DNA of 64,000 bases from Micromonospora luteifusca. Lineage in GTDB: Bacteria > Actinomycetota > Actinomycetes > Mycobacteriales > Micromonosporaceae. Under the pieces are notes generated by a model. The model had not been told where the DNA came from, did no database searches, and was given only the letters and a program-made list of their open reading frames with translations. This document shows positions 1 through 64,000 of the stretch, one piece after another (the stretch's first letter is position 1; each line of letters begins with the position of its first letter). A program made the translations under genes and the position numbers. The stretch covers positions 496,001 through 560,000 of the forward strand of contig NZ_JAFBBP010000001.1 in NCBI RefSeq assembly GCF_016907275.1, read 5' to 3'.

Positions 1-2
1 TG

Positions 3-1454
3 ATCGGCGCGCAGCGGGCCTTCAGCGACACCCTGTCGAGTGTGGTGGGCAACGCGGTCACGTTGATTCTGACGTTGGCCGTGATGCTCACCTTCTCCTG
101 GCAGATCACGCTGCTGGCGCTCGTCCTGCTGCCCATCTTCGTGCTACCGGCCCGGCGGATGGGTTCGCGGCTCGCCCAGTTGCAGCGCGAGGCCGCCGAG
201 CACAACGCGGCCATGAGCACCCGGATGACAGAGCGCTTCTCCGCGCCCGGTGCCACCCTGGTCAAGCTGTACGGGCGTCCTGCCGAGGAGTCCGCCGAGT
301 TCGCGGCGCGGGCACGACGGGTACGCGACATCGGCATCCGCGCCGCCATGCTCCAGTGGGTCTTCATCACCGCGCTCACCGTCGTCGGTTCACTGGCGCT
401 GGCCCTGGTCTACGGGTTGGGCGGCGTCTACGCCCTGCGGGGCAGCCTCGACGCCGGGACCGTCGTCGCCCTCGCACTGCTCCTGTCGCGTCTCTACGCA
501 CCGTTGACGTCACTGGCCAGCGCCCGGGTCGAGGTGATGAGCGCGCTGGTGAGCTTCGAGCGGGTGTTCGAGGTCCTCGACCTCACGCCGCTGATCCTCG
601 ACAGGTCAAACGCCCGCCCACTCCCCGACGGGCCGGTCGCGGTGGAGTTCGACGGGGTGCGGTTCGGCTACCCGTCGGCGGACAAGGTGTCGCTCGCGTC
701 CCTGGAGGATGTGGCGAAGCTCGATACGCGCGGCGGCGAGGAAGTGCTGCACGGCGTGTCGTTCCGCGCCGAAGCGGGGCAGATGGTCGCCCTCGTCGGC
801 TCGTCCGGGGCGGGCAAGTCGACGATCGCGCAGCTCGTGCCCCGCCTGTACGACGTCGAGGACGGGGCGGTGAAGCTCGCCGACATCGACGTACGCGATC
901 TGTCGGCCGAGTCGATCCGCACTGCGCTGGGCGTGGTGACCCAGGACGGGCACCTCTTCCACGAGAGCATCCGTGCCAACCTGGCGTTCGCTCAGCCGGA
1001 CGCCACCGAGGACGAGATGTGGGAGGTGCTCGAGCGGGCCCGACTCGACGGTCTGATCCGCTCACTTCCGGATGGGCTCGACACTGTCGTCGGTGAACGC
1101 GGATACCGCCTGTCGGGTGGGGAACGGCAGCGGCTCACCATCGCGCGGCTGCTGCTGGCCCGTCCGCGCGTGGTCATCCTCGACGAAGCGACCGCGCATC
1201 TCGACTCGACCTCGGAGGCGGCGGTTCAGGAGGCCCTCGCCGAAGCCCTGACGGGCCGGACGAGCGTGGTCATCGCACACCGGCTCTCCACCATCCGGGC
1301 GGCAGATCAGATCCTCGTCGTCGAGGACGGACGCATCGTCGAACGTGGGCGACACAGCGACCTGCTCGCCGCGGGCGGCCGGTACCAGGAGCTGTACCGC
1401 ACCCAGTTCGACCAGGAACAGCCGACGGTGCAGGAGCAACGGGTCGGCATCTGA
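3..1454 (+). CDS. ABC transporter, fused permease and ATP-binding protein (5' partial)
   Basis: C-terminal part of a type-IV (MsbA/LmrA-like) ABC exporter half-transporter. The reading frame is open to the left edge, so the start lies outside the window. The first ~190 residues are the end of the transmembrane domain, with hydrophobic segments such as VTLILTLAVMLTFSW and LALALVYGLGG. The nucleotide-binding domain follows with Walker A GSSGAGKST, Q-loop VTQDGHLF, signature LSGGERQ, Walker B VVILDEAT and the H-loop in VVIAHRLST. All catalytic elements are intact, so this half is probably active as a dimer. An insertion of about 15 residues separates the FGYP strand from the rest of the NBD. The substrate cannot be told from the sequence. 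A strong hairpin follows the stop codon and separates it from the convergent PepSY gene. Confidence 0.93.
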   Translation: MGAQRAFSDTLSSVVGNAVTLILTLAVMLTFSWQITLLALVLLPIFVLPARRMGSRLAQLQREAAEHNAAMSTRMTERFSAPGATLVKLYGRPAEESAEFAARARRVRDIGIRAAMLQWVFITALTVVGSLALALVYGLGGVYALRGSLDAGTVVALALLLSRLYAPLTSLASARVEVMSALVSFERVFEVLDLTPLILDRSNARPLPDGPVAVEFDGVRFGYPSADKVSLASLEDVAKLDTRGGEEVLHGVSFRAEAGQMVALVGSSGAGKSTIAQLVPRLYDVEDGAVKLADIDVRDLSAESIRTALGVVTQDGHLFHESIRANLAFAQPDATEDEMWEVLERARLDGLIRSLPDGLDTVVGERGYRLSGGERQRLTIARLLLARPRVVILDEATAHLDSTSEAAVQEALAEALTGRTSVVIAHRLSTIRAADQILVVEDGRIVERGRHSDLLAAGGRYQELYRTQFDQEQPTVQEQRVGI

Positions 1455-1490
1455 GGCCGCGTCACTGGGAGCGCCTGCTCCTCGACCAGA

Positions 1491-1530
1491 GCCGCCGCCC
1501 GTCCCGGTGATCCCCGTGGCGGGCGGCGGC
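1491..1530. terminator. Hairpin between convergent genes
   Basis: An 11-bp perfect inverted repeat (gccgccgcccg at 1491-1501, cgggcggcggc at 1520-1530) with an 18-nt loop sits between the ABC gene stop (1454) and the PepSY gene stop (1540). A GC-rich stem placed between convergent stops suggests a bidirectional terminator. There is no clear T-run. Confidence 0.6.
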
Positions 1531-1539
1531 CTCAGACGG

Positions 1540-2043
1540 TCAGTCGTCGTCGGAGCTGCCGTCATCGTCATCGTCGTCATCGCCGGACCGGTCGTCATCG
1601 TCGTCGTCGGCCGGCTCCTGCTCGGCCTTGACCACCGATCCGTTGTCCCGGTCGACGTCCACCTCGTGCTCGGTGTCGCCCGCGACGATCTCGACGCTCC
1701 ACACCGGTCGGCCGTGTTCCTGCTCGGCCTCGACCTCGACGATCTGGCCGCCGCCGGCCTTGGCGAGCGCGATCTCCCCGGCACGCCTCTCGTCGACCGC
1801 GCTGCCCGCCGGCGCGGTGCCGGCCGACGGCGTTCCGGCCGATGGCGTACCCGATGGGGTTCCGGCCGACGGCGAACCGCTGGCCCCGGGCGCGTCCGTG
1901 TCCGTCGGCGCGACGGTCGCCGCGGCGAGTGCCGTGCCGCCCGCCCGCGTGTCGTTTGCGGCGTTGACGCCCAGGGCGACGCCGGCCACCGCCAGCACCG
2001 CCGACCCGCCTACCGTCGCCAGAAGCAGATTGCTGCGCTTCAT
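1540..2043 (-). CDS. PepSY-domain secreted or membrane-anchored protein with Asp-rich tail
   Basis: A 167-residue exported protein. It starts MKRSNLLLATVGGSAVLAV, a signal peptide or anchor, and continues with a Pro/Ser/Gly/Thr-rich spacer of repeated SAGTPSG-type units. A PepSY-like fold begins near residue 95 (AGEIALAKAGGGQIVEVE..., GRPVWSVEIVAGDTEHEVDVDRDNG). The last ~30 residues are almost all Asp and Ser. PepSY domains are thought to act as inhibitors or ligand-binding modules at the cell surface. The start at 2043 is supported by a GAGGAGAGG ribosome site just upstream; the frame stays open much further upstream but that extension overlaps other genes. The two-component operon lies nearby on the same strand, a common neighbour of PepSY genes. 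The poly-Asp tail could bind divalent metals (inference). Confidence 0.85.
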   Translation of the reverse strand: MKRSNLLLATVGGSAVLAVAGVALGVNAANDTRAGGTALAAATVAPTDTDAPGASGSPSAGTPSGTPSAGTPSAGTAPAGSAVDERRAGEIALAKAGGGQIVEVEAEQEHGRPVWSVEIVAGDTEHEVDVDRDNGSVVKAEQEPADDDDDDRSGDDDDDDDGSSDDD

Positions 2044-2137
2044 CGTGGTGTCCACCTCTCCTCGGTTGTCGACTCTGAGGATCGGTCGGATCGGGATAGC
2101 GCCGCGCTGTCGGGACGCTAAGGCCGGGTTAAGCCCG

Positions 2138-2692
2138 TCAGCCGCGCCGGTTGAGTTCCGCCTCCAGCCGCTGGACGAGCGTCTTGCGGTCCTTGCCGGC
2201 GTGCTCGTTACGCAGGGCGGTCTTGAGCTGTCGCGTGTCGAGGCCACGGACCAGCTTGGCGGCCTCGGCGACGGACATCTCCGACATCCGGCCGGCCGTG
2301 GTGGCATCTCGGCGCGCTCGTTTGGCCGGCCCGGTGTTGGCGACGTACTGCCTGCCGGTGCGGGACGCTTCGCGCTTCTTGGTGTCGGTCGCGCGCTTCT
2401 GGCTCTCCGACATCTCGTCCCAGGCCTTCTTGGGCAGGTATCGACTCGTCGTGCCGTCCTTGCGTGCACGAGTGTCGCCCTCTTTCGTCTGCCACTTCTC
2501 GTCGCCCCAGCGTTGCAGCGACTTCTGCCGCTCGTCCTTTTCGCCCAGGAATCCCCCGCCGCGCTTCTTGTACTCCTGAGTGACCAGCTGTGACTTGCGC
2601 GCCGACCACTGCCCCGGCCTGCCGCCCTTGTCGGAAGCCTTGACCTCTTCCTTGATCTGCTCTCTGAGCTCGGGTTTCGTATACCGCGCCAT
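2138..2692 (-). CDS. DUF5872-domain protein
   Basis: A 184-residue very basic, soluble protein. The N-terminus (ARYTKPELREQIKEEVKAS, then GGRPGQWSARKSQLV and a YKKRGGG motif) matches my memory of the DUF5872 family, found in actinobacteria and in some algal viruses. The C-terminal ~40 residues (SVAEAAKLVRGLDTRQLKT..) resemble a small helical SAP/Rho-N-like nucleic-acid-binding module, which together with the charge suggests a DNA- or RNA-binding role. There is no signal peptide. It lies between the PepSY gene and the histidine kinase on the same strand, with 28 bp to the kinase stop, so it could be the last member of the two-component operon. Function is not established. Confidence 0.75.
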   Translation of the reverse strand: MARYTKPELREQIKEEVKASDKGGRPGQWSARKSQLVTQEYKKRGGGFLGEKDERQKSLQRWGDEKWQTKEGDTRARKDGTTSRYLPKKAWDEMSESQKRATDTKKREASRTGRQYVANTGPAKRARRDATTAGRMSEMSVAEAAKLVRGLDTRQLKTALRNEHAGKDRKTLVQRLEAELNRRG

Positions 2693-2720
2693 GACTGGCA
2701 GCTACCCGGGGGCGCAGCGC

Positions 2721-4007
2721 CTATGCCTGCATGGGTGACGTCGGCGGCCCGAGCCGGAGCAGCACCTGAGCCCCGCCGCCCGGCCCGGTCCGCACCTCCA
2801 GGCGACCGCCGCCGGCCTGCGCGGCACGCCGGGCGATGTCCAGGCCGAGGCCGGTCGACCCGGCTGCGCTGGCGCCCCGCCGCACCGCCCCGGCCGGCAT
2901 ACCGGTGCCCTCGTCGGCGACGGTGAGGACCACCTCCCCCGCCTCGCGGGCGAGCCGGACGGCGAACGGTGTGCCGTCGGGCGTGTGGGCGAAGACGTTG
3001 CCGAGCAGGGCGTCCACGGCCGCCGTCAGGTTGTCGGCGGCCACACCGACCGGGATCGGGCCGGCAGCCAGGTCGAGGGTGACGGTCCGGCCCGTGTCCT
3101 CGGCCAGCACCGACCAGAACGCGACCCGGTCGGCGACGATCGCCGCCGCGTCCGAGCTGGCCGGTTCCGCCGGCGAGTTGCGCCACCGCGCCTGCCGGAT
3201 CAGCCCGGTGACCGCCCGCTCGAGGCCGTCCGCCGCGGCGGTGATCCGGGCGGCGTCGTCCGGGTCACGTAACGACTCCGCCTCCAGACGCAAGGCGGTC
3301 AGCGGTGTACGCAGCTGGTGCGACAGGTCGGCGACCTGCTCGCGCTCCTGCACCAGGAGCACCTGGATCCGGGTGGCGAGATGATTGAGCGCACCTGCCA
3401 CTTCGCGCAGTTCAGCCGGGCCGGCTGGGGTGACCCGGGCGTCCAGCTCGGCGTTCGCCAGCCGGTGTGAGACGGCGGAGAGGTCGCTGATCGGCCGGAC
3501 CAGGGTGCGCGCCAGCCGGTCGGCGACCAGCAGCCCGATCAGCACGAGGATCACGCCGAGCAGCGCCAGCACCAACCACGCCCGGCTCACCCCGGCGGTC
3601 AGCTCGTGCTGCGGCACCACGATCCGGATCACCCCGGTCCCGTCCGCCCGCCCCTGCACGGCGATGACCACCTCCCGCCCGGCCGCCGACTCCCCGGTGA
3701 GGCTCTGCCCGCGCGCGGCCAGGGCCACCGCTGGCGTACGGGGTGTCTGGGCGCCGAGCACCGTGCCGTCCGGCAGGAAGACGCTCACCGGTCGTCCGGA
3801 CTCCGCGGCGAGTTGCTCGACGGTGAGTCGGATGGTCGCCGCGTCGGCGGTGCCGACCACCGGCACCAGACTCTGCGCATCGGCGGTCGCCCGAACGGTG
3901 GCCCGGTCCTCCGCGACGGTGCGGACCAGCAGCGCCAGCGGCACCAGGAACGCGATGAGGGTGAGCACGCTGACCGCGGCGACCAGCAGCGCGAGCCGTG
4001 CCCTCAC
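2721..4007 (-). CDS. Two-component sensor histidine kinase
   Basis: A 428-residue membrane histidine kinase of the EnvZ/QseC-like class. TM1 is at residues 5-30 (LALLVAAVSVLTLIAFLVPLA), then a ~110-residue extracytoplasmic sensor, TM2 near residues 142-162 (LVLALLGVILVLIGLLV), a HAMP domain, a HisKA domain with H-box LSHQLRTPLTAL, and a HATPase_c domain with D-box DEGTGMPAG and G-box STGLGLDIARRAAQ. The usual N-box Asn is seen in LGNVFAHTPDG. The GTG start overlaps the response-regulator stop (GTGA at 4004-4007), so the two are translationally coupled. The signal is unknown. The adjacent PepSY protein and the divergent secreted protein at 4940 are candidate targets or partners. Confidence 0.95.
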   Translation of the reverse strand: MRARLALLVAAVSVLTLIAFLVPLALLVRTVAEDRATVRATADAQSLVPVVGTADAATIRLTVEQLAAESGRPVSVFLPDGTVLGAQTPRTPAVALAARGQSLTGESAAGREVVIAVQGRADGTGVIRIVVPQHELTAGVSRAWLVLALLGVILVLIGLLVADRLARTLVRPISDLSAVSHRLANAELDARVTPAGPAELREVAGALNHLATRIQVLLVQEREQVADLSHQLRTPLTALRLEAESLRDPDDAARITAAADGLERAVTGLIRQARWRNSPAEPASSDAAAIVADRVAFWSVLAEDTGRTVTLDLAAGPIPVGVAADNLTAAVDALLGNVFAHTPDGTPFAVRLAREAGEVVLTVADEGTGMPAGAVRRGASAAGSTGLGLDIARRAAQAGGGRLEVRTGPGGGAQVLLRLGPPTSPMQA

Positions 4008-4699
4008 GGCTGTGCCGCCGGCGCCTCGAGACGCACCCCGACACCACGCACCGTGTGCAGGTAGCGGGGCTGCTGGGCGCTCTCCCCCAACTTGCGCCGC
4101 AACCAGGACAGGTGCACGTCGACGGTCTTGTCGGCGCCGCCGTACGGGATCTGCCAGACCTCGGTGAGCAGCTCACGTTTGGTGACCACCTGGCCGGGCC
4201 GGCCGGCGAGGTGGTGCAGCAGGTCGAACTCCCGGGGCGTCAGCTCGACCGCCACCCCGTCCAGGGCGACCTGTCGGGCCCTCGGGTCGATCCGTAGCCC
4301 GCCGACGACGAGCGCCGGGTCCTGCGCGTCCGCCCCGGCGGGCCCCCGTCGCAGCACCGCCCGGACGCGCGCATCGAGCTGCGCCGCGGTGAACGGCTTG
4401 ACCACGTAGTCGTCGGCGCCCGCGTCGAGCACCCGCACGATCTCGGCCTCGTCGTCGCGTGCGGTGGCCACGATGACCGGCACCGAGCTGACCGCGCGCA
4501 GCATCCGCAGCAGCTCGCGCCCGTCCAGGTCGGGCAGGCCCAGGTCGAGCACCACGAGATCGGGCCGGTCTTCGAGCGCGTCGCGGAGCCCGGCCATCGC
4601 GGTCGAGGCCGCGGCCACCGCATGGCCGCGTTCCCGCAATGCTCGGATCAGCGGGGTACGGATGGTCAGGTCATCCTCGATGAGCAGCAGGCGGGCCAC
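4004..4699 (-). CDS. OmpR/PhoB-family response regulator
   Basis: A 231-residue response regulator. The receiver domain (1-115) has the acidic pair in LLIEDDLTIR, the phospho-acceptor Asp in LVVLDLGLPDLDG, the conserved Thr in IVATARDD and the Lys in YVVKPF. A winged-helix DNA-binding domain (~135-225) contains the LTPREFDLLHHLAGRPGQVV and VDVHLSWLRRKLGE segments typical of OmpR/PhoB. It starts with GTG at 4699 and is the first gene of the kinase operon. The intergenic stretch to 4940 should hold its promoter. Confidence 0.96.
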   Translation of the reverse strand: MARLLLIEDDLTIRTPLIRALRERGHAVAAASTAMAGLRDALEDRPDLVVLDLGLPDLDGRELLRMLRAVSSVPVIVATARDDEAEIVRVLDAGADDYVVKPFTAAQLDARVRAVLRRGPAGADAQDPALVVGGLRIDPRARQVALDGVAVELTPREFDLLHHLAGRPGQVVTKRELLTEVWQIPYGGADKTVDVHLSWLRRKLGESAQQPRYLHTVRGVGVRLEAPAAQP

Positions 4700-4939
4700 C
4701 CTGGCAGGCTAACCGTTCCGCTGCAGGACCACGTGGTCTCGCCGTGGCGGTCGGCGATGCGGCCCGAACGATGTCCCGGCCCTTCGTGGACGGCTCGGAA
4801 CGTGATCGACCCAGGTCGCCGACTGTGGCGGTCTCCCACCTCGTCGACAACCAGCACGCTCACTGCGCAGCGTTGGCGTTAACCCTGGCTTAGCGTCGGG
4901 ATGTGCCGGCAACAACATCGGATCGGGGATAGTCGGGGC

Positions 4940-5458
4940 ATGAGCCGTCGTTCGATCCTCGTCGCCACCGGGTGGGTGGCCACGGCCGCCGTGGCAACCC
5001 TGATCGGGCTGGGTGCGATCCGACTGGTGGGCGAGAGCATCACCGGCACACCGGGCGGGGTGCGCAGCGAGGCGGAGATCGAACGCGCGCTCGCCTCGCC
5101 GGAGCCGGGGCCCGCCGCCACGAGCGTCGCGCCGCCCGGCCCGGACGCGACGAGCGCCACCGCGACCGGCCCGGGCACGACCAGCGCCGCGCCCGGCCCG
5201 GGCACGACGAGCATCACGCCGACCGCCAGCTCCGGGGTCCGCCGGGGTTTCGCCACCGACGGCGGCACGGCCGTGGCCGAGTGCGGTGCCGGCGGCGTAC
5301 GCCTCGTCTCCTGGGCGCCCGCGCAGGGCTACCGGGTCAGGGACGTGGACCGGGGCCCGGACGACGACGTCGAAGTCACGTTCGAGGGGTCGGCCCGCGA
5401 GTACGAGTTGAAGGTGCGCTGCATCGGCTCGGAGCCGGTAGCCGTCGCCGACGACTGA
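4940..5458 (+). CDS. Membrane-anchored or secreted protein of unknown function
   Basis: A 172-residue protein. It has an N-terminal uncleaved-type TM segment (ILVATGWVATAAVATLIGLGA), then a long Pro/Thr/Ser/Ala/Gly low-complexity linker with repeated PGxxATS units (~residues 45-95). A compact ~75-residue C-terminal domain contains two cysteines (VAECGAGGVRL and ELKVRCIGS), probably a disulfide. The end resembles small actinobacterial extracytoplasmic beta domains (VRLVSWAPAQGYRV, DDDVEVTFEG). The ATG at 4940 is preferred over an upstream in-frame ATG because it directly precedes the signal anchor. It is divergent from the two-component system, which may regulate it (inference). No specific function recognised. 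Confidence 0.75.
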   Translation: MSRRSILVATGWVATAAVATLIGLGAIRLVGESITGTPGGVRSEAEIERALASPEPGPAATSVAPPGPDATSATATGPGTTSAAPGPGTTSITPTASSGVRRGFATDGGTAVAECGAGGVRLVSWAPAQGYRVRDVDRGPDDDVEVTFEGSAREYELKVRCIGSEPVAVADD

Positions 5459-5506
5459 ACCGGCTGACTGCTCGGCCGGACGGGTGCCCGCAGCTGAGGT
5501 GGACGC

Positions 5507-6019
5507 TTGACGGGTGGAGGCGTACCGGCTGGCGGATTGACGGCCGGAGCCCTCGTAAGCCACCATCGCACCGTGCTGGCGCTGTGGCGGGACGAGTCGG
5601 GTCAGCTCTGTGCATGGCGGGTGGGCCGCCGCCGCCTCGCCTGGCGTCCCCGCTTTCCTCGGCCGCCACTTGAAGGCGCGGACGGCGGTCCCTTCGAAAT
5701 CATCGTGATCGCGATCCTGGCCGTTCTTGGCCTCGGTCATCTCCTCAACTGGCTCGCCGCGCTGCTGGCCACCTCGGTCGTCTGGCCATTTCGAGCGATT
5801 TCCGGCCGCTGGCCGGTTGTGGCCTACCCACTTGATCCGTCCCTGGTCGCGACGGATGACCGGGACGGCGACCCACCGCATCGACGACGGGTGGCGGGCC
5901 GCACCGCCGCCGTGGCACTGACCCGGCAATGGGTGCGGGACATCGAACGGCAGGGCCACCCGGATCGACTGGTCGACCGGCCCGGCCCCGTCGCCAGCAC
6001 TGACCAGGGCTCCAGATGA
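5507..6019 (+). CDS. Small membrane protein of unknown function
   Basis: Up to 170 residues. The core has a beta-rich start (VLALWRDESGQLCAWRVGRRRLAWRPRFPR), one or two TM segments (FEIIVIAILAVLGLGHLLNWLAALLATSVVW), then a short cytoplasmic part (RWPVVAYPLDP) and a charged tail. A similar plan (WRVGRRRLWRPR, TM, RWPVVA) is familiar from uncharacterised actinobacterial membrane proteins. The TTG start at 5507 has a GAGG ribosome site 7 nt upstream; a GTG at 5573, which begins just before LALWRDE, is an alternative. The opposite strand carries a long open frame here, but it has no recognisable domain. Confidence 0.55.
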   Translation: MTGGGVPAGGLTAGALVSHHRTVLALWRDESGQLCAWRVGRRRLAWRPRFPRPPLEGADGGPFEIIVIAILAVLGLGHLLNWLAALLATSVVWPFRAISGRWPVVAYPLDPSLVATDDRDGDPPHRRRVAGRTAAVALTRQWVRDIERQGHPDRLVDRPGPVASTDQGSR

Positions 6020-6058
6020 CAATCCACTGGCCGCCGACGACTGACCACGGGTCGCGCC

Positions 6059-7135
6059 CTACTGCCCCACCGGCTGCTCGCGGTCCGCGGCCCGGCCCAG
6101 GGCGACCATGCGCATCGTCTCCTCCCGACGACGGACGAGCAGTGCCCCGGCCAGGAAGGTCACCGGTGGGACGAGCATCAGCATCGCCCACTGCGCCGGC
6201 ACCAGGGGAATGACGTGTCCCATGTACATGGTGGAGGTGGACCAACCGGCGAGGGCGCTGTCGATCACCAGGGAGAGCGCCGCGACCGGGAGGAGCATGA
6301 CGACGATCCGTCGGCGTACCCCGGGGTCGAGCCTGACCAGCGTGATCAGCATGGTCAACGCGGCGGCGGCCAGGCCGGCGACGTAGAGCCAGAGGATCAG
6401 CTCGCTGCCCGCCTCGATGCCGTAGAAGACCTGGTAGCTGACCTCGCCGACAGGGTCGAATCTGGGGCTGGTCACCCGGTTGATCTCCAACAGTGCCACC
6501 ATCGCGGTCGGTGCGAGCAGCAGCACCGCCAATCGGCGAGGCCCCAGCAGCGCGATCACCCGGCGACGCGGCGCCGGCACGGTCAGCGCGGCGGCCGCCA
6601 CGACGGCGAGGGCGAGGCGCGGCAGGGTGTCCACCACGTACGTGAGATCGTCACCGGCCCGGGGAGCGACCAGCGCGCCCCAGCCGATCGCGCCAGCCCA
6701 GGCCAGACCGGCGGCCAACCAGCGCCACCCGACCAGCACGGCCACGCAGACGCCCGCCCAGCCGGCCACCCGCAGCCAGTCGACGAGGTCGGGGCTTCCC
6801 GGCCCGTACCCCGGTGGCATGCTCGGGTCCCGGATGAGCTGGTCGAGCAGTGACTTCCCGGCGAGCGCGAGCAGGATGGAACCGACCAGCAGGCCCGTCA
6901 CCGCCGCCGCGTCCGCCCAGGTCGGCCCGGTGAACCCCCGTGCGCTCACCCGCAGCCGAGCCCGCAGCCCGGCACCGACCAGATTCATCGCGTCACCTGC
7001 GGCAGGTCGCCGCTGACCGGGCCGCGCGCCGGCGACGAGCACGGCCAGCATCTCGTCCTCGTACGCCCGGCGGTGCTCCCACGGATAGACGGCCAGCAAC
7101 CGTCGGTAACGGCGTTCCAGATCGTCGCTGCTCAC
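6059..7135 (-). CDS. Polytopic membrane protein paired with PadR regulator
   Basis: A 358-residue protein. It has a cytoplasmic N-terminus with the DLERRYRRLLAVYPWEHRRAYEDEM signature and about eight to ten predicted TM segments (for example AAAVTGLLVGSILLALAG, LALAVVAAAALTVPA, LILWLYVAGLAAAALTML). The N-terminal RRLLxxYPxxxRxxYxxEM motif is typical of actinobacterial membrane proteins encoded next to PadR genes. Its GTG start overlaps the PadR stop (GTGA at 7132-7135), so the two are co-translated. It is probably an integral membrane effector whose level is set by the PadR protein. The transported or sensed compound is unknown. Confidence 0.85.
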   Translation of the reverse strand: MSSDDLERRYRRLLAVYPWEHRRAYEDEMLAVLVAGARPGQRRPAAGDAMNLVGAGLRARLRVSARGFTGPTWADAAAVTGLLVGSILLALAGKSLLDQLIRDPSMPPGYGPGSPDLVDWLRVAGWAGVCVAVLVGWRWLAAGLAWAGAIGWGALVAPRAGDDLTYVVDTLPRLALAVVAAAALTVPAPRRRVIALLGPRRLAVLLLAPTAMVALLEINRVTSPRFDPVGEVSYQVFYGIEAGSELILWLYVAGLAAAALTMLITLVRLDPGVRRRIVVMLLPVAALSLVIDSALAGWSTSTMYMGHVIPLVPAQWAMLMLVPPVTFLAGALLVRRREETMRMVALGRAADREQPVGQ

Positions 7136-7479
7136 GCCGCACCTCCATTGCTCAGTAGGCCGCCGCGGCGCAGCCGCACGCGGGCGGCGTCCGCGTTGTG
7201 CCGTAGGCGGTCCGCCTCTTCGGCGAGCCGACGCGCGCCGAGCGCGGTGAGTCGGTAGTAGCGGCGCAGTCGCGACTGCACCACCTCCTCGCGCTCGACC
7301 TCGATGAGGCCGTCGACGCGGAGCCGGTCGAGGACGGCGTAGAGGGTGCCGGCGCGTAGGCGCACCCGGCTGTCGGAGATGCGCAGCACGTCCTCGATGA
7401 CGGCGTAACCGTGCTTGGGCGCCTCCGCCAGCGCGGTGAGCACCAGGAACGTCGGTTCCCGCAGTGGACTCTCAGCCAT
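7132..7479 (-). CDS. PadR-family transcriptional regulator
   Basis: A 115-residue PadR winged-helix repressor. The start MAESPLREPTFLVLTALAEA is followed by the family hallmark PKHGYAVIEDVL, the recognition region RLRAGTLYAVLDRLRVDGLIEVE, the wing VVQSRLRRYYRLTALGARRL and a C-terminal dimerisation helix (LAEEADRLRHNADAARVRLR). An in-frame start 18 codons upstream exists, but it would lie beyond the operator palindrome, so the ATG at 7479 is preferred. It is co-transcribed with the membrane protein at 6059. PadR proteins usually repress their own operon and release it on binding a small hydrophobic ligand. Confidence 0.93.
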   Translation of the reverse strand: MAESPLREPTFLVLTALAEAPKHGYAVIEDVLRISDSRVRLRAGTLYAVLDRLRVDGLIEVEREEVVQSRLRRYYRLTALGARRLAEEADRLRHNADAARVRLRRGGLLSNGGAA

Positions 7480-7487
7480 GACAGGCA

Positions 7488-7512
7488 GCATATACCGGTC
7501 ATCGGTATATGC
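7488..7512. promoter_or_regulatory. Perfect palindrome, probable PadR operator
   Basis: A perfect 10-bp inverted repeat (gcatataccg at 7488-7497, cggtatatgc at 7503-7512) with a 5-nt spacer lies 9 bp upstream of the padR ATG. The arms are AT-rich in very GC-rich surroundings. The length, symmetry and position fit an autoregulatory PadR dimer site overlapping the promoter or leader. Confidence 0.75.
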
Positions 7513-7567
7513 AAGGTCAGCGAAAGTGGCCACCCGATCCGGACCTGAAGATCGCTAAGCTTCTGCC

Positions 7568-7978
7568 GTGATCCGCACCCTCGTTGTCGCCTCACTGCTG
7601 CTGGCTGGTTGCTCTCCCACCGAAGCGCCCGCACCCGCGGCCAGTTCAACCACGCCCTCGGACAAGTCCGCCGCCTCCGCGTGCACCCGCGTGGCGCTCA
7701 CCATCGAGAAGAACAACCCTCCCGTCGAGGACATGGGCACCGCGACGCGCGCCATCGAATCGGCCGATGCCGGTGTGCGGGAGGCCGGGCAGCGGCTCGG
7801 ACCGATCGCCCAGGAAGCCGGCAGGCTCTGGGTGGAGAACGACCCCACCGTCGACAAGGGGCCGGTCAACCTGCGCCTGGCCGACGCTCGACAGGAGTTG
7901 CTCACCGCGTGCACCAACCTGTTCGGCGCCTACCCGTGGCCGTTCACCAGGCTGCCCTCGCCGACGCCCAGCAGTTGA
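7568..7978 (+). CDS. Small lipoprotein of unknown function
   Basis: A 136-residue putative lipoprotein starting with GTG at 7568. The signal peptide MIRTLVVASLLLAGC ends in a lipobox (LLAGC), followed by a Ser/Pro/Ala linker. The mature part is mainly helical (VALTIEKNNPPVEDMGTA, ATRAIESADAGVREAGQR, NLRLADARQELLTACTNL) with two further Cys residues (SACTRVA and LTACTNL) that may form a disulfide. The helical-hairpin look is common in small actinobacterial lipoproteins. It is divergent from the PadR operon across ~90 bp. No family recognised. Confidence 0.75.
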   Translation: MIRTLVVASLLLAGCSPTEAPAPAASSTTPSDKSAASACTRVALTIEKNNPPVEDMGTATRAIESADAGVREAGQRLGPIAQEAGRLWVENDPTVDKGPVNLRLADARQELLTACTNLFGAYPWPFTRLPSPTPSS

Positions 7979-7987
7979 GCGACCGAC

Positions 7988-8017
7988 GTGGCCGGCACGG
8001 TGATCCGTGCCGGCCAC
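7988..8017. terminator. Strong hairpin between convergent genes
   Basis: A perfect 13-bp inverted repeat (gtggccggcacgg at 7988-8000, ccgtgccggccac at 8005-8017) with a TGAT loop lies between the lipoprotein stop and the convergent secreted-protein stop. Probably a bidirectional terminator. Confidence 0.75.
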
Positions 8018-8032
8018 GTCAGCGGCGCTGAC

Positions 8033-11000
8033 TCAGCTCGCGTACGCCTCCAACTCCCAGAGCGAATGGCCGTATCCGGTGCCCCGGGCGGTGCCGTAGA
8101 TCCGCAGGTAGCGGCCGTTGGCGCCGAGGCCGCTGTGCTCGTCCACTCCGCCGTCGGCGCCGGTCACCGTCTTCACGGTGGTCCAGGTGGTGCCGTCGGT
8201 CGAGGTCTGGATCTGGTACGCGCTGCTGTACGCCGCCTCCCAGTTCAGCTTGACCCGACCGATCGCGGTGGACGTGCCGAAGTCGACCCGGATCCACTGT
8301 GGATCCGAGAACGTGCTCGACCAGCGGGTGGTGAGGCTGCCGTCCACCGCCCGGGCGCCGGCCACGTCGGCCCCCTCGTTGCTGGACGTCGACGTCGGCT
8401 TGTTCAACAGCAGGTTGGTGCCCGGCCCGGTCGGGCCACCGGTGGCGCCGTACACCTCGAACTCGAACAGCGAGTAACCCCAGGCGGTGCCCCGGGTGGT
8501 GCCGAGGAGCCGGACGAACCGGCCGGAGCCGGTGAGCCCGGTCAGGTCGTCCACGCCACCGTCGCCGCCGGTCACCGTACGGATCGTGGTGAAGTTGACC
8601 CCGTCCGGCGAGGTCTGGATCTGGTACCCACTGCCGTACGCCGCCTCCCAGGTCAGCTTCACCCGGTTGAGGGAGTACGTGGCCCCGAGGTCCACATCGA
8701 TCCACTGCGGGTCGCTGAACGCGCTGCTCCAACGGGTGCCCACCGCCCCGTCGAACGCGTTGGCCGCGCCGTACGCGCCCTCGAGGCTGGAAGCTCGGGC
8801 GGGCTTGCCCTGTGCCAGGTTCCCGGTGGGCGGGTCGGGATCGGGGCCCGGGCCGCCGGGGCTGGTGGAGAGGGTGAACTCGTCGATGTCGAAGTACGGG
8901 CCGGTGCCCTTGAAGACCAGGAAGAGGGTCCGGGTGCCGGTCGGGGCGGTGACCCCACCGGTGACCGTGGCGAAGGTGGCGTACCCACCGGTGGGCACCA
9001 CGGTGGCCGAGCCGACCAGCGGCCCGGTGGGCGAATCCACCCGTAGCTCCAACGTGCCGCCGCCCCCGGCCGGGGCGCCGACCCGGGCACTGAACGACTG
9101 GATGCCGGTCAGGTTGTAGGGACGGAACGATATCCAATCGTTGTTGTCGACGTACCCGACCGCGGCACCGCCGTGCCCGGCTGCTCCGGCGACGACCTGG
9201 ACGCCGGACGAGTCACCGAAGTGCTCGGCCTGGCGCACCCGCGGCTGCAGGACGGCCTGGGTGTGTGTGGTCAGCGGTGGCTGGCCACCCCCACCCAGGT
9301 CGGTGTACTCCGCGTCGATGATGCCGAAGATGTTCGCCGCGGTGTCGTGCTCGCCGTCGGCCGAAGTCTGGATGACCCCGGTGCAGCCCTGCACGCTGCC
9401 GAGCTGGTGGCCGTGCGAGTCGTGCCCGAGGACATAGTTGACCTTCACCCGGGCACAGTTGATCGCACCGTCCTGCGCGTCGGCGACGGTGACGGTGAAC
9501 GGGACCGCGTCCCCGAAGTTGAAGGTCTGCCCGTTCAACGGGGTGTTCACGGTGACCACCGGGGCGCTGTTGCCGACCGTGACGACCACACTCGCGGTGG
9601 CTGTCTTGCCGGTGGTGTCCCGGACCGTGAGCGTCGGGCTGCGGGTCCCGTTGGTGGTGTACGTGAAACTCGGGTTCGCCGCGGTCGAGTCGGTGGTGCC
9701 GTTGTTGTCGAAGTCCCACGCGTAGGTGAACGGGTCCCCGTCCGGATCGAGGGTGCCGGCCGAGGAGAAGGCCACGGTCAACGGGGCGGTGCCGCTGGTC
9801 GGAGTGGCTGAGACGACCGGCCGTGGTGCCCGGCCCGTGCGGGCGTACTCGATGCGGTAGAGCGCCGAGTTGGCGTCGCCGTTGAACCAGCCGGTGCCGT
9901 AGTCGAGCACGTAGAGCGCGCCGTCCGGCCCGAACTCCATGTCCATGACCTGCGTGCCGGTCCACGGGAACGGGTTGATCTTCAACGGTTGGCCGGCCGG
10001 GTCGAGCTTGATGTTCTTGATCCAGCGGCGGCCGAACTCACCGGCGAAGTAGGTCCCGTCGTAGTACTCGGGGAACGCGACGGCGGAGGTGTTGTTCGGG
10101 TCGTACCGGTAGACCGGGCCGCCCATCGGGGACAGGCCACCGCCGGTGAACTCCGGCGGTGATCCGGAGCCGCCGTACGGCAGCCACGCCGAGATGGCCG
10201 GCGGCAACTGGGTGATGCCGGTGTTGTTGGGCGAGTTGTTCACCGGCCCACCCGCGCAGTTGAACTTCGGCCCGGACGGACCAGACGGGAAGGTGTAGTC
10301 GTTGTACGCGTCGTTGCGGGCGGTGCAGTACGGCCACCCGTAGAAGCCGGGCTTGTCGATCCGGGCGAACTCGACGTTGCCCGCCGGCCCCCGGTTCGGG
10401 TCGGCGGTGCCCGCGTCCGGACCGTAGTCGCCGAGGTAGACGATGCCGGTGGCCTTGTCCACGCTCATCCGGAACGGGTTGCGGAAGCCCATCGCGTAGA
10501 CCTCCGGGCGGGTCCGTGCGGTGCCCGGGGCGAACATGTTGCCGGCCGGAATGGTGTAACCGCCGGCCGCGCTCGGCTTGATCCGGAGCACCTTGCCGCG
10601 CAGGTCGTTGCTGTTCGCCGAGGTGCGCTGCGCGTCGAACGCCGGGTTGCGCCCGGCCCGCTCGTCGATCGGGGTAAAACCGGCCGAGTCGAACGGGTTG
10701 GTGTCGTCACCGGTGGACAGGTAGAGGTTGCCCGCCGCGTCGAAGTCCATGTCGCCGCCGACATGGCAGCACATGCCCCGGCTGGTCGGCACGTTCAGGA
10801 TCAGCGTCTCACTGCCCAGGTTGATGGTGTTGTCCGCGTTCACGGTGAACCGGGCCAGCCGGTTGACGCCGTCCCAGACAGCGAATTCGGCCGGGGTGCC
10901 GGTGGCCGGGGCACCGCCACCGGGGGTGCTCAGCGGCGGGGCGTAGTACGCGTACACCCAGCGGTTGGTGGCGAAGTTGGGGTCGGCCTTGATGCCCTGT

Positions 11001-11965
11001 AGGCCCTCCTCGTCTCCGGTGTAGACCGGCAGGGTGGCGGCGACCTTGGTGTTGCCGGCGGCGTCGGTGTGCCGGATCACGCCGTTGCGGGAGGTGTGCA
11101 GCACGCCCCGGTCCGGCAGGACGGTGAGGCTCATCGGCTCGCCCGTTTCGGCGGCGCCCTTGGCCAGCTCCACCTGCTGGAAGCTGCTGTTGACGGTGGC
11201 GCCACAGTCGGCGCCGACCGCGCCGGACGCGGTCATGATGCCGCCGAGCAGGTGCTGACGGAAGTTCGCCTCGGTGAACGACGCGTCGGTGTGGCCCAGG
11301 CCGGTGTACCAGGCCCGGCCCCCGGAGTAGTTCTGGCACCAGGAGATCGGGTGGTCGGCCCCCATGCTGCCGCCGGTGTAGGTGCTCTCGTCCAGGGTGG
11401 CCAGCACGTGCGCGTTGCCCCGGGGGTTGGTGCGGTAGTTGTACAGCTCGTCGAACCGGCTCCACCGCTGCGGCAGCGTCGCGGTGGACGGGTGCACCTG
11501 GTCGGCGACCTTGACGGTGACGGTCTGTTCGGCCGGGTGCGAGGCGAAGTACGCCCCGACCAGCCCGCCGTACCAGGGCCAGTCGTACTCGGTGTCGGAG
11601 GCGGCGTGGACGCCCACGTACCCGCCGCCGCCCTGGATGTAGCGCTCGAACGCGGCCTGCTGCGCGGCGTTGAGCACGTCACCGGTGGTGGACAGCCAGA
11701 TCACCGCGGCGAACCGGTCCAGGTGGGCGTCGGTGAACTGGGCAGCGTCCTCGGTGGCCTCGACGGTGAAGCCGTTGGCGGCGCCGAGCTGCTGGATGGC
11801 GGTGATGCCCGGGGTGATGGATCCGTGCCGGAAGCCGGCGGTCTTGCTGAAGACCAGCACGGTGAACGGTGCGGCGCTGGCCGTGGGCGGCACGGCGACG
11901 ATGCCGCCCGCCACGAGGATCGCGCTCAGCGCGACGCCGAGCCACGATCTCAGGGATCTGCGCAC
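8033..11965 (-). CDS. Secreted ThuA / PQQ-type sugar dehydrogenase-like / PKD / CBM6 / discoidin protein
   Basis: About 1,310 residues. A signal peptide (VALSAILVAGGIVAVPPTASA) is followed by a ThuA/glutamine-amidotransferase-like domain at ~35-245 (VLVFSKTAGFRHGSI, GGGYVGVHAASDTEYDWPWY, GLGHTDASF). Next is a six-bladed soluble glucose/sorbosone dehydrogenase-like propeller at ~265-710 (GLQGIKADPNFATNRWVY, GFRNPFRMSVD, MDMEFGPDGALYVLDYG). Then come a PKD domain (~725-810), a CBM6-like module (RQAEHFGDSSGVQV...DIDEFTL) and two F5/8 type C (discoidin) domains, each with LARxxxAxxxS and DPQWIxVDxG features. GTG at 11965 is chosen because AAAGGA precedes it; an ATG at 12031 lacks a ribosome site. 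Homologous ThuA-GDH fusions act on complex glycans outside the cell, but the substrate is unknown. It is unusually large for a single secreted protein. Confidence 0.9.
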   Translation of the reverse strand: MRRSLRSWLGVALSAILVAGGIVAVPPTASAAPFTVLVFSKTAGFRHGSITPGITAIQQLGAANGFTVEATEDAAQFTDAHLDRFAAVIWLSTTGDVLNAAQQAAFERYIQGGGGYVGVHAASDTEYDWPWYGGLVGAYFASHPAEQTVTVKVADQVHPSTATLPQRWSRFDELYNYRTNPRGNAHVLATLDESTYTGGSMGADHPISWCQNYSGGRAWYTGLGHTDASFTEANFRQHLLGGIMTASGAVGADCGATVNSSFQQVELAKGAAETGEPMSLTVLPDRGVLHTSRNGVIRHTDAAGNTKVAATLPVYTGDEEGLQGIKADPNFATNRWVYAYYAPPLSTPGGGAPATGTPAEFAVWDGVNRLARFTVNADNTINLGSETLILNVPTSRGMCCHVGGDMDFDAAGNLYLSTGDDTNPFDSAGFTPIDERAGRNPAFDAQRTSANSNDLRGKVLRIKPSAAGGYTIPAGNMFAPGTARTRPEVYAMGFRNPFRMSVDKATGIVYLGDYGPDAGTADPNRGPAGNVEFARIDKPGFYGWPYCTARNDAYNDYTFPSGPSGPKFNCAGGPVNNSPNNTGITQLPPAISAWLPYGGSGSPPEFTGGGLSPMGGPVYRYDPNNTSAVAFPEYYDGTYFAGEFGRRWIKNIKLDPAGQPLKINPFPWTGTQVMDMEFGPDGALYVLDYGTGWFNGDANSALYRIEYARTGRAPRPVVSATPTSGTAPLTVAFSSAGTLDPDGDPFTYAWDFDNNGTTDSTAANPSFTYTTNGTRSPTLTVRDTTGKTATASVVVTVGNSAPVVTVNTPLNGQTFNFGDAVPFTVTVADAQDGAINCARVKVNYVLGHDSHGHQLGSVQGCTGVIQTSADGEHDTAANIFGIIDAEYTDLGGGGQPPLTTHTQAVLQPRVRQAEHFGDSSGVQVVAGAAGHGGAAVGYVDNNDWISFRPYNLTGIQSFSARVGAPAGGGGTLELRVDSPTGPLVGSATVVPTGGYATFATVTGGVTAPTGTRTLFLVFKGTGPYFDIDEFTLSTSPGGPGPDPDPPTGNLAQGKPARASSLEGAYGAANAFDGAVGTRWSSAFSDPQWIDVDLGATYSLNRVKLTWEAAYGSGYQIQTSPDGVNFTTIRTVTGGDGGVDDLTGLTGSGRFVRLLGTTRGTAWGYSLFEFEVYGATGGPTGPGTNLLLNKPTSTSSNEGADVAGARAVDGSLTTRWSSTFSDPQWIRVDFGTSTAIGRVKLNWEAAYSSAYQIQTSTDGTTWTTVKTVTGADGGVDEHSGLGANGRYLRIYGTARGTGYGHSLWELEAYAS

Positions 11966-12188
11966 GATGGTCCTTTCGCGGTGCGAGGACGGCGTGCGCC
12001 GATCACGCCTGGCGGTGGTGGGACGAGACATGCGAATGCATCGTTGCGTTCGAACCGGGGGCGCGTCAAGCGTTCTCCCACCATCCGTGAGAGCGTTATC
12101 TCCGCAGGTGGAGGCGACTGTGCGCAGGGAGATCGAATAACGGTTTTCGGGCCATGAACCACGTGGCGGGCCCCGATGCCGTCAGCTC

Positions 12189-13649
12189 TCAGCGACCGCC
12201 CGCGACCAACTCGGCGATCATCCCCTCGCAGCTGCGGACGACGACCTGGGCCCCACGCCGCTGTGCCAACGGAAGCAGGGGGTCCTCCGCCCGGTCCCGC
12301 CATCGCCACTGCGCGTCGGCGGCGACTTCCCAGAGCCGCTGCACGGTCGCCTCATGCTCGACACCGAGGCGGGCGGCCAGTCCCACCCCGTTACCGCCGA
12401 CGAGCCGCCGCGCCTCGGCGGCCGACTCGGCGTCGAACCCGAGCCGGGCGTTGCGCAGCGCCACCAGCAGGCGCAGCTCCCGGAACTCGTGGGCACCGGC
12501 GAGGATCCGCTCGACCGCGCCGACCAACTCCTCAGAACCCCGGGTGGGCTCGGCCCGCAGCAGCGTCTCCACTGCGGCCAACGCCGACCGGGCCTTCAGG
12601 GTGTCGCTGCGATCGATGAAACAGCGTGTCACCGACTCACGCAGCTCGGTGAGACCGCTGCGCCGAATGAGCTCGGCAGAGAGCTTCACCCGGCTGTCGA
12701 AACCACTGCGCACCAGTGTGGCCGCCAGCCGGACACCGAAGACCCCGAGCCGATCCAGCAGCGCGGCGCGCGTCTCGGTCTCCAGCCGTACCGGCAGCTC
12801 ACCAAGGAGGAAGCGGTCAGCGGAGATCAGGTGGACGTCCAGCTCCGCCCTGGGCACCTGGGCCAGGGACGCGAGCGCGGCGAAGTCCGATTCACCGAGC
12901 ATCCTGCCCGCCAGGCCGATCATTCCGCTGCACGCCACGACGTTCACGCTGAGCGCGCTCACTCGCGGATCACGGTAATGCCGGCGGGCGAGCTGACGGG
13001 CCGTGAGCAGGCCGTCGATCCGGCCTCCGCCGGTCTCATCCGCCCGGGACAACACCATGATCACGTTGACCGGTGCGGCCTGCCCGACGGCGCTGTCCCG
13101 GCCGGACTCCAGCAGCCGCAGATCGCTGTCGCGCGCATCGCGGGTCAGGTACAACACCGCGTCCGCGTCCCGCAGCACCCGCTCCAACACCGGCGCCCGC
13201 CCCTGCTCCACACTGCCGGTGACCGCCGGGGTGTCGATAAGCGTGACCTGCCGCAGCGCCCGCGTCGGCCACTGCACCACGATGTCGCGGACGTCCCCCG
13301 CGCCCCAGCCGAGATCCACCCGCAGCCCGGTCGCCGACTTGACCACCGTCAACTCCTGCGGCGGCTGACCGGCCGGGTAGGCGGTCGCCCGCGGGGCGGC
13401 GCCGTCCTCGTACCAGGTGAACACGCCGTCCGCCCTCTCGACCGGCGCGACCTCCTCGCCCATCAGCGCGTTGAGGATCGTCGACTTGCCGGATCGCCAG
13501 GGGCCGGCGACCGCGATCCGCAGCGGTTGCTCCAACCGGGCGACCTGATGCCGCAACTGCGCGACTGCCCGCGGATCGTCCTGGTAAAGATCGATAGCCT
13601 GGTGCAGCAGACCCCAGGCCGCCTCGTCCAGGCGCAGCCCCACGGTCAT
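12189..13649 (-). CDS. iniC: IniC-like dynamin-family GTPase
   Basis: A 486-residue dynamin-like GTPase. The G1/P-loop GPWRSGKST is at residues 49-57, the G3 motif is DTPAVTG and the G4-like motif is LSRAD. The C-terminal half is helical and typical of the bacterial dynamin stalk (for example SALAAVETLLRAEPTRGSEE, EFRELRLLVALRNARLGFDAE). Length and order match mycobacterial IniC (about 490 residues), the third gene of the isoniazid-inducible iniBAC operon. The ATG overlaps the IniA stop (ATGA at 13646-13649), so translation is coupled. Bacterial dynamins remodel membranes; IniA/IniC are induced by cell-wall stress in mycobacteria. Here I see the family and operon; the stress role is inference. 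Confidence 0.88.
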   Translation of the reverse strand: MTVGLRLDEAAWGLLHQAIDLYQDDPRAVAQLRHQVARLEQPLRIAVAGPWRSGKSTILNALMGEEVAPVERADGVFTWYEDGAAPRATAYPAGQPPQELTVVKSATGLRVDLGWGAGDVRDIVVQWPTRALRQVTLIDTPAVTGSVEQGRAPVLERVLRDADAVLYLTRDARDSDLRLLESGRDSAVGQAAPVNVIMVLSRADETGGGRIDGLLTARQLARRHYRDPRVSALSVNVVACSGMIGLAGRMLGESDFAALASLAQVPRAELDVHLISADRFLLGELPVRLETETRAALLDRLGVFGVRLAATLVRSGFDSRVKLSAELIRRSGLTELRESVTRCFIDRSDTLKARSALAAVETLLRAEPTRGSEELVGAVERILAGAHEFRELRLLVALRNARLGFDAESAAEARRLVGGNGVGLAARLGVEHEATVQRLWEVAADAQWRWRDRAEDPLLPLAQRRGAQVVVRSCEGMIAELVAGGR

Positions 13650-15502
13650 GCCTGCGGCTCCAACAGCAGCGGGGCCGAACGGGCGGCGGTCAACTGCTGA
13701 GCCTGCTCGTAGAGCGCCGCCAACCGGGTCATCTTCAGGCGGATCTCGCGCTGCCGCTGCTCGCGCAGCGAGGCATCGGTGTCGGCCTCCTGCTTGGCAC
13801 TTCGGAACGACTGGACGATCGCCTCCTGAAGCTCCTCGGTCAGCCCCGTGAAGTGGTCCCGCAGCATCCGCTGCACCTGCCGTGCGGCGTCCCGGCAGTC
13901 ACGGATCATCCGGACGAAGAAGTCGTCGACATGCCGCTGGATGGCCGTCTTGACGGTCGCCTGGCGACGACGGAGCAACTGCTTGCTCTCGTCGCGGATG
14001 CTCTTGCCGCCGAACAGCGCCCCGATGCCGACCGAGACCGGGTTGATCATCGGCATCCCGGCCAGTGTGGTCGCCAGACCGAACATCAGCATCCCGCCGT
14101 ACGAGCCCTTCATGCCGGTGAACAACTTCTGGCCGGTGGTGAACCTGTCGATCGTCGGCAGTTGCAGCTCCGGCAGTCGCTCGCCGATGTCGTCCGGCAT
14201 CGTCATCGACCAGGGCGGCAGCACGTCGTAGCCGTACCGGTCGAAGTTGGCGGCCACCCGGCGGGCGATCCAGTCGCAGCGCTGGATCAGCCACTCGTGG
14301 TTTGCCTCCGCGGCCTCCACCAGGCTCCGCTCCAGCCAATCCTGGAAGGTGTCCCAGGCGACCAACGGATCGGCGGTGTCGAACGCCTCGTCCACGGTCC
14401 GGAGGATCTGCCGGGTCCGGTCACGAAGGTCGTACTCGATGTCGGAGAGCAGGTCGGCGATCTCGTCGCTGAGAATGTTCTGCCACCGGGTCGAGCAGCG
14501 ACGCAGCTCGTCGACCTCGCGCTGCGCCGCGTGCAGCCGGGAGATCGGGCCCGACTGCTCCTCGGCCTCCTGGGTCGCCAGCTCGGCACGCAGCGGCGCC
14601 GCCAACTGCTCCACCACCGTCCGCGCCACCGTCTGCACCGACGCCCGGGCCAACTGGTCGGCCTTGCCGGCCAGGTCCCGCTGCAGTCGGGCGATCAGCA
14701 CGGGAAAACCGGACTCGGCGTTGAGGCCCCGGTCATCGGCCGCGGCAGCACGCAGCCGCAGCGCCGCCGAGACCGGGATCAGCGCCGCCGGTACCCCGGC
14801 TTCGGCCAGGTGCTGACGATTGCGCTCGGCGACCGCCCGCCAGTCCGCCACCAGATCGGTCTTGCTCTGCACCACCACCACATTCGGGTGCGAGCGCATG
14901 ACGTGCAGCAACATGTTCAGCTCGGCGACCGACAACTCCCGGGTGGAGTCGGTGACCAGCAGCACGGTGTCCGCCCGGGCGGGAGCAGCGACCGAGGCGG
15001 CGCCGCCGATACCGGTGACCTCGTCGGTGCCGGGAGTGTCCACCAGCACCAGCCCGGCGCCGAGCAGGGCGCGGGGCACCCCGATCTCGACGTACGCCGG
15101 GCCACCGCCCGGCCGACGTCCGATCATGCCGGCCACGCTCTCCGCGACCTGGTTGAGCGCCACCGGGGTCCGCTCGACGGCGCCCTCGACCGCAGTGCCG
15201 GACGGACGACCGGGGGCTGGTGGCGAAGCCTGGGCCACCGCGACGGACGGAGCCTCGGCATGCCGCACCACGGTCGGCAGGACGGTCGTGCGGCCGTCGC
15301 CGACCGGGCAGGCCGGCGCGTTGATGATCGCGTTGATCAGCTGACTCTTGCCCTGGTTCGGCTCACCGATGACCAGGACGCGCAGCGTCGGGTCCAGCAG
15401 TTGGGCACGTTTCTGCCGGACCGTCTGGAGCAGGTCACCTCGACCGTGTGCACTGCACGTACGGGCGATGTCGTCCAGCACGTCCAACCAGATCCCGGCC
15501 AT
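13646..15502 (-). CDS. iniA: IniA-like dynamin-family GTPase
   Basis: A 618-residue dynamin-like GTPase. P-loop GEPNQGKSQ is at residues 46-54, G3 is VDTPGTDE and G4 is QSKTDL. A long helical stalk follows, with heptad-rich segments. A hydrophobic patch (GGMLMFGLATTLAGMPMINPVSVGIGALFGG, near residues 470-500) corresponds in position to the membrane-inserting paddle or lipid-interacting loops of IniA. The length is close to mycobacterial IniA (640 residues), whose structure shows a membrane-fission dynamin. ATG at 15502 is used; a GTG one codon upstream is equally possible. The gene lies between iniB and iniC on one strand, separated from iniB by a hairpin. Confidence 0.9.
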   Translation of the reverse strand: MAGIWLDVLDDIARTCSAHGRGDLLQTVRQKRAQLLDPTLRVLVIGEPNQGKSQLINAIINAPACPVGDGRTTVLPTVVRHAEAPSVAVAQASPPAPGRPSGTAVEGAVERTPVALNQVAESVAGMIGRRPGGGPAYVEIGVPRALLGAGLVLVDTPGTDEVTGIGGAASVAAPARADTVLLVTDSTRELSVAELNMLLHVMRSHPNVVVVQSKTDLVADWRAVAERNRQHLAEAGVPAALIPVSAALRLRAAAADDRGLNAESGFPVLIARLQRDLAGKADQLARASVQTVARTVVEQLAAPLRAELATQEAEEQSGPISRLHAAQREVDELRRCSTRWQNILSDEIADLLSDIEYDLRDRTRQILRTVDEAFDTADPLVAWDTFQDWLERSLVEAAEANHEWLIQRCDWIARRVAANFDRYGYDVLPPWSMTMPDDIGERLPELQLPTIDRFTTGQKLFTGMKGSYGGMLMFGLATTLAGMPMINPVSVGIGALFGGKSIRDESKQLLRRRQATVKTAIQRHVDDFFVRMIRDCRDAARQVQRMLRDHFTGLTEELQEAIVQSFRSAKQEADTDASLREQRQREIRLKMTRLAALYEQAQQLTAARSAPLLLEPQA

Positions 15503-15559
15503 CACCGCACCAAGTGTGCTGATTTCGGCTCAATTAGCAAGAGGGACCGGAAATGGAAT

Positions 15560-15602
15560 CGGAGGGGGCCGGATCGCCCGAGACGATCCGACCCCCCGCT
15601 CC
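15560..15602 (-). terminator. Hairpin between iniB and iniA, possible attenuator
   Basis: The 113-bp gap between iniB and iniA holds a bulged inverted repeat. The left arm begins cggagggggccggatcg at 15560; the right arm ends cccccgctccg at 15602 after cgatccg. It could stop part of the transcripts after iniB, giving more IniB than IniA/IniC. There is only a modest T-rich tract downstream on the minus strand, so full termination is uncertain. Confidence 0.5.
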
Positions 15603-15617
15603 GACCGGAAATTCCCG

Positions 15618-16502
15618 TCAGAGCAGACCGCCGGTGAGGCCGAGCAGGCCGTGGTCGGACGAGCCGTCCGAGTCGCCCAGCACACCGTCGGTGACGCCGC
15701 CGGTCACATCACCAACCGTGCCGGTGACACCGGGGACGAGACCGTCCACCTGGTGCGTCACCCCGCCCACCACGGACGGCACGTCGAGCGGCGGAACGAC
15801 GCCGCCGACAACGCCATCACCGTGCCCGAGGCCCAGCCCGCCCAGGGTGTCCTCGACACCGAGGGAGCCGACGACGCCATTGATCTGACCGTGGGCACCG
15901 GAGAGGACGCCGCCGGTCAGGTCGCCACCGAGCAGACCCGCGTCGGTGCCGTGCAGCAGGCCGGTCGAGTCGCCGACCACCCCGGTGACGTCCCCGAGCA
16001 CCGGGTCGGCGATCCCGTCCACCGGCTGCACCACGTCGGCGTCGAGGGTGTGCGCCACGTCGGCCACACCGGTCAGGTCGGTGTCAAGGCCGTACGGGCC
16101 GACGCCCAGGCCGATCCCCGGCAGCACGGTGACTCCCGCGGCGGCCGCCGACGGGTCGACCGCGATGGCACCGAGCACACCGGCCTTGACGTCCACGCCG
16201 TACGGGGAACTCGTGACGCTGATCTGCTGCGCCACGCTCTGCAACTGGCCCACCACGTCGGTGGTGTCGGTGACCAGGGGGTCCAGCCCGAGCTGCCCCA
16301 CGGATGGAACCAACGCCCCGAGTCCCTGTCCCGGCGCGTAGTCGACGACCAACGGCACGACGTCCTGCACGTCGGCCGCCGTGATGTCGGTCAGCCCCGC
16401 TGCCTGCAGCGCACCCTCGGGGTCGAGGTCGAAGGCCGACCGGGCGTCGGGGTTCGTCAGCAGGTCGAGCACGAAGTCGTGGAGGGTCTGTTGCGAGTCC
16501 AT
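15618..16502 (-). CDS. iniB: IniB N-terminal-domain protein, Gly/Val/Asp-rich
   Basis: A 294-residue protein. Its N-terminal ~55 residues (QTLHDFVLDLLTNPDARSAF, PEGALQAAGLTDITAADVQD) match the IniB N-terminal domain. This domain is seen in the first protein of mycobacterial iniBAC and resembles leaderless adaptor-like helical domains. The remainder is low-complexity, made of imperfect GxVTGxV/GDVTGG/GVLGD repeats rich in Gly, Val, Asp and Leu with no aromatic core, as in the Gly-rich tail of mycobacterial IniB. There is no classical signal peptide. ATG at 16502 has a GAGGAG ribosome site. First gene of the operon; it diverges from the Hsp70/IniR operon. Its molecular role is unknown even in mycobacteria. 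Confidence 0.88.
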   Translation of the reverse strand: MDSQQTLHDFVLDLLTNPDARSAFDLDPEGALQAAGLTDITAADVQDVVPLVVDYAPGQGLGALVPSVGQLGLDPLVTDTTDVVGQLQSVAQQISVTSSPYGVDVKAGVLGAIAVDPSAAAAGVTVLPGIGLGVGPYGLDTDLTGVADVAHTLDADVVQPVDGIADPVLGDVTGVVGDSTGLLHGTDAGLLGGDLTGGVLSGAHGQINGVVGSLGVEDTLGGLGLGHGDGVVGGVVPPLDVPSVVGGVTHQVDGLVPGVTGTVGDVTGGVTDGVLGDSDGSSDHGLLGLTGGLL

Positions 16503-16798
16503 GTGCCGGTTCTCCTCGGATGTGGCGTCGGCGGGTGTCGTACGTCGACAGTGACGCTATTGCCGGGCCCGCCCCCGGGCATCGGGGCTGAGCCCGCATC
16601 CGGGCCGGTTGAACTAGGGGCACCGCCACCTCGTACGTTAGGGGGACAGGGGGAAACCGGACCGGCGAGATTAGGGTCCCGACCAGGGACTGATCTCTGG
16701 TACGAACGTAGGAGCCCGCGGGGTTCGCCGGGGGTGGGTCGTCGGACAGCACCGACGCCATCGCCACCGACCGGCCGACCCACGGGGAGAGAAGAGAG
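16503..16798. promoter_or_regulatory. Divergent control region between iniB and Hsp70-iniR operons
   Basis: A 296-bp region with no gene. It must hold both promoters. Visible features: a TACGTT motif on the plus strand at 16634-16639 and its inverted copy AACGTA at 16705-16710, two GGGGGA tracts separated by CA near 16641-16653, and a CCAG...CTGG inverted pair near 16683-16700. These are candidate sites for the IniR-like regulator encoded next door. I cannot assign -35/-10 boxes with confidence. Confidence 0.45.
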
Positions 16799-18061
16799 AT
16801 GCCGTACGTCCTGGGGATAGACATCGGAAGCACCAACACGGCTGCCGCTGTCGCGCGGCGGCACGGCACGACCTGGACGCGTCCCGAGGCCGTCCCGCTG
16901 CACGTCGACTCGACTGTCGTACCGTCGGTGCTGTGCCTGTCGGAGGACGGCTCGCTGCACGTGGGCGAGCCCGCGACCGACGACGGCAGCCGCACCACGC
17001 GGGACTTCGTCCACCGCATCGGTGACGACGTGCCCCTGCTGCTCGGTGGCGAAGCGTGCCCGCCGCAGACGCTGACCGCGGAGCTCGCCGCGTGGGTGGT
17101 GGATCGGGTCCACGCCCTGGAAGGCGGTCCCGCCGAGGCGATCGTGCTCAGCCACCCCGCGGGGTGGCGCCCCTACCGGCGAGAGGTGCTGCACCGGGCG
17201 CTGTCCGGCTTCGGGCTGCGTCACGTGACGTTGCTGCCCCGCACGGTAACGGTGGCGGAGAGCCACGCGGCCCGTGGGTTCGCCGGCACCACTGCCGTCG
17301 TCTACGCCCTGGGGGGCAACAGCTTCGAGGCGGCACTGGTGCGTCGAACCCCGCGCGGCACGTACGAGACATTCGGTACCCCCCAGGGGCTCGACTCGAT
17401 TGGCGGCGCCGACTTCGACGAGGCGCTGGCCGGCTACGCCCGTACGACGCTGGCCCGGGAGTTGGCCACCACCGCACGCCGCGGCACCCAGGCCGCGTTG
17501 CGCGGGCTGCGCGCGGAATGCGACCGGGTCAAGCGGGTGCTGACCGTCGATCTGACCGCCGACGTGGTGCTGGCCCTGCCGAACGGTCCGGCCCGGATAC
17601 CGGTGACCCGGGCGCAGTTCGAGCAGATGATCCGCCCGACGGTGCAGGCCACCGTCGACCTGCTGCTGCGGGCCGTGCAGAGTGCCAACCTGACGCCGGC
17701 GCAGCTCGACGGCGTCCTGTTGGCGGGCGGTTCGACCCGCGTTCCGCTCGTCACCGAGCTGATCAGCGCGGCACTCCCGGTGCCCGTCGAGGTGGAACCG
17801 GACTCGCAACTGACCGCCGCCACCGGGGCGGCGATGGCCGCCTGCCAGGTGGTGTCGCCGCGCCCGCGCCCGCCGGCGCCGGTCCGCGACCCGGCCCCGG
17901 TGAGTGGTGCCGGGCGGGCCAGCGTTCCGGCTCCGCGCCCCCACCACGACACCACCGTCCCAGGTGCTCCGCCACCGCGGCCACCGGTCCGGGTCCTCCC
18001 ACTGGAACTGCCGAAGCCGTCCCGCCTGGTGCTGGCCCGCGGCCGGGGACGCGAAGGATGA
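16799..18061 (+). CDS. Short Hsp70-like actin-fold ATPase
   Basis: A 420-residue Hsp70-family protein that has only the nucleotide-binding domain. Phosphate-1 motif GIDIGSTNTAAAVA is at residues 5-18. The segment VVYALGGNSFEAALV takes the place of phosphate-2, GLDSIGGADFDEAL follows, and the adenosine motif is LLAGGSTRVPLV. After residue ~355 there is a Pro/Arg/Ala-rich tail instead of the ~250-residue substrate-binding domain of DnaK, so it is not a general chaperone. Such truncated Hsp70s are common in actinobacteria beside signalling genes. The ribosome site is an AG-rich run directly upstream. It overlaps or closely abuts iniR and is the first gene of that operon. It may act as a nucleotide-dependent partner of the IniR-like protein (inference). 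Confidence 0.88.
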   Translation: MPYVLGIDIGSTNTAAAVARRHGTTWTRPEAVPLHVDSTVVPSVLCLSEDGSLHVGEPATDDGSRTTRDFVHRIGDDVPLLLGGEACPPQTLTAELAAWVVDRVHALEGGPAEAIVLSHPAGWRPYRREVLHRALSGFGLRHVTLLPRTVTVAESHAARGFAGTTAVVYALGGNSFEAALVRRTPRGTYETFGTPQGLDSIGGADFDEALAGYARTTLARELATTARRGTQAALRGLRAECDRVKRVLTVDLTADVVLALPNGPARIPVTRAQFEQMIRPTVQATVDLLLRAVQSANLTPAQLDGVLLAGGSTRVPLVTELISAALPVPVEVEPDSQLTAATGAAMAACQVVSPRPRPPAPVRDPAPVSGAGRASVPAPRPHHDTTVPGAPPPRPPVRVLPLELPKPSRLVLARGRGREG

Positions 18062-18066
18062 CTTCA

Positions 18067-20631
18067 ATGATCATGAATGGCATCGCCGAGTCGGGGCTGA
18101 CGCTGGACAAGGGGCCGCAGGCACTGCTGGACGCGGTCGGGCAGGACCCGACCGGCCCACTCACCGTTGGCATCGCCGGCCCAGGTGGGCACGGAAAGAC
18201 CGCACTGCTCGCGGAGTTGGCGCGGATCCACCAGCGGGCCGGGATCACCGTACGCGCGGGCGCACCGGAGCCCGGTGAACCGGTCGACCCCGACACACTG
18301 GTCCTGGTCGACGACGCGCACCTGCTCGACGACGCACGGATCGGGGTGCTCCTGCGTCTGGTCGCCACCCGTCGGCACCGGCTGGTCGTCGCACACCGGC
18401 CGTGGCCCCGGTCAGCGGCGCTCAGTGAGCTGGTCGACTCTCTCCGGCGGGACGGGCAGGCCGTGCTCCTCACGCCGTTCACCCGGGAGCAGACCGCCGC
18501 CTACCTCGCCGCCACGCCGGAGCTGGGCCGGCACGGCGACCTGGTCGACTTCGTACACACCCAGACCTCCGGCATACCCCGGGACGTCGAACGGCTGGTC
18601 CGCGGCCTGGCCGGCGCGGAGACCCCGACCGGCACGGTGGTCGCCCCACCCCGGTCCGCCGTCGGAGAGTTCGCGGCGGACCTGGACGTGCAACCCGCCG
18701 CGGTACGACGAATGCTGCTCGCCGTCGCGGCCGGTGGGCTGCTGCCGGTGAGCATGCTCGGCACGCTCCTGGGCCGGGAGCCGGCGGCGGTGGACGAACT
18801 GATCGCCGCGACGCGGGCGGCCGGGCTGCTCGGCGCCGACGGCCGGCTCGCGCCGATCGTCCGGCGGGCCGTCACGACGCTCAGCCCCACCACCGACCGG
18901 ACCGCGGTCTGGCGCCGGCTCACCGACTTGCAGCTCGCCCGGGGCGGCGCGGTGCTGCCGCTGGTCCGCTCCCTGCTGGCGGTGGGCGCGCTCGGCGACT
19001 GCCCGGCTCCGACCCTGGCAGCCGCAGCGGGTGAGGCGCTGGCCGACGAGCCGGCGTTCGCGGCCGAGTTGTTCGCCGCCGCCACGGCGGCCGGACGGCC
19101 GGCGAGCGCCGAGCAGGCACTCGCCGCCGCGCTCGCCGGCAACCTCGACGACGCCCTGCGGCTGGCGGACCGCCTGCTGGCCACGGCCGCCCCGCCCGAG
19201 CGTGCCGAGGCGGCCGTGGTGGCCGCGACCGCCCTGGCGCATCGCGGTCACGTCGGTCGCAGCGTCGAGCTGTACCGATGGTCAGGCACCGCCTCGGCGG
19301 CGGCCTTCGCCACCGTCGGCGGCCTCGCCATGGGCGACCTGGGCGCCACCGCCGAGCCGCCGGCAGCCGAACCCACCGACGAACCGCCAACTTTGCACGC
19401 CAGCGCCGCCCGCCTGATGGCCGACGGGGTACGCGAGAGCGTGAGCGGCCCGCCGACCGCGGCGCTCTCGGCGCTCGTGCAGGCCGCCGCGCTGCTGGAG
19501 CCGGACGGGCGGGCGGCGCTCCTGCCGGACAGCCCGGCGGCGCTCGCCGCGTTGACCGCGGTGCACTGCGGTGAGCTGGAGATCGCCGAGCGGGTGCTGC
19601 ACCGGGCCCTGGGCGCCGGTGTCGGTGGCCCGCTGATGGCTCGCCGTCACCGGCTGTTGCAGGCCTGGATCCTGATGGTCCGTGGCGAGACGCACGCCGC
19701 GACCGAGCGCCTCGCCACGGTGACGCTCGACGGTCGGCAGTTGGAGTCACGCGACCTGCTCTTCGCCGCCGCGATCCGGATGGGCACCGGCCGGCGCAAC
19801 AGCGACCTCGGGGCGCTCAAGCGCGGCTGGGGGCAGGCGCTGGAGGCGGTGGTCCGCCACCCCGTCGACCTGTTCACGCTCCTGCCGCTGGGTGAGCTGG
19901 CCATCGCGGGCGCGCGGCTGGGTGACCTGGCCCGGCTCGAACCGTACCTGCGCGAGGGGCGCGCGCTGCTCGGCCGGCTCGGTGAACCACCATTGTGGAG
20001 TGTGCCGCTGCACTGGAGTGGGCTGCACGCCGCGATCCTCACCGGCGAGCCGGCCCGGGCCGACGAACACGTCGCCGCGCTGCTCGCCTCGGCGGACCAC
20101 AGCCGGTACGCCGCCGTGGTCGCCGCCGCCGCGGAGAGCTGGGTGGAGGTGCTGCGGGGCGTCGTCGACCCGGCCCGCGTGGAGGCCGCCGCCCGAGGGC
20201 TGCACGACACCGGGTTGTGCTGGGACGGTGCCCGCCTCGCCGGCCAGGCCGCGATCCGTACCGCGGACCGGCGGGCGATGACCACCCTGCTGGAGTGCGC
20301 CCGAGCGTTGCAGGGGCGACCGTCCGGCGGTCACGGCGGTCCGACGTCGACGACCACCGAGAGCACGACGCGGGCCGCCGGCCCGACCCAGCAGGGGCTC
20401 AGCGACCGGGAGTACGAGGTGGCCGAGCTGGTGCTGGCCGGGTTGACCTACCGGGAGATCGGCGATCGGCTCTTCATCTCGGCCAAGACGGTCGAGCACC
20501 ACGTGGCGCGGATGCGCAACCGGTTGAACTGCGCCAACCGCACCGAGTTGCTGGCTCTGCTGCGCACCATCGTCGCCGACCGGGCCAGCGACACCGCCGG
20601 GCAGCCGTGGCCGCAGCGGGCGACCCGATGA
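18067..20631 (+). CDS. iniR: IniR-like STAND ATPase with LuxR-type DNA-binding domain
   Basis: An 854-residue regulator. Walker A GPGGHGKT is at residues 38-45, Walker B LVLVDDAH has its acidic pair at 82-83, and a helical winged domain follows. Then comes a long alpha-helical TPR-like sensor region (residues ~250-740) and a LuxR helix-turn-helix at ~779-835 (LSDREYEVAELVLAGLTYRE, AKTVEHHVARMRNRL). Size, architecture and position beside iniBAC match mycobacterial IniR (Rv0339c, ~830 residues), described as the ATPase that activates iniBAC during envelope stress. The ATG at 18067 has GAAGG 9 nt upstream; the ATG at 18058 overlaps the Hsp70 stop but is too close to that site. The ligand in this organism is unknown; trehalose was reported for mycobacteria. 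Confidence 0.87.
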   Translation: MIMNGIAESGLTLDKGPQALLDAVGQDPTGPLTVGIAGPGGHGKTALLAELARIHQRAGITVRAGAPEPGEPVDPDTLVLVDDAHLLDDARIGVLLRLVATRRHRLVVAHRPWPRSAALSELVDSLRRDGQAVLLTPFTREQTAAYLAATPELGRHGDLVDFVHTQTSGIPRDVERLVRGLAGAETPTGTVVAPPRSAVGEFAADLDVQPAAVRRMLLAVAAGGLLPVSMLGTLLGREPAAVDELIAATRAAGLLGADGRLAPIVRRAVTTLSPTTDRTAVWRRLTDLQLARGGAVLPLVRSLLAVGALGDCPAPTLAAAAGEALADEPAFAAELFAAATAAGRPASAEQALAAALAGNLDDALRLADRLLATAAPPERAEAAVVAATALAHRGHVGRSVELYRWSGTASAAAFATVGGLAMGDLGATAEPPAAEPTDEPPTLHASAARLMADGVRESVSGPPTAALSALVQAAALLEPDGRAALLPDSPAALAALTAVHCGELEIAERVLHRALGAGVGGPLMARRHRLLQAWILMVRGETHAATERLATVTLDGRQLESRDLLFAAAIRMGTGRRNSDLGALKRGWGQALEAVVRHPVDLFTLLPLGELAIAGARLGDLARLEPYLREGRALLGRLGEPPLWSVPLHWSGLHAAILTGEPARADEHVAALLASADHSRYAAVVAAAAESWVEVLRGVVDPARVEAAARGLHDTGLCWDGARLAGQAAIRTADRRAMTTLLECARALQGRPSGGHGGPTSTTTESTTRAAGPTQQGLSDREYEVAELVLAGLTYREIGDRLFISAKTVEHHVARMRNRLNCANRTELLALLRTIVADRASDTAGQPWPQRATR

Positions 20632-20674
20632 GGCGCACAGGTCTTGGACGCCGCCGCACCGGACGGAGCGGGAC

Positions 20675-22603
20675 GTGACGCGTAACGAGGTCCGGCTGAT
20701 CCGGACCAGACTGGTGGTGCTGGCCGCCGTGCTGATCACGCTCTGGTCGTACGCGGCCTACGTGAGCAGCCAGGACGTCATCGACCTGCTGCGTGTGCGG
20801 GCCCTGGCGGACAATCTGGGCCAACCACTCGACCGCCTGGTCCTGAGCCTGCAGACCGAACGCCGGGTCACCACCGAGACGATCGCCGGGGCCGCGCCGA
20901 CGGCGGTCCCGCTGGTCGGGGCACGCGAGGGCACCGACCGGGCCGCCGCCGAGGTCCGCGAGTTCAGCGAGGGCAGTGATCTTCGACTGCTCGGCGCCGG
21001 CGAGGTCCGCGACCGGGCCGTCGAACTGGTCCGACGGCTCGACAGCCTGGGCGCGATCCGCTCCCAGGTGGACGCCGGGCAGCTCGACCAGGCCGCGGCC
21101 CTCGACGGGTACGACCAGGTCATCGACATCGCCTTCCGGGTGTACGGCCCGGAGTGGGGCGCGTACGAGAGCGCGTTGGCCGCCGACACCCGCGCGGTGA
21201 TCGCGCTGGCCCGCGCCCGCGAGTTGCTCGCCCGGGAGGACACCCTGGTCAGCGCGGCCCTGACCGGTGCACGGCTCGGTGTCGACGAACGGCTTCGACT
21301 GAGCGAGCTCGTCAGCAACCAGCGGTTCGCGCGCACCGAGGCGGCGGCCGGGTTGGGCGTCGACGGGCAGGACGAGCATCAGCGGATGGCGACCGGCCCC
21401 GAGTTCGCGGGCCTGCTCGCCCTGGAGGACCGGCTGCTGCGCGCGGACACCGGCAACGCCCTGGCCGGGATCACCGCCCAGGCCTGGCGCGCCGCGGCGG
21501 ACGCCGCCCTCGACGCACTGCAGACACTTGTCACGACCACCGCCCGCAGCAGCGTCGAGCGGGCCACGCCGGGTGCCGCCGTGATCGTCGCGCGGACCGG
21601 CGGCGTGGTGGGGTTGGGTCTCATCGTCGTGCTCATGCTCCTGTTGAGTTGGGCGAGCACGGTCCGACGCCTGACCGACGAGCTGACCAGGCCGGACGTC
21701 AGTCCACCGCCTCCGGCTGTCCCGGCTGCCCCGGCGGCACCCGGCGGCACCTACGAGGAGCTGTTCCTGCGGCTCACCCGACGCAACCAGGTCCTGCTGC
21801 GCGACCAGCTCAGCCTGCTCGACGGGATGCAGCGCCGGGAGCGGTCCACCGAGGAGACCGGCGAGCTGTTCCAGCTCGACCACCTCAGCACCCGGATCCG
21901 GCGCAACGTGGAGAAGGTGATCGCCCTGGCCGGCGCGACGCCCGCGCGCCGCTGGCGGCGCCCGGTGCCACTGCTCGACGTCGCTCGCGGTGCGGTCGCC
22001 GAGGTACCGGACTACCACCGGGTCCTGATCGCCCCGCACTGGCCGTGGTCGATCACGGGTCCCGCCGTCACGGACCTCGTCCATCTGCTGTCCGAGCTGA
22101 TCGAGAACGCCCTCGCCTTCTCGCCGACGAAGACCACCGTCCGGGTCGCTGGCGAGCACCGACCGCAGGGGTGCGCCATCGTGGTCACCGACGACGGGCC
22201 CGGCCTGGACGCGTCCGCGCTGGCCGAGGCGAACCATCTGCTCAGCAACCCGCCGGACGGCCCGCCCACCGGGCCCGCGGGTCTCTACACCGTCGCCGTG
22301 CTCGGCGAGCGATGCGGCGCCCACGTCTCGCTGCGCCCCAGCCAGCGTGGTGGAACGTCCGCGGTCGTGCTCCTCCCGGCCCGGCTGGTCACGGTGAGCG
22401 ACACCGGACGTCGACCGGCCACCGCACCACCCGGCACCCCGTACCCGCCGGCCCGCGACGGCGCCGACCTGCCCGACCCGAGCGGCGACGGTGCGCTGCC
22501 CACACGGGTCCGCCAGGCCGGGCCGACCGGCCCCGAACACCGCAGGACCAGCCTCGACACGGTCGAGATACCGGTCGCGAGAACAGCGAGGAGACACCCA
22601 TGA
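20675..22603 (+). CDS. cvnA: Conservon sensor kinase-like protein (CvnA type) with NIT-like sensor
   Basis: A 642-residue membrane protein. TM1 is at residues ~10-30 (VVLAAVLITLWSYAAYVS). A ~270-residue extracytoplasmic helical region resembles the nitrate/nitrite-sensing NIT domain. TM2 is GVVGLGLIVVLMLLLSW. A cytoplasmic dimerisation helix contains a His in FQLDHLSTRIRRN, and a HATPase_c domain has N-box ELIENALAFSP, G1 DDGPGLD and a G2-like GLYTVAVLGERCG. The C-terminus is a Pro-rich tail. CvnA proteins are the sensor-kinase-like subunits of actinobacterial conservons, which resemble eukaryotic G-protein signalling. The GTG start has GGAGCGGGA upstream and lies 43 bp after iniR. The stop overlaps the next start (ATGA). 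Confidence 0.88.
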   Translation: MTRNEVRLIRTRLVVLAAVLITLWSYAAYVSSQDVIDLLRVRALADNLGQPLDRLVLSLQTERRVTTETIAGAAPTAVPLVGAREGTDRAAAEVREFSEGSDLRLLGAGEVRDRAVELVRRLDSLGAIRSQVDAGQLDQAAALDGYDQVIDIAFRVYGPEWGAYESALAADTRAVIALARARELLAREDTLVSAALTGARLGVDERLRLSELVSNQRFARTEAAAGLGVDGQDEHQRMATGPEFAGLLALEDRLLRADTGNALAGITAQAWRAAADAALDALQTLVTTTARSSVERATPGAAVIVARTGGVVGLGLIVVLMLLLSWASTVRRLTDELTRPDVSPPPPAVPAAPAAPGGTYEELFLRLTRRNQVLLRDQLSLLDGMQRRERSTEETGELFQLDHLSTRIRRNVEKVIALAGATPARRWRRPVPLLDVARGAVAEVPDYHRVLIAPHWPWSITGPAVTDLVHLLSELIENALAFSPTKTTVRVAGEHRPQGCAIVVTDDGPGLDASALAEANHLLSNPPDGPPTGPAGLYTVAVLGERCGAHVSLRPSQRGGTSAVVLLPARLVTVSDTGRRPATAPPGTPYPPARDGADLPDPSGDGALPTRVRQAGPTGPEHRRTSLDTVEIPVARTARRHP

Positions 22604-23049
22604 CGTCCGCAGTGGTCACCAACGACAGCCTGACCGGCGCCCTGGACCGCCTGGTCGACCGAGTGCACGGCGCGGAGTTCGCCGTCGTGCTCTCCCCTGA
22701 CGGGCTGGCCCTCGGCGGTTCCCGGCAGGTGGAGGCGAAGCTGGCCGAGCAGATCTCCGGAGTGGTCGCCGGCCTGATCGCGTTGGGGTTGGCCGCAACC
22801 CGGACCTGCGACGCGGGCGGTCTACGCCAGGTCGTGGTGCAGATGTCGCGAGCGTTCCTGTTCATCGCCACCATCCCGAACGGAACGATCCTCACCGTGC
22901 GGATCGCCGGTGATGACGTCGAGGTCGGCGACATGGCGTACGAGGTGGCGCTCTTCGTGGGGCAGGCCGAGCGGCACCTGCCGATCACCCTCGGACCGGC
23001 CTCCTCGGCGACGATCGGGGACACAGGTGTACACCAGCGGCACCGCTGA
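22600..23049 (+). CDS. cvnB: Roadblock/LC7-domain protein (CvnB type)
   Basis: A 149-residue protein. It is a single Roadblock/LC7 domain: VHGAEFAVVLSPDGLALGGS, a helix LAEQISGVVAGLIALGLAA, then strands RQVVVQMSRAFLFIATI and a C-terminal part (GDDVEVGDMAYEVALFV). In conservons this subunit binds the sensor and the small GTPase. It overlaps cvnA by four bases and cvnC by 23 bases, showing a tight operon. The last ~15 residues, read over the cvnC start, have no conserved features. Confidence 0.92.
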   Translation: MTSAVVTNDSLTGALDRLVDRVHGAEFAVVLSPDGLALGGSRQVEAKLAEQISGVVAGLIALGLAATRTCDAGGLRQVVVQMSRAFLFIATIPNGTILTVRIAGDDVEVGDMAYEVALFVGQAERHLPITLGPASSATIGDTGVHQRHR

Positions 23050-23407
23050 CGAGGCGTGGTACGACGACGACGCGGGCCCGGTCGCCCGGCCGTACACGAT
23101 GACCGGCGGGCGCACCGCGCCGGCCCGCGGTCAGTTCGACCTGATCTCACTGGTCGTCGCCCGACGGGCGGTCACGCCGCCCACACCGCTCTTCCCCGAA
23201 CAGGCACGGATCGTCGAGCTGTGTCACCATCCAGTGTCGGTGGCCGAAGTCGGCGCCGAACTGGACCTTCCACTGGGGACTGTCCGGGTGCTGCTCGGCG
23301 ACCTGCTCACGGCCGGGTTGATCGAGACGCACGACCCGCCGATGCTGTCGGAGCTGCCGACCGAGGACCTGCTCGAAGCGATACTCGTGGGGCTTCGCAC
23401 CCTGTGA
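23027..23407 (+). CDS. cvnC: DUF742 protein (CvnC type)
   Basis: A 126-residue DUF742 winged-helix-like protein. It has the usual WYDDDAGPVARPYTMTGGRT N-terminus, then the FDLISLVVARR strand and a compact helix-turn-helix-like core (VAEVGAELDLPLGTVRVLLG, DLLTAGLIETHDPP). GTG at 23027 is chosen because it includes the conserved N-terminal motif; it overlaps cvnB by 23 bp. In complete conservons the next gene is the Ras-like GTPase CvnD. Here the next gene is instead a CBM2-like membrane protein, so the GTPase is missing. Confidence 0.9.
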   Translation: MYTSGTADEAWYDDDAGPVARPYTMTGGRTAPARGQFDLISLVVARRAVTPPTPLFPEQARIVELCHHPVSVAEVGAELDLPLGTVRVLLGDLLTAGLIETHDPPMLSELPTEDLLEAILVGLRTL

Positions 23408-23481
23408 CAGGGCAGGTGCCAACCGCGATTCGAACGGATCGTCGGCGGGCATCCTGCGACGAACTGAAGGAGAGACAGGCA

Positions 23482-24222
23482 GTGCCGGCAACACCACCCC
23501 AGCCACGCCGTACCGTGGCGATCATCGTGCTGGACCGGATCGTGGCCCTGGTCACGGCCGCACGGCGGGTGCTCACCGGTCGGGACGACTTTTCGCGGGC
23601 CGCCTGGGTGGCCATGATCGCGGCGGTCGGGGTGCTGATCGTGACAGCCACCTCGATCATCGGGGTGCTGCGTACGCCGGAGGAGCTGACCCCGGTGGCT
23701 CTCGACCCGCCACCGTCCGTCGAGCAGGTGGGCACACCGCCGCCCGGCACTTCCCGGCCTCAGGCGCGACCGGCAGTCACCAGCCCGGCGCTGTCCGCTC
23801 CCCCGCCAGCTGCCTCGGCCACCGCGGTCCCACCGACCGCCGGTGCGTCGACTCGACCCACTCCGACCGGTTCGACGGCTCCACCCGCGTCGGCGCCCCT
23901 GAACGCCGAGTTCACCATCTCGGACAAGGCCCTGCTCAGTTACGGTGCGGCCGTGACGATCAGCAATCCCGGGCCGGGTTCGGTGCCGCAGTGGACGCTG
24001 GCCGTCACCCTGCCCCGGGAGTCTCTGCGGATCAGCGCGGTCGAGGGCGCCCGGGCCAGCCGTGACGGTGCCGTGTGGACGTTCGTGCCGGACGGAACCG
24101 CCGGCCAGGTGCCGGGCAGCGCTTCGGTCCGGGTGACGTTCCGGGTCAACGGTTCGCCCGCTGGTGCCGCCCCCGAGTCGTGCACCATCGACGGCGCCGC
24201 CTGCACCGGTCTGTCGAACTGA
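23482..24222 (+). CDS. Membrane-anchored protein with CBM2-like ectodomain
   Basis: A 246-residue protein. A short cytoplasmic N-terminus leads to one TM segment (AAWVAMIAAVGVLIVTATSIIGVL), then a ~75-residue Pro/Ala/Thr/Ser linker. A ~105-residue C-terminal beta-sandwich resembles family-2 carbohydrate-binding modules (VTISNPGPGSVPQWTLAVTL, ASVRVTFRVNGSP), with the flanking Cys pair in CTIDGAAC. The start GTG at 23482 has a strong AGGAGAG site 7 nt upstream; a GTGA overlap with cvnC at 23404 offers a longer alternative. It takes the position where the conservon GTPase is expected. It could sense or hold cell-wall or exopolysaccharide glycans for this envelope-stress operon (inference). Confidence 0.75.
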   Translation: MPATPPQPRRTVAIIVLDRIVALVTAARRVLTGRDDFSRAAWVAMIAAVGVLIVTATSIIGVLRTPEELTPVALDPPPSVEQVGTPPPGTSRPQARPAVTSPALSAPPPAASATAVPPTAGASTRPTPTGSTAPPASAPLNAEFTISDKALLSYGAAVTISNPGPGSVPQWTLAVTLPRESLRISAVEGARASRDGAVWTFVPDGTAGQVPGSASVRVTFRVNGSPAGAAPESCTIDGAACTGLSN

Positions 24223-24329
24223 CCGGGCTGGGCCGACCCCGGACCGATCGGGTGCGGTACACCGAGCGTTCCGGCGGCGGCCACGCTTGATTGATCATCA
24301 GTTCGGGTGCGCTTCGTACCGTTCCGGCC

Positions 24330-26246
24330 ATGACTGTCCCACTCGCATCATCGTCGCTCGACCGCGCCGGGTCGAGGCTCGGCACCCTGCGTACCCGGGC
24401 CTCCGCCACCGTCGCGGCCCTCGCCGTCACGGCGGCTGCCGTCGCGGTGACCGTCGCGACCTCGTCACCCGCCACCGCCGAGCCGGGCAGCGTCGTCGTC
24501 TCGGAGAACTTCTCGACCGGGTCGCTGCCCGCCGGTTGGAACGCGGTGGACGGCACCTGGAAGGTCGAGAACGGCCGGCTGTACGGCACGTCGACCAGCT
24601 CCAGCGAGAACAACAAGATCACTTTCGGGCGGCACCTCAACGACTTCCGCCTTGAGGCGACGATGCGCTTCGAGTCGGTGTCGGCCGCCACGCGCTGGGC
24701 ATCGCTCGGCGTCGACGTGCCCGCCGACGGCGCCACCCCGTGGTGGATCGCCACCATGCGTAGCGGCACCACCGCCGCCAACGGCCTGGAGTTCGCCCAG
24801 CGGACCACGGCCAACGCCTGGGTCGTGACGAACACCGCCTCGGCTCCGTACGCCGCCGGCACCGGTCGGGACGTCCGCGTCGCCGTCGAGGTGCACGGAA
24901 ACCAGGCCCGCTGGATCTTCGACGGGCGGGAGGCGATGCGGACGAACAGCCTCCAGCGCTCTGCCAACGGCATCCAGGGGCTCTTCGTCAACGGCGCCAC
25001 CGTGTCGTACGACGACGTCATTGTCACCGAGCTGGCGCCGAACGGCTACATCCGCCCCGAGGGCAGCCCGTTCACGGTGATCGCCCACCGGGGCGCGTCC
25101 GCCGCCGCACCGGAGAACACCCTCGTGGCGCAGGAGATCGCGCGTAAGGGCGGTGCCGACTGGATCGAGAACGACGTCCAGCCGAGCAAGGACGGCATCC
25201 CGTTCATCCTGCACGACGACACCGTCGACCGGACCACCGACGGCACCGGCGCCATCCGGGACCTGACCGCCGCGCAGATCAAGGCGCTCGACGCCGGCTC
25301 CTGGTTCGGCCCGCAGTACGTCGGCGAGCGGGTGCCCACCCTCGCCGAGCAGCTCGCCGACCTGCGGACCCGGGGCGGCAACCTCCTCGTGGAGATCAAG
25401 GGCAAGCACACCCGGGACGAGGTCGCCACGATCATCCAGGTGATCCGGGACGAGCAGATGATGGGCCGGGTCTTCATCCAGAGCTTCGAGGTCGACGCCC
25501 TGAAGTACACCTACGCGATCGCCCCCGAGCTGCCGCTCGGCCTGCTCCGCAGCAGCCTCGACGCCGACCCGGTGGCGATCGCGAAGGAGCTGCACCTGAC
25601 CGCGTACAACCCGGACGGCAACGCACTGCTGGCCAAGCCGGAGGTCGTCGCCCCGCTGCACGCCGCCGGGGTCGCCGTGATGGCCTGGACGATGGACTCC
25701 GCCGGTCTCTGGCAGCGATTGGAGCGGATCGGCACCGACGCGATCATCACCAACCGCGCGTCCGAGCTGGTCGGCTGGAACTCGGCATTCCTTCAGCGGG
25801 CCTCCGCCGACCCGACCGTGGCCATCACCTCGCCCGCCAACGGCGCTCGGCTCGACCGGGCGCAGTCCCCGGTGATCGCGGTTGCCGCGACCAACGCGGA
25901 CACCGTCACCGTCACGCTCGACGGCAAGAAGTCGGCCGCCGGAAGCAAGCTCGACCTGGCCAAGCTGACCGCCGGCCGGCACACCATCTCCACCGAGGCG
26001 ACCGGGCCGGAGGGCACCGCCACCGCGACCAGCACCTTTACCGTGACGGTGAGCCAGGCCGGCCTCGGCTACCTGATCCTCACTTCGGGCGCCGATCCGG
26101 CCGCCGTCACCGCGATGACCACCAAGCTGGCCCACGCCCAGTACGCCCAGCTGGCCACGTACGCCGACCGACAGGCCGGCGAACTGGTGCCGGCCGCGGT
26201 CGCCAGCGTCATCGCCGCCGACGCCCGCACCCTCGCGCTGAAGTAG
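24330..26246 (+). CDS. Secreted glycerophosphodiester phosphodiesterase with lectin-like N-domain
   Basis: A 638-residue exported enzyme. A twin-hydrophobic signal (VAALAVTAAAVAVTVATSSPATA) leads to a ~200-residue concanavalin-like beta domain (VSENFSTGSLPAGWNAVDGT...SYDDVIVTEL). The GDPD TIM barrel at ~245-490 has catalytic VIAHRGASAAAPENT, WIENDVQPSKDG and FILHDDTVDRTTDG, and the LLVEIKGK and FIQSFEVDAL strands. A C-terminal Ig-like domain (PTVAITSPANGARL) and a helical tail follow. It should cleave glycerophosphodiesters to glycerol-3-phosphate and an alcohol, perhaps from teichoic acids or lipids outside the cell. ATG at 24330 directly precedes the signal region. It is followed by a strong hairpin. 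Confidence 0.92.
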   Translation: MTVPLASSSLDRAGSRLGTLRTRASATVAALAVTAAAVAVTVATSSPATAEPGSVVVSENFSTGSLPAGWNAVDGTWKVENGRLYGTSTSSSENNKITFGRHLNDFRLEATMRFESVSAATRWASLGVDVPADGATPWWIATMRSGTTAANGLEFAQRTTANAWVVTNTASAPYAAGTGRDVRVAVEVHGNQARWIFDGREAMRTNSLQRSANGIQGLFVNGATVSYDDVIVTELAPNGYIRPEGSPFTVIAHRGASAAAPENTLVAQEIARKGGADWIENDVQPSKDGIPFILHDDTVDRTTDGTGAIRDLTAAQIKALDAGSWFGPQYVGERVPTLAEQLADLRTRGGNLLVEIKGKHTRDEVATIIQVIRDEQMMGRVFIQSFEVDALKYTYAIAPELPLGLLRSSLDADPVAIAKELHLTAYNPDGNALLAKPEVVAPLHAAGVAVMAWTMDSAGLWQRLERIGTDAIITNRASELVGWNSAFLQRASADPTVAITSPANGARLDRAQSPVIAVAATNADTVTVTLDGKKSAAGSKLDLAKLTAGRHTISTEATGPEGTATATSTFTVTVSQAGLGYLILTSGADPAAVTAMTTKLAHAQYAQLATYADRQAGELVPAAVASVIAADARTLALK

Positions 26247-26262
26247 CGGTCCGGCATCGCAC

Positions 26263-26300
26263 GCTGGCCCCCGCCGTCGAGTCCGACGGTGGGGGCCAGC
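26263..26300. terminator. Strong hairpin between convergent genes
   Basis: A 17-bp stem with one G-U pair (gctggcccccgccgtcg at 26263-26279, cgacggtgggggccagc at 26284-26300) and a 4-nt loop sits between the GDPD stop at 26246 and the convergent membrane-protein stop at 26317. Likely a bidirectional terminator. Confidence 0.75.
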
Positions 26301-26316
26301 GCATCGAGTGGCGTCC

Positions 26317-26925
26317 TCAGTGGATCGCGACGGGCGATGTGGTCCGTTCATCCTGCCGCGCCACCGTCGGCAGTGCCGGCGCCAAGGCAACCAGCATGCA
26401 CAGGCCGCCGATGGGGAGCAGGTCGAGGGTGACCACCGGCATGACGATGCCGGCGAGCAGCAGCGGCACGCTCCACCACGGCAGCCGCCGCTTGGCGGCG
26501 AGCAGGCCCGCGAGGACGACCAGGCCGAGGAAGAACATCTGGGGTACGACGTCGTAGAAGGCCACCTCGACCCCGGGGATGTCCTTGAAGTCCGCGGCGA
26601 GCGCCGACATCTCCGCCCGGTCCGCGGCCAGGAGCCCCTCCACGATGTCGGCGCCGAACTGCACCATCGTCGCGGCGAGCCCGATCAACGTGAGGGTCAC
26701 CACCCCGGTACGCCACGGGCTGCGGGGCAGCAGGCGGGCCAGCGTGAGGACCCCCGGGACGAAGAACACCATGCCGGCCAGGCCGATCAGGTGCGCGGCC
26801 TGCCAGTCGAACCCCGGGCCGTACACCCCGTCGGACTTTCCCCACAGACGCACGAGGCCGTAGGCCGCGATGCCGATGGGACCGGCGATCACATAGAGCG
26901 CAGCGCGTTTCATGCCAGCCATCAT
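26317..26925 (-). CDS. Six-TM membrane protein of unknown function
   Basis: A 202-residue integral membrane protein with about six TM segments (ALYVIAGPIGIAAYGLV, LIGLAGMVFFVPGVLTLA, GVVTLTLIGLAATMV, MFFLGLVVLAGLLAA, SVPLLLAGIVMPVVTL, GLCMLVALAPALPT). A short acidic stretch between TM3 and TM4 contains EMSALAADFKD. Starts at 26925 (MMAGMKRAA) or 26913 (MKRAA) are both possible. No catalytic motif is visible. It is monocistronic, with a short gap to unrelated genes on both sides. Confidence 0.75.
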   Translation of the reverse strand: MMAGMKRAALYVIAGPIGIAAYGLVRLWGKSDGVYGPGFDWQAAHLIGLAGMVFFVPGVLTLARLLPRSPWRTGVVTLTLIGLAATMVQFGADIVEGLLAADRAEMSALAADFKDIPGVEVAFYDVVPQMFFLGLVVLAGLLAAKRRLPWWSVPLLLAGIVMPVVTLDLLPIGGLCMLVALAPALPTVARQDERTTSPVAIH

Positions 26926-27042
26926 CTGGCCGGCCCCGCTCGTCCGACCTCCGGGAACACCCCTCGGGTGGCCCTGGGATTCGCATCAGGTCTTCCACCG
27001 AGCAAACCCTTGGTTTCGCACACCGCCCCGCCAGCAGAGCGG

Positions 27043-27591
27043 TCAGGGCTGGAACGGCCGGCGAGCCAGCGTGGTTTCGTCCGGAAAGGCCAACGAACTG
27101 AAGAACTTCTCCGTTTCGGCGCTTCGGATAGCTTCGATCTTTGCGAGCAACGCTTCAGTTGCCTCAAAGGCGAGCTGCTCGCGCTGCGCCGGATCAGCCG
27201 TGGTCTCGGCACGGCCGAATGCGAGTTTCCACTGGTTGTTCGCCTCGATGAGCCCAAAGTGGGTGCGCCGCAACAGGGCCCACATCTGATCCCACTGATA
27301 GAAGGTCCGCAGCGCCGTGGCCGTCGCGATGATCACGCCGGAGGCCGCGATTATGAGGTTCTTCCCCGGGTAGCTGAAGCCCGCGAGCAGCGGGAGAGAC
27401 GCGCTGATGACGATGACCAGGATGCCGCTGAATCGGAACAGCCGGCGGTGCCATTTCGCCCGCCAATCGTACTGATCCCGGAGCTTGTTGACACTCGCCT
27501 CGGCCAGCGTCCGGTAACCCTGTAACGGATCTTCAAAAGCCGCCTTCTGCGATCCGGCCAACACCCCACTGCGCCTTCTGTAAATAGACAC
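27043..27591 (-). CDS. DUF4231 membrane protein
   Basis: A 182-residue protein with two adjacent TM segments (FRFSGILVIVISASLPLLAGF and LIIAASGVIIATATALRTFYQW) flanked by soluble helices. The DPLQGYRTLAEASVNKLRDQYDW start and the long C-terminal helix fit the DUF4231 family, which occurs in actinobacteria and in some defence or SLATT-like contexts (two TM plus helix architecture). GTG at 27591 lies one base from the stop of the upstream GDPD gene at 27593, so they form one operon. Function unknown; SLATT-type proteins are proposed pore-forming effectors, but the fit here is only architectural. Confidence 0.8.
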   Translation of the reverse strand: MSIYRRRSGVLAGSQKAAFEDPLQGYRTLAEASVNKLRDQYDWRAKWHRRLFRFSGILVIVISASLPLLAGFSYPGKNLIIAASGVIIATATALRTFYQWDQMWALLRRTHFGLIEANNQWKLAFGRAETTADPAQREQLAFEATEALLAKIEAIRSAETEKFFSSLAFPDETTLARRPFQP

Positions 27592-27592
27592 C

Positions 27593-28450
27593 TCACGATG
27601 CTAGATCCTTGCCGCGAGACGGTCTATAGCCCGAGAATACGATGTTGTCGGCGAATTGACGGGCGAACAACTCCTGCTCGGGGGAAACGACCGGCCAGGC
27701 AATCACCGGAACACCGCGTCGGCGCCACCACGCTGTCAGGCCGGAAGGAAATCCGCCGACCTCGTAGGCCAGGAAATCCGGGCGGGTGACCAGGTTGCTG
27801 GCCATGCTGCGGCCGACCATTCGCGTCACCGGCCCGGCCGAGCGGAGCAGTCCGCAGATTCGCCCCACCGGCACCCGCCGGTGGGGCGGCATCCGCAGCA
27901 CCGCGACCCGCAGTGCCGCCACCAGCAACGGGTCGAAGGATTCGACCGCGTAGCGCCCCGGGTAGCCTGCCGTCTGCCGAAAAACCTCGTCCACAAGATC
28001 AAAGTTGAGTGACAGGCTCGGCCGTTTGAGCTCGATCAGGAGTGGCACCCGCCCAGCAACCCGCTCCAACACCTCGACAAGGGTGGGAATGCGCTGGTCG
28101 GTGCCGTTCAACCGGAGTCGCTGCCGGTCGGCTGGGGTGAGCTCCGCGGTGGAGGTCGACTGACCAGTGAGCTCGGTCAAATCATGGTCGTGCACCACGA
28201 CGAGCTCGCCGGCTCTGGTGAGCTGCACGTCCAACTCGCAGGCATAGCCTTCACCGGCCGCCGCCTCGAAGGCAGCAAGCGAGTTGGCAGGTCGGCCGTC
28301 GCCGGTCAGGCCTCGGTGTGCGACCGGGGTTTCCCGCAGCCAGCGGTCGTCGGACGCCACACGTTCCTCCTGAGCCTCCGAGCCCACACCGTCGTGTTCC
28401 GGAAGCTCCTCGGTACGGCTCGCGCGATGGTTCATAGCGGCCCGTCGCAC
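27593..28450 (-). CDS. Cytoplasmic glycerophosphodiester phosphodiesterase family protein
   Basis: A 285-residue GDPD-family TIM-barrel enzyme without a signal peptide. Motifs: VAHRGLTGDGRPANSLAAF (His-Arg-Gly, with Asn in place of the more usual Glu-Asn-Thr), ELDVQLTRAGELVVVHDHDL, and a LLIELKRPSLS strand with Glu and Lys. GTG at 28450 is preferred because GGGAGG lies 6 nt upstream; longer in-frame starts exist. It is the first gene of a two-gene unit with DUF4231. The divergent insertion sequence begins 73 bp upstream of its start and may have displaced its native promoter. Confidence 0.88.
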   Translation of the reverse strand: MRRAAMNHRASRTEELPEHDGVGSEAQEERVASDDRWLRETPVAHRGLTGDGRPANSLAAFEAAAGEGYACELDVQLTRAGELVVVHDHDLTELTGQSTSTAELTPADRQRLRLNGTDQRIPTLVEVLERVAGRVPLLIELKRPSLSLNFDLVDEVFRQTAGYPGRYAVESFDPLLVAALRVAVLRMPPHRRVPVGRICGLLRSAGPVTRMVGRSMASNLVTRPDFLAYEVGGFPSGLTAWWRRRGVPVIAWPVVSPEQELFARQFADNIVFSGYRPSRGKDLAS

Positions 28451-28522
28451 GATAAGCCTCCCTGCGAACGCCTTCGGTGGTCCATCCACGGTAGACATTG
28501 CCGGAGGTTGCCACCGTCCGTC

Positions 28523-28542
28523 TAGGGCGTGTCCTGCCGATC
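28523..28542 (+). repeat. IS left inverted repeat
   Basis: tagggcgtgtcctgccgatc, the exact reverse complement of bases 29791-29810. The sequence resembles the GGGCGTGTCC ends seen in other actinobacterial IS5/IS427 elements. Confidence 0.93.
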
Positions 28543-28566
28543 TTGTAGCGGTTGATCGTTGACGAT

Positions 28567-29441
28567 ATGCCGGTGGTACGTCGTGGTGAACTGACTGACG
28601 AGGCGTGGGTGGTGATCGCGCCGCTGCTGCCCGAGCCGGGTGGTGCGCGGGGACGGTGGCGGGATCACCGTCAGGTCATCAACGGGATCCTGTGGAAGCT
28701 GCGTACGGGTGCGCCGTGGCGTGACCTGCCGGAACGCTTCGGGCCGTGGAAAACCTGCCATGAGCGTCTGCGGCGGTGGACCGCGGATGGCACCTGGGAT
28801 CGGATCCTGGCCGCGGCGCAGGTGCATGACGACGGCACACCGGTGCAGTGGACGATCAGCATCGACTCGTCGATCGTGCGGGCGCACCAGCATTCCGCTG
28901 GCGCCCGCAAAAAAGGGGCTCCCCGACAAGTCCGGCGACGCCTGGTGCGCAAGATGGCGAGGCCATCGGCCGGTCCCGAGGCGGACTGAGCACGAAGATC
29001 CACCTCGCCGTCGACGGACGCGGCCGTCCGCTGTCGATCCTGCTCACACCCGGCCAGGCCGGCGACAACTTCCAACTGTTGGCGCTGCTGGACGCGATCC
29101 GCGTCAACGAGCCTGGACCCGGACGGCCCCGCAAACGCCCCGATCTGTTGATCGCGGACAAGGGCTACGCCCATGACTCCACCCGCCGAGCCTTGCGGCA
29201 ACGGGGGATCCGGCACGTCATCCCGGAGCGCTCGGACCAGGTCGCACGCCGAGCCGCCAAGGGCAGCGCAGGCGGACGACCGCCCGCTTTCGACAAGTTG
29301 GTCTACAAGAACCGCAACGTGGTGGAACGCTGCTTCAACCGGCTCAAGCAGTGGCGCGACCTGGCCACCCGCTACGCCAAACGCGCATCCCTCTATCGAG
29401 CCAGCCTCGTCCTCATCGCCGCCATCGTCTGGCTCTCATGA
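28567..29441 (+). CDS. IS5-family (IS427 group) transposase, two frames joined by a -1 frameshift
   Basis: The N-terminal frame runs from ATG 28567 (MPVVRRGELTDEAWVVIAPL, helix-turn-helix region with NGILWKLRTGAPWRDLPERF, and the first catalytic Asp in SIDSSIVRAHQH). The second frame, one base back, carries the rest of the DDE core: GLSTKIHLAVDGRGRPL, second Asp in LLIADKGYAH, and Glu in RNVVERCFNRLKQW. The join is at the A-run aaaaaagg (28909-28916), where slipping back one base links the frames. Programmed frameshifting is well known in this group, so this is probably one functional DDE transposase of ~290 residues, not a broken gene. Confidence 0.87.
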
Positions 29442-29753
29442 TCACTCGGATGCGTCATCCAGGATCACAAGCTCGTTCAACCCACCGATCACCCGAACGT
29501 CGAGATCCCAACGTTCGGCGAGATCGGTGATCGTCGCGTACTCACCACCTGTCAGCCGCACCCGGTAGTCGAGGACGTTGACGCAGAGCGTGTCCAGCCC
29601 CAGCTGCTCCTCGCCCGCCATCACGTCCACCAGCGAGTCCGCGAGCCGTGTATCCAGGGGTGCACCCATCTCGGCCTCAGCCTGTGCATCAGCCCGTCCC
29701 GATAGCACCTCGACCAGATGCTGAAAGCGCCAGCGATCCTCGGTCCAGTACAC
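29442..29753 (-). CDS. Immunity-protein-like small protein inside the IS ends (MafI-like)
   Basis: A 103-residue acidic soluble protein. It begins with GTG (YWTEDRWRFQHLVEVLSGRA) and its core LGLDTLCVNVLDYRVRLTGG, EYATITDLAERWDLDVRVIG resembles MafI-type immunity proteins, which have a similar ExLxLxxLxxNLxExxVxLxxxEYxxIxxLxxRxxL pattern. I recognise the pattern from memory and could not confirm it by a search. It sits in the opposite orientation directly after the transposase (stops abut at 29441/29442) and before the right IS end. No toxin gene is near. It may be a passenger carried by the IS, or a stranded remnant of a toxin-immunity locus. Confidence 0.65.
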   Translation of the reverse strand: MYWTEDRWRFQHLVEVLSGRADAQAEAEMGAPLDTRLADSLVDVMAGEEQLGLDTLCVNVLDYRVRLTGGEYATITDLAERWDLDVRVIGGLNELVILDDASE

Positions 29754-29790
29754 GGCCGAAGCATGTCATGACCGGGACTACCAATCCATG

Positions 29791-29810
29791 ATCGGCAGGA
29801 CACGCCCTAG
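29791..29810 (-). repeat. IS right inverted repeat
   Basis: gatcggcaggacacgcccta, a perfect inverted copy of the left end at 28523-28542. It is followed by G at 29811, so CTAG spans the junction as on the left side. Confidence 0.93.
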
Positions 29811-30002
29811 TCGCGCAGGGCCACGCGGCGCCTACGACCACGCAACTGCGATCGGGTGTGCCGTCGAGCGGGGGCCGCCAGGCGCGATGCGCGTGCGTGC
29901 GGTCGGCAGGAGTGCGGCCCCGGGGCGCGGCGAGAGTGGCTGGTCAGGGCACCGCAAACGGGAACACCCAACCCCTTCCACTCCTAACATATAGCGCATT
30001 GG

Positions 30003-30021
30003 GGGGCTTGCGGCAAGGCCC
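30003..30021. promoter_or_regulatory. Rifamycin-associated element (RAE)
   Basis: A 19-bp inverted repeat, GGGGCTTGC-G-GCAAGGCCC. It differs by one base in the right arm from the published RAE palindrome as I remember it (GGGGCTTGCGGCAAGCCCC). It is 58 bp upstream of the HelR start. RAE sites mark rifamycin-inducible genes in actinomycetes (rox, rph, helR). A second arm pair, TTGCGGCA (30008-30015) and TGCCGCAA (30028-30035), overlaps it and could form an alternative hairpin. Confidence 0.82.
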
Positions 30022-30079
30022 GGGTCGTGCCGCAAAATCGTCGGCCGAGCCCAGAATCTGCCGAAATGGAAGTCGTGAA

Positions 30080-32233
30080 TTGAGTTCTTCTCCCGCCTCC
30101 GTGTTCGACCTTCCCGATCTCTCCCCCAAGGCAGACCCGACGCTGATCAGCCACGACGAGCAGCACTTCGCGGCCATGGCGGAGAGTCTCGGGCAGTTGC
30201 ACGCCGAACTCACCGAGCGCCTCGACGCCGAGCGCAGGGCACCTGGCGGCAAGGGCCGGCAGGCGGTGGACCGGGACATGGAGGTCCGCCGGCTGACCGG
30301 TCGCCTGCGCGCACTGAGTCGCTACGGTCTGGACCTGTGCCTCGGCCACGTGGTCGGCGGGGACGACCCCGAACCCGTCTACGTCGGTCGGCGCGGCCTC
30401 ACCGACAGCACGGGCCGACGCCTGCTGCTCGACTGGCGCTCTCCGGCGGCCGAGCCGTTCTTCGGCGCGACCCATGCCAACCCGATGGGTCTGGCGAGCC
30501 GCCGCCGGTACCGCTGGACCCGCGGCCGGATCAGCGACTACTGGGACGAGGTGTTCACCCCCGACGGATTCGTGGGGCACGCCGTCGCGCTGGACGACCA
30601 GTCCGCGTTCATCGCGAGCCTGGGCAGCGCTCGGTCGACCCGGATGCGAGACGTGCTCAGTACGATCCAGGCCGACCAGGACGCCATCATCCGCGCCGGG
30701 TCGGCCGGCACGCTCGTCGTCGACGGCGGCCCCGGCACGGGCAAGACCGTCGTCGCGTTGCACCGCACCGCCTATCTGCTCTACTCCGATCCTCGCCTCA
30801 ACCAGCGCCGAGGTGGGGTGCTCTTCGTCGGGCCGCACCAGCCCTACCTGGCCTACGTCGCCGACGTCCTTCCCAGCCTCGGAGAGGAGGACGTGCAGAC
30901 GTGCACCCTGCGCGACCTCGTGCCCGAGGGCGCCTCGGCAACCATCGAACCCGACCCGGACGTCGCCCGGCTGAAGGCCTCCGCGGACCTGGTCACGGCG
31001 ATCGACGCGGCGGTCCGGTTCTACGAGGAACCACCGGTCAGCCCGATGACGGTCACGACCGACGTCTCCGACATCCGGCTGAGCGCCGACGACTGGGCCA
31101 ACGCGTTCGAGGCGCCGGGGCCCGGCACGCCGCACAACGAGGCGCGGGACGACATCTGGGAGGAGTTGCTCACGATCCTGGTCGACAAGTCCGACGGCGA
31201 CGAGCCCGACGACCTGCTCCGTAGGTCACTGCTGCGAAACAGGGAGCTGCGGACGACTTTCAACCGCGCCTGGCCGGTGCTCGACCCGGCCGATCTCGTC
31301 GGAGACCTGTGGTCGGTGCCCGCGTACCTGCGCAAGTGCGCCCCCTGGCTCAGCGCCGAGGAGGTCCGGCTGCTGCAGCGCGGCGACGCCCGGGCCTGGA
31401 CCGTGTCCGACCTGCCGCTTCTGGACGCGGCCCGAAAGCGGCTCGGCGACCCGAAGGGGTCCGAACACAGCCGTCGGCGTGACCCCGCTGCCGCCGTCGA
31501 ACGCGAACACATGGCCAGGGTCGTCGACGAACTGCTCGCGGCCGACGCCTACGACGATGGTGAAGGCCTGCTGACGATGTTGCGCCAGCCCGACCTGCGG
31601 GACGCCCTGATGGACGATTCGGCACTGCCCGGCACCGAAGCGGACCTGCTCGCCGGCCCGTTCGCGCACATCGTCGTCGACGAGGCCCAGGAACTGACCG
31701 ACGCCCAGTGGCAGATGTTGCTGGCGCGCTGCCCGTCGCGCAGCTTCACCATCGTCGGGGACCGCGCCCAGGCCCGGCACGGGTTCACGGAGTCGTGGCA
31801 GGAACGCCTCGAGCGGGTCGGGCTCGACCGGATCACCGTGGCCTCCCTGAGCATCAACTACCGGACGCCGGAGGAGGTCATGGCGGAAGCCGAGCCGGTC
31901 ATCCGGTCTGTGCTCCCGGACGCCAACGTGCCGACCTCGATCCGCAGCAACGGGCTCGCCGTCGTACACGGATCTGTTTCTGACCTCTCCTCGATCCTGC
32001 ACACCTGGCTCGCCGCGCACGTCGACGGGATAGCGTGCGTCATCGGTCACCCGACGTTCCGGCCGATGTCCCGCGTCCGGTCGCTGAGCCCGGAGCAGGC
32101 CAAGGGGCTCGAATTCGACCTGGTCGTCCTCATCGACCCGGAAGCCTTCGGTGCGGGCATCGAAGGGGCGGTCGACCGCTACGTCGCGATGACCCGGGCG
32201 ACCCAGCAACTCGTCATCCTGACGAGCCCCTGA
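30080..32233 (+). CDS. helR: HelR-type RNA polymerase recycling ATPase (HelD family, UvrD-like)
   Basis: A 717-residue superfamily-1 helicase-like ATPase. The N-terminal helical arm (DEQHFAAMAESLGQLHAELT) is followed by LLDWRSPAAEPFF and Walker A GGPGTGKT (residues 216-223). Walker B-like FAHIVVDEAQELTDAQW, the motif III-like FTIVGDRAQ, SINYRTPEEVM and the C-terminal motif YVAMTRATQQLVIL follow. HelD-family proteins pry nucleic acid and bound inhibitors from RNA polymerase; HelR confers rifamycin tolerance. TTG at 30080 is supported by GGAAG 7 nt upstream; GTG at 30101 is an alternative. An RAE element lies just upstream, which strongly supports HelR over generic HelD and indicates rifamycin-inducible expression. 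Confidence 0.9.
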   Translation: MSSSPASVFDLPDLSPKADPTLISHDEQHFAAMAESLGQLHAELTERLDAERRAPGGKGRQAVDRDMEVRRLTGRLRALSRYGLDLCLGHVVGGDDPEPVYVGRRGLTDSTGRRLLLDWRSPAAEPFFGATHANPMGLASRRRYRWTRGRISDYWDEVFTPDGFVGHAVALDDQSAFIASLGSARSTRMRDVLSTIQADQDAIIRAGSAGTLVVDGGPGTGKTVVALHRTAYLLYSDPRLNQRRGGVLFVGPHQPYLAYVADVLPSLGEEDVQTCTLRDLVPEGASATIEPDPDVARLKASADLVTAIDAAVRFYEEPPVSPMTVTTDVSDIRLSADDWANAFEAPGPGTPHNEARDDIWEELLTILVDKSDGDEPDDLLRRSLLRNRELRTTFNRAWPVLDPADLVGDLWSVPAYLRKCAPWLSAEEVRLLQRGDARAWTVSDLPLLDAARKRLGDPKGSEHSRRRDPAAAVEREHMARVVDELLAADAYDDGEGLLTMLRQPDLRDALMDDSALPGTEADLLAGPFAHIVVDEAQELTDAQWQMLLARCPSRSFTIVGDRAQARHGFTESWQERLERVGLDRITVASLSINYRTPEEVMAEAEPVIRSVLPDANVPTSIRSNGLAVVHGSVSDLSSILHTWLAAHVDGIACVIGHPTFRPMSRVRSLSPEQAKGLEFDLVVLIDPEAFGAGIEGAVDRYVAMTRATQQLVILTSP

Positions 32234-32318
32234 GGACGGCTGGAAATCACGTTGATCCAGAGTCATCGACTCGCTACCGTCCGCACGTCCGACCACGAGT
32301 GCGGGGAGCGAGGCTGTC

Positions 32319-33596
32319 GTGACGGGTCCGGCCATCGACGCCGGCGAGCCCACCCTCAGCGGGCTACGTCTGTTGCGGCACAACCCGGCCTTCCGGGCGC
32401 TGTGGTCGGCCCGGGTCATCTCGTACGCGGGCGACTCACTGAGCCTGGTCGCGTTGATCTTTCACGTGGCGAACAGCACGGGACAGGCGTTCGCCATCGC
32501 GGTGCTGCTGCTCGTCGGCGACTTCGCACCGGCGCTGCTCGGCCCGCTCACCGGCGCGCTCAGCGACCGGTTCGACCTGCGCCGGGTGATGATCACCGCG
32601 GAGTTGGTCCAGGGCGCGATGGTGCTGCTGATCGCCGTACTGTTGCCGCCGTTGCCGGTGCTGCTGGCGCTGGTGGCGGTCCGGGCGATCGCCGGGCAGG
32701 TGTTCCAGCCCGCCTCCCGAGCGGCGGTGCCGGCCCTGGTCCCCGACCGGCACCTGGAGACCGCCAACTCCGCCGTCGGGTTCGGCACCAACGGCGGCGA
32801 GGCCCTCGGTCCGCTGCTCGCGGCGGCGCTGTTCCCGCTGCTGGGCGTGCGTGGGGTGCTGCTGGTCGACGCCGTGTCGTTCCTGCTCTCGGCGGCCCTG
32901 CTGGCAACGCTCCCGAGGATGCCGGCGCCCGCCGGTGGGGATGCCGCACGGGGCTCCCTGCTGCGTGACGCGCGCACGGGCCTGGGCTACCTCTGGTCGA
33001 CCCCGGTGGTCCGGGTGGTCGCGTTGGGGTTCTGTGCCGTCGTGGCGTTCAACGGTGTCGACGACGTCGCGCTGGTCCTGCTGGCCACCGAGACGTTCCA
33101 CGCTGGGCCCTCGGCGGTCGGGTTGCTGCTGGGCGCGGTCGGGCTCGGGCTGTTCGTCGGCTACCTGCTGCTGGGCCGGTACGGGATGCGCGCGTCCACC
33201 GCCGGGCTGCTGATCGCGGGGTTTGCCATCAGCAGTGTCGGCAACCTACTGACCGGGCTGGCCTGGGCGGTCGGGGCCGCCATCGTCATGCAGGCGGTAC
33301 GCGGACTGGGGATCGCGGCCATGGACGTCGCCTCCAGCACGTTGCTGCAACGGGTCGTACCCGAGGCAATGCTCGGTCGGGTCTTCGGCAACCTGTACGG
33401 CGCGATCGGGATCGCCGCGGCGCTCTCCTACCTGGGTGGGGCCCAGTTGCTCGACGCCACCTCGGCCCCGACCACCCTGCTGGTCGCCGGCGCGGGTGGC
33501 ACGCTGGCCACCGCCGTCACCGCCTGGGCACTGCGGCGCAGCTTGAACCGGATGGATCGGTCCTCCCGTCTTGCGGAGCCGGAACAGCGGACGTAG
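32319..33596 (+). CDS. MFS transporter (EntS-like exporter family)
   Basis: A 425-residue 12-TM major facilitator. The start LLRHNPAFRALWSARVISYA is typical of the MFS_3/EntS-like drug and siderophore exporters. Visible elements: loop motif GALSDRFDLRRVM between TM2 and TM3, SRAAVPALVPDRHLETANS in the central region, and the second half LGRYGMRASTAGLLIAGF. GTG at 32319 has GGGGAGCGAGG before it. It follows helR by 85 bp on the same strand and may be read through from it, suggesting efflux next to target protection (inference). A 27-bp tandem duplication covers its 3' end and stop. Confidence 0.88.
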   Translation: MTGPAIDAGEPTLSGLRLLRHNPAFRALWSARVISYAGDSLSLVALIFHVANSTGQAFAIAVLLLVGDFAPALLGPLTGALSDRFDLRRVMITAELVQGAMVLLIAVLLPPLPVLLALVAVRAIAGQVFQPASRAAVPALVPDRHLETANSAVGFGTNGGEALGPLLAAALFPLLGVRGVLLVDAVSFLLSAALLATLPRMPAPAGGDAARGSLLRDARTGLGYLWSTPVVRVVALGFCAVVAFNGVDDVALVLLATETFHAGPSAVGLLLGAVGLGLFVGYLLLGRYGMRASTAGLLIAGFAISSVGNLLTGLAWAVGAAIVMQAVRGLGIAAMDVASSTLLQRVVPEAMLGRVFGNLYGAIGIAAALSYLGGAQLLDATSAPTTLLVAGAGGTLATAVTAWALRRSLNRMDRSSRLAEPEQRT

Positions 33597-33626
33597 TCCG
33601 CGGAGCCGGAACAGCGGACGTAGTCC
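33573..33626. repeat. Exact 27-bp tandem duplication over the MFS stop codon
   Basis: gcggagccggaacagcggac plus seven bases occurs at 33573-33599 and again without a gap at 33600-33626. The TAG stop of the MFS gene is in the first copy; the second is untranslated. Both copies are identical, implying a recent slippage event. Confidence 0.95.
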
Positions 33627-33656
33627 GCAGGGCCGGGTGTGCCGTGGGCTGGCTGA

Positions 33657-33680
33657 GGGCCGGCGGTGATCCACCGGCCC
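33657..33680. terminator. Hairpin between convergent genes
   Basis: gggccggcgg / ccaccggccc form an imperfect stem around a short TGAT-containing loop, between the MFS stop and the convergent secreted-protein stop. No T-run. Confidence 0.5.
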
Positions 33681-33723
33681 GCAGTCGCCGCGTACCCCGG
33701 GCGCCGAGCGCCACCCGCCGCGG

Positions 33724-35805
33724 TCAGCCGCCGAGGGTGACGTGGAGGATCTTCTCGTTGCTGTTGTTCGGGGTGCTGTCCTTGTCCCCGAGGTTGGTGG
33801 TGGTCAACCACAAGCCCCCGTCGGGAGCCGGCTCCACCGTCCGCAACCGGCCGTAGGTGCCACTGAAGTACGTCTGCACGTTCGTCAGGCTGCTGCCGCT
33901 GATCACCGCGCGATACATCCGGGCACCCCGCGTACAGGCCACGTAGAGCGCGTCCCGCACGATCGTGATCCCCGAGCAGGACCCTTCCGCGGTCGGATAG
34001 GTGCGCGCGGGCGCGATGAACCCGGCGGTGCCGCAGGTGCCGCTGGTGCCCTCGCACGCAGGCCATCCGTAGTTGCCGCCCCGGGTGATCAGATTGGTCT
34101 CGTCCATGATCGAGTTGCCGAACTCCTGCTCCCACAGTCGGCCCTGCGAGTCGAACGCCAGCCCCTGGGGGTTGCGGTGGCCGTAGCTCCACACGTAGTT
34201 GCCGAACGGGTTGTCCGAGGGGACGGTCCCATCCGGGTTGAGCCGCAGGATCTTGCCCTCAAGGCTTGCCCGGTCCTGTGCGTAGGCGCCGTTCTGCGCG
34301 TCGCCGGTGCTGGCGTACAACTTGCCGTCCGGGCCGAACCGGAGGCGACCGCCGTCGTGGTACTTGTTTCGGCGGATGCCGCTGAGCAGGACCTGCTCGC
34401 TGGCGGTGTTGAGTCGGCCGTTCTCCAACCGGATCCGGACGATCCGGTTGTCGCTCGGCGAGGTGTGCATGACGTACAGCCAGCGGTCGCTCGCGTAGCT
34501 GGGCGAGATGGCGAGCCCGAGCAGGCCGCCCTCACCTTCGGTGCTCTGGACGTTCGGCACCGTGCCCACGTTGGTCTTCGCCCCGGTGGTGGGATTGAGC
34601 TGGATGATGTCGTGCGCGTCGCGGCGGTTGTAGAGGACGTTGCCGTCCGGCAACGTCACCAGACCCCACGGGATGTCGGTGTCCGTGCTGACCTGCCGCA
34701 CCCCGCACACCGGATTGCCGCAGGCCGCGCCGGTGGTCACCGTCGTGGTGCCGCTACGCGACGAGACGTTGCCCTGCGCGTCCCGGGCCACCACGTAGTA
34801 CTGGTACGCGGTGTTCGCCGCCAACCCGCTGTCGGTGAAGGTGGTCGCCGGCGGCGCGCCGGTCACCGTGCCAACCTGCACGCCACCGCGGAAGATGTCG
34901 TACGCCCGGACACCAATGTTGTCGGTCGACGCGGTCCAGCGCAGTGTGACAGTGGTGCCCGACGCGGTGCCGGTGAGCTGCTGCGGCGCGGTCGGCGCCT
35001 GGGTGTCGGCCTGGCAGGGCGGCGGTGTGATCGAAACCGTGGTGCTCGCCTGGGACACGTTGCCGGCGGCGTCGCGGGCGTTGACGTACAGGCCCCAGGT
35101 CGCTCCGGCGACGACGGTGAGGCTGGTGGACAGCGTCGAGCCGCTCACCGACTTCATCAACTGACCGTCGTGGTAGACGTCGTAGAAGGCCACCGCCACG
35201 TTGTCCGTCGAGGCGTTCCACGCGAAGGTCACGGAGTTGCACGTCAGGCCACTCACCCGCGGGCTGCCCGGCGCCGTGGGTGACTGAGTGTCGGTGCTGC
35301 CCAGGGCCGTCGTCCACCGCTGGTTGCCCTGCCCGTTGCAGGTCCAGAGACCGACGGTGGTGCTGTTGGCGGTGCCGGCGCCGGTCACGTCCAGGCACAG
35401 GCCGGACTGGACGCCGACGATGGTCCCGTTGCTGTTGATCCGCCAGCGCTGGTTGGCACCGCCGGTGCAGCTGTTGATCTGCAGTGCGGCCGGCGCGGTG
35501 GTGTCCTGGCCGACCACATCGAGACACATCGTCTCGTCGTACACCCGCAACTCGCCGGTCGAGGTGAGGCTCCACGCCTGGTTGGCCTGGCCGTTGCAGT
35601 CGTAGATGTTGAGGCCGGCGCCGGCTGTCCTGGAGTTGCCGACCACGTCCAGGCAGCGACCCGACGCCACGCCGACCACGGTCGAGGGGGCCGCGGCCGA
35701 TGCCGGGACGCCGACCGCCACGGTCAGCAGCGTCACCGCTGCCATCGCCGCCGGCAGCAGCCGCCATCGTGGGTGACGGGGGGTGGTCCGCGCGAAGACT
35801 GACAT
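33724..35805 (-). CDS. Secreted ricin-B-lectin / FnIII / PQQ-type glucose dehydrogenase-like protein
   Basis: A 693-residue exported protein. A signal peptide (AAMAAVTLLTVAVGVPASAAA) leads to a ricin-type beta-trefoil at ~40-170 with three SGxCLDV...QxW repeats (GRCLDVVGN, TMCLDVVGQ, GLCLDVTGA). Two fibronectin-III-like domains follow (DTQAPTAPQQLTGTASGTTV in the second). A soluble six-bladed glucose/sorbosone dehydrogenase-like propeller fills ~365-690 (GLVTLPDGNVLYNRRDAHDI, GGLLGLAISPSYASDRWLYV, HDGGRLRFGPDGKLYAST, GHRNPQGLAFD, EFGNSIMDETNLI). It would bind galactose-type glycans through the trefoil and oxidise a sugar or act on lignocellulose. The ATG start is followed by a basic Tat- or Sec-like n-region. 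It is divergent from the methyltransferase. Confidence 0.9.
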   Translation of the reverse strand: MSVFARTTPRHPRWRLLPAAMAAVTLLTVAVGVPASAAAPSTVVGVASGRCLDVVGNSRTAGAGLNIYDCNGQANQAWSLTSTGELRVYDETMCLDVVGQDTTAPAALQINSCTGGANQRWRINSNGTIVGVQSGLCLDVTGAGTANSTTVGLWTCNGQGNQRWTTALGSTDTQSPTAPGSPRVSGLTCNSVTFAWNASTDNVAVAFYDVYHDGQLMKSVSGSTLSTSLTVVAGATWGLYVNARDAAGNVSQASTTVSITPPPCQADTQAPTAPQQLTGTASGTTVTLRWTASTDNIGVRAYDIFRGGVQVGTVTGAPPATTFTDSGLAANTAYQYYVVARDAQGNVSSRSGTTTVTTGAACGNPVCGVRQVSTDTDIPWGLVTLPDGNVLYNRRDAHDIIQLNPTTGAKTNVGTVPNVQSTEGEGGLLGLAISPSYASDRWLYVMHTSPSDNRIVRIRLENGRLNTASEQVLLSGIRRNKYHDGGRLRFGPDGKLYASTGDAQNGAYAQDRASLEGKILRLNPDGTVPSDNPFGNYVWSYGHRNPQGLAFDSQGRLWEQEFGNSIMDETNLITRGGNYGWPACEGTSGTCGTAGFIAPARTYPTAEGSCSGITIVRDALYVACTRGARMYRAVISGSSLTNVQTYFSGTYGRLRTVEPAPDGGLWLTTTNLGDKDSTPNNSNEKILHVTLGG

Positions 35806-36106
35806 CGGTCCTCCAGGGTCGGGGTGTTGACCGGCCCGACCCGGCCGACGACCCCATCAAGCCAAACAAGAGACATCGATAATCAAAGATGGGCTGCCGG
35901 CACATGTCAAACGATGTCGCTTGATCGGGGACAAACCCGGAGATCGAAGCGATGTCCGGAAGAGCGCATCAACAGGCACCTCGGCGTCGAGCGGGGTGCG
36001 GGGCAATCCGGCGCAACCCATAGTCGAGAGTGGACATCGTCGGAGTACGATCTCGGGCGTACCGCTGTGGTGACCTCCAGCCCACGACCCCCGACAGGAG
36101 CCTGGC
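35806..36106. promoter_or_regulatory. Divergent intergenic region with repeated GACATCG motif
   Basis: A 301-bp gap between the secreted dehydrogenase and methyltransferase starts, without a gene. The 7-mer GACATCG or its complement CGATGTC occurs at 35801, 35872, 35912, 35950 and 36033, far more often than chance would give in such a short stretch. The orientation pattern is + + - - +. It may be a regulator-binding array. No clear -10/-35 boxes assigned. Confidence 0.45.
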
Positions 36107-36904
36107 ATGGCCAGCCCGGACCCCGAACTCGCCGCGAAGCTTCAGCCCGACGTGCCGCACGCGGCCCGGATCTGGAACTACTGGATGGGCGGCAAGGACA
36201 ACTTCCAGTCCGACCGGGCGGCCGGCGACGCCGTCGCCGAGGTCTACCCGGAGATCGTCCTCATGGCCCAGCAGTCACGCCTGTTCCTGGTGCGGGCCGT
36301 GCGTTACCTCGCCGCCGAGGCGGGCATCCGGCAATTCCTGGACATCGGCACCGGCCTGCCCACCATGCAGAACACGCACGCGGTCGCCCAGGGAATCGCG
36401 CCCGACTCACGGGTCGTCTACGTGGACAACGACCCGATGGTGCTGGTGCACGCCCGGGCGCTGCTGTCCAGCACGACGTCGGAGGGTGTCACCACCTACG
36501 TACCCGCCGACTACCACGACCCGGAGAAGATTCTCGCCGAGGCGGCACAGACGCTCGACTTCGACCAACCCGTCGCTGTGATGTTCATGGGCGTCATGGG
36601 CTACGAACCCGACCTGGCCGTGGTGCGCTCGATTGTCGGGCAGACGATGGACGCGATGCCGTCCGGCTCTCACCTGGTGTTCTGGGACGGCACCAACACC
36701 AGCCCGTCGGTGGTTTCCGGCGCGGAGCGGCTGGCGCAGAGCGGCGGAGTTCCGTACATTCTGCGCAGCCCGGAGGAGTTGGACAGTTGCTTCGCGGGGC
36801 TGACGATGGTGCAGCCGGGCCTCGTGCCGATCCCCCTCTGGCGACCGGACGATGTCGAGGCCACGGGGATCGACGCGTACGGTGCGGTGGCCCGCAAGCC
36901 CTGA
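36107..36904 (+). CDS. SAM-dependent methyltransferase (PF04672/DUF574 family)
   Basis: A 265-residue protein of the actinobacterial S-adenosyl methyltransferase family. Signature motifs: HAARIWNYWMGGKDNFQSD near residue 18, the SAM-binding FLDIGTGLPTMQNTH (~83-97), VVYVDNDPMVLVHARALL and VAVMFMGVMGY. The family is greatly expanded in Streptomyces and Micromonospora and acts on unknown small molecules or targets. It is a single gene between two hairpins, with an ATG start at 36107. Nothing suggests truncation. Confidence 0.92.
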   Translation: MASPDPELAAKLQPDVPHAARIWNYWMGGKDNFQSDRAAGDAVAEVYPEIVLMAQQSRLFLVRAVRYLAAEAGIRQFLDIGTGLPTMQNTHAVAQGIAPDSRVVYVDNDPMVLVHARALLSSTTSEGVTTYVPADYHDPEKILAEAAQTLDFDQPVAVMFMGVMGYEPDLAVVRSIVGQTMDAMPSGSHLVFWDGTNTSPSVVSGAERLAQSGGVPYILRSPEELDSCFAGLTMVQPGLVPIPLWRPDDVEATGIDAYGAVARKP

Positions 36905-36915
36905 CCGACATGACA

Positions 36916-36952
36916 CCGCCCCGCTCCCGCCACGACGGCGAGAGCGGGGCGG
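36916..36952. terminator. Strong hairpin between convergent genes
   Basis: A perfect 11-bp stem (ccgccccgctc at 36916-36926, gagcggggcgg at 36942-36952) with a 15-nt loop between the methyltransferase stop and the convergent CBM2-protein stop. Confidence 0.72.
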
Positions 36953-36959
36953 CTGCCGT

Positions 36960-37694
36960 TCACGAATCGCACGCCATCGTCAACCCGTCGGGCACCGCGC
37001 TGCTCGCCACGAGCATCCCGAACGTCGTCGCCGCACCGGGCGCCAACGTCCCGTTGTACGAGGCGTTGCGGACCGTGACGTCGGCACCGGCCGTCTCGAC
37101 CACCCCGCCCCAGACCGTCTGGACGCGCTCGTCGCCGGACCACCGCCACGAGGCATGCCACCGGTCCAGCGGCTCGGTCCCGGCGTTGCGGACCGTCACC
37201 GTGGCGACGAAGCCGTTACCCCAGCGGGCGTCGATCGTGGCGGTCGCACGACACGCCGTCAGCGACAAGGTCCGAGCCGACGAGATCGCGTACGGATCCC
37301 GCCGGCCACCGGCGTCGCTGAACCGGTACCAGTACTCCGTGTCGGGCGTCAACCGACCGATGGTCACCGCGCCGCTGCGCTCCGGGCCGGAGACGGCCTC
37401 GGCCAGCGGAGCCTCCCACAGTTGGGCGTCCTCGCGGCTGGCGAACAACCTGATCGTCATGGGCGGGTCGTAACCACAGGGTGGCCGGAAGAATATCGAG
37501 TACGAGATGGTCAGGCTCGTGGTGGTGGCCCCGGTGACGCTGGCGGTGATCGGCAACGCCGGCGGGCACACCATCGTGGGCGACGGCGTTGGTGTGAGCG
37601 ACGGTGTTGGCGTTGGTGTCGCCTCGGCCGCGCTGGTGGTGCCGGCCCAGACGCCCAGCGCGATGGTCGTGACAGCGAGGAACATGCGAATCAT
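36960..37694 (-). CDS. Secreted CBM2 carbohydrate-binding protein
   Basis: A 244-residue exported protein. The signal peptide IRMFLAVTTIALGVWAGTTSAA leads to a TPTPTPSLTPTPSPT linker and a fibronectin-III-like domain (SVTGATTTSLTISYSIFF, LTPDTEYWYRFSDAGG). A family-2 carbohydrate-binding module forms the C-terminal ~100 residues, with Cys at each end (TACRATATI and MACDS) and the usual FVATVTVRNAGTEPLDRWHA, NASYNGTLAPGAATTFGM pattern. It probably binds cellulose or chitin and has no catalytic domain. ATG at 37694 has GGAGG 5 nt upstream. The start codon lies inside an inverted repeat (37691-37725) that could control translation. Confidence 0.88.
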   Translation of the reverse strand: MIRMFLAVTTIALGVWAGTTSAAEATPTPTPSLTPTPSPTMVCPPALPITASVTGATTTSLTISYSIFFRPPCGYDPPMTIRLFASREDAQLWEAPLAEAVSGPERSGAVTIGRLTPDTEYWYRFSDAGGRRDPYAISSARTLSLTACRATATIDARWGNGFVATVTVRNAGTEPLDRWHASWRWSGDERVQTVWGGVVETAGADVTVRNASYNGTLAPGAATTFGMLVASSAVPDGLTMACDS

Positions 37695-37725
37695 CGGTGC
37701 CTCCGTGGTTACCGGGCACCGATGA
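37691..37725 (-). promoter_or_regulatory. Leader inverted repeat covering the CBM2-protein start codon
   Basis: A perfect 11-bp inverted repeat (tcatcggtgcc at 37691-37701, ggcaccgatga at 37715-37725). In the minus-strand mRNA the 3' arm contains the ATG and part of the GGAGG ribosome site, so folding would hide the start; as DNA it could be an operator. Confidence 0.55.
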
Positions 37726-37999
37726 CCAGGGTGGTTGCCGGTGCCGCACTCGGGTTTCCGGCCGCCGACGAGGACTGCCCGACACGGATGGCATCGCCAC
37801 CTCGTGCGCCTCGTGGACCGGAGAAGATGTGGTGCGCGCTGGCTCCCGAGCACGACCGAACCACAGCATGGCAGTCGACGAACATCGATACAAGGCGGTG
37901 GCGATCGCAGACCGAGCGGTTGCCTCCCATAGGACCGAGATACGGAAGCGCCCCGTCCGATGACACTTCGGGCGGGGCGCTTCCGTGCTGATGGACCGA
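37726..37999. other. Intergenic, no supported gene
   Basis: Between the CBM2 protein and the phosphodiester glycosidase stop. Short open frames on both strands lack homology features or ribosome sites. It holds the promoter of the CBM2 gene and the terminator at 37942-37986. Confidence 0.6.
37942..37986 (-). terminator. Strong hairpin after phosphodiester glycosidase gene
   Basis: A perfect 14-bp stem (acggaagcgccccg at 37942-37955, cggggcgcttccgt at 37973-37986) with a 17-nt loop, beginning 13 bp after the stop of the minus-strand gene at 38000. Confidence 0.75.
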
Positions 38000-39256
38000 T
38001 CAGTGGCGGCCCACGAAGATGCCGATACCGTTGGCGACCAGACGCTCCCCGCCGTCGGACGGGCTGTTGCGGGCGGTGGCCGCTGCCTGGCCCGGCTCCC
38101 GTACGGCGACCGTGCTCGAGCCGCCGCCGTCCAGGTTCACCGCGGCGTCCGCACCGAGCGAGCGCATCAGGTCGGCCAGCTCGGCGATCGTGAAGCCGGC
38201 GCTGGCCGGAGCGCGGCCGGCCAGGGCGACGAGGTACACGATCCTGCCGTCCGGGCTGACGCCGGCCGAGCTGCGTACCGCCGAGGTCTTGGTGTCCAGG
38301 CCGGCCAGCGGCTCACCGTCACGCAGGATCGGCGCGCCACCGACCGCGAACGTCAGCTTCGGCTTGCCTGCGGAGGCCAGCTTCTCCTGCACCCGCACCT
38401 GGTCACCGACGGCGAGGTCGTCGAGCGCGTCCGCGCCGCGATCCCGGCCGACCAGCACCTGGGTGTCGGCCGGAATCACGCCCGAGCCGGGCGCCTGGCC
38501 CACCGCGGTCACCACGCCGTCGCGGACGGTCACCTCGTAGGTGTGGGTGCTGCACGGGTCGCTACGGCTCGTGTCGGTGCCGCAGGTCGACCGGACCCGG
38601 GAGGCGGCACCCCACTCGGAGGTGAACAGGCCGACGCCGTCGACCGGGAGCGCGTACTGGTTGAGGCCGTTGAGGGCGATGGTGCCCTTCTTGCTGCGCA
38701 CCTCACCGTCAAGGCTCAGGGTGTCGACGCGCGCCTTGCCGTTCACGCCGACGCCGAACACGTCCCGGGTCGAGGTGCCGGGGGCGAGGCCGGGGCCGAA
38801 GCGCTGTGCGTTCGGCACCGCGAACTTCAGCTCCTCGCCGTCGGCGATCTCCGGACCGGACGACGAGTAGGTCGGAGTGACGCCGGCGTGGGTCTCACTG
38901 TTGTTGAAGAAGTCTCCGTTCACGCCGGCGATGGCGCCCTGGTCGTTCGCCATGGAGGAGATGACCTGGCGTTGCCCGACCGCGTCGGGGTGCAGCAGGT
39001 CCAGGGAGACCTTGTTCTTGCTCAGGTCGGCCGTGAGCAGGTAGCCGACGGTGACGCCGCGGGGGGTGCTCACCTCGAATGAGCCGTACGTCACGCCCGG
39101 CGCGAGTTGCTCACTGGCGGTGAAGGTGACCGGCGAGTCCGAGGCGGATACCGTGGTGGCTGCGGCGTGGGCCGTGCCGGCCGGCGTCACGAGCGTGCTC
39201 AGCCCTGCGGCGAGCAGCAGCGCCAGACTCGGGCGCACGAGGTTGAAGGGCCTCAT
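38000..39256 (-). CDS. Secreted phosphodiester glycosidase family protein
   Basis: A 418-residue exported protein. Signal peptide is LALLLAAGLSTLVTPAGTAHA. The NAGPA/phosphodiester glycosidase domain shows AIAGVNGDFFNN (~110) and, near the C-terminus, the hallmark LGADAAVNLDGGGSSTVAV followed by ANGIGIFVG. The central part (~190-300) has two Cys (STCGTDTS and SDPCSTH) and a YEVTVRDGVV strand. The family removes phosphodiester-linked sugars, for example GlcNAc-1-P caps on exopolysaccharide or teichoic-acid-like polymers. ATG at 39256 has AAAGGAG upstream. It is a single gene, divergent from the acyl-CoA carboxylase. Confidence 0.9.
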   Translation of the reverse strand: MRPFNLVRPSLALLLAAGLSTLVTPAGTAHAAATTVSASDSPVTFTASEQLAPGVTYGSFEVSTPRGVTVGYLLTADLSKNKVSLDLLHPDAVGQRQVISSMANDQGAIAGVNGDFFNNSETHAGVTPTYSSSGPEIADGEELKFAVPNAQRFGPGLAPGTSTRDVFGVGVNGKARVDTLSLDGEVRSKKGTIALNGLNQYALPVDGVGLFTSEWGAASRVRSTCGTDTSRSDPCSTHTYEVTVRDGVVTAVGQAPGSGVIPADTQVLVGRDRGADALDDLAVGDQVRVQEKLASAGKPKLTFAVGGAPILRDGEPLAGLDTKTSAVRSSAGVSPDGRIVYLVALAGRAPASAGFTIAELADLMRSLGADAAVNLDGGGSSTVAVREPGQAAATARNSPSDGGERLVANGIGIFVGRH

Positions 39257-39586
39257 TGCGCTCCTTTCTTGGTGCGATTCCTGGCCTGCGCCGGGATGTT
39301 CGAGCCGGGCCGGCGGTTGACCGGGCCGGCGATGATTTCCCGACCAGCCGATCACTCGGTGGTGAACACGAGAGGCGGCCGACGTGAACCACCCGCACCG
39401 CCTTGATCAACTGCGGGCGCGGGTCCGGGTGGCCGCCAAAAACTTTTGTGCACTTCCTACAACTGAGGGACGGTTGGTTCGGTGGTTGCGCCATAGCGCT
39501 GGCCGCCGCCACGCGGAAAGGTGATCACTGCTGGGAGCCGTCGTCTCGCGGCACGCAGTTCGAGGTCTAGCTAAGGGGTCAGTCGG
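39257..39586. other. Divergent intergenic region, no supported gene
   Basis: A 330-bp region between the glycosidase and the carboxylase. It must contain both promoters. There are no convincing open frames, repeats or RNA structure; the sequence near 39430-39500 is a little more AT-rich (aaaacttttgtgcacttcct) and is the best place for a promoter. Confidence 0.55.
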
Positions 39587-42500
39587 GTGTTCAACCGTGT
39601 CGCCATCGTCAACCGTGGTGAAGCCGCCATGCGGCTCATCCACGCGGTCCGCGAGTTGGCCGCGGAGACCGGCGTGCAGATCGAAACCGTCGCTCTTTAC
39701 ACCGACGTCGACCGTACGGCCACCTTCGTGCGCGAAGCGGACATCGCCTACGATCTCGGTCCGGCGTCCGCCCGCCCGTACCTCAATCTGGCGGTGCTGG
39801 AGCGCGCCCTGACCGAGACCGGGGCCGACGCGGCGTGGGTCGGCTGGGGTTTCGTCGCCGAGGATCCGGCGTTCGCCGAGCTGTGCGAGAAGATCGGCGT
39901 CACGTTCGTCGGGCCGAGCCCGGACGCCATGCGCCAGCTCGGCGACAAGATCGGCTCGAAGCTGATCGCCGAGAAGGTAGGCGTGCCGGTCGCGCCGTGG
40001 AGCCGTGGCGCCGTCGAAACCCTGGACGCCGCACGTGCCTCGGCGGCCGAGGTCGGCTACCCGCTGATGCTGAAGGCGACCGCGGGCGGCGGCGGACGCG
40101 GCATCCGCGTGATCAGGAACGAGGCCGAGCTGGTCGACGCGTACGAGCGCACCAGCCAGGAGGCGGCACGGGCGTTCGGCAGCGGCATCGTGTTCCTGGA
40201 GCGCCTGGTCACCGGCGCCCGGCACGTCGAGGTCCAGGTCATCGCCGACGGGCAGGGCACGGCGTGGGCGCTCGGCGTCCGCGACTGCTCGGTGCAGCGA
40301 CGCAACCAGAAGGTCATCGAGGAATCGGCGTCGCCGGTGCTCGACCCGGCACAGGCCGCCGAGCTCAAGACGTCGGCCGAGCGGCTGGCCGTGGCGGTGG
40401 GCTACCGCGGTGCGGCGACCGTCGAGTTCCTGTACCACCCCGGCGACCGCCTGTTCGCGTTCCTCGAGGTCAACACCCGCCTACAGGTCGAACACCCGAT
40501 CACCGAGTTGACCACCGGCTTCGACCTGGTCAAGGCACAGCTGCACGTCGCCTCCGGCGGGCGACTCGAAGGTGCGCCGCCGGCCGAGCGCGGTCACGCC
40601 ATCGAGGCTCGACTGAACGCCGAGGATCCCGACCGCGACTTCGCGCCGTCACCGGGCCGCATCGCGCGACTGGACCTGCCCAGCGGGCCGGGCATCCGGG
40701 TGGACACCGGCGTCAGTGAGGGCGACACCATCCCGGCCGACTTCGACTCGATGATCGCGAAGATCATCGCGTACGGCCGCGATCGCGACGAGGCGCTCGG
40801 CAAGCTGCGTCGGGCGATGGCGAACACCACGGTGATCATCGAGGGCGGCGCGACCAACAAGAGCTTCGTGCTCGACCTGCTCGACCAGCCCGAGGTGATC
40901 GACGCCAGCGCGGACACCGGCTGGATCGACCGTGTCCGCGGCGAGGGCCGACTCGTCACGCACCGCCACTCCGCGGTCGCGCTGGCAGCCGCCGCCATCG
41001 AGTCGTACGAGGAGGAGGAGCGCGTCGAGCGGCAGCGGTTGCTGTCGACGGCGTCCGGCGGACGCCCGCAGGTGCAGCACGCCAGCGGTCGACCGTTGGA
41101 CCTCAAGCTGCGCGGTGTCAGCTACCGCACGCGCGTCGCGCGGGTCGGCGCACACCGGTTCCGCGTCGGCATCGAGACGGGCGCCGTCGTCCGCACCGCC
41201 GACGTCGACCTCGACCGATTCGATCGGCACACCGGCCAGATCGTCGTCAACGGCATCCGGTACCGCCTGCTCACCGGCACCTACGGGCCGACCCACCTGG
41301 TCGAGGTGGACGGCGTGACCCACCGGGTCAGCCGCGACGAGGGTGGCGTCCTGCGCTCCCCGATGCCCGCGCTGGTCGTCGCCACGCCGTTGGAGGTCGG
41401 GGCCGAGGTCGAGGCGGGCGCCCCGGTGCTGGTGCTCGAAGCGATGAAGATGGAGACGGTGCTGCGGGCGCCGTTCAAGGCGCGGCTGAAGGAGTGCGCC
41501 GTCTCCGTGGGCAGCCAGGTTGAGGCGGGTGCGCCGCTGCTGCGCCTGGAGCCGCTCGCCGACGAGGCCGACGAGACCGCGGACGACCCGGCCGCCGAGA
41601 CCGTCGAACTGGACCTGCCCACCGCCGCCGAGAACACTCCGGCGGACGAGCGCAGCCGGCGCGGTCAGGAGGACCTGCGCGGTCTGCTGCTCGGCTTCGA
41701 CGTCGACCCGCACGACGACCGTCGGGTGCTCGACGGCTACCTGACCGCCCGGCAGGCTGCCACCGACGCCGGTCCCCGGCCACTGGCCGCGGAACTCGAC
41801 CTCATCGAGGTGTTCGCCGACCTCGCCGAACTGAGTCGCAACCGGCCGACCGGCGAGGACGGCGGCGCCTCGCACGTCCACAGCGCCCGGGAGTACTTCC
41901 ACACCTACCTGCAGAGCCTCGACGTCGAGCGGGCCGGGCTGCCGGATGCCTTCCAGACCAGGCTCGCCAAGGCGCTCGGCCACTACGGCGTCACCGACCT
42001 GGAGCGCTCCCCCGCCCTCGAAGCCGCCGTCTTCCGGATCTTCCTCGCCCAGCAACGCGCGTCCGCCGACGCCACGGTCATCGCGACGCTGCTGCGCGCC
42101 TGGCTGCGGGAAACCCCGCCGGACGACACGCTTCGCGAACCCGCCGGCCTCGCGCTGGAGCGGCTGATCGCCGCGACGCAGGTCCGCTTCCCCGCAGTCG
42201 CGGACCTCGCCCGCGGCGTGGTGTTCGCCTGGTTCGCCCAGCCGCTGCTGCGCCGCAACCGCGCCCGCGTCTACGCCGAGGTCCGCGGGCACCTGCGGCA
42301 CCTCGACGCCCACCCGGACGCGGCGGACCGCGCCGAGCGCATCGCCGAGATGGTACGCAGCACCGAACCACTGGTCCGGCTGCTCGGCCAGCGGCTCGTC
42401 CGCGACAACCTCGACAACGCGGTCATGCTGGAGGTGCTGACCCGGCGGTACTACGGCAACAAGGCGCTCACCGGGGTGCGCGCGCACGAGGTCGCGGGCT

Positions 42501-45049
42501 GCACGTTCGTGGTCGCCGAGCGCGCCGACTCCAGTGTCGTCTCCGCCGCCGTGAGCTTCGACGCGCTGGGCAGCGCAGTGCGCGGCCTGGCCGAGCTGGC
42601 CAGCGGCGAGGACTCCGTGGACGCCGACATCTACCTCGGCTGGGAGAACCAGCCGGAGGACTTCGACGCGATGGCCGCCGCGCTGGCCGAGGTCGTCGCC
42701 GCGCACCCGCTGCCGCCCCAGGTCCGTCGGGTCACCACCACCGTCGCGGGTCGCGGCGGAGCGGTCATGCACCACCACTTCACCTTCCGCCCGTCCAGCG
42801 ATGGGATGACGGAGGACCGACTGATCCGCGGCCTGCACCCGTACATCGCGCAGCGGATGCAGCTGGAGCGGCTGCACAAGTTCGACCTGACCCGGCTGCC
42901 GTCGGCGGACGAGGAGGTCTACCTCTTCCAGTGCGTGGCGCGGGAAAACCGGGCGGACGAGCGCCTCGTCGCGTTCGCGCAGGTGCGTGACCTGACCGAG
43001 CTTCGCGAGCAGGACGGCCGCCTGGTGGCCCTGCCGACGACCGAGGACGCCGTCGCCGCCTGCCTCGACTCGATCCGCCGCGCCCAGTCGCGGCGACCGT
43101 CGAAGACCCGCTTCAACACCAACCGGATCGTGATCTACGTCTGGCCGCCGAGCGAGCTCACTCGCGAGGAGATGGAGATGATCGCCGGGCGCGTCCGTCC
43201 GACGACCGCGGGCGCCGGGCTTGAGGAGATCCTGTTCATCGCGCGGCAGCGTGACCGCCGGACCGGCGAGCTGACCAAGATCGCCGTACGGATCTCGTTC
43301 GACGCCGCGGGCGGCGCCGAGCTGGCCGTCGGTGAGCCGCCGGTCGAGCCGCTCGAACCGCTCGACGAGTACCGGCTGAAGGTGCTGCGGGCGAGTAGCC
43401 GCAACACCGTCTACCCGTACGAGCTGACCGGCCGGCTCGGCGACTTCGTCGAACACGACCTCAACGACGACCACGAGCTGGTGCCGGTGGATCGGCCGAA
43501 GGGGCGCAACAGCGCCGCGATCGTCGCCGGAGTGGTCACCACGCCGACCGAGCGGCACCCGCAGGGTGTCACCCGGGTGGTGCTGCTCGGCGACCCGACG
43601 AAGGCGTTGGGCGCCCTGTCGGAGCCCGAGTGCCGGCGCGTGATCGCCGCCCTGGATCTCGCCGAGCGGATGAACGTGCCGCTGGAGTGGTGGGCGCTGT
43701 CCGCCGGCGCCCGAATCTCCATGACGACCGGTACGGAGAACATGGACTGGGTGGCCGCTGCGCTGAAGCGGATCGTCGAGTTCACCCAGGCCGGCGGTGA
43801 GATCAACATCGTCGTCGCGGGCATCAACGTCGGCGCGCAGCCGTACTGGAACGCCGAAGCGACGATGCTCATGCACACCAAGGGCATCCTGGTGATGACC
43901 CCCGACTCGGCGATGGTGCTCACCGGCAAGCAGTCGCTCGACTTCTCCGGTGGTGTGTCCGCGGAGGACAACTTCGGCATCGGCGGCTACGACCGGGTGA
44001 TGGGGCCGAACGGGCAGGCGCAGTACTGGGCGCCGAACCTGACGGCCGCGCGGGACGTGGTGATGTCGCACTACGACCACACGTACGTCGCGCCCGGCGA
44101 GGACGCGCCACGACGGGCGGCCACCAGCGACCCCACCGACCGCGACATCTCCGGCTTCCCGCACGACGTCGCGGGCAGCGCCTTCAGCACCGTCGGGGAG
44201 ATCTTCTCCGTCGAGCACAACCCGGACCGCAAGAAGCCGTTCGACATCCGTACGGTGATGCGGGCCCTCTCCGACCAGGACCACCCGGTGCTGGAGCGCT
44301 GGGCGGGCATGGCGGACGCGGACACCGCGGTCGTGCAGGACATCCACCTCGGTGGCATCCCGGTCTGCCTGCTCGGCATCGAGTCCCGGTCGGTGCCCCG
44401 GCATGGCTTCCCGCCCACCGACGGCCCGGACACCTACACCGCCGGCACCCTGTTCCCCCGCTCGTCCAAGAAGGCCGCGCGGGCGATCAACGTGGCGAGC
44501 GGCAACCGGCCTCTCGTCGTACTGGCCAACCTGTCCGGCTTCGACGGCTCACCGGAGTCGATGCGCAAGCTGCAACTGGAGTACGGCGCCGAGATCGGCC
44601 GGGCGATCGTGAACTTCCGGGGGCCGATCGTCTTCTGCGTGATCTCGCGCTACCACGGCGGCGCGTTCGTGGTGTTCTCGAAGGCACTGAACCCGAACAT
44701 GACCGTGCTGGCGCTGGAGGGCTCGTTCGCCTCGGTGCTCGGTGGCGCCCCCGCCGCCGCGGTGGTGTTCTCCGCCGACGTCAACGCCCGCACGGCGGCC
44801 GACCCCCGGGTGCGGGACCTGGAGGCCCGCGTGGCCGCCTCGGCCGGCACCGAACGCGCCGCGCTCACCGCCGAACTCGACGAGCTGCGCTCGTCGGTCC
44901 GCGCGGAGAAGCTCGGCGAGGTGGCCACGGAGTTCGACCGGGTGCACAACATCCAGCGCGCCGTCGAGGTCGGCTCGGTGGACGCCGTCATCCGCGCCGC
45001 CGAACTGCGTCCGCGCATCATCGAGGCCATCGAAGCGCACCTGGGATAA
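39587..45049 (+). CDS. Single-chain biotin-dependent acyl-CoA carboxylase (BC-BCCP-central-CT fusion)
   Basis: An 1,820-residue multifunctional enzyme. Biotin carboxylase is at ~1-450 (FNRVAIVNRGEAAMRLIHAV, KATAGGGGRGIRVI, LEVNTRLQVEHPITELTTG). A small BT-like beta segment precedes BCCP with EAMKM; the biotin-accepting Lys is residue 621. A central, mostly helical region of about 550 residues follows, and the C-terminus (~1240-1820) is a fused N+C carboxyltransferase (NVGAQPYWNAEATMLMHTKG, SLDFSGGVSAEDNFGIGGYD, RYHGGAFVVFSKALNPNMTV). Domain order and central region resemble eukaryotic acetyl-CoA carboxylase, not the split actinobacterial AccA/AccD complexes. It likely carboxylates acetyl-CoA or a longer acyl-CoA. 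The GTG start is at 39587. A large terminator-like hairpin follows. Confidence 0.93.
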   Translation: MFNRVAIVNRGEAAMRLIHAVRELAAETGVQIETVALYTDVDRTATFVREADIAYDLGPASARPYLNLAVLERALTETGADAAWVGWGFVAEDPAFAELCEKIGVTFVGPSPDAMRQLGDKIGSKLIAEKVGVPVAPWSRGAVETLDAARASAAEVGYPLMLKATAGGGGRGIRVIRNEAELVDAYERTSQEAARAFGSGIVFLERLVTGARHVEVQVIADGQGTAWALGVRDCSVQRRNQKVIEESASPVLDPAQAAELKTSAERLAVAVGYRGAATVEFLYHPGDRLFAFLEVNTRLQVEHPITELTTGFDLVKAQLHVASGGRLEGAPPAERGHAIEARLNAEDPDRDFAPSPGRIARLDLPSGPGIRVDTGVSEGDTIPADFDSMIAKIIAYGRDRDEALGKLRRAMANTTVIIEGGATNKSFVLDLLDQPEVIDASADTGWIDRVRGEGRLVTHRHSAVALAAAAIESYEEEERVERQRLLSTASGGRPQVQHASGRPLDLKLRGVSYRTRVARVGAHRFRVGIETGAVVRTADVDLDRFDRHTGQIVVNGIRYRLLTGTYGPTHLVEVDGVTHRVSRDEGGVLRSPMPALVVATPLEVGAEVEAGAPVLVLEAMKMETVLRAPFKARLKECAVSVGSQVEAGAPLLRLEPLADEADETADDPAAETVELDLPTAAENTPADERSRRGQEDLRGLLLGFDVDPHDDRRVLDGYLTARQAATDAGPRPLAAELDLIEVFADLAELSRNRPTGEDGGASHVHSAREYFHTYLQSLDVERAGLPDAFQTRLAKALGHYGVTDLERSPALEAAVFRIFLAQQRASADATVIATLLRAWLRETPPDDTLREPAGLALERLIAATQVRFPAVADLARGVVFAWFAQPLLRRNRARVYAEVRGHLRHLDAHPDAADRAERIAEMVRSTEPLVRLLGQRLVRDNLDNAVMLEVLTRRYYGNKALTGVRAHEVAGCTFVVAERADSSVVSAAVSFDALGSAVRGLAELASGEDSVDADIYLGWENQPEDFDAMAAALAEVVAAHPLPPQVRRVTTTVAGRGGAVMHHHFTFRPSSDGMTEDRLIRGLHPYIAQRMQLERLHKFDLTRLPSADEEVYLFQCVARENRADERLVAFAQVRDLTELREQDGRLVALPTTEDAVAACLDSIRRAQSRRPSKTRFNTNRIVIYVWPPSELTREEMEMIAGRVRPTTAGAGLEEILFIARQRDRRTGELTKIAVRISFDAAGGAELAVGEPPVEPLEPLDEYRLKVLRASSRNTVYPYELTGRLGDFVEHDLNDDHELVPVDRPKGRNSAAIVAGVVTTPTERHPQGVTRVVLLGDPTKALGALSEPECRRVIAALDLAERMNVPLEWWALSAGARISMTTGTENMDWVAAALKRIVEFTQAGGEINIVVAGINVGAQPYWNAEATMLMHTKGILVMTPDSAMVLTGKQSLDFSGGVSAEDNFGIGGYDRVMGPNGQAQYWAPNLTAARDVVMSHYDHTYVAPGEDAPRRAATSDPTDRDISGFPHDVAGSAFSTVGEIFSVEHNPDRKKPFDIRTVMRALSDQDHPVLERWAGMADADTAVVQDIHLGGIPVCLLGIESRSVPRHGFPPTDGPDTYTAGTLFPRSSKKAARAINVASGNRPLVVLANLSGFDGSPESMRKLQLEYGAEIGRAIVNFRGPIVFCVISRYHGGAFVVFSKALNPNMTVLALEGSFASVLGGAPAAAVVFSADVNARTAADPRVRDLEARVAASAGTERAALTAELDELRSSVRAEKLGEVATEFDRVHNIQRAVEVGSVDAVIRAAELRPRIIEAIEAHLG

Positions 45050-45058
45050 CGCGACGAG

Positions 45059-45116
45059 ACGGGCGGGGCGGGCTCGGTTCCTGGAAGGCGAGGAACCGGG
45101 CCCAGCCCCGCCCCGT
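45059..45116. terminator. Large hairpin after the carboxylase gene
   Basis: A long, slightly imperfect stem: acgggcggggcgggctcggt at 45059 onward pairs with a right arm ending cagccccgccccgt at 45116, around a short loop near 45083-45090. It lies between convergent genes (carboxylase stop 45049, sigma-factor stop 45196). Confidence 0.75.
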
Positions 45117-45195
45117 TCTCATCCGGTCGTCTCCCGGTCGCCGACGGCCTGGAAACGCAGCCGTGCACGACGGCGTGCCCCTGCTGCGGCAGCAT

Positions 45196-45780
45196 TCACC
45201 CCCAGCCGGTTCGTCGCCCATGGCTCGGGCCGGTGTCGGCCTGCCAGGCGGCGACGAGATCCTCGCGTGCCCGGGCGACACGGGAGCGGATCGTGCCGAC
45301 GGGGCACTGGCAGAGGTCTGCGGCCTCGGCGTAGGACAGGCCGAGCACCTGGGTGGCGACGAACGCTTCGCGCCGCTCCCTGGTCAGGCCGGCGATCAAC
45401 TGCTGCAGGGTCACTCCCTCGTCGGCGCCGGCCGTGATCGCGCCGGCGGCCTCGGCCGCGGCCTGCCAGTCCGGGACCGTTGCCGACCTTGGCCGGGCCA
45501 CCGCCGTCCGGACGTGGTCCACGGCAACGCGCCGGGCGATCGTGAACACCCACGTCCGGGCCGACGAGCGGCCGGCGAATCCGGGCAGGTTGCGAAATGC
45601 CCGCAGGAACGTCTCCTGGGTCAGGTCGTCGGCCTCGCCCGGCCCGACGAGGTGCGACAGGAACCGCCAGACCTGAGCCTGCAGGGCCCGGATGAACGCC
45701 GTGCCGGCCTGCCGGTCGCCCTGGCCTGCCTCCTGCGCCCACCGGGTCACCTGGTCGTCGTCACCGACGCCGTTGCGCAC
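45196..45780 (-). CDS. ECF RNA polymerase sigma factor, SigC-like
   Basis: A ~194-residue sigma-70-family ECF factor. Region 2 is GTAFIRALQAQVWRFLSHLV, EADDLTQETFLRAFRNLPGF, SARTWVFTIARRVAVDHVR. Region 4 is LTRERREAFVATQVLGLSYA, EAADLCQCPVGTIRSRVARA. The pattern is closest to mycobacterial SigC. GTG at 45780 fits the usual start of that group and has AGGA upstream; ATG at 45816 or 45873 would add poorly conserved residues. No anti-sigma gene is adjacent, as in the SigC group. Targets unknown. Confidence 0.88.
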   Translation of the reverse strand: MRNGVGDDDQVTRWAQEAGQGDRQAGTAFIRALQAQVWRFLSHLVGPGEADDLTQETFLRAFRNLPGFAGRSSARTWVFTIARRVAVDHVRTAVARPRSATVPDWQAAAEAAGAITAGADEGVTLQQLIAGLTRERREAFVATQVLGLSYAEAADLCQCPVGTIRSRVARAREDLVAAWQADTGPSHGRRTGWG

Positions 45781-45945
45781 AGACCACCGTCCTGGGTGCC
45801 ACGGGCGCTCCTCCATGCCGAGATGCCGTCGTCGAATCGTGCCGGTCAACCGCGCACCCTGGTTGTCGGACACCGGTCCGGAAAAGTTCCCGGGAGTCCC
45901 CCTTCGGTTGATCAGCCTGCGACGGGCTGGTCCTGGATACCGCGG

Positions 45946-46503
45946 TTACCGCTCCCCCAGCCCGGCCGAGACGGGCAGGCCGAGGCCGCTGACGGCCGCC
46001 GCGACCAGGGCTTGCGGGGAGAGCGAGACATCGAGCACGAGCACCGACTCGTCCGGCTCGGCCGGTTCCAAAGTGGCGAGTTGTGATTCGAGCAGACTCG
46101 CCGGCATGTAGTGCCCCTCCCGCCGGGCCATCCGGGCCCGGATCACCTCGGCCGGCCCGTCGAGGTGCACGAAGTCCACCCGGAGCGGGCCCTGACGAAG
46201 CACATCCCGATATGACCGCTTCAGCGCCGAGCAGGCCAGCACCGTCGACCGGCCCTCCGCGCCGCGCTCGGCCACCCAGGCGGCGACGTCCCGCAGCCAG
46301 GGCCAGCGGGTGGCGTCGTCCAGTGGCACGCCGGAACGCATCCGCGCCACGCTTTCCGGGGAGTGGAACTCGTCCGCCTCGGCGAACTCCAACCCGGTCG
46401 CCGCGCTGATCCCTCGCGCCACGGTGGTCTTGCCGGCCCCGGAAACGCCCATCACCACGACGTGCCGGGTGGGCTGGTCGCCGCTGCGCCGCTCACCAGT
46501 CAT
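45946..46503 (-). CDS. Gluconokinase
   Basis: A 185-residue GntK/IdnK-type gluconate kinase of the P-loop family. P-loop is [19 protein letters not shown], then [53 protein letters not shown] and the lid region [15 protein letters not shown] with [19 protein letters not shown]. It phosphorylates D-gluconate at C6 with ATP, giving 6-phosphogluconate. ATG at 46503 overlaps the end of the upstream dehydratase gene by 11 bp, so it is the last gene of the sugar-acid operon. Confidence 0.93.
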
Positions 46504-47722
46504 GAACCGTGCCGTCCTTGAGCCGGTTGAACGGCAGGTACGCCGGCTCGTACGGGAACCGCGCCGCAACCTCCTCGTCGAGCTCCACCCCGAGTCCCGG
46601 TTGGTCGCCCGGGTGCAGGTAACCGTCGGTGAAGGTGAACGACTGCCGGAACACCTCGTTGGCCAGCGGGGTGTGCTTCATGTACTCCTGGATCCCGAAG
46701 TTGTGGATGGCCAGGTCCAGGTGGAGCGCCGCGGCCATGCCCACCGGCGAGATGTCGGTGGGGCCGTGGATGCCGGACTTGATCTGGTACTGGGCGGCGA
46801 AGTCGAGCAGCTTACGCATGGCGGTGATGCCGCCGGTGTGGGTGACGGCGGACCGGACGTAGTCGATCAACTGCTCCCGGATCAGGGTCTGGTAGTCCCA
46901 GACCGTGTTGAAGACCTCGCCGATCGCCAGTGGGGTGGTGGTGTGCTGGCGGACCAGCCGCAGTGCCTCCTGGTTCTCCGCCGGGGTGCAGTCCTCCAGC
47001 CAGAACAGGTCGTACGGTTCGAGGGCCTTGCCGAGCTTCGCGGCCTGGATCGGGGTCATGCGGTGGTGACCGTCGTGCAGCAGCGGCAACTCCGGGCCGA
47101 ACTCGTTGCGCACCGCCTCGAAGACCGAGGGCAGGTGACGCAGGTACGCGCGGGTGTCCCAGTCCTCCTCGACAGGCAGCGGGGTGCGCTGTGCGGGTTC
47201 GTAGTCGTAGCGCTGCCCGGTGGCGCTGGGTTGTGCGGCCACACCGTAGACCGCGTTGATCCCCGGCACCGAGGTCTGCACCCGGATCGATCGGAATCCC
47301 TCGTCGAGGTGGCGGCGGATGGAGTCGAACAGTTCGGGGATGTCCCGCCCCGACGCGTGCCCGTACGCCATGATGCCGGTGCGGGACGCGCCGCCCAGCA
47401 GTTGGTACAGCGGCATGCCGGCCGCCTTGGCCTTGATGTCCCACAGCGCGACGTCCACCGCGGCGATGGCAGCCATGGTGACCGGTCCACGACGCCAGTA
47501 CGCCGACCGGTACAGGAACTGCCAGGTGTCCTCGATCCGGTGCGGGTCCCGGCCCATCAGCAGCGGGGCGACGTGGTCCCGCAGGTACGAGGCGACGGAC
47601 AACTCACGGCCGTTGAGCGTGGCGTCGCCCAGACCGGTGATGCCCTCATCGGTGGTGATCTTCAGGGTGACGAAGTTCCGGTCGGGGCTGGACACGATGA
47701 TGTCTGCTGCGACGATCTTCAC
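46493..47722 (-). CDS. manD: D-mannonate dehydratase-type enolase-superfamily enzyme (ManD/RspA)
   Basis: A 409-residue mandelate-racemase-subgroup enzyme. The long RspA/ManD-type N-domain ([39 protein letters not shown]) is followed by the TIM barrel. Metal ligands are seen in LLHDGHHR (Asp), [10 protein letters not shown] (Glu) and AIGEVFNT (Glu), with the catalytic His in [13 protein letters not shown]. The 150-180 loop carries [12 protein letters not shown] as in ManD proteins. Predicted reaction: D-mannonate to 2-keto-3-deoxy-D-gluconate; members with low activity also take D-gluconate. The stop overlaps the gluconokinase start. Confidence 0.9.
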
Positions 47723-47755
47723 GGGGTGCCTTTCGTTCTTACCGGTCGGGTGGAC

Positions 47756-48904
47756 TCACCACTCCGCGTAGGAGCCGTCGGGGTGCCGCCAGGTCGGGCT
47801 GCGCCAGGCGTGCCCGCGCTTGTCCGCGGTCCGCACCGCGTGTTCGTCGATCTCGATGCCGAGACCGGGTGCGGTCAGCCGAGACACGTACCCGTCGACG
47901 AAGGTCAGTGGGGTCTTGTCGAGGCAGTAGTCGAGCACCTCGGCGTCCAGGTTGTAGTGGATGCCGATGCTCTGTTCCTGGATCAGGAAGTTGGGTGTGG
48001 CGAAGCCGACCTGGAGACAGGCGGCGAGGGCGATCGGCCCGAGCGGGCAGTGTGGGGCCAGCTGCACGTCGTACACCTCGGCCAGGGTGGCGATCTTGCG
48101 GACCTCGGTGATGCCGCCGGCGTGCGCGAGATCCGGCTGGGCCACGGCGATGCCGGCCTGCAACACGGGCAGGAACTCCTGCCGGCTGTAGAGCCGCTCT
48201 CCGGTCGAGACCGGGGTGGTGGTGCAACGGACGACCTCACCGATCAGATGAGAGTTCTCCGGCACCACCGGCTCCTCGAGGAAGAACGGCCGGTACGGCT
48301 CCAGGAGCGGAGCGACCCGCCGGACGTTGGCGAGGGTGAATCGCCCGTGGAAGTCGACCGCGACGTCACGGTCGTCGCCGAGGACCTCGCGGGCGGCGGC
48401 CACCCGCTGCACCACCGCGTCGAGCTCGGCGACCGAGGCGAGCGCACTCATCGGCCCGGAAGCGTTCATCTTCACCGCGGTCAGGCCCGCTTCGATCCGG
48501 GCGCTGATCTGATCGCGGATCTCGGCGGGCTCGTCGCCACCGACCCAGCCGTAGACCCGGATCCGGTCCCGGACCGGCCCACCGAGCAGTTGGTGCACGG
48601 GGGCGCCGTAGTGCTTGCCGGCGATGTCCCAGAGCGCCTGGTCCAGACCGGACACCGCGCTGGCGAGGATCGGGCCGCCCCGGTAGAAGGAGCCCTTGGT
48701 CAGCACCTGCCAGTGGTCCTCGATGCGCAACGCGTCCCGACCCGTCAACAGCTCGCTGAGTTGATGGACGGCCGTGCGTACGGTCTCGGACCGGCCCTCG
48801 CAGGTCGCCTCGCCCCACCCGACGATGCCGGACTCCGTCTCGATCCGGACGAACAGCCAGCGCGGTGCGACCAGGAAGGTCTCCACCTTTGCGATCTTCG
48901 TCAT
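47756..48904 (-). CDS. dgoD: D-galactonate dehydratase-like enolase-superfamily enzyme
   Basis: A 382-residue mandelate-racemase-subgroup dehydratase. The capping domain (KIAKVETFLVAPRWLFVRIE) precedes a barrel with metal ligands in VAVDFHGRF (Asp), FFLEEPVVPEN (Glu) and VSTGERLYSRQE (Glu), and the general acid/base His in QLAPHCPLGPI. This pattern is that of galactonate dehydratase, which forms 2-keto-3-deoxy-galactonate. ATG at 48904 is preferred to a start 8 codons upstream. It lies 33 bp from manD and 8 bp from the permease gene, in one operon. Other acid-sugar specificities cannot be excluded. Confidence 0.88.
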   Translation of the reverse strand: MTKIAKVETFLVAPRWLFVRIETESGIVGWGEATCEGRSETVRTAVHQLSELLTGRDALRIEDHWQVLTKGSFYRGGPILASAVSGLDQALWDIAGKHYGAPVHQLLGGPVRDRIRVYGWVGGDEPAEIRDQISARIEAGLTAVKMNASGPMSALASVAELDAVVQRVAAAREVLGDDRDVAVDFHGRFTLANVRRVAPLLEPYRPFFLEEPVVPENSHLIGEVVRCTTTPVSTGERLYSRQEFLPVLQAGIAVAQPDLAHAGGITEVRKIATLAEVYDVQLAPHCPLGPIALAACLQVGFATPNFLIQEQSIGIHYNLDAEVLDYCLDKTPLTFVDGYVSRLTAPGLGIEIDEHAVRTADKRGHAWRSPTWRHPDGSYAEW

Positions 48905-48911
48905 GGAGTTG

Positions 48912-49727
48912 TCAGCCCTTCGTGGCACCGGCGGTGAGGCCGGAAACGACGTACTTCTGCACGAACAGGGCGATCAGCATGATCGGCAGGGTGACCACCG
49001 TCGCGGCGGCCATCAGGCCGCCCCAGTCGATGCTGGCGTAGCCGACGAAGTCGAAGATCGCGACGGGGAGCGTCTTCGTGTCGGAACCGGAGAGCACCAG
49101 GGCGAACATGAAGTTGTTCCAGGAGAAGATGAACGAGAGGATGCCGGCCGTCGCGACGCCGGGCACCGACAGCGGGAGGGTGATCCGCCGGAACGCGCCG
49201 ATGTGGGTCAGCCCGTCGACCAGCGCCGCCTCTTCCAACTCGGTCGGCAGGCCGTCGAAGTAGCCCATCATGATGTAGACGATCAGCGGCAGCGACACGA
49301 ACATGTGGCTCAGGATCAGCACGCTGAACCCGCCGACCAGCTTCAGGTTCGAGAAGACGTAGTACCAGGGCACCAGGAGCGAGACGCCGGGGATCACCCG
49401 CGCCATGAGCACGACGAGCGCAGAGTTCTTCATGTTGAAGCGGCTCATCGAGTAGGCGGCGGGCACCCCGAGCAGCAGCGAGAGCACGGTGGCCGCGAAC
49501 GCCACCCAGAGGCTGTTGCCGATGAACTGGAGATAGTTCGCCTGCTGGAGAACGGTCTCGTAGTTCTTCAGGCTGGGCGAGAAGACGAACGCCTTGGCGG
49601 TGTCGTAGATGTCCACGTTGGTCTTGAACGACGCGGCGATCATCCAGAGCAGCGGCGCCATCAGCGCGAACACCACGACGACGAGGGCTGACGTGCGGAA
49701 CACCCGGTACGGCTTGCTCGGCTTCAT
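48912..49727 (-). CDS. Carbohydrate ABC transporter permease (MalG type)
   Basis: A 271-residue permease with six TM segments (TSALVVVVFALMAPLLWMIA, SLWVAFAATVLSLLLGVPAA, VIPGVSLLVPWYYVFSNL, FSVLILSHMFVSLPLIVYI, GVATAGILSFIFSWNNFMF, VVTLPIMLIALFVQKYVV) and the cytoplasmic EAA loop EEAALVDGLTHIGAFRRITL with the conserved Gly. ATG at 49727 overlaps the stop of the partner permease. Imports the sugar or sugar acid processed by the neighbouring dehydratases; the ATPase gene is not in the operon, so a shared MsiK-like ATPase is likely. Confidence 0.93.
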   Translation of the reverse strand: MKPSKPYRVFRTSALVVVVFALMAPLLWMIAASFKTNVDIYDTAKAFVFSPSLKNYETVLQQANYLQFIGNSLWVAFAATVLSLLLGVPAAYSMSRFNMKNSALVVLMARVIPGVSLLVPWYYVFSNLKLVGGFSVLILSHMFVSLPLIVYIMMGYFDGLPTELEEAALVDGLTHIGAFRRITLPLSVPGVATAGILSFIFSWNNFMFALVLSGSDTKTLPVAIFDFVGYASIDWGGLMAAATVVTLPIMLIALFVQKYVVSGLTAGATKG

Positions 49728-50674
49728 CGGCCCAGCCCCTTCTTGCGATAGGTGAGGGCCCACATCACCCCGATGATGATCAGGAAGAAGATGATGAGAA
49801 CTGTCGACGAGACGCCGTAGTCGTTGTAGTCGAAGCTGAGACCGTAGGCGTACACGTTGAGGGTCTCGACCTCGTGGAAGGACCCACCGCCGCGCCCCTT
49901 GGTGGCGTAGAGGATGTCGAACGTCTTGAGCGCGTCGATGCCGCGCAGCAGGATGGCGACGATCACCGTGGGCATCAGCAGCGGAAGGGTGACGTGCCGA
50001 AACCGCTGCCAACTGCTGGCACCGTCGATGCGGGCCGCTTCCTGGGGCTCGTCGGAGAGTGCGGTGAGCCCGGCGAGCAGGATCAGAACGACCATCGGCG
50101 TCCACTGCCAGATGTCGATGAACATCGTCGTCGGCAGGGCCGAGTGCTGACCGGCCAGCCACGGCTGGGGGCCGATCCCGATCCAGCCGAGCAGCTGGTT
50201 CGCCATCCCGATGTTGGGGTCGAAGATCAGGCGCCACATCATGCCGACCGCGACCGGAGTGGCCACCAGCGGCAGGAGGATCGCGACGCGGACCCATTTC
50301 TCACCGCGGAAGGGCCGCCACAGCAGCAGGGCTATCGCCATGCCGAGGACGACCTCGAAGAACAACACGACGCCGGTGAAGAGGACGGTACGCCAGACCG
50401 CCGGCCAGAACCGGTCGGTGTCGGTGAGCACGTCGAGGTAGTTCTGAAATCCGATGAACTCGGACTCGGCGCGTACCGAACCCTCGGCGTCGGTCAGGCT
50501 CAGATACCCGGTCCACGCCACCGGGAAGATGATCAGCACGGCGACGAACGCCATGGCGGGTGCCGCGAAGAGCCACTTGCGGTGTTCGTTGGCCCAACGC
50601 GACCAGGCCGACGTCTCCGGGAACGCCGCGGGGGCCTCGGGCGAATCGGTGCGGGGTGTGATGACGGCTGACAT
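49724..50674 (-). CDS. Carbohydrate ABC transporter permease (MalF/UgpA type)
   Basis: A 316-residue permease. The N-terminal cytoplasmic region leads to TM1 (WLFAAPAMAFVAVLIIFPVAW) and five more TM segments (WRTVLFTGVVLFFEVVLGMA, ILLPLVATPVAVGMMWRLIF, IWQWTPMVVLILLAGLTAL, VSSTVLIIFFLIIIGVMWAL). The EAA motif is QEAARIDGASSWQRFRHVTL. It overlaps the second permease by 4 bp (ATGA) and follows the binding-protein gene by 75 bp. The pair forms the transmembrane pore. Confidence 0.94.
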   Translation of the reverse strand: MSAVITPRTDSPEAPAAFPETSAWSRWANEHRKWLFAAPAMAFVAVLIIFPVAWTGYLSLTDAEGSVRAESEFIGFQNYLDVLTDTDRFWPAVWRTVLFTGVVLFFEVVLGMAIALLLWRPFRGEKWVRVAILLPLVATPVAVGMMWRLIFDPNIGMANQLLGWIGIGPQPWLAGQHSALPTTMFIDIWQWTPMVVLILLAGLTALSDEPQEAARIDGASSWQRFRHVTLPLLMPTVIVAILLRGIDALKTFDILYATKGRGGGSFHEVETLNVYAYGLSFDYNDYGVSSTVLIIFFLIIIGVMWALTYRKKGLGR

Positions 50675-50749
50675 TGAGATCTCCGGGGTCGGGGGCCAGG
50701 TCCCGGCGAGGCGGCGGAGCCCGTCGGCTCCGCCGCCCAGCGCCTTGGG

Positions 50750-52036
50750 TTACTTCGCCTCGTCGTCGAGGAACTTCTGGAACGCCGTGTTCGCCGCGTC
50801 CGCCGAGCTGGCGGCGTCCTTGCCGGTGATCGCGTCGACGATCGGCTGGCCGACGATCTCCCGCGCCTCAGCCACCTTGACCACCAGCGGACGGTCGTGC
50901 CCGACGCCGTTGGCGGTGCTGACCGTGTTGGCCTCGGCAAGGTCCTTCGGGTAGGAGGCGGTGCCCGCCGGGTTGGCCCAGACCGAGGTACGAGCGCCCG
51001 GGACGCCGGCCACCTGCTGCGCCAGCGCCTGCTCCTTGCCGGCCGCCCACTGGATGAACTTCCAGGCGTTGTCCTTGTTCTCCGAGTTGTCGTTCACACC
51101 GAGCGCCCAGGAGGGGATGTTGTACGGCTTCGAACCGGCCGGGCCGGCGGGGAAGGCGGCGAAGCCGACGGTGTCGACGACCTTGGACTTGGTCGGGTCG
51201 GTGGCGTTCTTGTAGAGCGAGTTGGCCTCGGTGTAGAAGGCGGCCTTGCCCTGCGTGAAGATCGCCATCGCCTCCGACCAGCTCATGTCGGTGCTGATGT
51301 TCTCCGGGCCGTGGTCCTTGAGCAGGCCGCCGTAGTAGGCGTACGCCTGCTTGGCCTGCTCGGTGTTGACCGTGGCCTTTCCGCTGGCGTCCACGAAGTC
51401 GCCACCGAAGCTGAAGAGGAAGCTGGAGAACTGCGTGACGGCGGCGGCCTTGCCGGTCCGAGCGACGAAGCCGGCGACGCCCGGGTTGTCGGCCTCCACC
51501 TTCGCCGCCTGCGCCTTGAGCTCGTCGAGGGTCTTGGGCGGCGCGGTGAAGCCGGATTTCGCCAGCAGGTCCTTACGGTAGTAGAGGACCTCCTGCTCGG
51601 TGATGATCGGCAGCCCGACCACCTTGTTGTCATAGGTGGTCGCCTGCACCGGCCCGGCCTGGAAGTCACCGAACTCGAAGGCGCTGTCCGACTTGGCCTT
51701 CTCGCTCAGGTCGGCGAGGTACTTGTTCTTACCGAACTGCTTCCCCTCCTGCAGGGGTCGGTACATCATCACGTCGAGGTCGCTGGACCCGGCATTGAGC
51801 TTGACGTTGTACTGGTCGGAGAGCTGGTCCTCGCCGAGTTGGGTGACTTCGACCTTGAGGCCGGACTGCTTCTCGAACTCCGGCAGGGCCTTCTTGATGT
51901 TCTCCGTCCACACGTGGTTCACCAGCGTCACGCGAAGGGTCTTCGAGCCTTCGCCGCTGTCGCCGCCACCACAGGCGCCCAGGCTCATGGCGGTGACCAC
52001 GGCCAGAGAAGTGCCGATTATCGATCGACGTCGCAC
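50750..52036 (-). CDS. Extracellular sugar-binding lipoprotein of ABC importer
   Basis: A 428-residue family-1 solute-binding protein. It begins VRRRSIIGTSLAVVTAMSLG with lipobox LGACGGG. The mature protein has the class features VNHVWTENIKKALPEFEKQS, GSSDLDVMMYR, KVVGLPIITEQEVLYYRKDL, MSWSEAMAIFTQGKAAFYTE and PSWALGVNDNSENKDNAWKF. GTG at 52036 has an AAGGTGAG ribosome site. It is the first gene of the transport/dehydratase operon, divergent from the GntR gene, and probably delivers a sugar acid or glycoside. Confidence 0.93.
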   Translation of the reverse strand: MRRRSIIGTSLAVVTAMSLGACGGGDSGEGSKTLRVTLVNHVWTENIKKALPEFEKQSGLKVEVTQLGEDQLSDQYNVKLNAGSSDLDVMMYRPLQEGKQFGKNKYLADLSEKAKSDSAFEFGDFQAGPVQATTYDNKVVGLPIITEQEVLYYRKDLLAKSGFTAPPKTLDELKAQAAKVEADNPGVAGFVARTGKAAAVTQFSSFLFSFGGDFVDASGKATVNTEQAKQAYAYYGGLLKDHGPENISTDMSWSEAMAIFTQGKAAFYTEANSLYKNATDPTKSKVVDTVGFAAFPAGPAGSKPYNIPSWALGVNDNSENKDNAWKFIQWAAGKEQALAQQVAGVPGARTSVWANPAGTASYPKDLAEANTVSTANGVGHDRPLVVKVAEAREIVGQPIVDAITGKDAASSADAANTAFQKFLDDEAK

Positions 52037-52171
52037 GCTTGTCTCACCTTCTGTCGTGGCCGCCGCCCCCGAGGGAGCCGCTACCTCGGTGTTACATCCG
52101 CTTAACATCGGGATGCTAGGCCGAAAAACCGGATTATTTCAATAGCTTGATGCAACTGATACGATCTTTGA
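52037..52171. promoter_or_regulatory. Divergent promoter region of the sugar-acid operon and its GntR gene
   Basis: A 135-bp region, AT-rich around 52120-52170 (ttatttcaatagcttgatgc). The stretch TTGATGCAACTGATACGATC near 52147-52166 holds half-site-like elements suited to a FadR-subfamily GntR dimer, but I see no perfect palindrome. Confidence 0.45.
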
Positions 52172-52960
52172 GTGGAACCGTCCTCATCAGAGGCTGCAGC
52201 CGCTCAGACCCTCCCTGCCGAGGCCGGGCTGCACGCCCGCGTCCTCGAACACCTCGGCACCGACATCTGCGGCGGCGAGCTGGCACCGGGATCGGTCCTC
52301 AACATCGACGAGCTGGTCGACCGGTACGCCGTGTCCCGCTCCGTCGTCCGCGAGGTGCTGCGGGTCCTGGCCTCGATCGGATTCATCGAGGCACGTCGCC
52401 GGGTGGGGGTGATGATCCGACCAGCGAGCGCATGGAACGTCTTCGACCCGCAGGTGATCCGCTGGCGTCTCGCTTCAGCTGGCCGGATGGCTCAACTCCG
52501 GTCGATCACCGAACTGCGCACCGCCGTCGAGCCGCACGCGGCCCTACTGGCCGCCCACCGGATCGGCCACGACGAAGCGAGCGATCTCGTCGGACTGGCG
52601 GCGAAGATGTGGGCGGCCGGCAAGGCCGGTGACGAGGAGCGCTTCCTGCACCTCGACATCGAGTTTCATCGGCGCGTCCTGCTCGCCTCCGGCAACGAGA
52701 TGTTCGTCCGGCTTCAGGAGCTGGTCGCGGAGGTGCTCACCGGCCGGCACAAGCACCACCTCATGCCGCACCACCCGCACGAGCAGGCTCTCCAGATGCA
52801 CGCGGATGTCGCTCAGGCGATCCAGCGGCGTGACGGAGAACGCGCCCGGCAGGCGATGGTGCAGCTGATGGAGCAGGCTTTCGACGAGATGAAGTCGCTG
52901 TGGGAGCAGACCGACATGGCCGACATAAGCACAGACGGCGGTCCGACGACCACCCGGTGA
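52172..52960 (+). CDS. GntR-family regulator, FadR subfamily
   Basis: A 262-residue regulator. The N-terminal winged helix is VLEHLGTDICGGELAPGSVL, VDRYAVSRSVVREVLRVLAS, IGFIEARRRVGVMI. The C-terminal FCD all-helical ligand domain has metal-ligand-type residues ELRTAVEPHAA, LHLDIEFHRRVLLASGN and HEQALQMHADVAQAIQRRDG. FCD GntR proteins bind organic or sugar acids. It starts with GTG at 52172 and is divergent from the sugar-acid importer operon, so it most likely represses that operon and itself until a sugar-acid intermediate is bound. Confidence 0.92.
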   Translation: MEPSSSEAAAAQTLPAEAGLHARVLEHLGTDICGGELAPGSVLNIDELVDRYAVSRSVVREVLRVLASIGFIEARRRVGVMIRPASAWNVFDPQVIRWRLASAGRMAQLRSITELRTAVEPHAALLAAHRIGHDEASDLVGLAAKMWAAGKAGDEERFLHLDIEFHRRVLLASGNEMFVRLQELVAEVLTGRHKHHLMPHHPHEQALQMHADVAQAIQRRDGERARQAMVQLMEQAFDEMKSLWEQTDMADISTDGGPTTTR

Positions 52961-53039
52961 CCGGAGCATGATCATTTGGATCTAGGGTCCCCAGGTGTTG
53001 CGGCCGGATCACGGCCTCGGGCAAGGATGGGACAGACGG

Positions 53040-56000
53040 ATGCACAATGCTGGTCGAGGGTTGACACGGAGATTGGGCCTGCTGGTGACGGCAGCCCTCG
53101 CGGTCTCAACCGGGCTTCTCATGGCACCCGCGCGAGCCGCCGAGCCGGTGACCGCTGCGGTGAACGACGCGCTGACCGCCGATGACGGGCAGACCGTGCG
53201 GTCTCCCGACGGAACGTTGGGCGTCGCCGTCAGCGACGACGGTGGGCGGCTCGCGTACAGCGTGACCAACCGCGGGAAGGTGACCGTCGGCACCTCCGGT
53301 CTCGGCCTCGACCTCGCCGGGCGTCCCAGCCTGACCGAGGCGATGAGCATCGTCTCCGTCCAGCATCGCACCATCGACGAGACGTGGAAGCCGCTCTGGG
53401 GCACGGACAGCACCGTCCGCAACCACGCTCGTGAGCTCACGGTCCACGCCGTGCAGGCGGGCACCGGGTTCCGCCTGGATATTGTCGTTCGCCTCTTCGA
53501 CGATGGCGTCGGGATCCGCTACCACATACCGGCCCAACCGGGGCTTGACGACTACACGGTGACCGCCGAGCGCACCGAGTTCACCCTGGACCCGGCCGCG
53601 CGGAGCTGGTCCATCGCCGCCGGAAAAGACTGGAACGCCGACGAACAGCACTACCGCGACCAGCCCCTGTCGGCGGTGCCGACGGCGCAGACCCCCATCA
53701 CGGTGGCGTCCGGAAAGTCGTACCTGGTGGTGCACGAGGCCGACCTCACCGACTACCCGAGCATGACGCTGAAGGCGGTGCCGGGTCAGCCGGGACGGTT
53801 CTCGAGTGATCTGATCAGCCTCCCGGACGGCACGAAGGCGAAGCTGCGCGGCGACTTCGCCACCCCCTGGCGCACCCTGACCATCGGGGAACGACCCGGT
53901 GACCTGGCCGAGTCCCACCTCATCGAGAACCTCAACGACCCGTGCGCGATCTGCGCCGACGACACGTCGTGGATCAAGCCCGCCACCTACGTCGGCGTTT
54001 GGTGGGAACTGCAGCGCCGCCAGACCACCTGGACGTACGGCCCGACCCACGGCGCCACCACCGCTCGCCTCAAGCAGTACATCGACCTGGCGAAGCGGGC
54101 CGGCTCCAAGTTCGTGCTGGCCGAGGGTTGGAACACGAACGCCGGTGGCAACTGGACGAACCAGGACTTCCTCACCCCGCAGCCCGACCTCGACCTGCCG
54201 GCGGTGCTCGCCTACGCCAAGCAGAACGGCGTCGAGTACATCGCGCACAACGAGACCCGGGGCGATGTCGACTACTACGACCAGCACATGGAGGAGATCT
54301 TCTCCCGGTACGAGGCGCTCGGCATCCACGCCATCAAGACCGGTTACGCCACCAAGTTCCTGCTCGGCGGGGTGAACCGCAGCCACTTCGACCAGGAGGC
54401 GGTCCGCCACTACCAGCGGGTGATCGACGCCGCGGCCCGGCACCACATCACGATCGACGCCCACGAGTCGATCAAACCGACCGGCCTGGCGCGTACCTAC
54501 CCCAACATGATGAGCGGCGAGGGCGTCGCGGGCATGGAGCAGCAGAACTACAAGGGCGCGAACGGCAACCCGCCGGCGCAGGCCACCATCCTGCCGTTCA
54601 CCCGGTTCATGGGCGGCCCGGCCGACTACACCCCCGGTGTGCTGAACGTGACCTGGGATCCGGCCAAGCTCGGCACCCGCGTCCAGACCACCTCGACCGC
54701 CCAGCTGGCGCTGTCCACGATCTTCTACAGCCCGCTCCAGATGCTCGCGGACACTCCGGAGAACTACGCCGCGCACCCCGGCTTCGCGTACCTGAAGGAC
54801 CTGCCCACCACCTGGGACGAGAGCCGGGTGCTCGACAGCGCCATCGGCGACTACACCACGACGGCACGCCGACACGGCGACACCTGGTACGTCGGCGCGA
54901 TCACCGACGAGAACGACCGGACCCTGACGATGCCGCTGTCGTTCCTGTCCCGCGGCTCGTACGTGGCGGAGATCTACGCCGACGCCGCCGAGACGACCTG
55001 GCGCGGCAACCCGCTGCCCGTCGAGATCCGCAAGGTTCTCGTTCGACCGTCGACGGACCTCAGCATGTCCATGGTCGCCGGCGGTGGCCAGGCGGTCCGG
55101 ATCCGGCCCGCCTCCGCCGGGGATCTGCGTGACCTCGACTGGTACGCCGCGCCCCGCGCGAAGTTCGGCGCTGCTCAGGCGACGTTGGACGAGACGACAC
55201 AGCGCCTGACCGTGACCGCGTCACTCACCAACCCCGCAAGCACCGTGGCGGCCTTCCCCGCCCAGTTGTTCGTCGACGGTCGTGCTGTCGGCGAGACGCG
55301 GACCGTTCGCGTCGCCGGCGCCGCGAGCACCACCGTGGAGCTGACCCTGCCCGCGACTCAGGTCCCCGACCAGGACTTCAAGGTCGCCGTCGGCGCACCG
55401 ACCGGCGAGCACGGTAAGCAGGTGCGGGTGCCGCAGACTCGCTCCATGCAGCGACTCCTCCAACAGCTGCGCAAGTCTGGCGAGGTGACGCAGGCAGCGC
55501 TCAGCACGTTGCGGCAGCGGGCAACCGAGGCCGAGTCCGCGCTGGACAGCGGTGACGTGACCGGGCGACTGCGCGCTCTGCAGAACCTCCGCCTGGATCT
55601 CTATGGTCAGCCGCTGGCAGAGGTGACCCTGACGGCGCGTACCGCGATCGACGACCTGCTCACCGTCCGACTCGGGCCTGCGCGCGGGCTGCTCGCCATC
55701 GCCAGGAACGTGCGACTGGCCGCGGACCTGCAGACCATCGAGCCCGCGCTGTCCCGGCGGCTCCTGGGCGAGATCGCCACCGCGACCCGGTCCGCGTCGG
55801 CGAACGACACCACCGCGATGCGGGACGCCCTCGGCCGGTTCGGCGTCCTCGTGACGGCCGCCCCGGCCGGAAAGATCGCCCCTGAGGTCGCGGCGAAGCT
55901 GCTCGCCTCCACCGCCGCGCTCACCGCCAGGCCGAGCACCCTCCAGGCGGAGGCCGCGCAACTGCTCGGTGAGGCATGCCTGCGCACCAACCACGCCGGA

Positions 56001-56336
56001 TACACCGGCACCGGCTTCGTGGCCTGCCTCAAGACCCAGAACAGCGGCCTACGGTTCAACGCCCCGGTCTCCGGCGACGGTGACTACACGGTTCGACTGC
56101 GCTTCGGCAACGCCATGGGTGCCACCCAGACGATGACCCTGAGCAGCGGAGCGGCGTCGGTCCAGGTCCAGATGCCGACCCTGCCGACCTGGCCGACCTG
56201 GTCCGAGCAGACCGTCAAGCTCCCGATTGCCCGGGGCGACTCGGTCAACCTCGTGTTCGGCCCCACCGACAACGGCAACGTCAACGTCGACGCGATCACC
56301 CTCGAACCAGACCTGGGTGTCGTCACGCAATCATGA
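53040..56336 (+). CDS. Secreted GH97 alpha-glycosidase (inverting SusB-like) with C-terminal CBM
   Basis: A 1,098-residue exported enzyme. The signal peptide (LGLLVTAALAVSTGLLMAPARA) precedes the GH97 N-terminal beta-super-sandwich (VRSPDGTLGVAVSDDGGRLA) and the TIM barrel. HNET (Glu-405), IKTGY and AHESIKPTGLARTYPN (Glu-476), GEGVAGME and ILPFTRFMGGPADYTPG are close to SusB. Gly rather than Asp follows the KT, which marks the inverting alpha-glucosidase branch, not the retaining galactosidase branch (from memory of the family). After ~700 there is a beta domain, a helical spacer (~790-950) and a CBM35/CBM6-like domain (QAEAAQLLGEACLRTNHAGY...NVDAITLEPD). ATG at 53040 is preferred to 52995. 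It is on the same strand as the GntR gene, 79 bp after it. Confidence 0.9.
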   Translation: MHNAGRGLTRRLGLLVTAALAVSTGLLMAPARAAEPVTAAVNDALTADDGQTVRSPDGTLGVAVSDDGGRLAYSVTNRGKVTVGTSGLGLDLAGRPSLTEAMSIVSVQHRTIDETWKPLWGTDSTVRNHARELTVHAVQAGTGFRLDIVVRLFDDGVGIRYHIPAQPGLDDYTVTAERTEFTLDPAARSWSIAAGKDWNADEQHYRDQPLSAVPTAQTPITVASGKSYLVVHEADLTDYPSMTLKAVPGQPGRFSSDLISLPDGTKAKLRGDFATPWRTLTIGERPGDLAESHLIENLNDPCAICADDTSWIKPATYVGVWWELQRRQTTWTYGPTHGATTARLKQYIDLAKRAGSKFVLAEGWNTNAGGNWTNQDFLTPQPDLDLPAVLAYAKQNGVEYIAHNETRGDVDYYDQHMEEIFSRYEALGIHAIKTGYATKFLLGGVNRSHFDQEAVRHYQRVIDAAARHHITIDAHESIKPTGLARTYPNMMSGEGVAGMEQQNYKGANGNPPAQATILPFTRFMGGPADYTPGVLNVTWDPAKLGTRVQTTSTAQLALSTIFYSPLQMLADTPENYAAHPGFAYLKDLPTTWDESRVLDSAIGDYTTTARRHGDTWYVGAITDENDRTLTMPLSFLSRGSYVAEIYADAAETTWRGNPLPVEIRKVLVRPSTDLSMSMVAGGGQAVRIRPASAGDLRDLDWYAAPRAKFGAAQATLDETTQRLTVTASLTNPASTVAAFPAQLFVDGRAVGETRTVRVAGAASTTVELTLPATQVPDQDFKVAVGAPTGEHGKQVRVPQTRSMQRLLQQLRKSGEVTQAALSTLRQRATEAESALDSGDVTGRLRALQNLRLDLYGQPLAEVTLTARTAIDDLLTVRLGPARGLLAIARNVRLAADLQTIEPALSRRLLGEIATATRSASANDTTAMRDALGRFGVLVTAAPAGKIAPEVAAKLLASTAALTARPSTLQAEAAQLLGEACLRTNHAGYTGTGFVACLKTQNSGLRFNAPVSGDGDYTVRLRFGNAMGATQTMTLSSGAASVQVQMPTLPTWPTWSEQTVKLPIARGDSVNLVFGPTDNGNVNVDAITLEPDLGVVTQS

Positions 56337-56341
56337 GGTAG

Positions 56342-56383
56342 CAGACAGCAGGGCCGGCCCGTCAGGGCCGGCCCTGCTGTCTG
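56342..56383. terminator. Very strong hairpin after GH97 gene
   Basis: A perfect 19-bp stem (cagacagcagggccggccc at 56342-56360, gggccggccctgctgtctg at 56365-56383) with a GTCA loop, 6 bp after the GH97 stop. Confidence 0.88.
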
Positions 56384-56512
56384 GAGGGCCAGCGACACCG
56401 CGAGGTGCATCGCGGATCGGTGGCCGCCGTCGTGCCCACTGTACCCACGGCACCGCACGCTGGTAACCCATCAGCTCGCCGTTTCGTGCTGTGCCAACTG
56501 GCAACGTTGTTT

Positions 56513-57124
56513 CTAACCAGTCAAACGTGGATCGGCCAGCAACACGACATGGTCGGCTTCGACATCAAATCCGAGCACCGGATGCTGGTGGCTACCCTCG
56601 GGAGTCATAAGGACCGGCTTGCCCAACCTGCGCCCGATCGCTGCGAAAAACCGGCACAGCATGTCCAGCCGCTGCTGGCCCTGCAACTCCCGCAGGTCGA
56701 TGTCGAAGTCAATCTCGACCGCCGAGTATGGCCAGAAGTTGACCAGGACACCCGGTGTCGGCCACACCTGCAAGATCGGCAGCTCGTCGTCAGCAAGTCG
56801 AGCCAGTACATCGGTTGCTGGAGGAAGCGGTACGACCCTGTCACCCACTCGATATTCCCATTTCCAGCCCTGCGTCTGGACGAGGTCGAACACCGCCTGC
56901 CAGTCCTGCACCGAAGCATCTTCGACACGAACGTCCGGCAACGCACCCATCAGGTTCGGGTCGAAGAAGTTCTTCACGTGGTCCCACACAAGGTCAGGCA
57001 CCCCGTCATGCTGGCTGACCGGTGGTGATAACGCATCCCTATTGCGTAATGCTTCAAGGCCACCCCGAGTACCGAAGTTGTACTCTCCGTTCCGCACGGC
57101 CCGGGACGCGGTTGGAGCGGACAT
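56513..57124 (-). CDS. Hypothetical protein, acidic
   Basis: Up to 203 residues, no recognised family. Recognisable blocks: VPDLVWDHVKNFFDPNLMGA, DWQAVFDLVQTQGWKWEYRV, ARLADDELPILQVWPTPGVL and NFWPYSAVEIDFDIDLRELQ, then MLCRFFAAIGRRLGKPVLMT and a C-terminal FDVEADHVVLL. The mix of Trp-rich helices and an acidic beta half is like single-domain immunity or SUKH-type proteins. A GTG at 57019 (just before SQHDGVPD) is an attractive alternative start. Its coding sequence is less GC-rich than the neighbours and the upstream region has an AT-rich stretch (57141-57168), suggesting recent arrival. No toxin is adjacent. Confidence 0.65.
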   Translation of the reverse strand: MSAPTASRAVRNGEYNFGTRGGLEALRNRDALSPPVSQHDGVPDLVWDHVKNFFDPNLMGALPDVRVEDASVQDWQAVFDLVQTQGWKWEYRVGDRVVPLPPATDVLARLADDELPILQVWPTPGVLVNFWPYSAVEIDFDIDLRELQGQQRLDMLCRFFAAIGRRLGKPVLMTPEGSHQHPVLGFDVEADHVVLLADPRLTG

Positions 57125-57237
57125 CCCGAGCGGCGATATGACTCAGCGGAATATTTATACCTGTGAGTCATACCGCTCACTGGCACATCCGCCGTCCAGC
57201 GGGGTGACAGGCCGGGTCCGTCCGGGTTGCCCCGGAC

Positions 57238-58143
57238 CTAGGAGGCTCCGCCCCGCCGACCCGCGCCGGCGGCGGAGGGCCGGTGAGCGATGCGGGGAGC
57301 CCGCACGGCGGACGAGGTGCCGGACCCCGGGCGGAAGTCCCGTGCGGCGCTGGCCACCATCTCGTCGGAGTCACGAGTGAGCGTCTGCCGGATGTGCGAC
57401 GGGACGACCTCGGACGTCGCCATCGCCAGTCGGACCTGCACCGCACGGTCGTCGACCAGGCGCGCCAGATCGGCCTCGCCCAGCTCGACCGCACGCACCA
57501 GCGCGACACGGACGTCGACCACCGGATCCGCGGCGAGCGCGCTGCGCTGCTCGGCGGTGGTCCGCGGGTTGCGGGCAACCCCCTTGCGTACGCGTGCGGT
57601 GCGATCGGCCAGCAGGGTGGTGATCACGTCCGGGTCGTGGGTGTGGGTGGCGAGTCGTTCCCGTACCTCGGGTGAGACGTCGTCGGTCAGCTTGGCGGCC
57701 AACTCGGGCTCCAGCTCGCGACTCTCCGCGAGGAGACCACGCAGCTCCTTGTCCGATGCCTCGGACATCACCCGGCGGATCGACTCGTCACAGGCCGGGT
57801 TGGCGGCGACCGCCCAACGGACCCACCGGTCGGCGTCCTTGACCAGACGCATGAGGTTGGCGAGCGAGGTCGAGGGGTTTCTCGCCACGGCCTCCCGCAC
57901 CTGACGATCATGGTCCCGGGTCAGCGGTCGCAGCGCCTGCGCGGGCGCGTCGGCCCGAGCGGCGACCGCCTTGCGGACCACCGGCGACGGGTCGGAAGCC
58001 AGGTCGATAAGGGTCATCTGTGGCGTTGTGGGGTCCTGTGCGAGGGCGAGCCGTGCGTCAGCGCCGCCACCGATCGGACGGTGGGCTGTGGTGTCGGACC
58101 CGCTCTGATGGTCGGGCTCGCCGACGTCCTGCTGTTTCCCCAT
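57238..58143 (-). CDS. Leucine-rich-repeat-variant (LRV) repeat protein
   Basis: A 301-residue soluble protein built of ~24-residue LRV/HEAT-like repeats of the type LARDPxxxVRxAVAxxPxxP. Examples: LIDLASDPSPVVRKAVAARA, LTRDHDRQVREAVARNPSTS, LVKDADRWVRWAVAANPACD, LADRTARVRKGVARNPRTTA and LAADPVVDVRVALVRAVELG. About nine repeats span residues 30-265, followed by a Pro/Gly/Arg-rich tail. Such proteins form a curved superhelix for protein binding. The function here is unknown. It is a single gene 12 bp from the SDR stop. Confidence 0.82.
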   Translation of the reverse strand: MGKQQDVGEPDHQSGSDTTAHRPIGGGADARLALAQDPTTPQMTLIDLASDPSPVVRKAVAARADAPAQALRPLTRDHDRQVREAVARNPSTSLANLMRLVKDADRWVRWAVAANPACDESIRRVMSEASDKELRGLLAESRELEPELAAKLTDDVSPEVRERLATHTHDPDVITTLLADRTARVRKGVARNPRTTAEQRSALAADPVVDVRVALVRAVELGEADLARLVDDRAVQVRLAMATSEVVPSHIRQTLTRDSDEMVASAARDFRPGSGTSSAVRAPRIAHRPSAAGAGRRGGAS

Positions 58144-58155
58144 GGCGCAATCATG

Positions 58156-58920
58156 TCACGCGCCCGATCTGACGCTGGGTAGTCGTAGCCCGGACATGCC
58201 ACCGTCCACCGCCAGCGACGACCCGGTCACCGACCCGGTCGTGGGCGACGCGAGGTAGACGACGGCGGCGGCCACCTCGTCGGCGGTCACCAGGCGCCCG
58301 GTCGGCTGGCGGGAGGCGAGCTGCCGCTTCTCCGCCGTCGGGTCGGCCGCGCCGGCGAGCAGGCGGGTCACCCAGGGCGTGTCCACGGTGCCGGGGGCGA
58401 CGCAGTTGACCCGGACCCCCTCCGTCACCAGGTCGGCGGCCATCGCGAGGGTGAGGGCGTGCACGGCGCCCTTCGACGCCGAGTACAGGGCGCGCCGGGG
58501 CAGGCCGACGGTCGCCGCGATCGAGGAGATGTTGACGATCGCCGCGGACGACGACCGGCGCAGGTACGGCAGGGCGACGGCGCTCGTTCGGGCCACGCCG
58601 GTCACGTTGACGTCGAGCACCCTGCTCCACTGCTCGTCGTCGTCCTCCTCCACGGTGCCCACGGCGGAGATGCCGGCGTTGTTGACCAGGATGTCGATGC
58701 CACCGAACGCGTCGGCGACCGAGGCGACGGCCCCACCCAGCGAGGACCGGTCGGCCACGTCCGCCCGGACGCCGTGCACGCGAGGATCGTCGGGCAGGCC
58801 CGACAGGTTCAGGTCCAGTACGCCCACCCGGGCGCCGGCGGCCACGAACGCCCGCACGCAGGCCTGCCCGATCCCCGAGCCACCTCCGGTCACCACCGCC
58901 ACGAGGCCGTCACACCGCAT
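58156..58920 (-). CDS. Short-chain dehydrogenase/reductase, probable 2-keto-3-deoxy-L-fuconate 4-dehydrogenase type
   Basis: A 254-residue classical SDR. The NAD site is VVTGGGSGIGQACV (residues ~8-21), DLN-like acidic strand end is VGVLDLNLS (NAD preference), NNAG is in ILVNNAGISAVG, the catalytic Ser is in VNISSIAATVG and the Tyr-Lys pair is in YSASKGAVHALT. It has VRVNCVAPGTVDTPW and GSSLAVDGGM. It sits 45 bp downstream of a FAH-family hydrolase and beside GntR and lutABC, which points to oxidation of a 2-keto-3-deoxy sugar acid in the L-fucose-type pathway. Specificity is inferred from context. Confidence 0.85.
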   Translation of the reverse strand: MRCDGLVAVVTGGGSGIGQACVRAFVAAGARVGVLDLNLSGLPDDPRVHGVRADVADRSSLGGAVASVADAFGGIDILVNNAGISAVGTVEEDDDEQWSRVLDVNVTGVARTSAVALPYLRRSSSAAIVNISSIAATVGLPRRALYSASKGAVHALTLAMAADLVTEGVRVNCVAPGTVDTPWVTRLLAGAADPTAEKRQLASRQPTGRLVTADEVAAAVVYLASPTTGSVTGSSLAVDGGMSGLRLPSVRSGA

Positions 58921-58965
58921 GCTTCTCTCCCATCCCGAGTGGTCCTGCGAGTTGCCGTACCGCCG

Positions 58966-59805
58966 TCAGGCGTTCCTGAGCGTGTTCCGCTGCCGGCCGA
59001 GGCCGTCGATCTCGACCTCCATCACGTCACCGGCGGCCAGGTACGGGAAGCGGCCGGAGAGCGCAACCCCCTCGGGGGTGCCGGTGTTGATGACGTCGCC
59101 CGGGTCCAGGACGGTGTACTGGGACAGGTGCCAGACCAGGTACGCCACGTCGAAGATCATGTCTTTCGTGCTGGAATCCTGCCGGGGCTCGTCGTTGACC
59201 CAGGACCGCAGCCGCAGCGCCCGCGGGTCGCCGACCTCGTCGGCGGTGACCAGCCACGGGCCGAGGGGTTGGAACGTCTCGCAGGACTTGCCCTTCGACC
59301 ATTGGCCGCCCGAGGCGGCGAGCTGGAAGTCCCGCTCGGAGACGTCGTTGGACAGCACGTACCCGGCGATGTGCGCGACGGCGTCGGCCGGCGAGGCGAG
59401 GTAGCGGGCCCGACGGCCGATCACCACCGCCAACTCCACCTCCCAGTCGGTCTTCGCCGATCCGCGCGGGATCAGGACGTCGTCGTAGGGGCCGACGACC
59501 GTGTTGGGCGCCTTGTAGAAGATGATCGGTGTGGTCGGTGGCTCGGCACCCGACTCGGCGGCGTGCGCGGCGTAGTTCTGCCCGACGCAGAGGACCACCC
59601 CGGGGCGGGCGATCGGCGCCCCGACCCGCTGACCGGTGACGTCGATCTCGGGCAGGTCGGTGGCCTCGCGGACCCGCTGGACGCCCCCACCGGAGAGGAA
59701 CTCCCCGTCGATGTCGGCGGTGAGCGACGAGAGGTCGAAGTGCCGCCCGTCGACGGACAGCACGGGGCGCTCCTGCCCGACGAGCCCGACGCGCATGAAT
59801 CTCAC
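58966..59805 (-). CDS. Fumarylacetoacetate hydrolase family protein, probable 2,4-diketo-3-deoxy-L-fuconate hydrolase
   Basis: A 279-residue FAH-family C-C bond hydrolase. The N-terminal beta domain (PVLSVDGRHFDLSSLTADID) is followed by the FAH core: VLCVGQNYAAHAAE, IIFYKAPNTVVGPYDDVLIP, DWEVELAVVIGRRARYL (metal Glu), LSNDVSERDFQ, DMIFDVAYLVWHLSQYTVL and PGDVINTGTPEGVA. GTG at 59805 has GGAGG 7 nt upstream; an ATG at 59796 is an alternative. First gene of the minus-strand pair with the SDR, divergent from gntR. With the LutABC operon next door, release of pyruvate plus L-lactate is the most economical explanation. Confidence 0.85.
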   Translation of the reverse strand: MRFMRVGLVGQERPVLSVDGRHFDLSSLTADIDGEFLSGGGVQRVREATDLPEIDVTGQRVGAPIARPGVVLCVGQNYAAHAAESGAEPPTTPIIFYKAPNTVVGPYDDVLIPRGSAKTDWEVELAVVIGRRARYLASPADAVAHIAGYVLSNDVSERDFQLAASGGQWSKGKSCETFQPLGPWLVTADEVGDPRALRLRSWVNDEPRQDSSTKDMIFDVAYLVWHLSQYTVLDPGDVINTGTPEGVALSGRFPYLAAGDVMEVEIDGLGRQRNTLRNA

Positions 59806-59857
59806 GAACCAACCTCCAGTGCATGGGTACGAATCGGACGTCGGCGACGAACCTATT

Positions 59858-59867
59858 TCCTATAGGA
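59858..59867. promoter_or_regulatory. TCCTATAGGA palindrome, probable GntR operator
   Basis: A perfect 10-bp palindrome in the 125-bp divergent region between the FAH gene and gntR. Its AT-rich core and position between both starts suit a FadR-subfamily GntR dimer controlling both directions. The flanking sequence includes a further GTGTG...CACAC pair near 59880-59897. Confidence 0.65.
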
Positions 59868-59930
59868 TGTTGCGTTGCTAGTGTGTACTCGCTCACACGC
59901 GCACAGTCAAGGGGTTCTCTAGGAGACGCG

Positions 59931-60650
59931 ATGGCCCAGCAGCAAGCTCGCGAGGGCCGAATCCGTCCCGCTCGACGACTCACCCTCGCCGAGGATGTCT
60001 ACGAGTCGATCAAGACCCTGGTCATGGACCACATCCTTCCCCCGGGCGAGCGGGTCAACATCGATGCGCTCGCCCGGGAGCTGGACGTCTCCCCCACCCC
60101 GGTACGCGAGGCCCTCGCCCGTCTGGAGGCCGACGGACTGGTCCGCAAACGCCCGCTGTCCGGCTACACCACCACGCCGTTGCTGAGCCGCGCCGAGTTC
60201 GACGACCTGTTCGACGTCCGCCTGCTGCTGGAGGGCGCCACCGCCGGCCGGGCCGCCACGCACGCCTCCGCTGAGCAACGGCGACGGATCGGCGCCGAGG
60301 CTGGGGCGAACATCGACGTGGAGGCCGGCGACGGTTACCGCCGCCACGCCGCCTTCACCACGCTGGACGCGAAGTTCCACGACCTGATCGCCGAGGTCGC
60401 CGGCAGCCCACTGCTGCGCGACAGCATCACGCGGCTGCACTCGCACCTGCACCTGCACCGGCTGTACTTTCCGCCCACCGGCGCCCCGGACACCAACATC
60501 GAGCACCAGCGCATCGCCGCCGCCATCATCGCCGGCGACTCCCGGGCCGCCACCGATGCGATGCGGGCCCACCTGAGCGCCGCCCGGGAGCGCCACCTAC
60601 CCGCCTTCGACCGGCTTCCCGCGCCCGCAGCACCGCACGACCCGGTGTGA
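59931..60650 (+). CDS. GntR-family regulator, FCD type, of the fuconate/lactate block
   Basis: A 239-residue regulator. The winged helix has LAEDVYESIKTLVMDHILPP, GERVNIDALARELDVSPTPV, REALARLEADGLVRKRPLSG. The FCD domain has DLFDVRLLLEGATAGRAA, AAFTTLDAKFHDLIAEVAGS, LHSHLHLHRLYF and EHQRIAAAIIAGDSRAATDA, carrying Asp/His residues of the metal-dependent acid-binding site. ATG at 59931 has AGGAG upstream. It is followed by lutABC on the same strand and lies divergent to the FAH/SDR pair, so it probably senses a pathway acid and controls both. Confidence 0.93.
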   Translation: MAQQQAREGRIRPARRLTLAEDVYESIKTLVMDHILPPGERVNIDALARELDVSPTPVREALARLEADGLVRKRPLSGYTTTPLLSRAEFDDLFDVRLLLEGATAGRAATHASAEQRRRIGAEAGANIDVEAGDGYRRHAAFTTLDAKFHDLIAEVAGSPLLRDSITRLHSHLHLHRLYFPPTGAPDTNIEHQRIAAAIIAGDSRAATDAMRAHLSAARERHLPAFDRLPAPAAPHDPV

Positions 60651-60679
60651 GCCCACCCCCGACACATCCGAGGAGCCGC

Positions 60680-61390
60680 ATGCGGATAGCCCTCTTCATC
60701 ACCTGCGTCAACGACATCGCATACCCGGCCACCGGCATCGCGGTCACCCGCATCCTGCGGCGGCTCGGCCACACCGTCGACTTCCCCACCGGTCAGACCT
60801 GTTGCGGGCAGATGCACGCCAACACCGGGTACCGCGCCGAGGCGATGCCGATGGTGCGCAACTACGTCGACGTCTTCGACAGGTACGACGCCATCGTCGC
60901 GCCGTCCGGGTCGTGCACGGCGATGATCCGCGACCAGTACCCCCGCCTGCACCCGCCGGCCACGTCGGTGGCCGCCCGCACCTTCGAGCTGTCCGAGTTG
61001 CTCGTCGACGTCCTCGGCGTCACCGACGTCGGTGCCGAGTTCCCCGAAACTGTCACCTACCACCCCACCTGCCACGGCCTACGCATGCTGCGGCTCGGCG
61101 ACCGGCCGCTGAAGCTGCTGCGCCAGGTGCGCGGGATCCGGCTGGTCGAGCTCGGTGACGCCGAGGAGTGCTGCGGCTTCGGCGGCACGTTCGCCCTGAA
61201 GAACCCGGCTGTCTCCGGCGCGATGCTCACCGACAAGTGCGCCCGGGTCCGCGAGACCGGAGCACGCGTGCTCGCCGCCGCCGACAACTCCTGCCTGGCG
61301 CACATCGGGGGCGGCCTCGACCGCCACCGGTCGGGGGTGCGGGCCATGCACTACGCCGAGATACTCGCTGCGACAGGGGCAACCTCATGA
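60680..61390 (+). CDS. lutA: L-lactate utilization Fe-S protein LutA
   Basis: A 236-residue (Fe-S)-binding protein of the LutA/YkgE family with two CCG-type cysteine-rich domains. They are FITCVNDIAYPATGIAVTRI with QTCCGQMHANTGY, and VTYHPTCHGLRMLRLGD with ECCGFGGTFALKNP. LutABC together oxidise L-lactate to pyruvate. ATG at 60680 has GAGGAG 6 nt upstream. It overlaps lutB by 4 bp (ATGA at 61387-61390). Only 29 bp separate it from gntR. Confidence 0.93.
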   Translation: MRIALFITCVNDIAYPATGIAVTRILRRLGHTVDFPTGQTCCGQMHANTGYRAEAMPMVRNYVDVFDRYDAIVAPSGSCTAMIRDQYPRLHPPATSVAARTFELSELLVDVLGVTDVGAEFPETVTYHPTCHGLRMLRLGDRPLKLLRQVRGIRLVELGDAEECCGFGGTFALKNPAVSGAMLTDKCARVRETGARVLAAADNSCLAHIGGGLDRHRSGVRAMHYAEILAATGATS

Positions 61391-62862
61391 ACCGTCCCGG
61401 CGTCGACCGGTCCGGCACCGGCGGGGCGGCCGCGCCCGCCACCGGAAGCGGGCGGATCCGCACGCCGCTGCCCTTCCCCACTGCCGCCAAGCCGGCCGTC
61501 GCCGACGCACAACTGCGGGCGAACCTGCACCGGGCCACCCGCACCATCCGCGCCAAGCGCGCCCGGGTCGTCGACGAGGTGCCCGACTGGGAGGCCCTGC
61601 GGGACGCCGGCTCCGCGATCAAGGCGGACGTCCAACGCCGGTTGCCGGAGCTGTTGGAGCAGTTCGAGGCGTCCGCCACCGCTGCCGGCGCCACCGTGCA
61701 CTGGGCCCGCGACGCGGCCGAGGCCTGCCGGATCGTGGTCGCGTTGACCCGGGCCGCCGGTGCCGACGAGGTCGTGAAGGTCAAGTCGATGGCGACCCAG
61801 GAGATCGAGCTCAACGAGGCCCTGGAGGCGGCCGGGATCGCCGCGTACGAGACGGACCTCGCGGAGCTGATCGTGCAGCTCGGCGAGGACACCCCCTCGC
61901 ACATCCTGGTGCCGGCCATCCACTACAACCGGGCGCAGATCCGGGAGATCTTCCAGCGTCGCATGCCCGACGCGCCGCCCGACCTGAGCGACGAACCGGC
62001 CGCGCTGGCCGAGGTGGCCCGCGCCCACCTGCGACGACGTTTCCTCTCGGCCCGGGTCGCCGTCTCCGGCGCGAACTTCGCCATCGCGGACACCGGCACG
62101 CTGGTGGTCGTGGAGTCCGAAGGCAACGGCCGCATGTGCCTCACCCTCCCGGAGACGCTGATCAGCGTCGTCGGCGTGGAGAAGCTGCTGCCGACCTTCA
62201 CCGACCTGGAGGTCTTCCTGCAACTGCTGCCGCGATCCTCGACCGGCGAGCGGATGAACCCGTACACCTCGATGTGGACCGGCGTCACCCCGAATGACGG
62301 CCCGCAGGCCGTGCACGTCGTGCTGGTCGACAATGGCCGGTCCGCGGTGCTCGCCGACCCGGTCGGGCGGCCGGCGCTGTCCTGCATCCGCTGCTCGGCG
62401 TGCCTCAACGTCTGCCCGGTGTACGAACGGGCCGGCGGCCACGCGTACGGCTCGGTGTATCCGGGGCCGATCGGCGCGATCCTGTCGCCCCAGCTGACCG
62501 GCGTGGCCGACAACGCTTCCCTGCCGTACGCCTCGACCCTCTGCGGCGCCTGCTACGACGTGTGCCCAGTCAAAATCAACATCCCGGAGATCCTGGTCCA
62601 CCTACGCCAGCAGGCACCGCATCCGGTGGCGGAGAAGGCCACCATGCGCGTCCTGGCGTGGGTCATGCGCAGCCCACGGCGATGGGCCACCGCCCTGCGC
62701 CTGGCCCGGGTCGGCGCGGGACCTCTCGGCGCGTACCGCGAACGGCGTAGCGGTGCTCGCACGCTGCGCCGGCTGCCCTGGCCTGCCTCGGCGTGGACCC
62801 GGTCGCGGGACCTACCGCTGCCCGCGCCACAGACCTTCCGGGAATGGTGGGAGAAGCAGTGA
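61387..62862 (+). CDS. lutB: L-lactate utilization protein LutB
   Basis: A 491-residue iron-sulfur protein. The N-terminal LUD domain (VVKVKSMATQEIELNEALEA, FAIADTGTLVVVESEGNGRM) is followed by two 4Fe-4S motifs, CIRCSACLNVCPVY and CGACYDVCPVK, and a C-terminal LutB tail (REWWEKQ). It is the electron-transfer centre of the LutABC complex. The ATG overlaps the lutA stop and the TGA overlaps the GTG of lutC (GTGA at 62859-62862). Confidence 0.94.
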   Translation: MNRPGVDRSGTGGAAAPATGSGRIRTPLPFPTAAKPAVADAQLRANLHRATRTIRAKRARVVDEVPDWEALRDAGSAIKADVQRRLPELLEQFEASATAAGATVHWARDAAEACRIVVALTRAAGADEVVKVKSMATQEIELNEALEAAGIAAYETDLAELIVQLGEDTPSHILVPAIHYNRAQIREIFQRRMPDAPPDLSDEPAALAEVARAHLRRRFLSARVAVSGANFAIADTGTLVVVESEGNGRMCLTLPETLISVVGVEKLLPTFTDLEVFLQLLPRSSTGERMNPYTSMWTGVTPNDGPQAVHVVLVDNGRSAVLADPVGRPALSCIRCSACLNVCPVYERAGGHAYGSVYPGPIGAILSPQLTGVADNASLPYASTLCGACYDVCPVKINIPEILVHLRQQAPHPVAEKATMRVLAWVMRSPRRWATALRLARVGAGPLGAYRERRSGARTLRRLPWPASAWTRSRDLPLPAPQTFREWWEKQ

Positions 62863-63473
62863 CCGCACGCGACGAGATCCTGGCGCGGCTCCGGACGGCC
62901 CTGGCCGACAGCCCGCCGCCGGTGCACGTGCCCCGCCGATACCGCCGGGTCCACGATCGCCCCGACCTGGTCGAGGTCCTGATCGACCGCCTGGAGGACT
63001 ACCGGGCGGTGGTCCACCGAGGCATCGACGCCCTCGCCGGACTACTGGCCGAGGTCGACCGGCTCGCCGTCCCCACCGACATCCCCGCCGACTGGCTGGC
63101 AGGCTACGCCGGGCAGGTGCGCCGCGACGCTCCCCCGCTGTCACCGGCCGAGCTTGACGTCGTGGACGCGGTCCTGACCGGCTGCGCCGTGGCGGTCGCC
63201 GACACGGGCACCATCATCCTCGACACCGGTCCGGCGCAGGGGCGGCGGGCGCTCACTCTGGTGCCCGACCGGCACATCTGCGTCGTCCGCACCGACCAGG
63301 TCGTCGGCCTGCTGCCGGAGGCGCTGGCCCGGCTGGACCCGCGCGCGCCACAGACCTGGATCTCGGGCCCGTCGGCGACCAGCGACATCGAACTCAACCG
63401 GGTGGAGGGGGTGCACGGCCCACGCCGGCTGGAAGTCGTCCTGGTCGGGCTCGACGATCCCCTGGGGCGCTGA
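62859..63473 (+). CDS. lutC: L-lactate utilization protein LutC
   Basis: A 204-residue LUD-domain protein. Features: TARDEILARLRTALADSPPP, VDVVDAVLTGCAVAVADTGTIIL-type sheet with VADTGTIILDTG, then LTLVPDRHICVVRTDQVVGL and SGPSATSDIELNRVEGVHGP near the C-terminus, all typical of LutC. The start is GTG at 62859. It ends the lutABC operon. A small 7-bp hairpin (cgagccg/cggctcg, 63474-63491) follows and may terminate it. Confidence 0.92.
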   Translation: MTARDEILARLRTALADSPPPVHVPRRYRRVHDRPDLVEVLIDRLEDYRAVVHRGIDALAGLLAEVDRLAVPTDIPADWLAGYAGQVRRDAPPLSPAELDVVDAVLTGCAVAVADTGTIILDTGPAQGRRALTLVPDRHICVVRTDQVVGLLPEALARLDPRAPQTWISGPSATSDIELNRVEGVHGPRRLEVVLVGLDDPLGR

Positions 63474-63499
63474 CGAGCCGGCGACGGCTCGACTGGACC

Positions 63500-64000
63500 T
63501 CAGGAACCTGGCGACACCTGCTCAACACTGCGAGCCTCGCCCACGGCCCGGCGTCGTCGCAGTGGCCGCGACGCCAGCAGCGCCCCGGTCGCGACCAGCA
63601 GTGCACCGCCAGCGACGGCGGCGATCCGGACGGCGGCACTGCGTCCCCTGCTGGTGCCGGTGCTGGCAGCGGCCGGTACGCCGGAAAGGATCCAGTCGTG
63701 GGACTCCGCGCCTGAGCCGTACACCGCGCGTTGCCCGTCCGGTCCGGTGGCCGCCGCACGGTAGGCAGGGTTGAGGTCGGTCAGCATCCGCACCGCGACA
63801 GTGGCCGTGTCGACCGGCCCGGGACAGGTGTAGTCGACGGTCACACCGGCCCTCGCCAAGGCTTTCGGCTGTTCGACCGCCCCGAGGCAGCGACGACTGC
63901 CGTCAGCCACCGTGATCTGCTTGAGCAGGTACGCGCTGAACTGCTCGGACGATGCGAGCGCCGCCGGGTCCGTCGTCCGGTAGTCGACCGCACCATCGAG
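63500..64000 (-). CDS. Membrane-anchored extracytoplasmic protein, partial
   Basis: The C-terminal 166 residues of a protein whose start lies beyond the window edge; the frame stays open to base 64000. Visible parts: an extracytoplasmic region with two Cys (SRRCLGAVE and YTCPGPVD), DLNPAYRAAATGPDGQRAVY and SHDWILSG, then one TM segment (AAVRIAAVAGGALLVATGALL) and a short basic cytoplasmic tail. The layout is that of a type-I, C-terminally anchored surface protein. No family is recognised. It is convergent with lutC. Confidence 0.7.
   Translation of the reverse strand, partial: LDGAVDYRTTDPAALASSEQFSAYLLKQITVADGSRRCLGAVEQPKALARAGVTVDYTCPGPVDTATVAVRMLTDLNPAYRAAATGPDGQRAVYGSGAESHDWILSGVPAAASTGTSRGRSAAVRIAAVAGGALLVATGALLASRPLRRRRAVGEARSVEQVSPGS

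Follow-up and report, generated by a model that had tools for sequence, protein, structure and literature searches.

The locus described here, from Micromonospora luteifusca, is probably an IniR-controlled envelope-stress system of the iniBAC kind, with a pseudo-Hsp70 as partner and a cvn/CBM2 gene set as an add-on of the Micromonosporaceae, as judged from sequence comparison. It lies in a window of 64,000 nt (assembly GCF_016907275.1, contig NZ_JAFBBP010000001.1, positions 496,001-560,000, forward strand), where, between window positions 12189 and 24222, iniB-iniA-iniC on the minus strand diverge from hsp70-iniR-cvnA-cvnB-cvnC-CBM2 on the plus strand. Every gene named in an earlier note on this DNA was found in the sequence, and the observation as a whole was confirmed. 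The plus-strand genes are closely packed, in keeping with the tight operon that had been claimed: hsp70 (16799-18061) overlaps iniR (18058-20631) by 4 bp and cvnA (20675-22603) overlaps cvnB (22600-23049) by 4 bp, while the gaps between iniR and cvnA and between cvnC (23027-23407) and the CBM2 gene are 43 bp and 74 bp. The CBM2-like gene itself stood, but its proposed start at 23056 reads through cvnC out of frame; the start is most likely the GTG at 23482, which has an AAGGAG site ahead of it, so that the gene runs from 23482 to 24222 (246 aa). No Rfam family reached the gathering threshold anywhere in the window.

A survey of gene neighbourhoods in relatives had been set beforehand as the test that could refute the linkage, and adjacency proved not to be rare. 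The linkage is layered. A dynamin pair with an Hsp70 consisting of the nucleotide-binding domain (NBD) only, with or without iniR, is found class-wide; iniBAC divergent from hsp70-iniR is found order-wide; and the cvn/CBM2 set, seen in Micromonosporaceae only, is patchy (9 of 13 genera). For the middle layer, IniR and Hsp70 lay within 6 kb of each other in 23 of 23 Micromonosporaceae class I loci and IniA and Hsp70 in 21 of 23, the other two (L105 and L117) being loci whose contig ends before iniA. IniR occurred in 71 of 150 family genomes and IniA in 73, with all 71 contained in the 73 when the genome lists were matched by eye. Enough sequence upstream of iniR was available in 39 of 45 named loci, and hsp70, iniB, iniA and iniC were there in all 39. 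We took 20-kb neighbourhoods for 40 of the 71 IniR-positive family genomes and sampled 28 beyond the family out of 60 IniR-positive order genomes, calling genes with a simple codon-position script and transmembrane (TM) segments by Kyte-Doolittle hydropathy. The core order was constant, in contrast to the flanking ThuA and GDPD genes, which vary between relatives. Conserved order and co-occurrence rule out chance adjacency of iniBAC with hsp70-iniR, and by this comparison iniBAC, hsp70 and iniR form a single conserved unit; different gene orders in L149, L181 and the class II loci were counted against the core explanation. A link to trehalose through the adjacent ThuA-domain gene was discarded as coincidence, since its product is a large multidomain protein whose gene was not found beside the locus in many relatives.

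Class-wide, we examined 40 regions chosen by IniA hits alone, 34 of them from out-of-order genomes (33 of 42 such genomes, omitting G009, G011, G023, G055, G113, G161, G307, G308 and G369) and 6 from within the order. An Hsp70 lay within 3 genes of the dynamins in 29 of the 40 (25 of 34 out-of-order and 4 of 6 in-order regions, with a weak match of 50 bits in L284). The 11 loci with no Hsp70 nearby include one, L252, that has IniR. As an internal control, 31 of 239 genes near a dynamin matched Hsp70, versus 1 of 202 genes farther away. Twelve class III loci were picked from second IniA hits, leaving aside further second-IniA loci in G417, G430 and G454; most of these contigs had already shown an Hsp70, so the Hsp70 rate in this class is biased.

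On the minus strand, two adjacent dynamin-like GTPase genes follow iniB, and iniC adjoins iniA in relatives also. The earlier note had described both dynamins as intact. This holds for IniA (13646-15505, 619 aa), which has a near-complete Dynamin_N domain (PF00350, 1.6e-12, profile 1-164 of 168) and the GTPase motifs, with G47, Q51-S54, K215 and D217 invariant in a 13-row alignment; for IniC (12189-13649, 486 aa) the best match covers the P-loop part only (PF00350, 9.5e-09, profile 1-27 of 168). IniB (15618-16502, 294 aa) carries the IniB N-terminal domain (NF038175, 8.5e-20, 70.5 bits against a cut-off of 40) and a low-complexity tail. Between iniB and iniA lies a minus-strand stem-loop with a 16-bp stem (15563-15597; fold z-score -2.91, with 2 of 200 shuffled sequences folding equally well). 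The best 60-nt hairpin in this gap had a median of -40.5 kcal/mol across 69 loci; for 506 other gaps the value was -31.65, and 15% of them reached such a low energy. The stem-loop is possibly an attenuator or an mRNA stabiliser.

The regulator gene encodes a protein of 857 aa with a STAND/AAA ATPase domain, a helical middle and a LuxR-type HTH (PF00196, 2.7e-15). It matches the NCBIfam IniR equivalog NF038181 over profile positions 6-826 of 827 (4.1e-140) at 468.7 bits, short of the cut-off of 750; by this measure it is a full-length IniR homologue below the equivalog line, hence our term IniR-like. Fourteen proteins in 200 order genomes passed the cut-off, all from family f2, and we infer from this that f2 is the Mycobacteriaceae; family f3 is, at a guess, Pseudonocardiaceae.

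Upstream of both units is a divergent promoter region (16503-16798) with blocks conserved in an alignment of 22 sequences, the window's own included. It contains a direct-repeat TTAGGGG box (16636-16654, plus strand), TTAGGGGG followed by ACAGGGGG at an 8-bp period, which we put forward as a new point: a candidate IniR operator between iniB and hsp70. The second half-box is degenerate in the window species. A second copy of TTAGGG lies at 16671-16676 (plus strand), and these two, both in the iniB-hsp70 gap, are the only copies in the entire window. On the hsp70 side, a conserved TCTCTGGTACGAACGTAGGAG (16694-16714, plus strand) resembles an extended -10 element and may function as one. TTAGGGG was present on either strand in 73 of 74 called gaps, the exception being L157; the 74 are those of 108 scanned loci with iniB and Hsp70 called divergent within 1200 bp, and many of them, being from close relatives, do not count as independent. 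The box had a density of 4.39 per kb in the gaps, compared with 0.129 per kb for the remaining intergenic DNA of these loci.

Exact tandem copies were sought in whole genomes. Among 150 family genomes, 21 of 28 matches were at the iniB-hsp70 promoter (control, 1) and 7 lay at other sites, with G498, a genome that gave no IniR hit, accounting for three; exact tandems occurred in only 23 of these genomes, compared with 71 having IniR. In 200 order genomes 21 of 26 were on target (control, 2). All 14 exact tandems in f2 have an IniB-domain hit 140-168 bp downstream of them, and 5 of the 14 are unlinked. Pairs of TTAGGGG in f2 also precede hsp70 (L144-L146 and L148) and, in L147 and L149, where hsp70 is missing at that place, they precede iniR; in L144 and L146 the pair ahead of the second Hsp70 lies on the opposite strand, which we counted against the assignment. 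The shared promoter element fits a putative common control of both units by IniR.

The Hsp70-like protein (420 aa; PF00012, 1.3e-27) consists of an NBD and a disordered, Pro-rich tail. It is truncated, as had been noted: the Pfam profile is matched to position 377 of 599 and a substrate-binding domain is absent. The NBD fold is recovered by phmmer to DnaK and by Foldseek, whose best hits are DnaK proteins at E about 1e-27; in the structural model pLDDT is 76-96 per 10-residue block over residues 1-350 and below 50 in the tail (361-420). The DnaK catalytic residues are replaced (K70 by V71, E171 by R148, D194 by A170 and T199 by S175). In an alignment of 142 proteins giving 148 rows, with gaps counted in n, K70, E171 and D194 were each kept in 0 of 38 Micromonospora rows (two gapped at K70), and position 199 was S in 23 and T in 15. 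Decay was uneven outside Micromonospora: D194 was kept in 10 of 10 f2 rows and E171 in 9 of 25 other Micromonosporaceae class I rows. Class II and class III Hsp70s retain the catalytic residues, as do most of those linked to dynamins class-wide, and all 10 class-wide dynamin-linked Hsp70s scanned were NBD-only. We infer that the Micromonospora protein is a pseudo-Hsp70, with the NBD fold kept, the substrate domain absent and the catalytic residues lost. Given this loss, it is more likely a predicted nucleotide-binding or scaffolding regulator than a hydrolysing chaperone, and the ATPase switch that the earlier note proposed is not supported for the Micromonospora lineage.

Behind iniR, cvnA (a sensor histidine kinase with a NIT sensor domain; PF08376, 2e-33; PF02518, 3.1e-10), cvnB (Roadblock/LC7; PF03259, 7.8e-14) and cvnC (DUF742; PF05331, 1.9e-33) stand in the standard conservon order. 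The Ras-like GTPase gene cvnD does not follow cvnC; the CBM2 gene and then GDPD genes are found there instead, which rules out a conservon in the full sense. The CBM2 protein has a CBM2-like C-terminal domain (PF00553, 2.5e-06, above cut-off) and one TM segment, called from the hydropathy of the 91%-identical L059 protein. No CvnD match was found in loci L059-L183, save in a separate full conservon in L121; CvnD accompanied 0 of 5 iniR-linked versus 30 of 31 unlinked DUF742 loci. The window's genome has five further DUF742 loci above cut-off, each with CvnD adjoining. CvnA is 53-88% identical where it occurs among the named relatives. No cvn gene was detected beside iniR in 28 other order loci, nor in 40 class-wide loci, with profiles built from Micromonospora that may miss distant forms. 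The cvn part was thus seen only in Micromonosporaceae, where it is patchy, and its proposed standing as a general component was not supported; because 4 of 13 genera lack it and others have only parts of it, it is not essential to the core.

A rather doubtful alternative is that the cvn/CBM2 genes only hitch-hike with iniR, as what remains of a decaying conservon after the loss of cvnD. Conservon fragments lacking the GTPase are already published (PMC4316618), no cvn gene was found beside iniR in the 28 order loci beyond the family, and members are lost piecemeal, leaving cvnB only, cvnA and cvnC only, cvnB and the CBM2 gene, or none. Against this, most Micromonospora loci in the clade of the window carry the complete four-gene set at short spacing, subsets recur across the nine genera, and the cassette is more stable than the genes that flank it. 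The linked DUF742 proteins also group together in the tree (2 changes versus 15.5 in shuffles); a single-clade origin was not rejected (p = 0.283), yet the best tree has two changes and just 4% of bootstrap trees show one origin. An improbable reading of the missing CvnD is that IniA and IniC stand in for it, the Roadblock/DUF742 pair regulating the dynamin GTPases. The contrast between linked and unlinked DUF742 loci fits this, the dynamins are GTPases encoded beside the cvn set, and Roadblock alone is kept behind iniR in nine Micromonospora loci (L074, L075, L079, L081-L083, L095, L096 and L101); however, CvnA and CvnC are kept without Roadblock in L118-L120, L123 and L143, many iniBAC loci have neither Roadblock nor DUF742, and CvnD could be supplied in trans by the five other loci. 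That the Hsp70-like protein is a stress sensor, a membrane-tethered NBD plus ectodomain that in Micromonospora became two proteins, a soluble NBD and the CBM2 protein, is highly improbable: Hsp70s of f2, class II, class III and several of f3 do have a predicted TM segment and an extra C-terminal part, propellers of the PD40 or Kelch type being present in 2 of 3 class III proteins scanned, but neither an Hsp70 TM segment nor CBM2 occurs in L105, L106, L112, L113, L115-L118 and L122 and both occur in L107, a distribution that does not fit CBM2 as a replacement for a lost Hsp70 membrane part.

In the reading that we prefer, that of an IniR-controlled iniBAC system, IniR would be a MalT-like STAND activator encoded with its partner, the Hsp70-like protein. 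It would bind the TTAGGGG boxes of the common promoter region and activate iniB-iniA-iniC in one direction and, through autoregulation, hsp70-iniR-cvn in the opposite one, as the conserved cis-elements suggest. IniA and IniC would act as a membrane-remodelling dynamin pair, and IniB might be made in excess by way of the stem-loop. The Hsp70-like protein would be a widely shared partner of dynamin pairs in the class, the Micromonospora pseudo-Hsp70 regulating IniR or the dynamins by binding nucleotide or as a scaffold, and CvnA-CvnB-CvnC-CBM2 would add an envelope sensor (NIT, CBM2) and a Roadblock/DUF742 pair without the usual small GTPase. Of the larger signalling pathway envisaged in the earlier note, the iniBAC/hsp70/iniR unit is supported; the full conservon, the ATPase switch and a general cvn role are not.

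According to PMC5760070, IniR of M. tuberculosis has a ChIP peak upstream of iniBAC, its sole target, and M. smegmatis has a dnaK-like gene beside iniR, so that part of the combined unit, of which the earlier note knew no description, was already in print. The locus shares with that system the order iniB, iniA, iniC, an IniR homologous over its full length, an IniB domain above cut-off, and TTAGGGG boxes upstream of iniB. It differs in that hsp70 and iniR face iniB directly, with no intervening iniB*, in its IniR score below the equivalog line, in the cvn/CBM2 set behind iniR, and in an Hsp70 without a TM segment or DnaK catalytic residues. With conservons and actinobacterial G protein systems, as excerpts of PMC13343842, PMC8510531 and PMC4316618 present them, it shares a CvnA-like kinase with a sensor domain, Roadblock CvnB, DUF742 CvnC and their order; it lacks CvnD, has a CBM2-TM protein in place of CvnE/CvnF, and follows iniR immediately in the same orientation. 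Compared with DnaK and HscA, the Hsp70-like protein keeps the NBD fold and the GGS nucleotide motif, but not the substrate-binding domain or K70, E171, D194 and T199. Like BDLP, Streptomyces DynA/DynB and Campylobacter DLP1/2, the locus has two side-by-side dynamins with a putative stress or membrane role; unlike them, its pair is coupled to an NBD-only Hsp70. In the open-licence literature we found no description of a dynamin-Hsp70-Roadblock gene neighbourhood in actinobacteria, nor of a TTAGGGG box with iniB; the nearest printed hint found was a DnaJ-like domain on the dynamin adjoining Nostoc BDLP1 (excerpt of PMC6104087).

Tentatively, the NBD-only Hsp70 might be an ancient dedicated regulator of paired dynamins in Actinomycetes, by analogy with Hsc70 and membrane scission, with IniR added as transcriptional control and a Micromonosporaceae conservon losing its GTPase through rewiring to the dynamin-Hsp70 core. 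The comparison singles out the NBD-only Hsp70 as the partner that tracks dynamin pairs even without IniR. The TTAGGGG box is a precise candidate for the IniR operator and could predict a regulon, unlinked iniB-type genes included. The Micromonospora locus would be a natural case of an Hsp70 that has, by prediction, lost catalysis and kept its place, and its conservon-like set without a G protein may be useful for studying the roles of Roadblock and DUF742 proteins alone.

The window, bases 496001-560000 of a 7.16-Mb Micromonospora genome, holds every gene that the earlier note had listed for the locus. The genes iniB, iniA and iniC lie on the minus strand and run outward, and the plus strand carries hsp70, iniR, cvnA, cvnB, cvnC and a gene for a CBM2-like membrane protein, with overlaps or short gaps between them. 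The CBM2 gene, first given as starting at 23056, most likely begins at 23482. It is followed by a GDPD-type phosphodiesterase gene, and no cvnD was found behind cvnC/CBM2 in the window. On the other side, a 1332-aa ThuA/GSDH/CBM6/F5-F8 type C multidomain protein (8033-12031, minus strand) adjoins iniC; in only some of the closest species are this ThuA-type neighbor of iniC and the flanking GDPD gene retained. In its best-matching segment, the window IniR shares 95% identity with the M. arborensis protein.

Among 150 Micromonosporaceae genomes, IniR was found in 71 and IniA in 73, and all 71 are contained in the 73. We compared 45 loci with species names, 29 of which have both 10-kb flanks and one of which (L103) is not a relative. 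The sequence upstream of iniR was able to hold the set in 39 of the 45, and hsp70, iniB, iniA and iniC were there in all 39, including those of Streptoalloteichus (L093) and Actinophytocola (L097). With linkage taken as at most 6 kb centre to centre, the 23 Micromonosporaceae loci with a window-type IniR (class I) linked IniR to Hsp70 in 23, IniR to IniA in 20 and IniA to Hsp70 in 21; the corresponding counts for 28 other loci of the order were 23, 18 and 24. In family f2, taken to be mycobacteria, an Hsp70 with a TM segment lies between iniB and iniR in four loci (L144-L146, L148), two of which (L144 and L146) have a second Hsp70 behind iniR; in L147 no Hsp70 separates iniB from iniR, and the Hsp70 of L149 is on the far side of iniC. 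A dnaK-like gene beside iniR is already in print for M. smegmatis (PMC5760070, accessible part). The locus is a real, conserved unit and represents a new form of the established iniBAC-IniR system.

We also examined more distant dynamin loci. Class II comprises 17 family loci with an IniR 34-39% identical, in which IniR, an IniB-like protein (recognized by its N-terminus only), IniA, IniC and a TM-segment Hsp70 occur together in other orders. Class III comprises 12 further loci with a dynamin pair, in none of which was a convincing IniR found. A large Hsp70 was in the same piece in 11 of these 12 (less than 300 bp away in 6, 1.7-10.3 kb in 5), a rate biased by choosing the loci with Hsp70 hits in view, so that the class-wide test is fairer. 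PD40 or Kelch propellers were present in 2 of 3 class III Hsp70s scanned. Searching class-wide with an IniA alignment of 13 rows, we detected dynamins in 70 of 388 genomes, and 40 regions were chosen by IniA alone. In 29 of the 40, a dynamin had an Hsp70 no more than three genes away; IniR exceeded 100 bits in 15, and no cvn or CBM2 match was seen in any. Thus, among the partners tested, Hsp70 is the one most widely shared with the dynamins; IniR is less widespread, and the cvn set far less. Hsp70 accounted for 31 of 239 genes within three of a dynamin versus 1 of 202 further genes, and of the 29 regions, 14 also had a locus IniR scoring above 100 bits, while 15 had no such match. We found no report of Hsp70 as a widely shared dynamin partner in the open-licence literature searched. 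All ten class-wide Hsp70s scanned were NBD-only, with WD40 propellers behind in three. In L271, L272 and L287 the NBD is fused to these propellers beside dynamin pairs, and the propellers score very highly to eukaryotic propeller families. Six loci of family f20 (L265-L270) have IniA/IniC homologues with no Hsp70 nearby, and a 165-215-aa protein with a weak IniR-profile match (20-24 bits) that is possibly a reduced regulator.

The predicted model of the window Hsp70 is an Hsp70 NBD (mean pLDDT 81.6; 76-96 per 10-residue block over residues 1-350, tail below 50), and its best PDB matches are DnaK. DnaK K70, E171, D194 and T199 align to V71, R148, A170 and S175. K70, E171 and D194 were retained in none of 38 Micromonospora rows; the other Micromonosporaceae class I proteins (25 rows) retained E171 in 9, T199 in 3 and D194 in 2, and those of f2 (10 rows) retained D194 in 10, E171 in 2, and K70 and T199 in 1 each. 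All four residues were retained in L181 of family f3 (Pseudonocardiaceae, by our guess) and in 17 of 17 class II rows. Retention of K70, E171, D194 and T199, respectively, was 10, 9, 10 and 10 in class III (10 rows), 13, 14, 14 and 14 in distant class-wide proteins (14 rows), and 12, 12, 15 and 13 in class-wide proteins with strong dynamins (15 rows). The alignments indicate that the residues decayed unevenly in the class I lineage of the order while hsp70 kept its position, from which we infer that the Hsp70 of the window lineage is a pseudo-enzyme, likely to have a regulatory or structural role and unlikely to hydrolyze ATP.

The cvn set adjacent to iniR was found only in Micromonosporaceae, with subsets in 9 of 13 genera examined. 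Six DUF742 genes exceeded the cut-off in the 7.16-Mb genome; 37 DUF742 loci were fetched from six genomes, 36 with a profile match. A P-loop CvnD adjoined 30 of 31 unlinked loci versus none of the 5 linked to iniR, and in loci L059-L183 the CvnD profile had no match except in a separate full conservon in L121. The linked DUF742 proteins required two changes on a 51-row tree versus 15.5 in shuffles, and a single origin (p 0.283) was compatible with the tree test. The linked set is therefore conservon-derived and without its G protein; that conservons can lose the GTPase has been described in a general way (PMC4316618, accessible part). The core of the earlier three-way model, in which sensing, an ATPase switch and dynamins act together, stands, but its ATPase switch fails with the lost residues and its complete conservon with the missing CvnD.

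The iniB-hsp70 gap is strongly conserved within Micromonospora. In relatives, a TTAGGGG-n-TTAGGGG direct repeat (period, 8 bp) forms the core of the gap, and TGGTACGAA often comes next toward hsp70. At least one TTAGGGG on either strand is present in 73 of 74 called gaps and a tandem (second half at least TTAGGG) in 19, at a TTAGGGG density of 4.39 per kb; the remaining intergenic DNA of these loci has 0.129 per kb. TTAGGG occurs only twice in the 64-kb window, both times within this gap, and the 12 class III loci, without IniR, contain one TTAGGGG. The 150 family genomes contained 28 exact tandems in 23 genomes (reversed-pattern control, 1), of which, by match coordinates, 21 were in the gap and 7 elsewhere (G521:C10, G529:C14, three in G498, G400:C23 and G483:C12). 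In G498, a genome of the same genus with no IniR match, all three exact copies of TTAGGGGGTTAGGGG lie elsewhere. Across 200 order genomes, in a survey sharing f1 genomes with the first, there were 26 copies in 21 genomes (control, 2), 21 of them on target; tandems lay at the iniR locus in 6 of 6 cases in f3 and 1 of 6 in f1. All 14 tandems of f2 were 140-168 bp upstream of an IniB-domain match, nine of them before an iniB located close to iniA and five before an IniB-domain gene that is unlinked (140-157 bp upstream; G188:C1:1723926, G003:C1:1107508, G258:C1:3571955, G159:C23:476225 and G231:C32:21730). These second, unlinked genes are predicted to be extra IniR targets. In f2, TTAGGGG pairs at a spacing of 15-18 bp also stand ahead of hsp70 (L144-L146, L148) or, in loci with no hsp70 at that position, ahead of iniR (L147, L149). 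In M. tuberculosis, ChIP and RNA-seq placed IniR in front of iniBAC, its only target, and the accessible part of that account mentions no IniR-binding motif (PMC5760070). We regard the repeat as a candidate IniR box. In several class II loci a TTAGGGG stands immediately before a gene encoding a small acidic protein, as at L125:15905 before the gene at 15179-15847 (minus strand). This gene, which lies behind iniA or, as in L130, faces hsp70, is a possible further regulon member.

The iniB-iniA gap contains a near-perfect 16-bp stem (15563-15597, minus strand; fold z -2.91), and long stems of differing sequence recur in this gap in 69 related loci. Their best hairpin had a median of -40.5 kcal/mol; for 506 other gaps the median was -31.65, and 15% of these reached equally low values. 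Such a stem-loop would fit the high IniB amount suggested in the accessible part of PMC5760070.

Starting from the gene set, gene order, box, lost Hsp70 residues and missing CvnD, all features of the sequence itself, we infer every step of a mechanism for the locus. IniR would sense an envelope-stress signal, perhaps via a sugar, as proposed for mycobacteria, and would bind the TTAGGGG boxes, raising iniBAC together with the operon that encodes IniR itself. IniA and IniC, the dynamins, would reshape or repair the membrane, the pseudo-Hsp70 may gate IniR or the dynamins through its nucleotide-bound conformation, and in Micromonosporaceae CvnA and the CBM2 protein may supply added envelope input.
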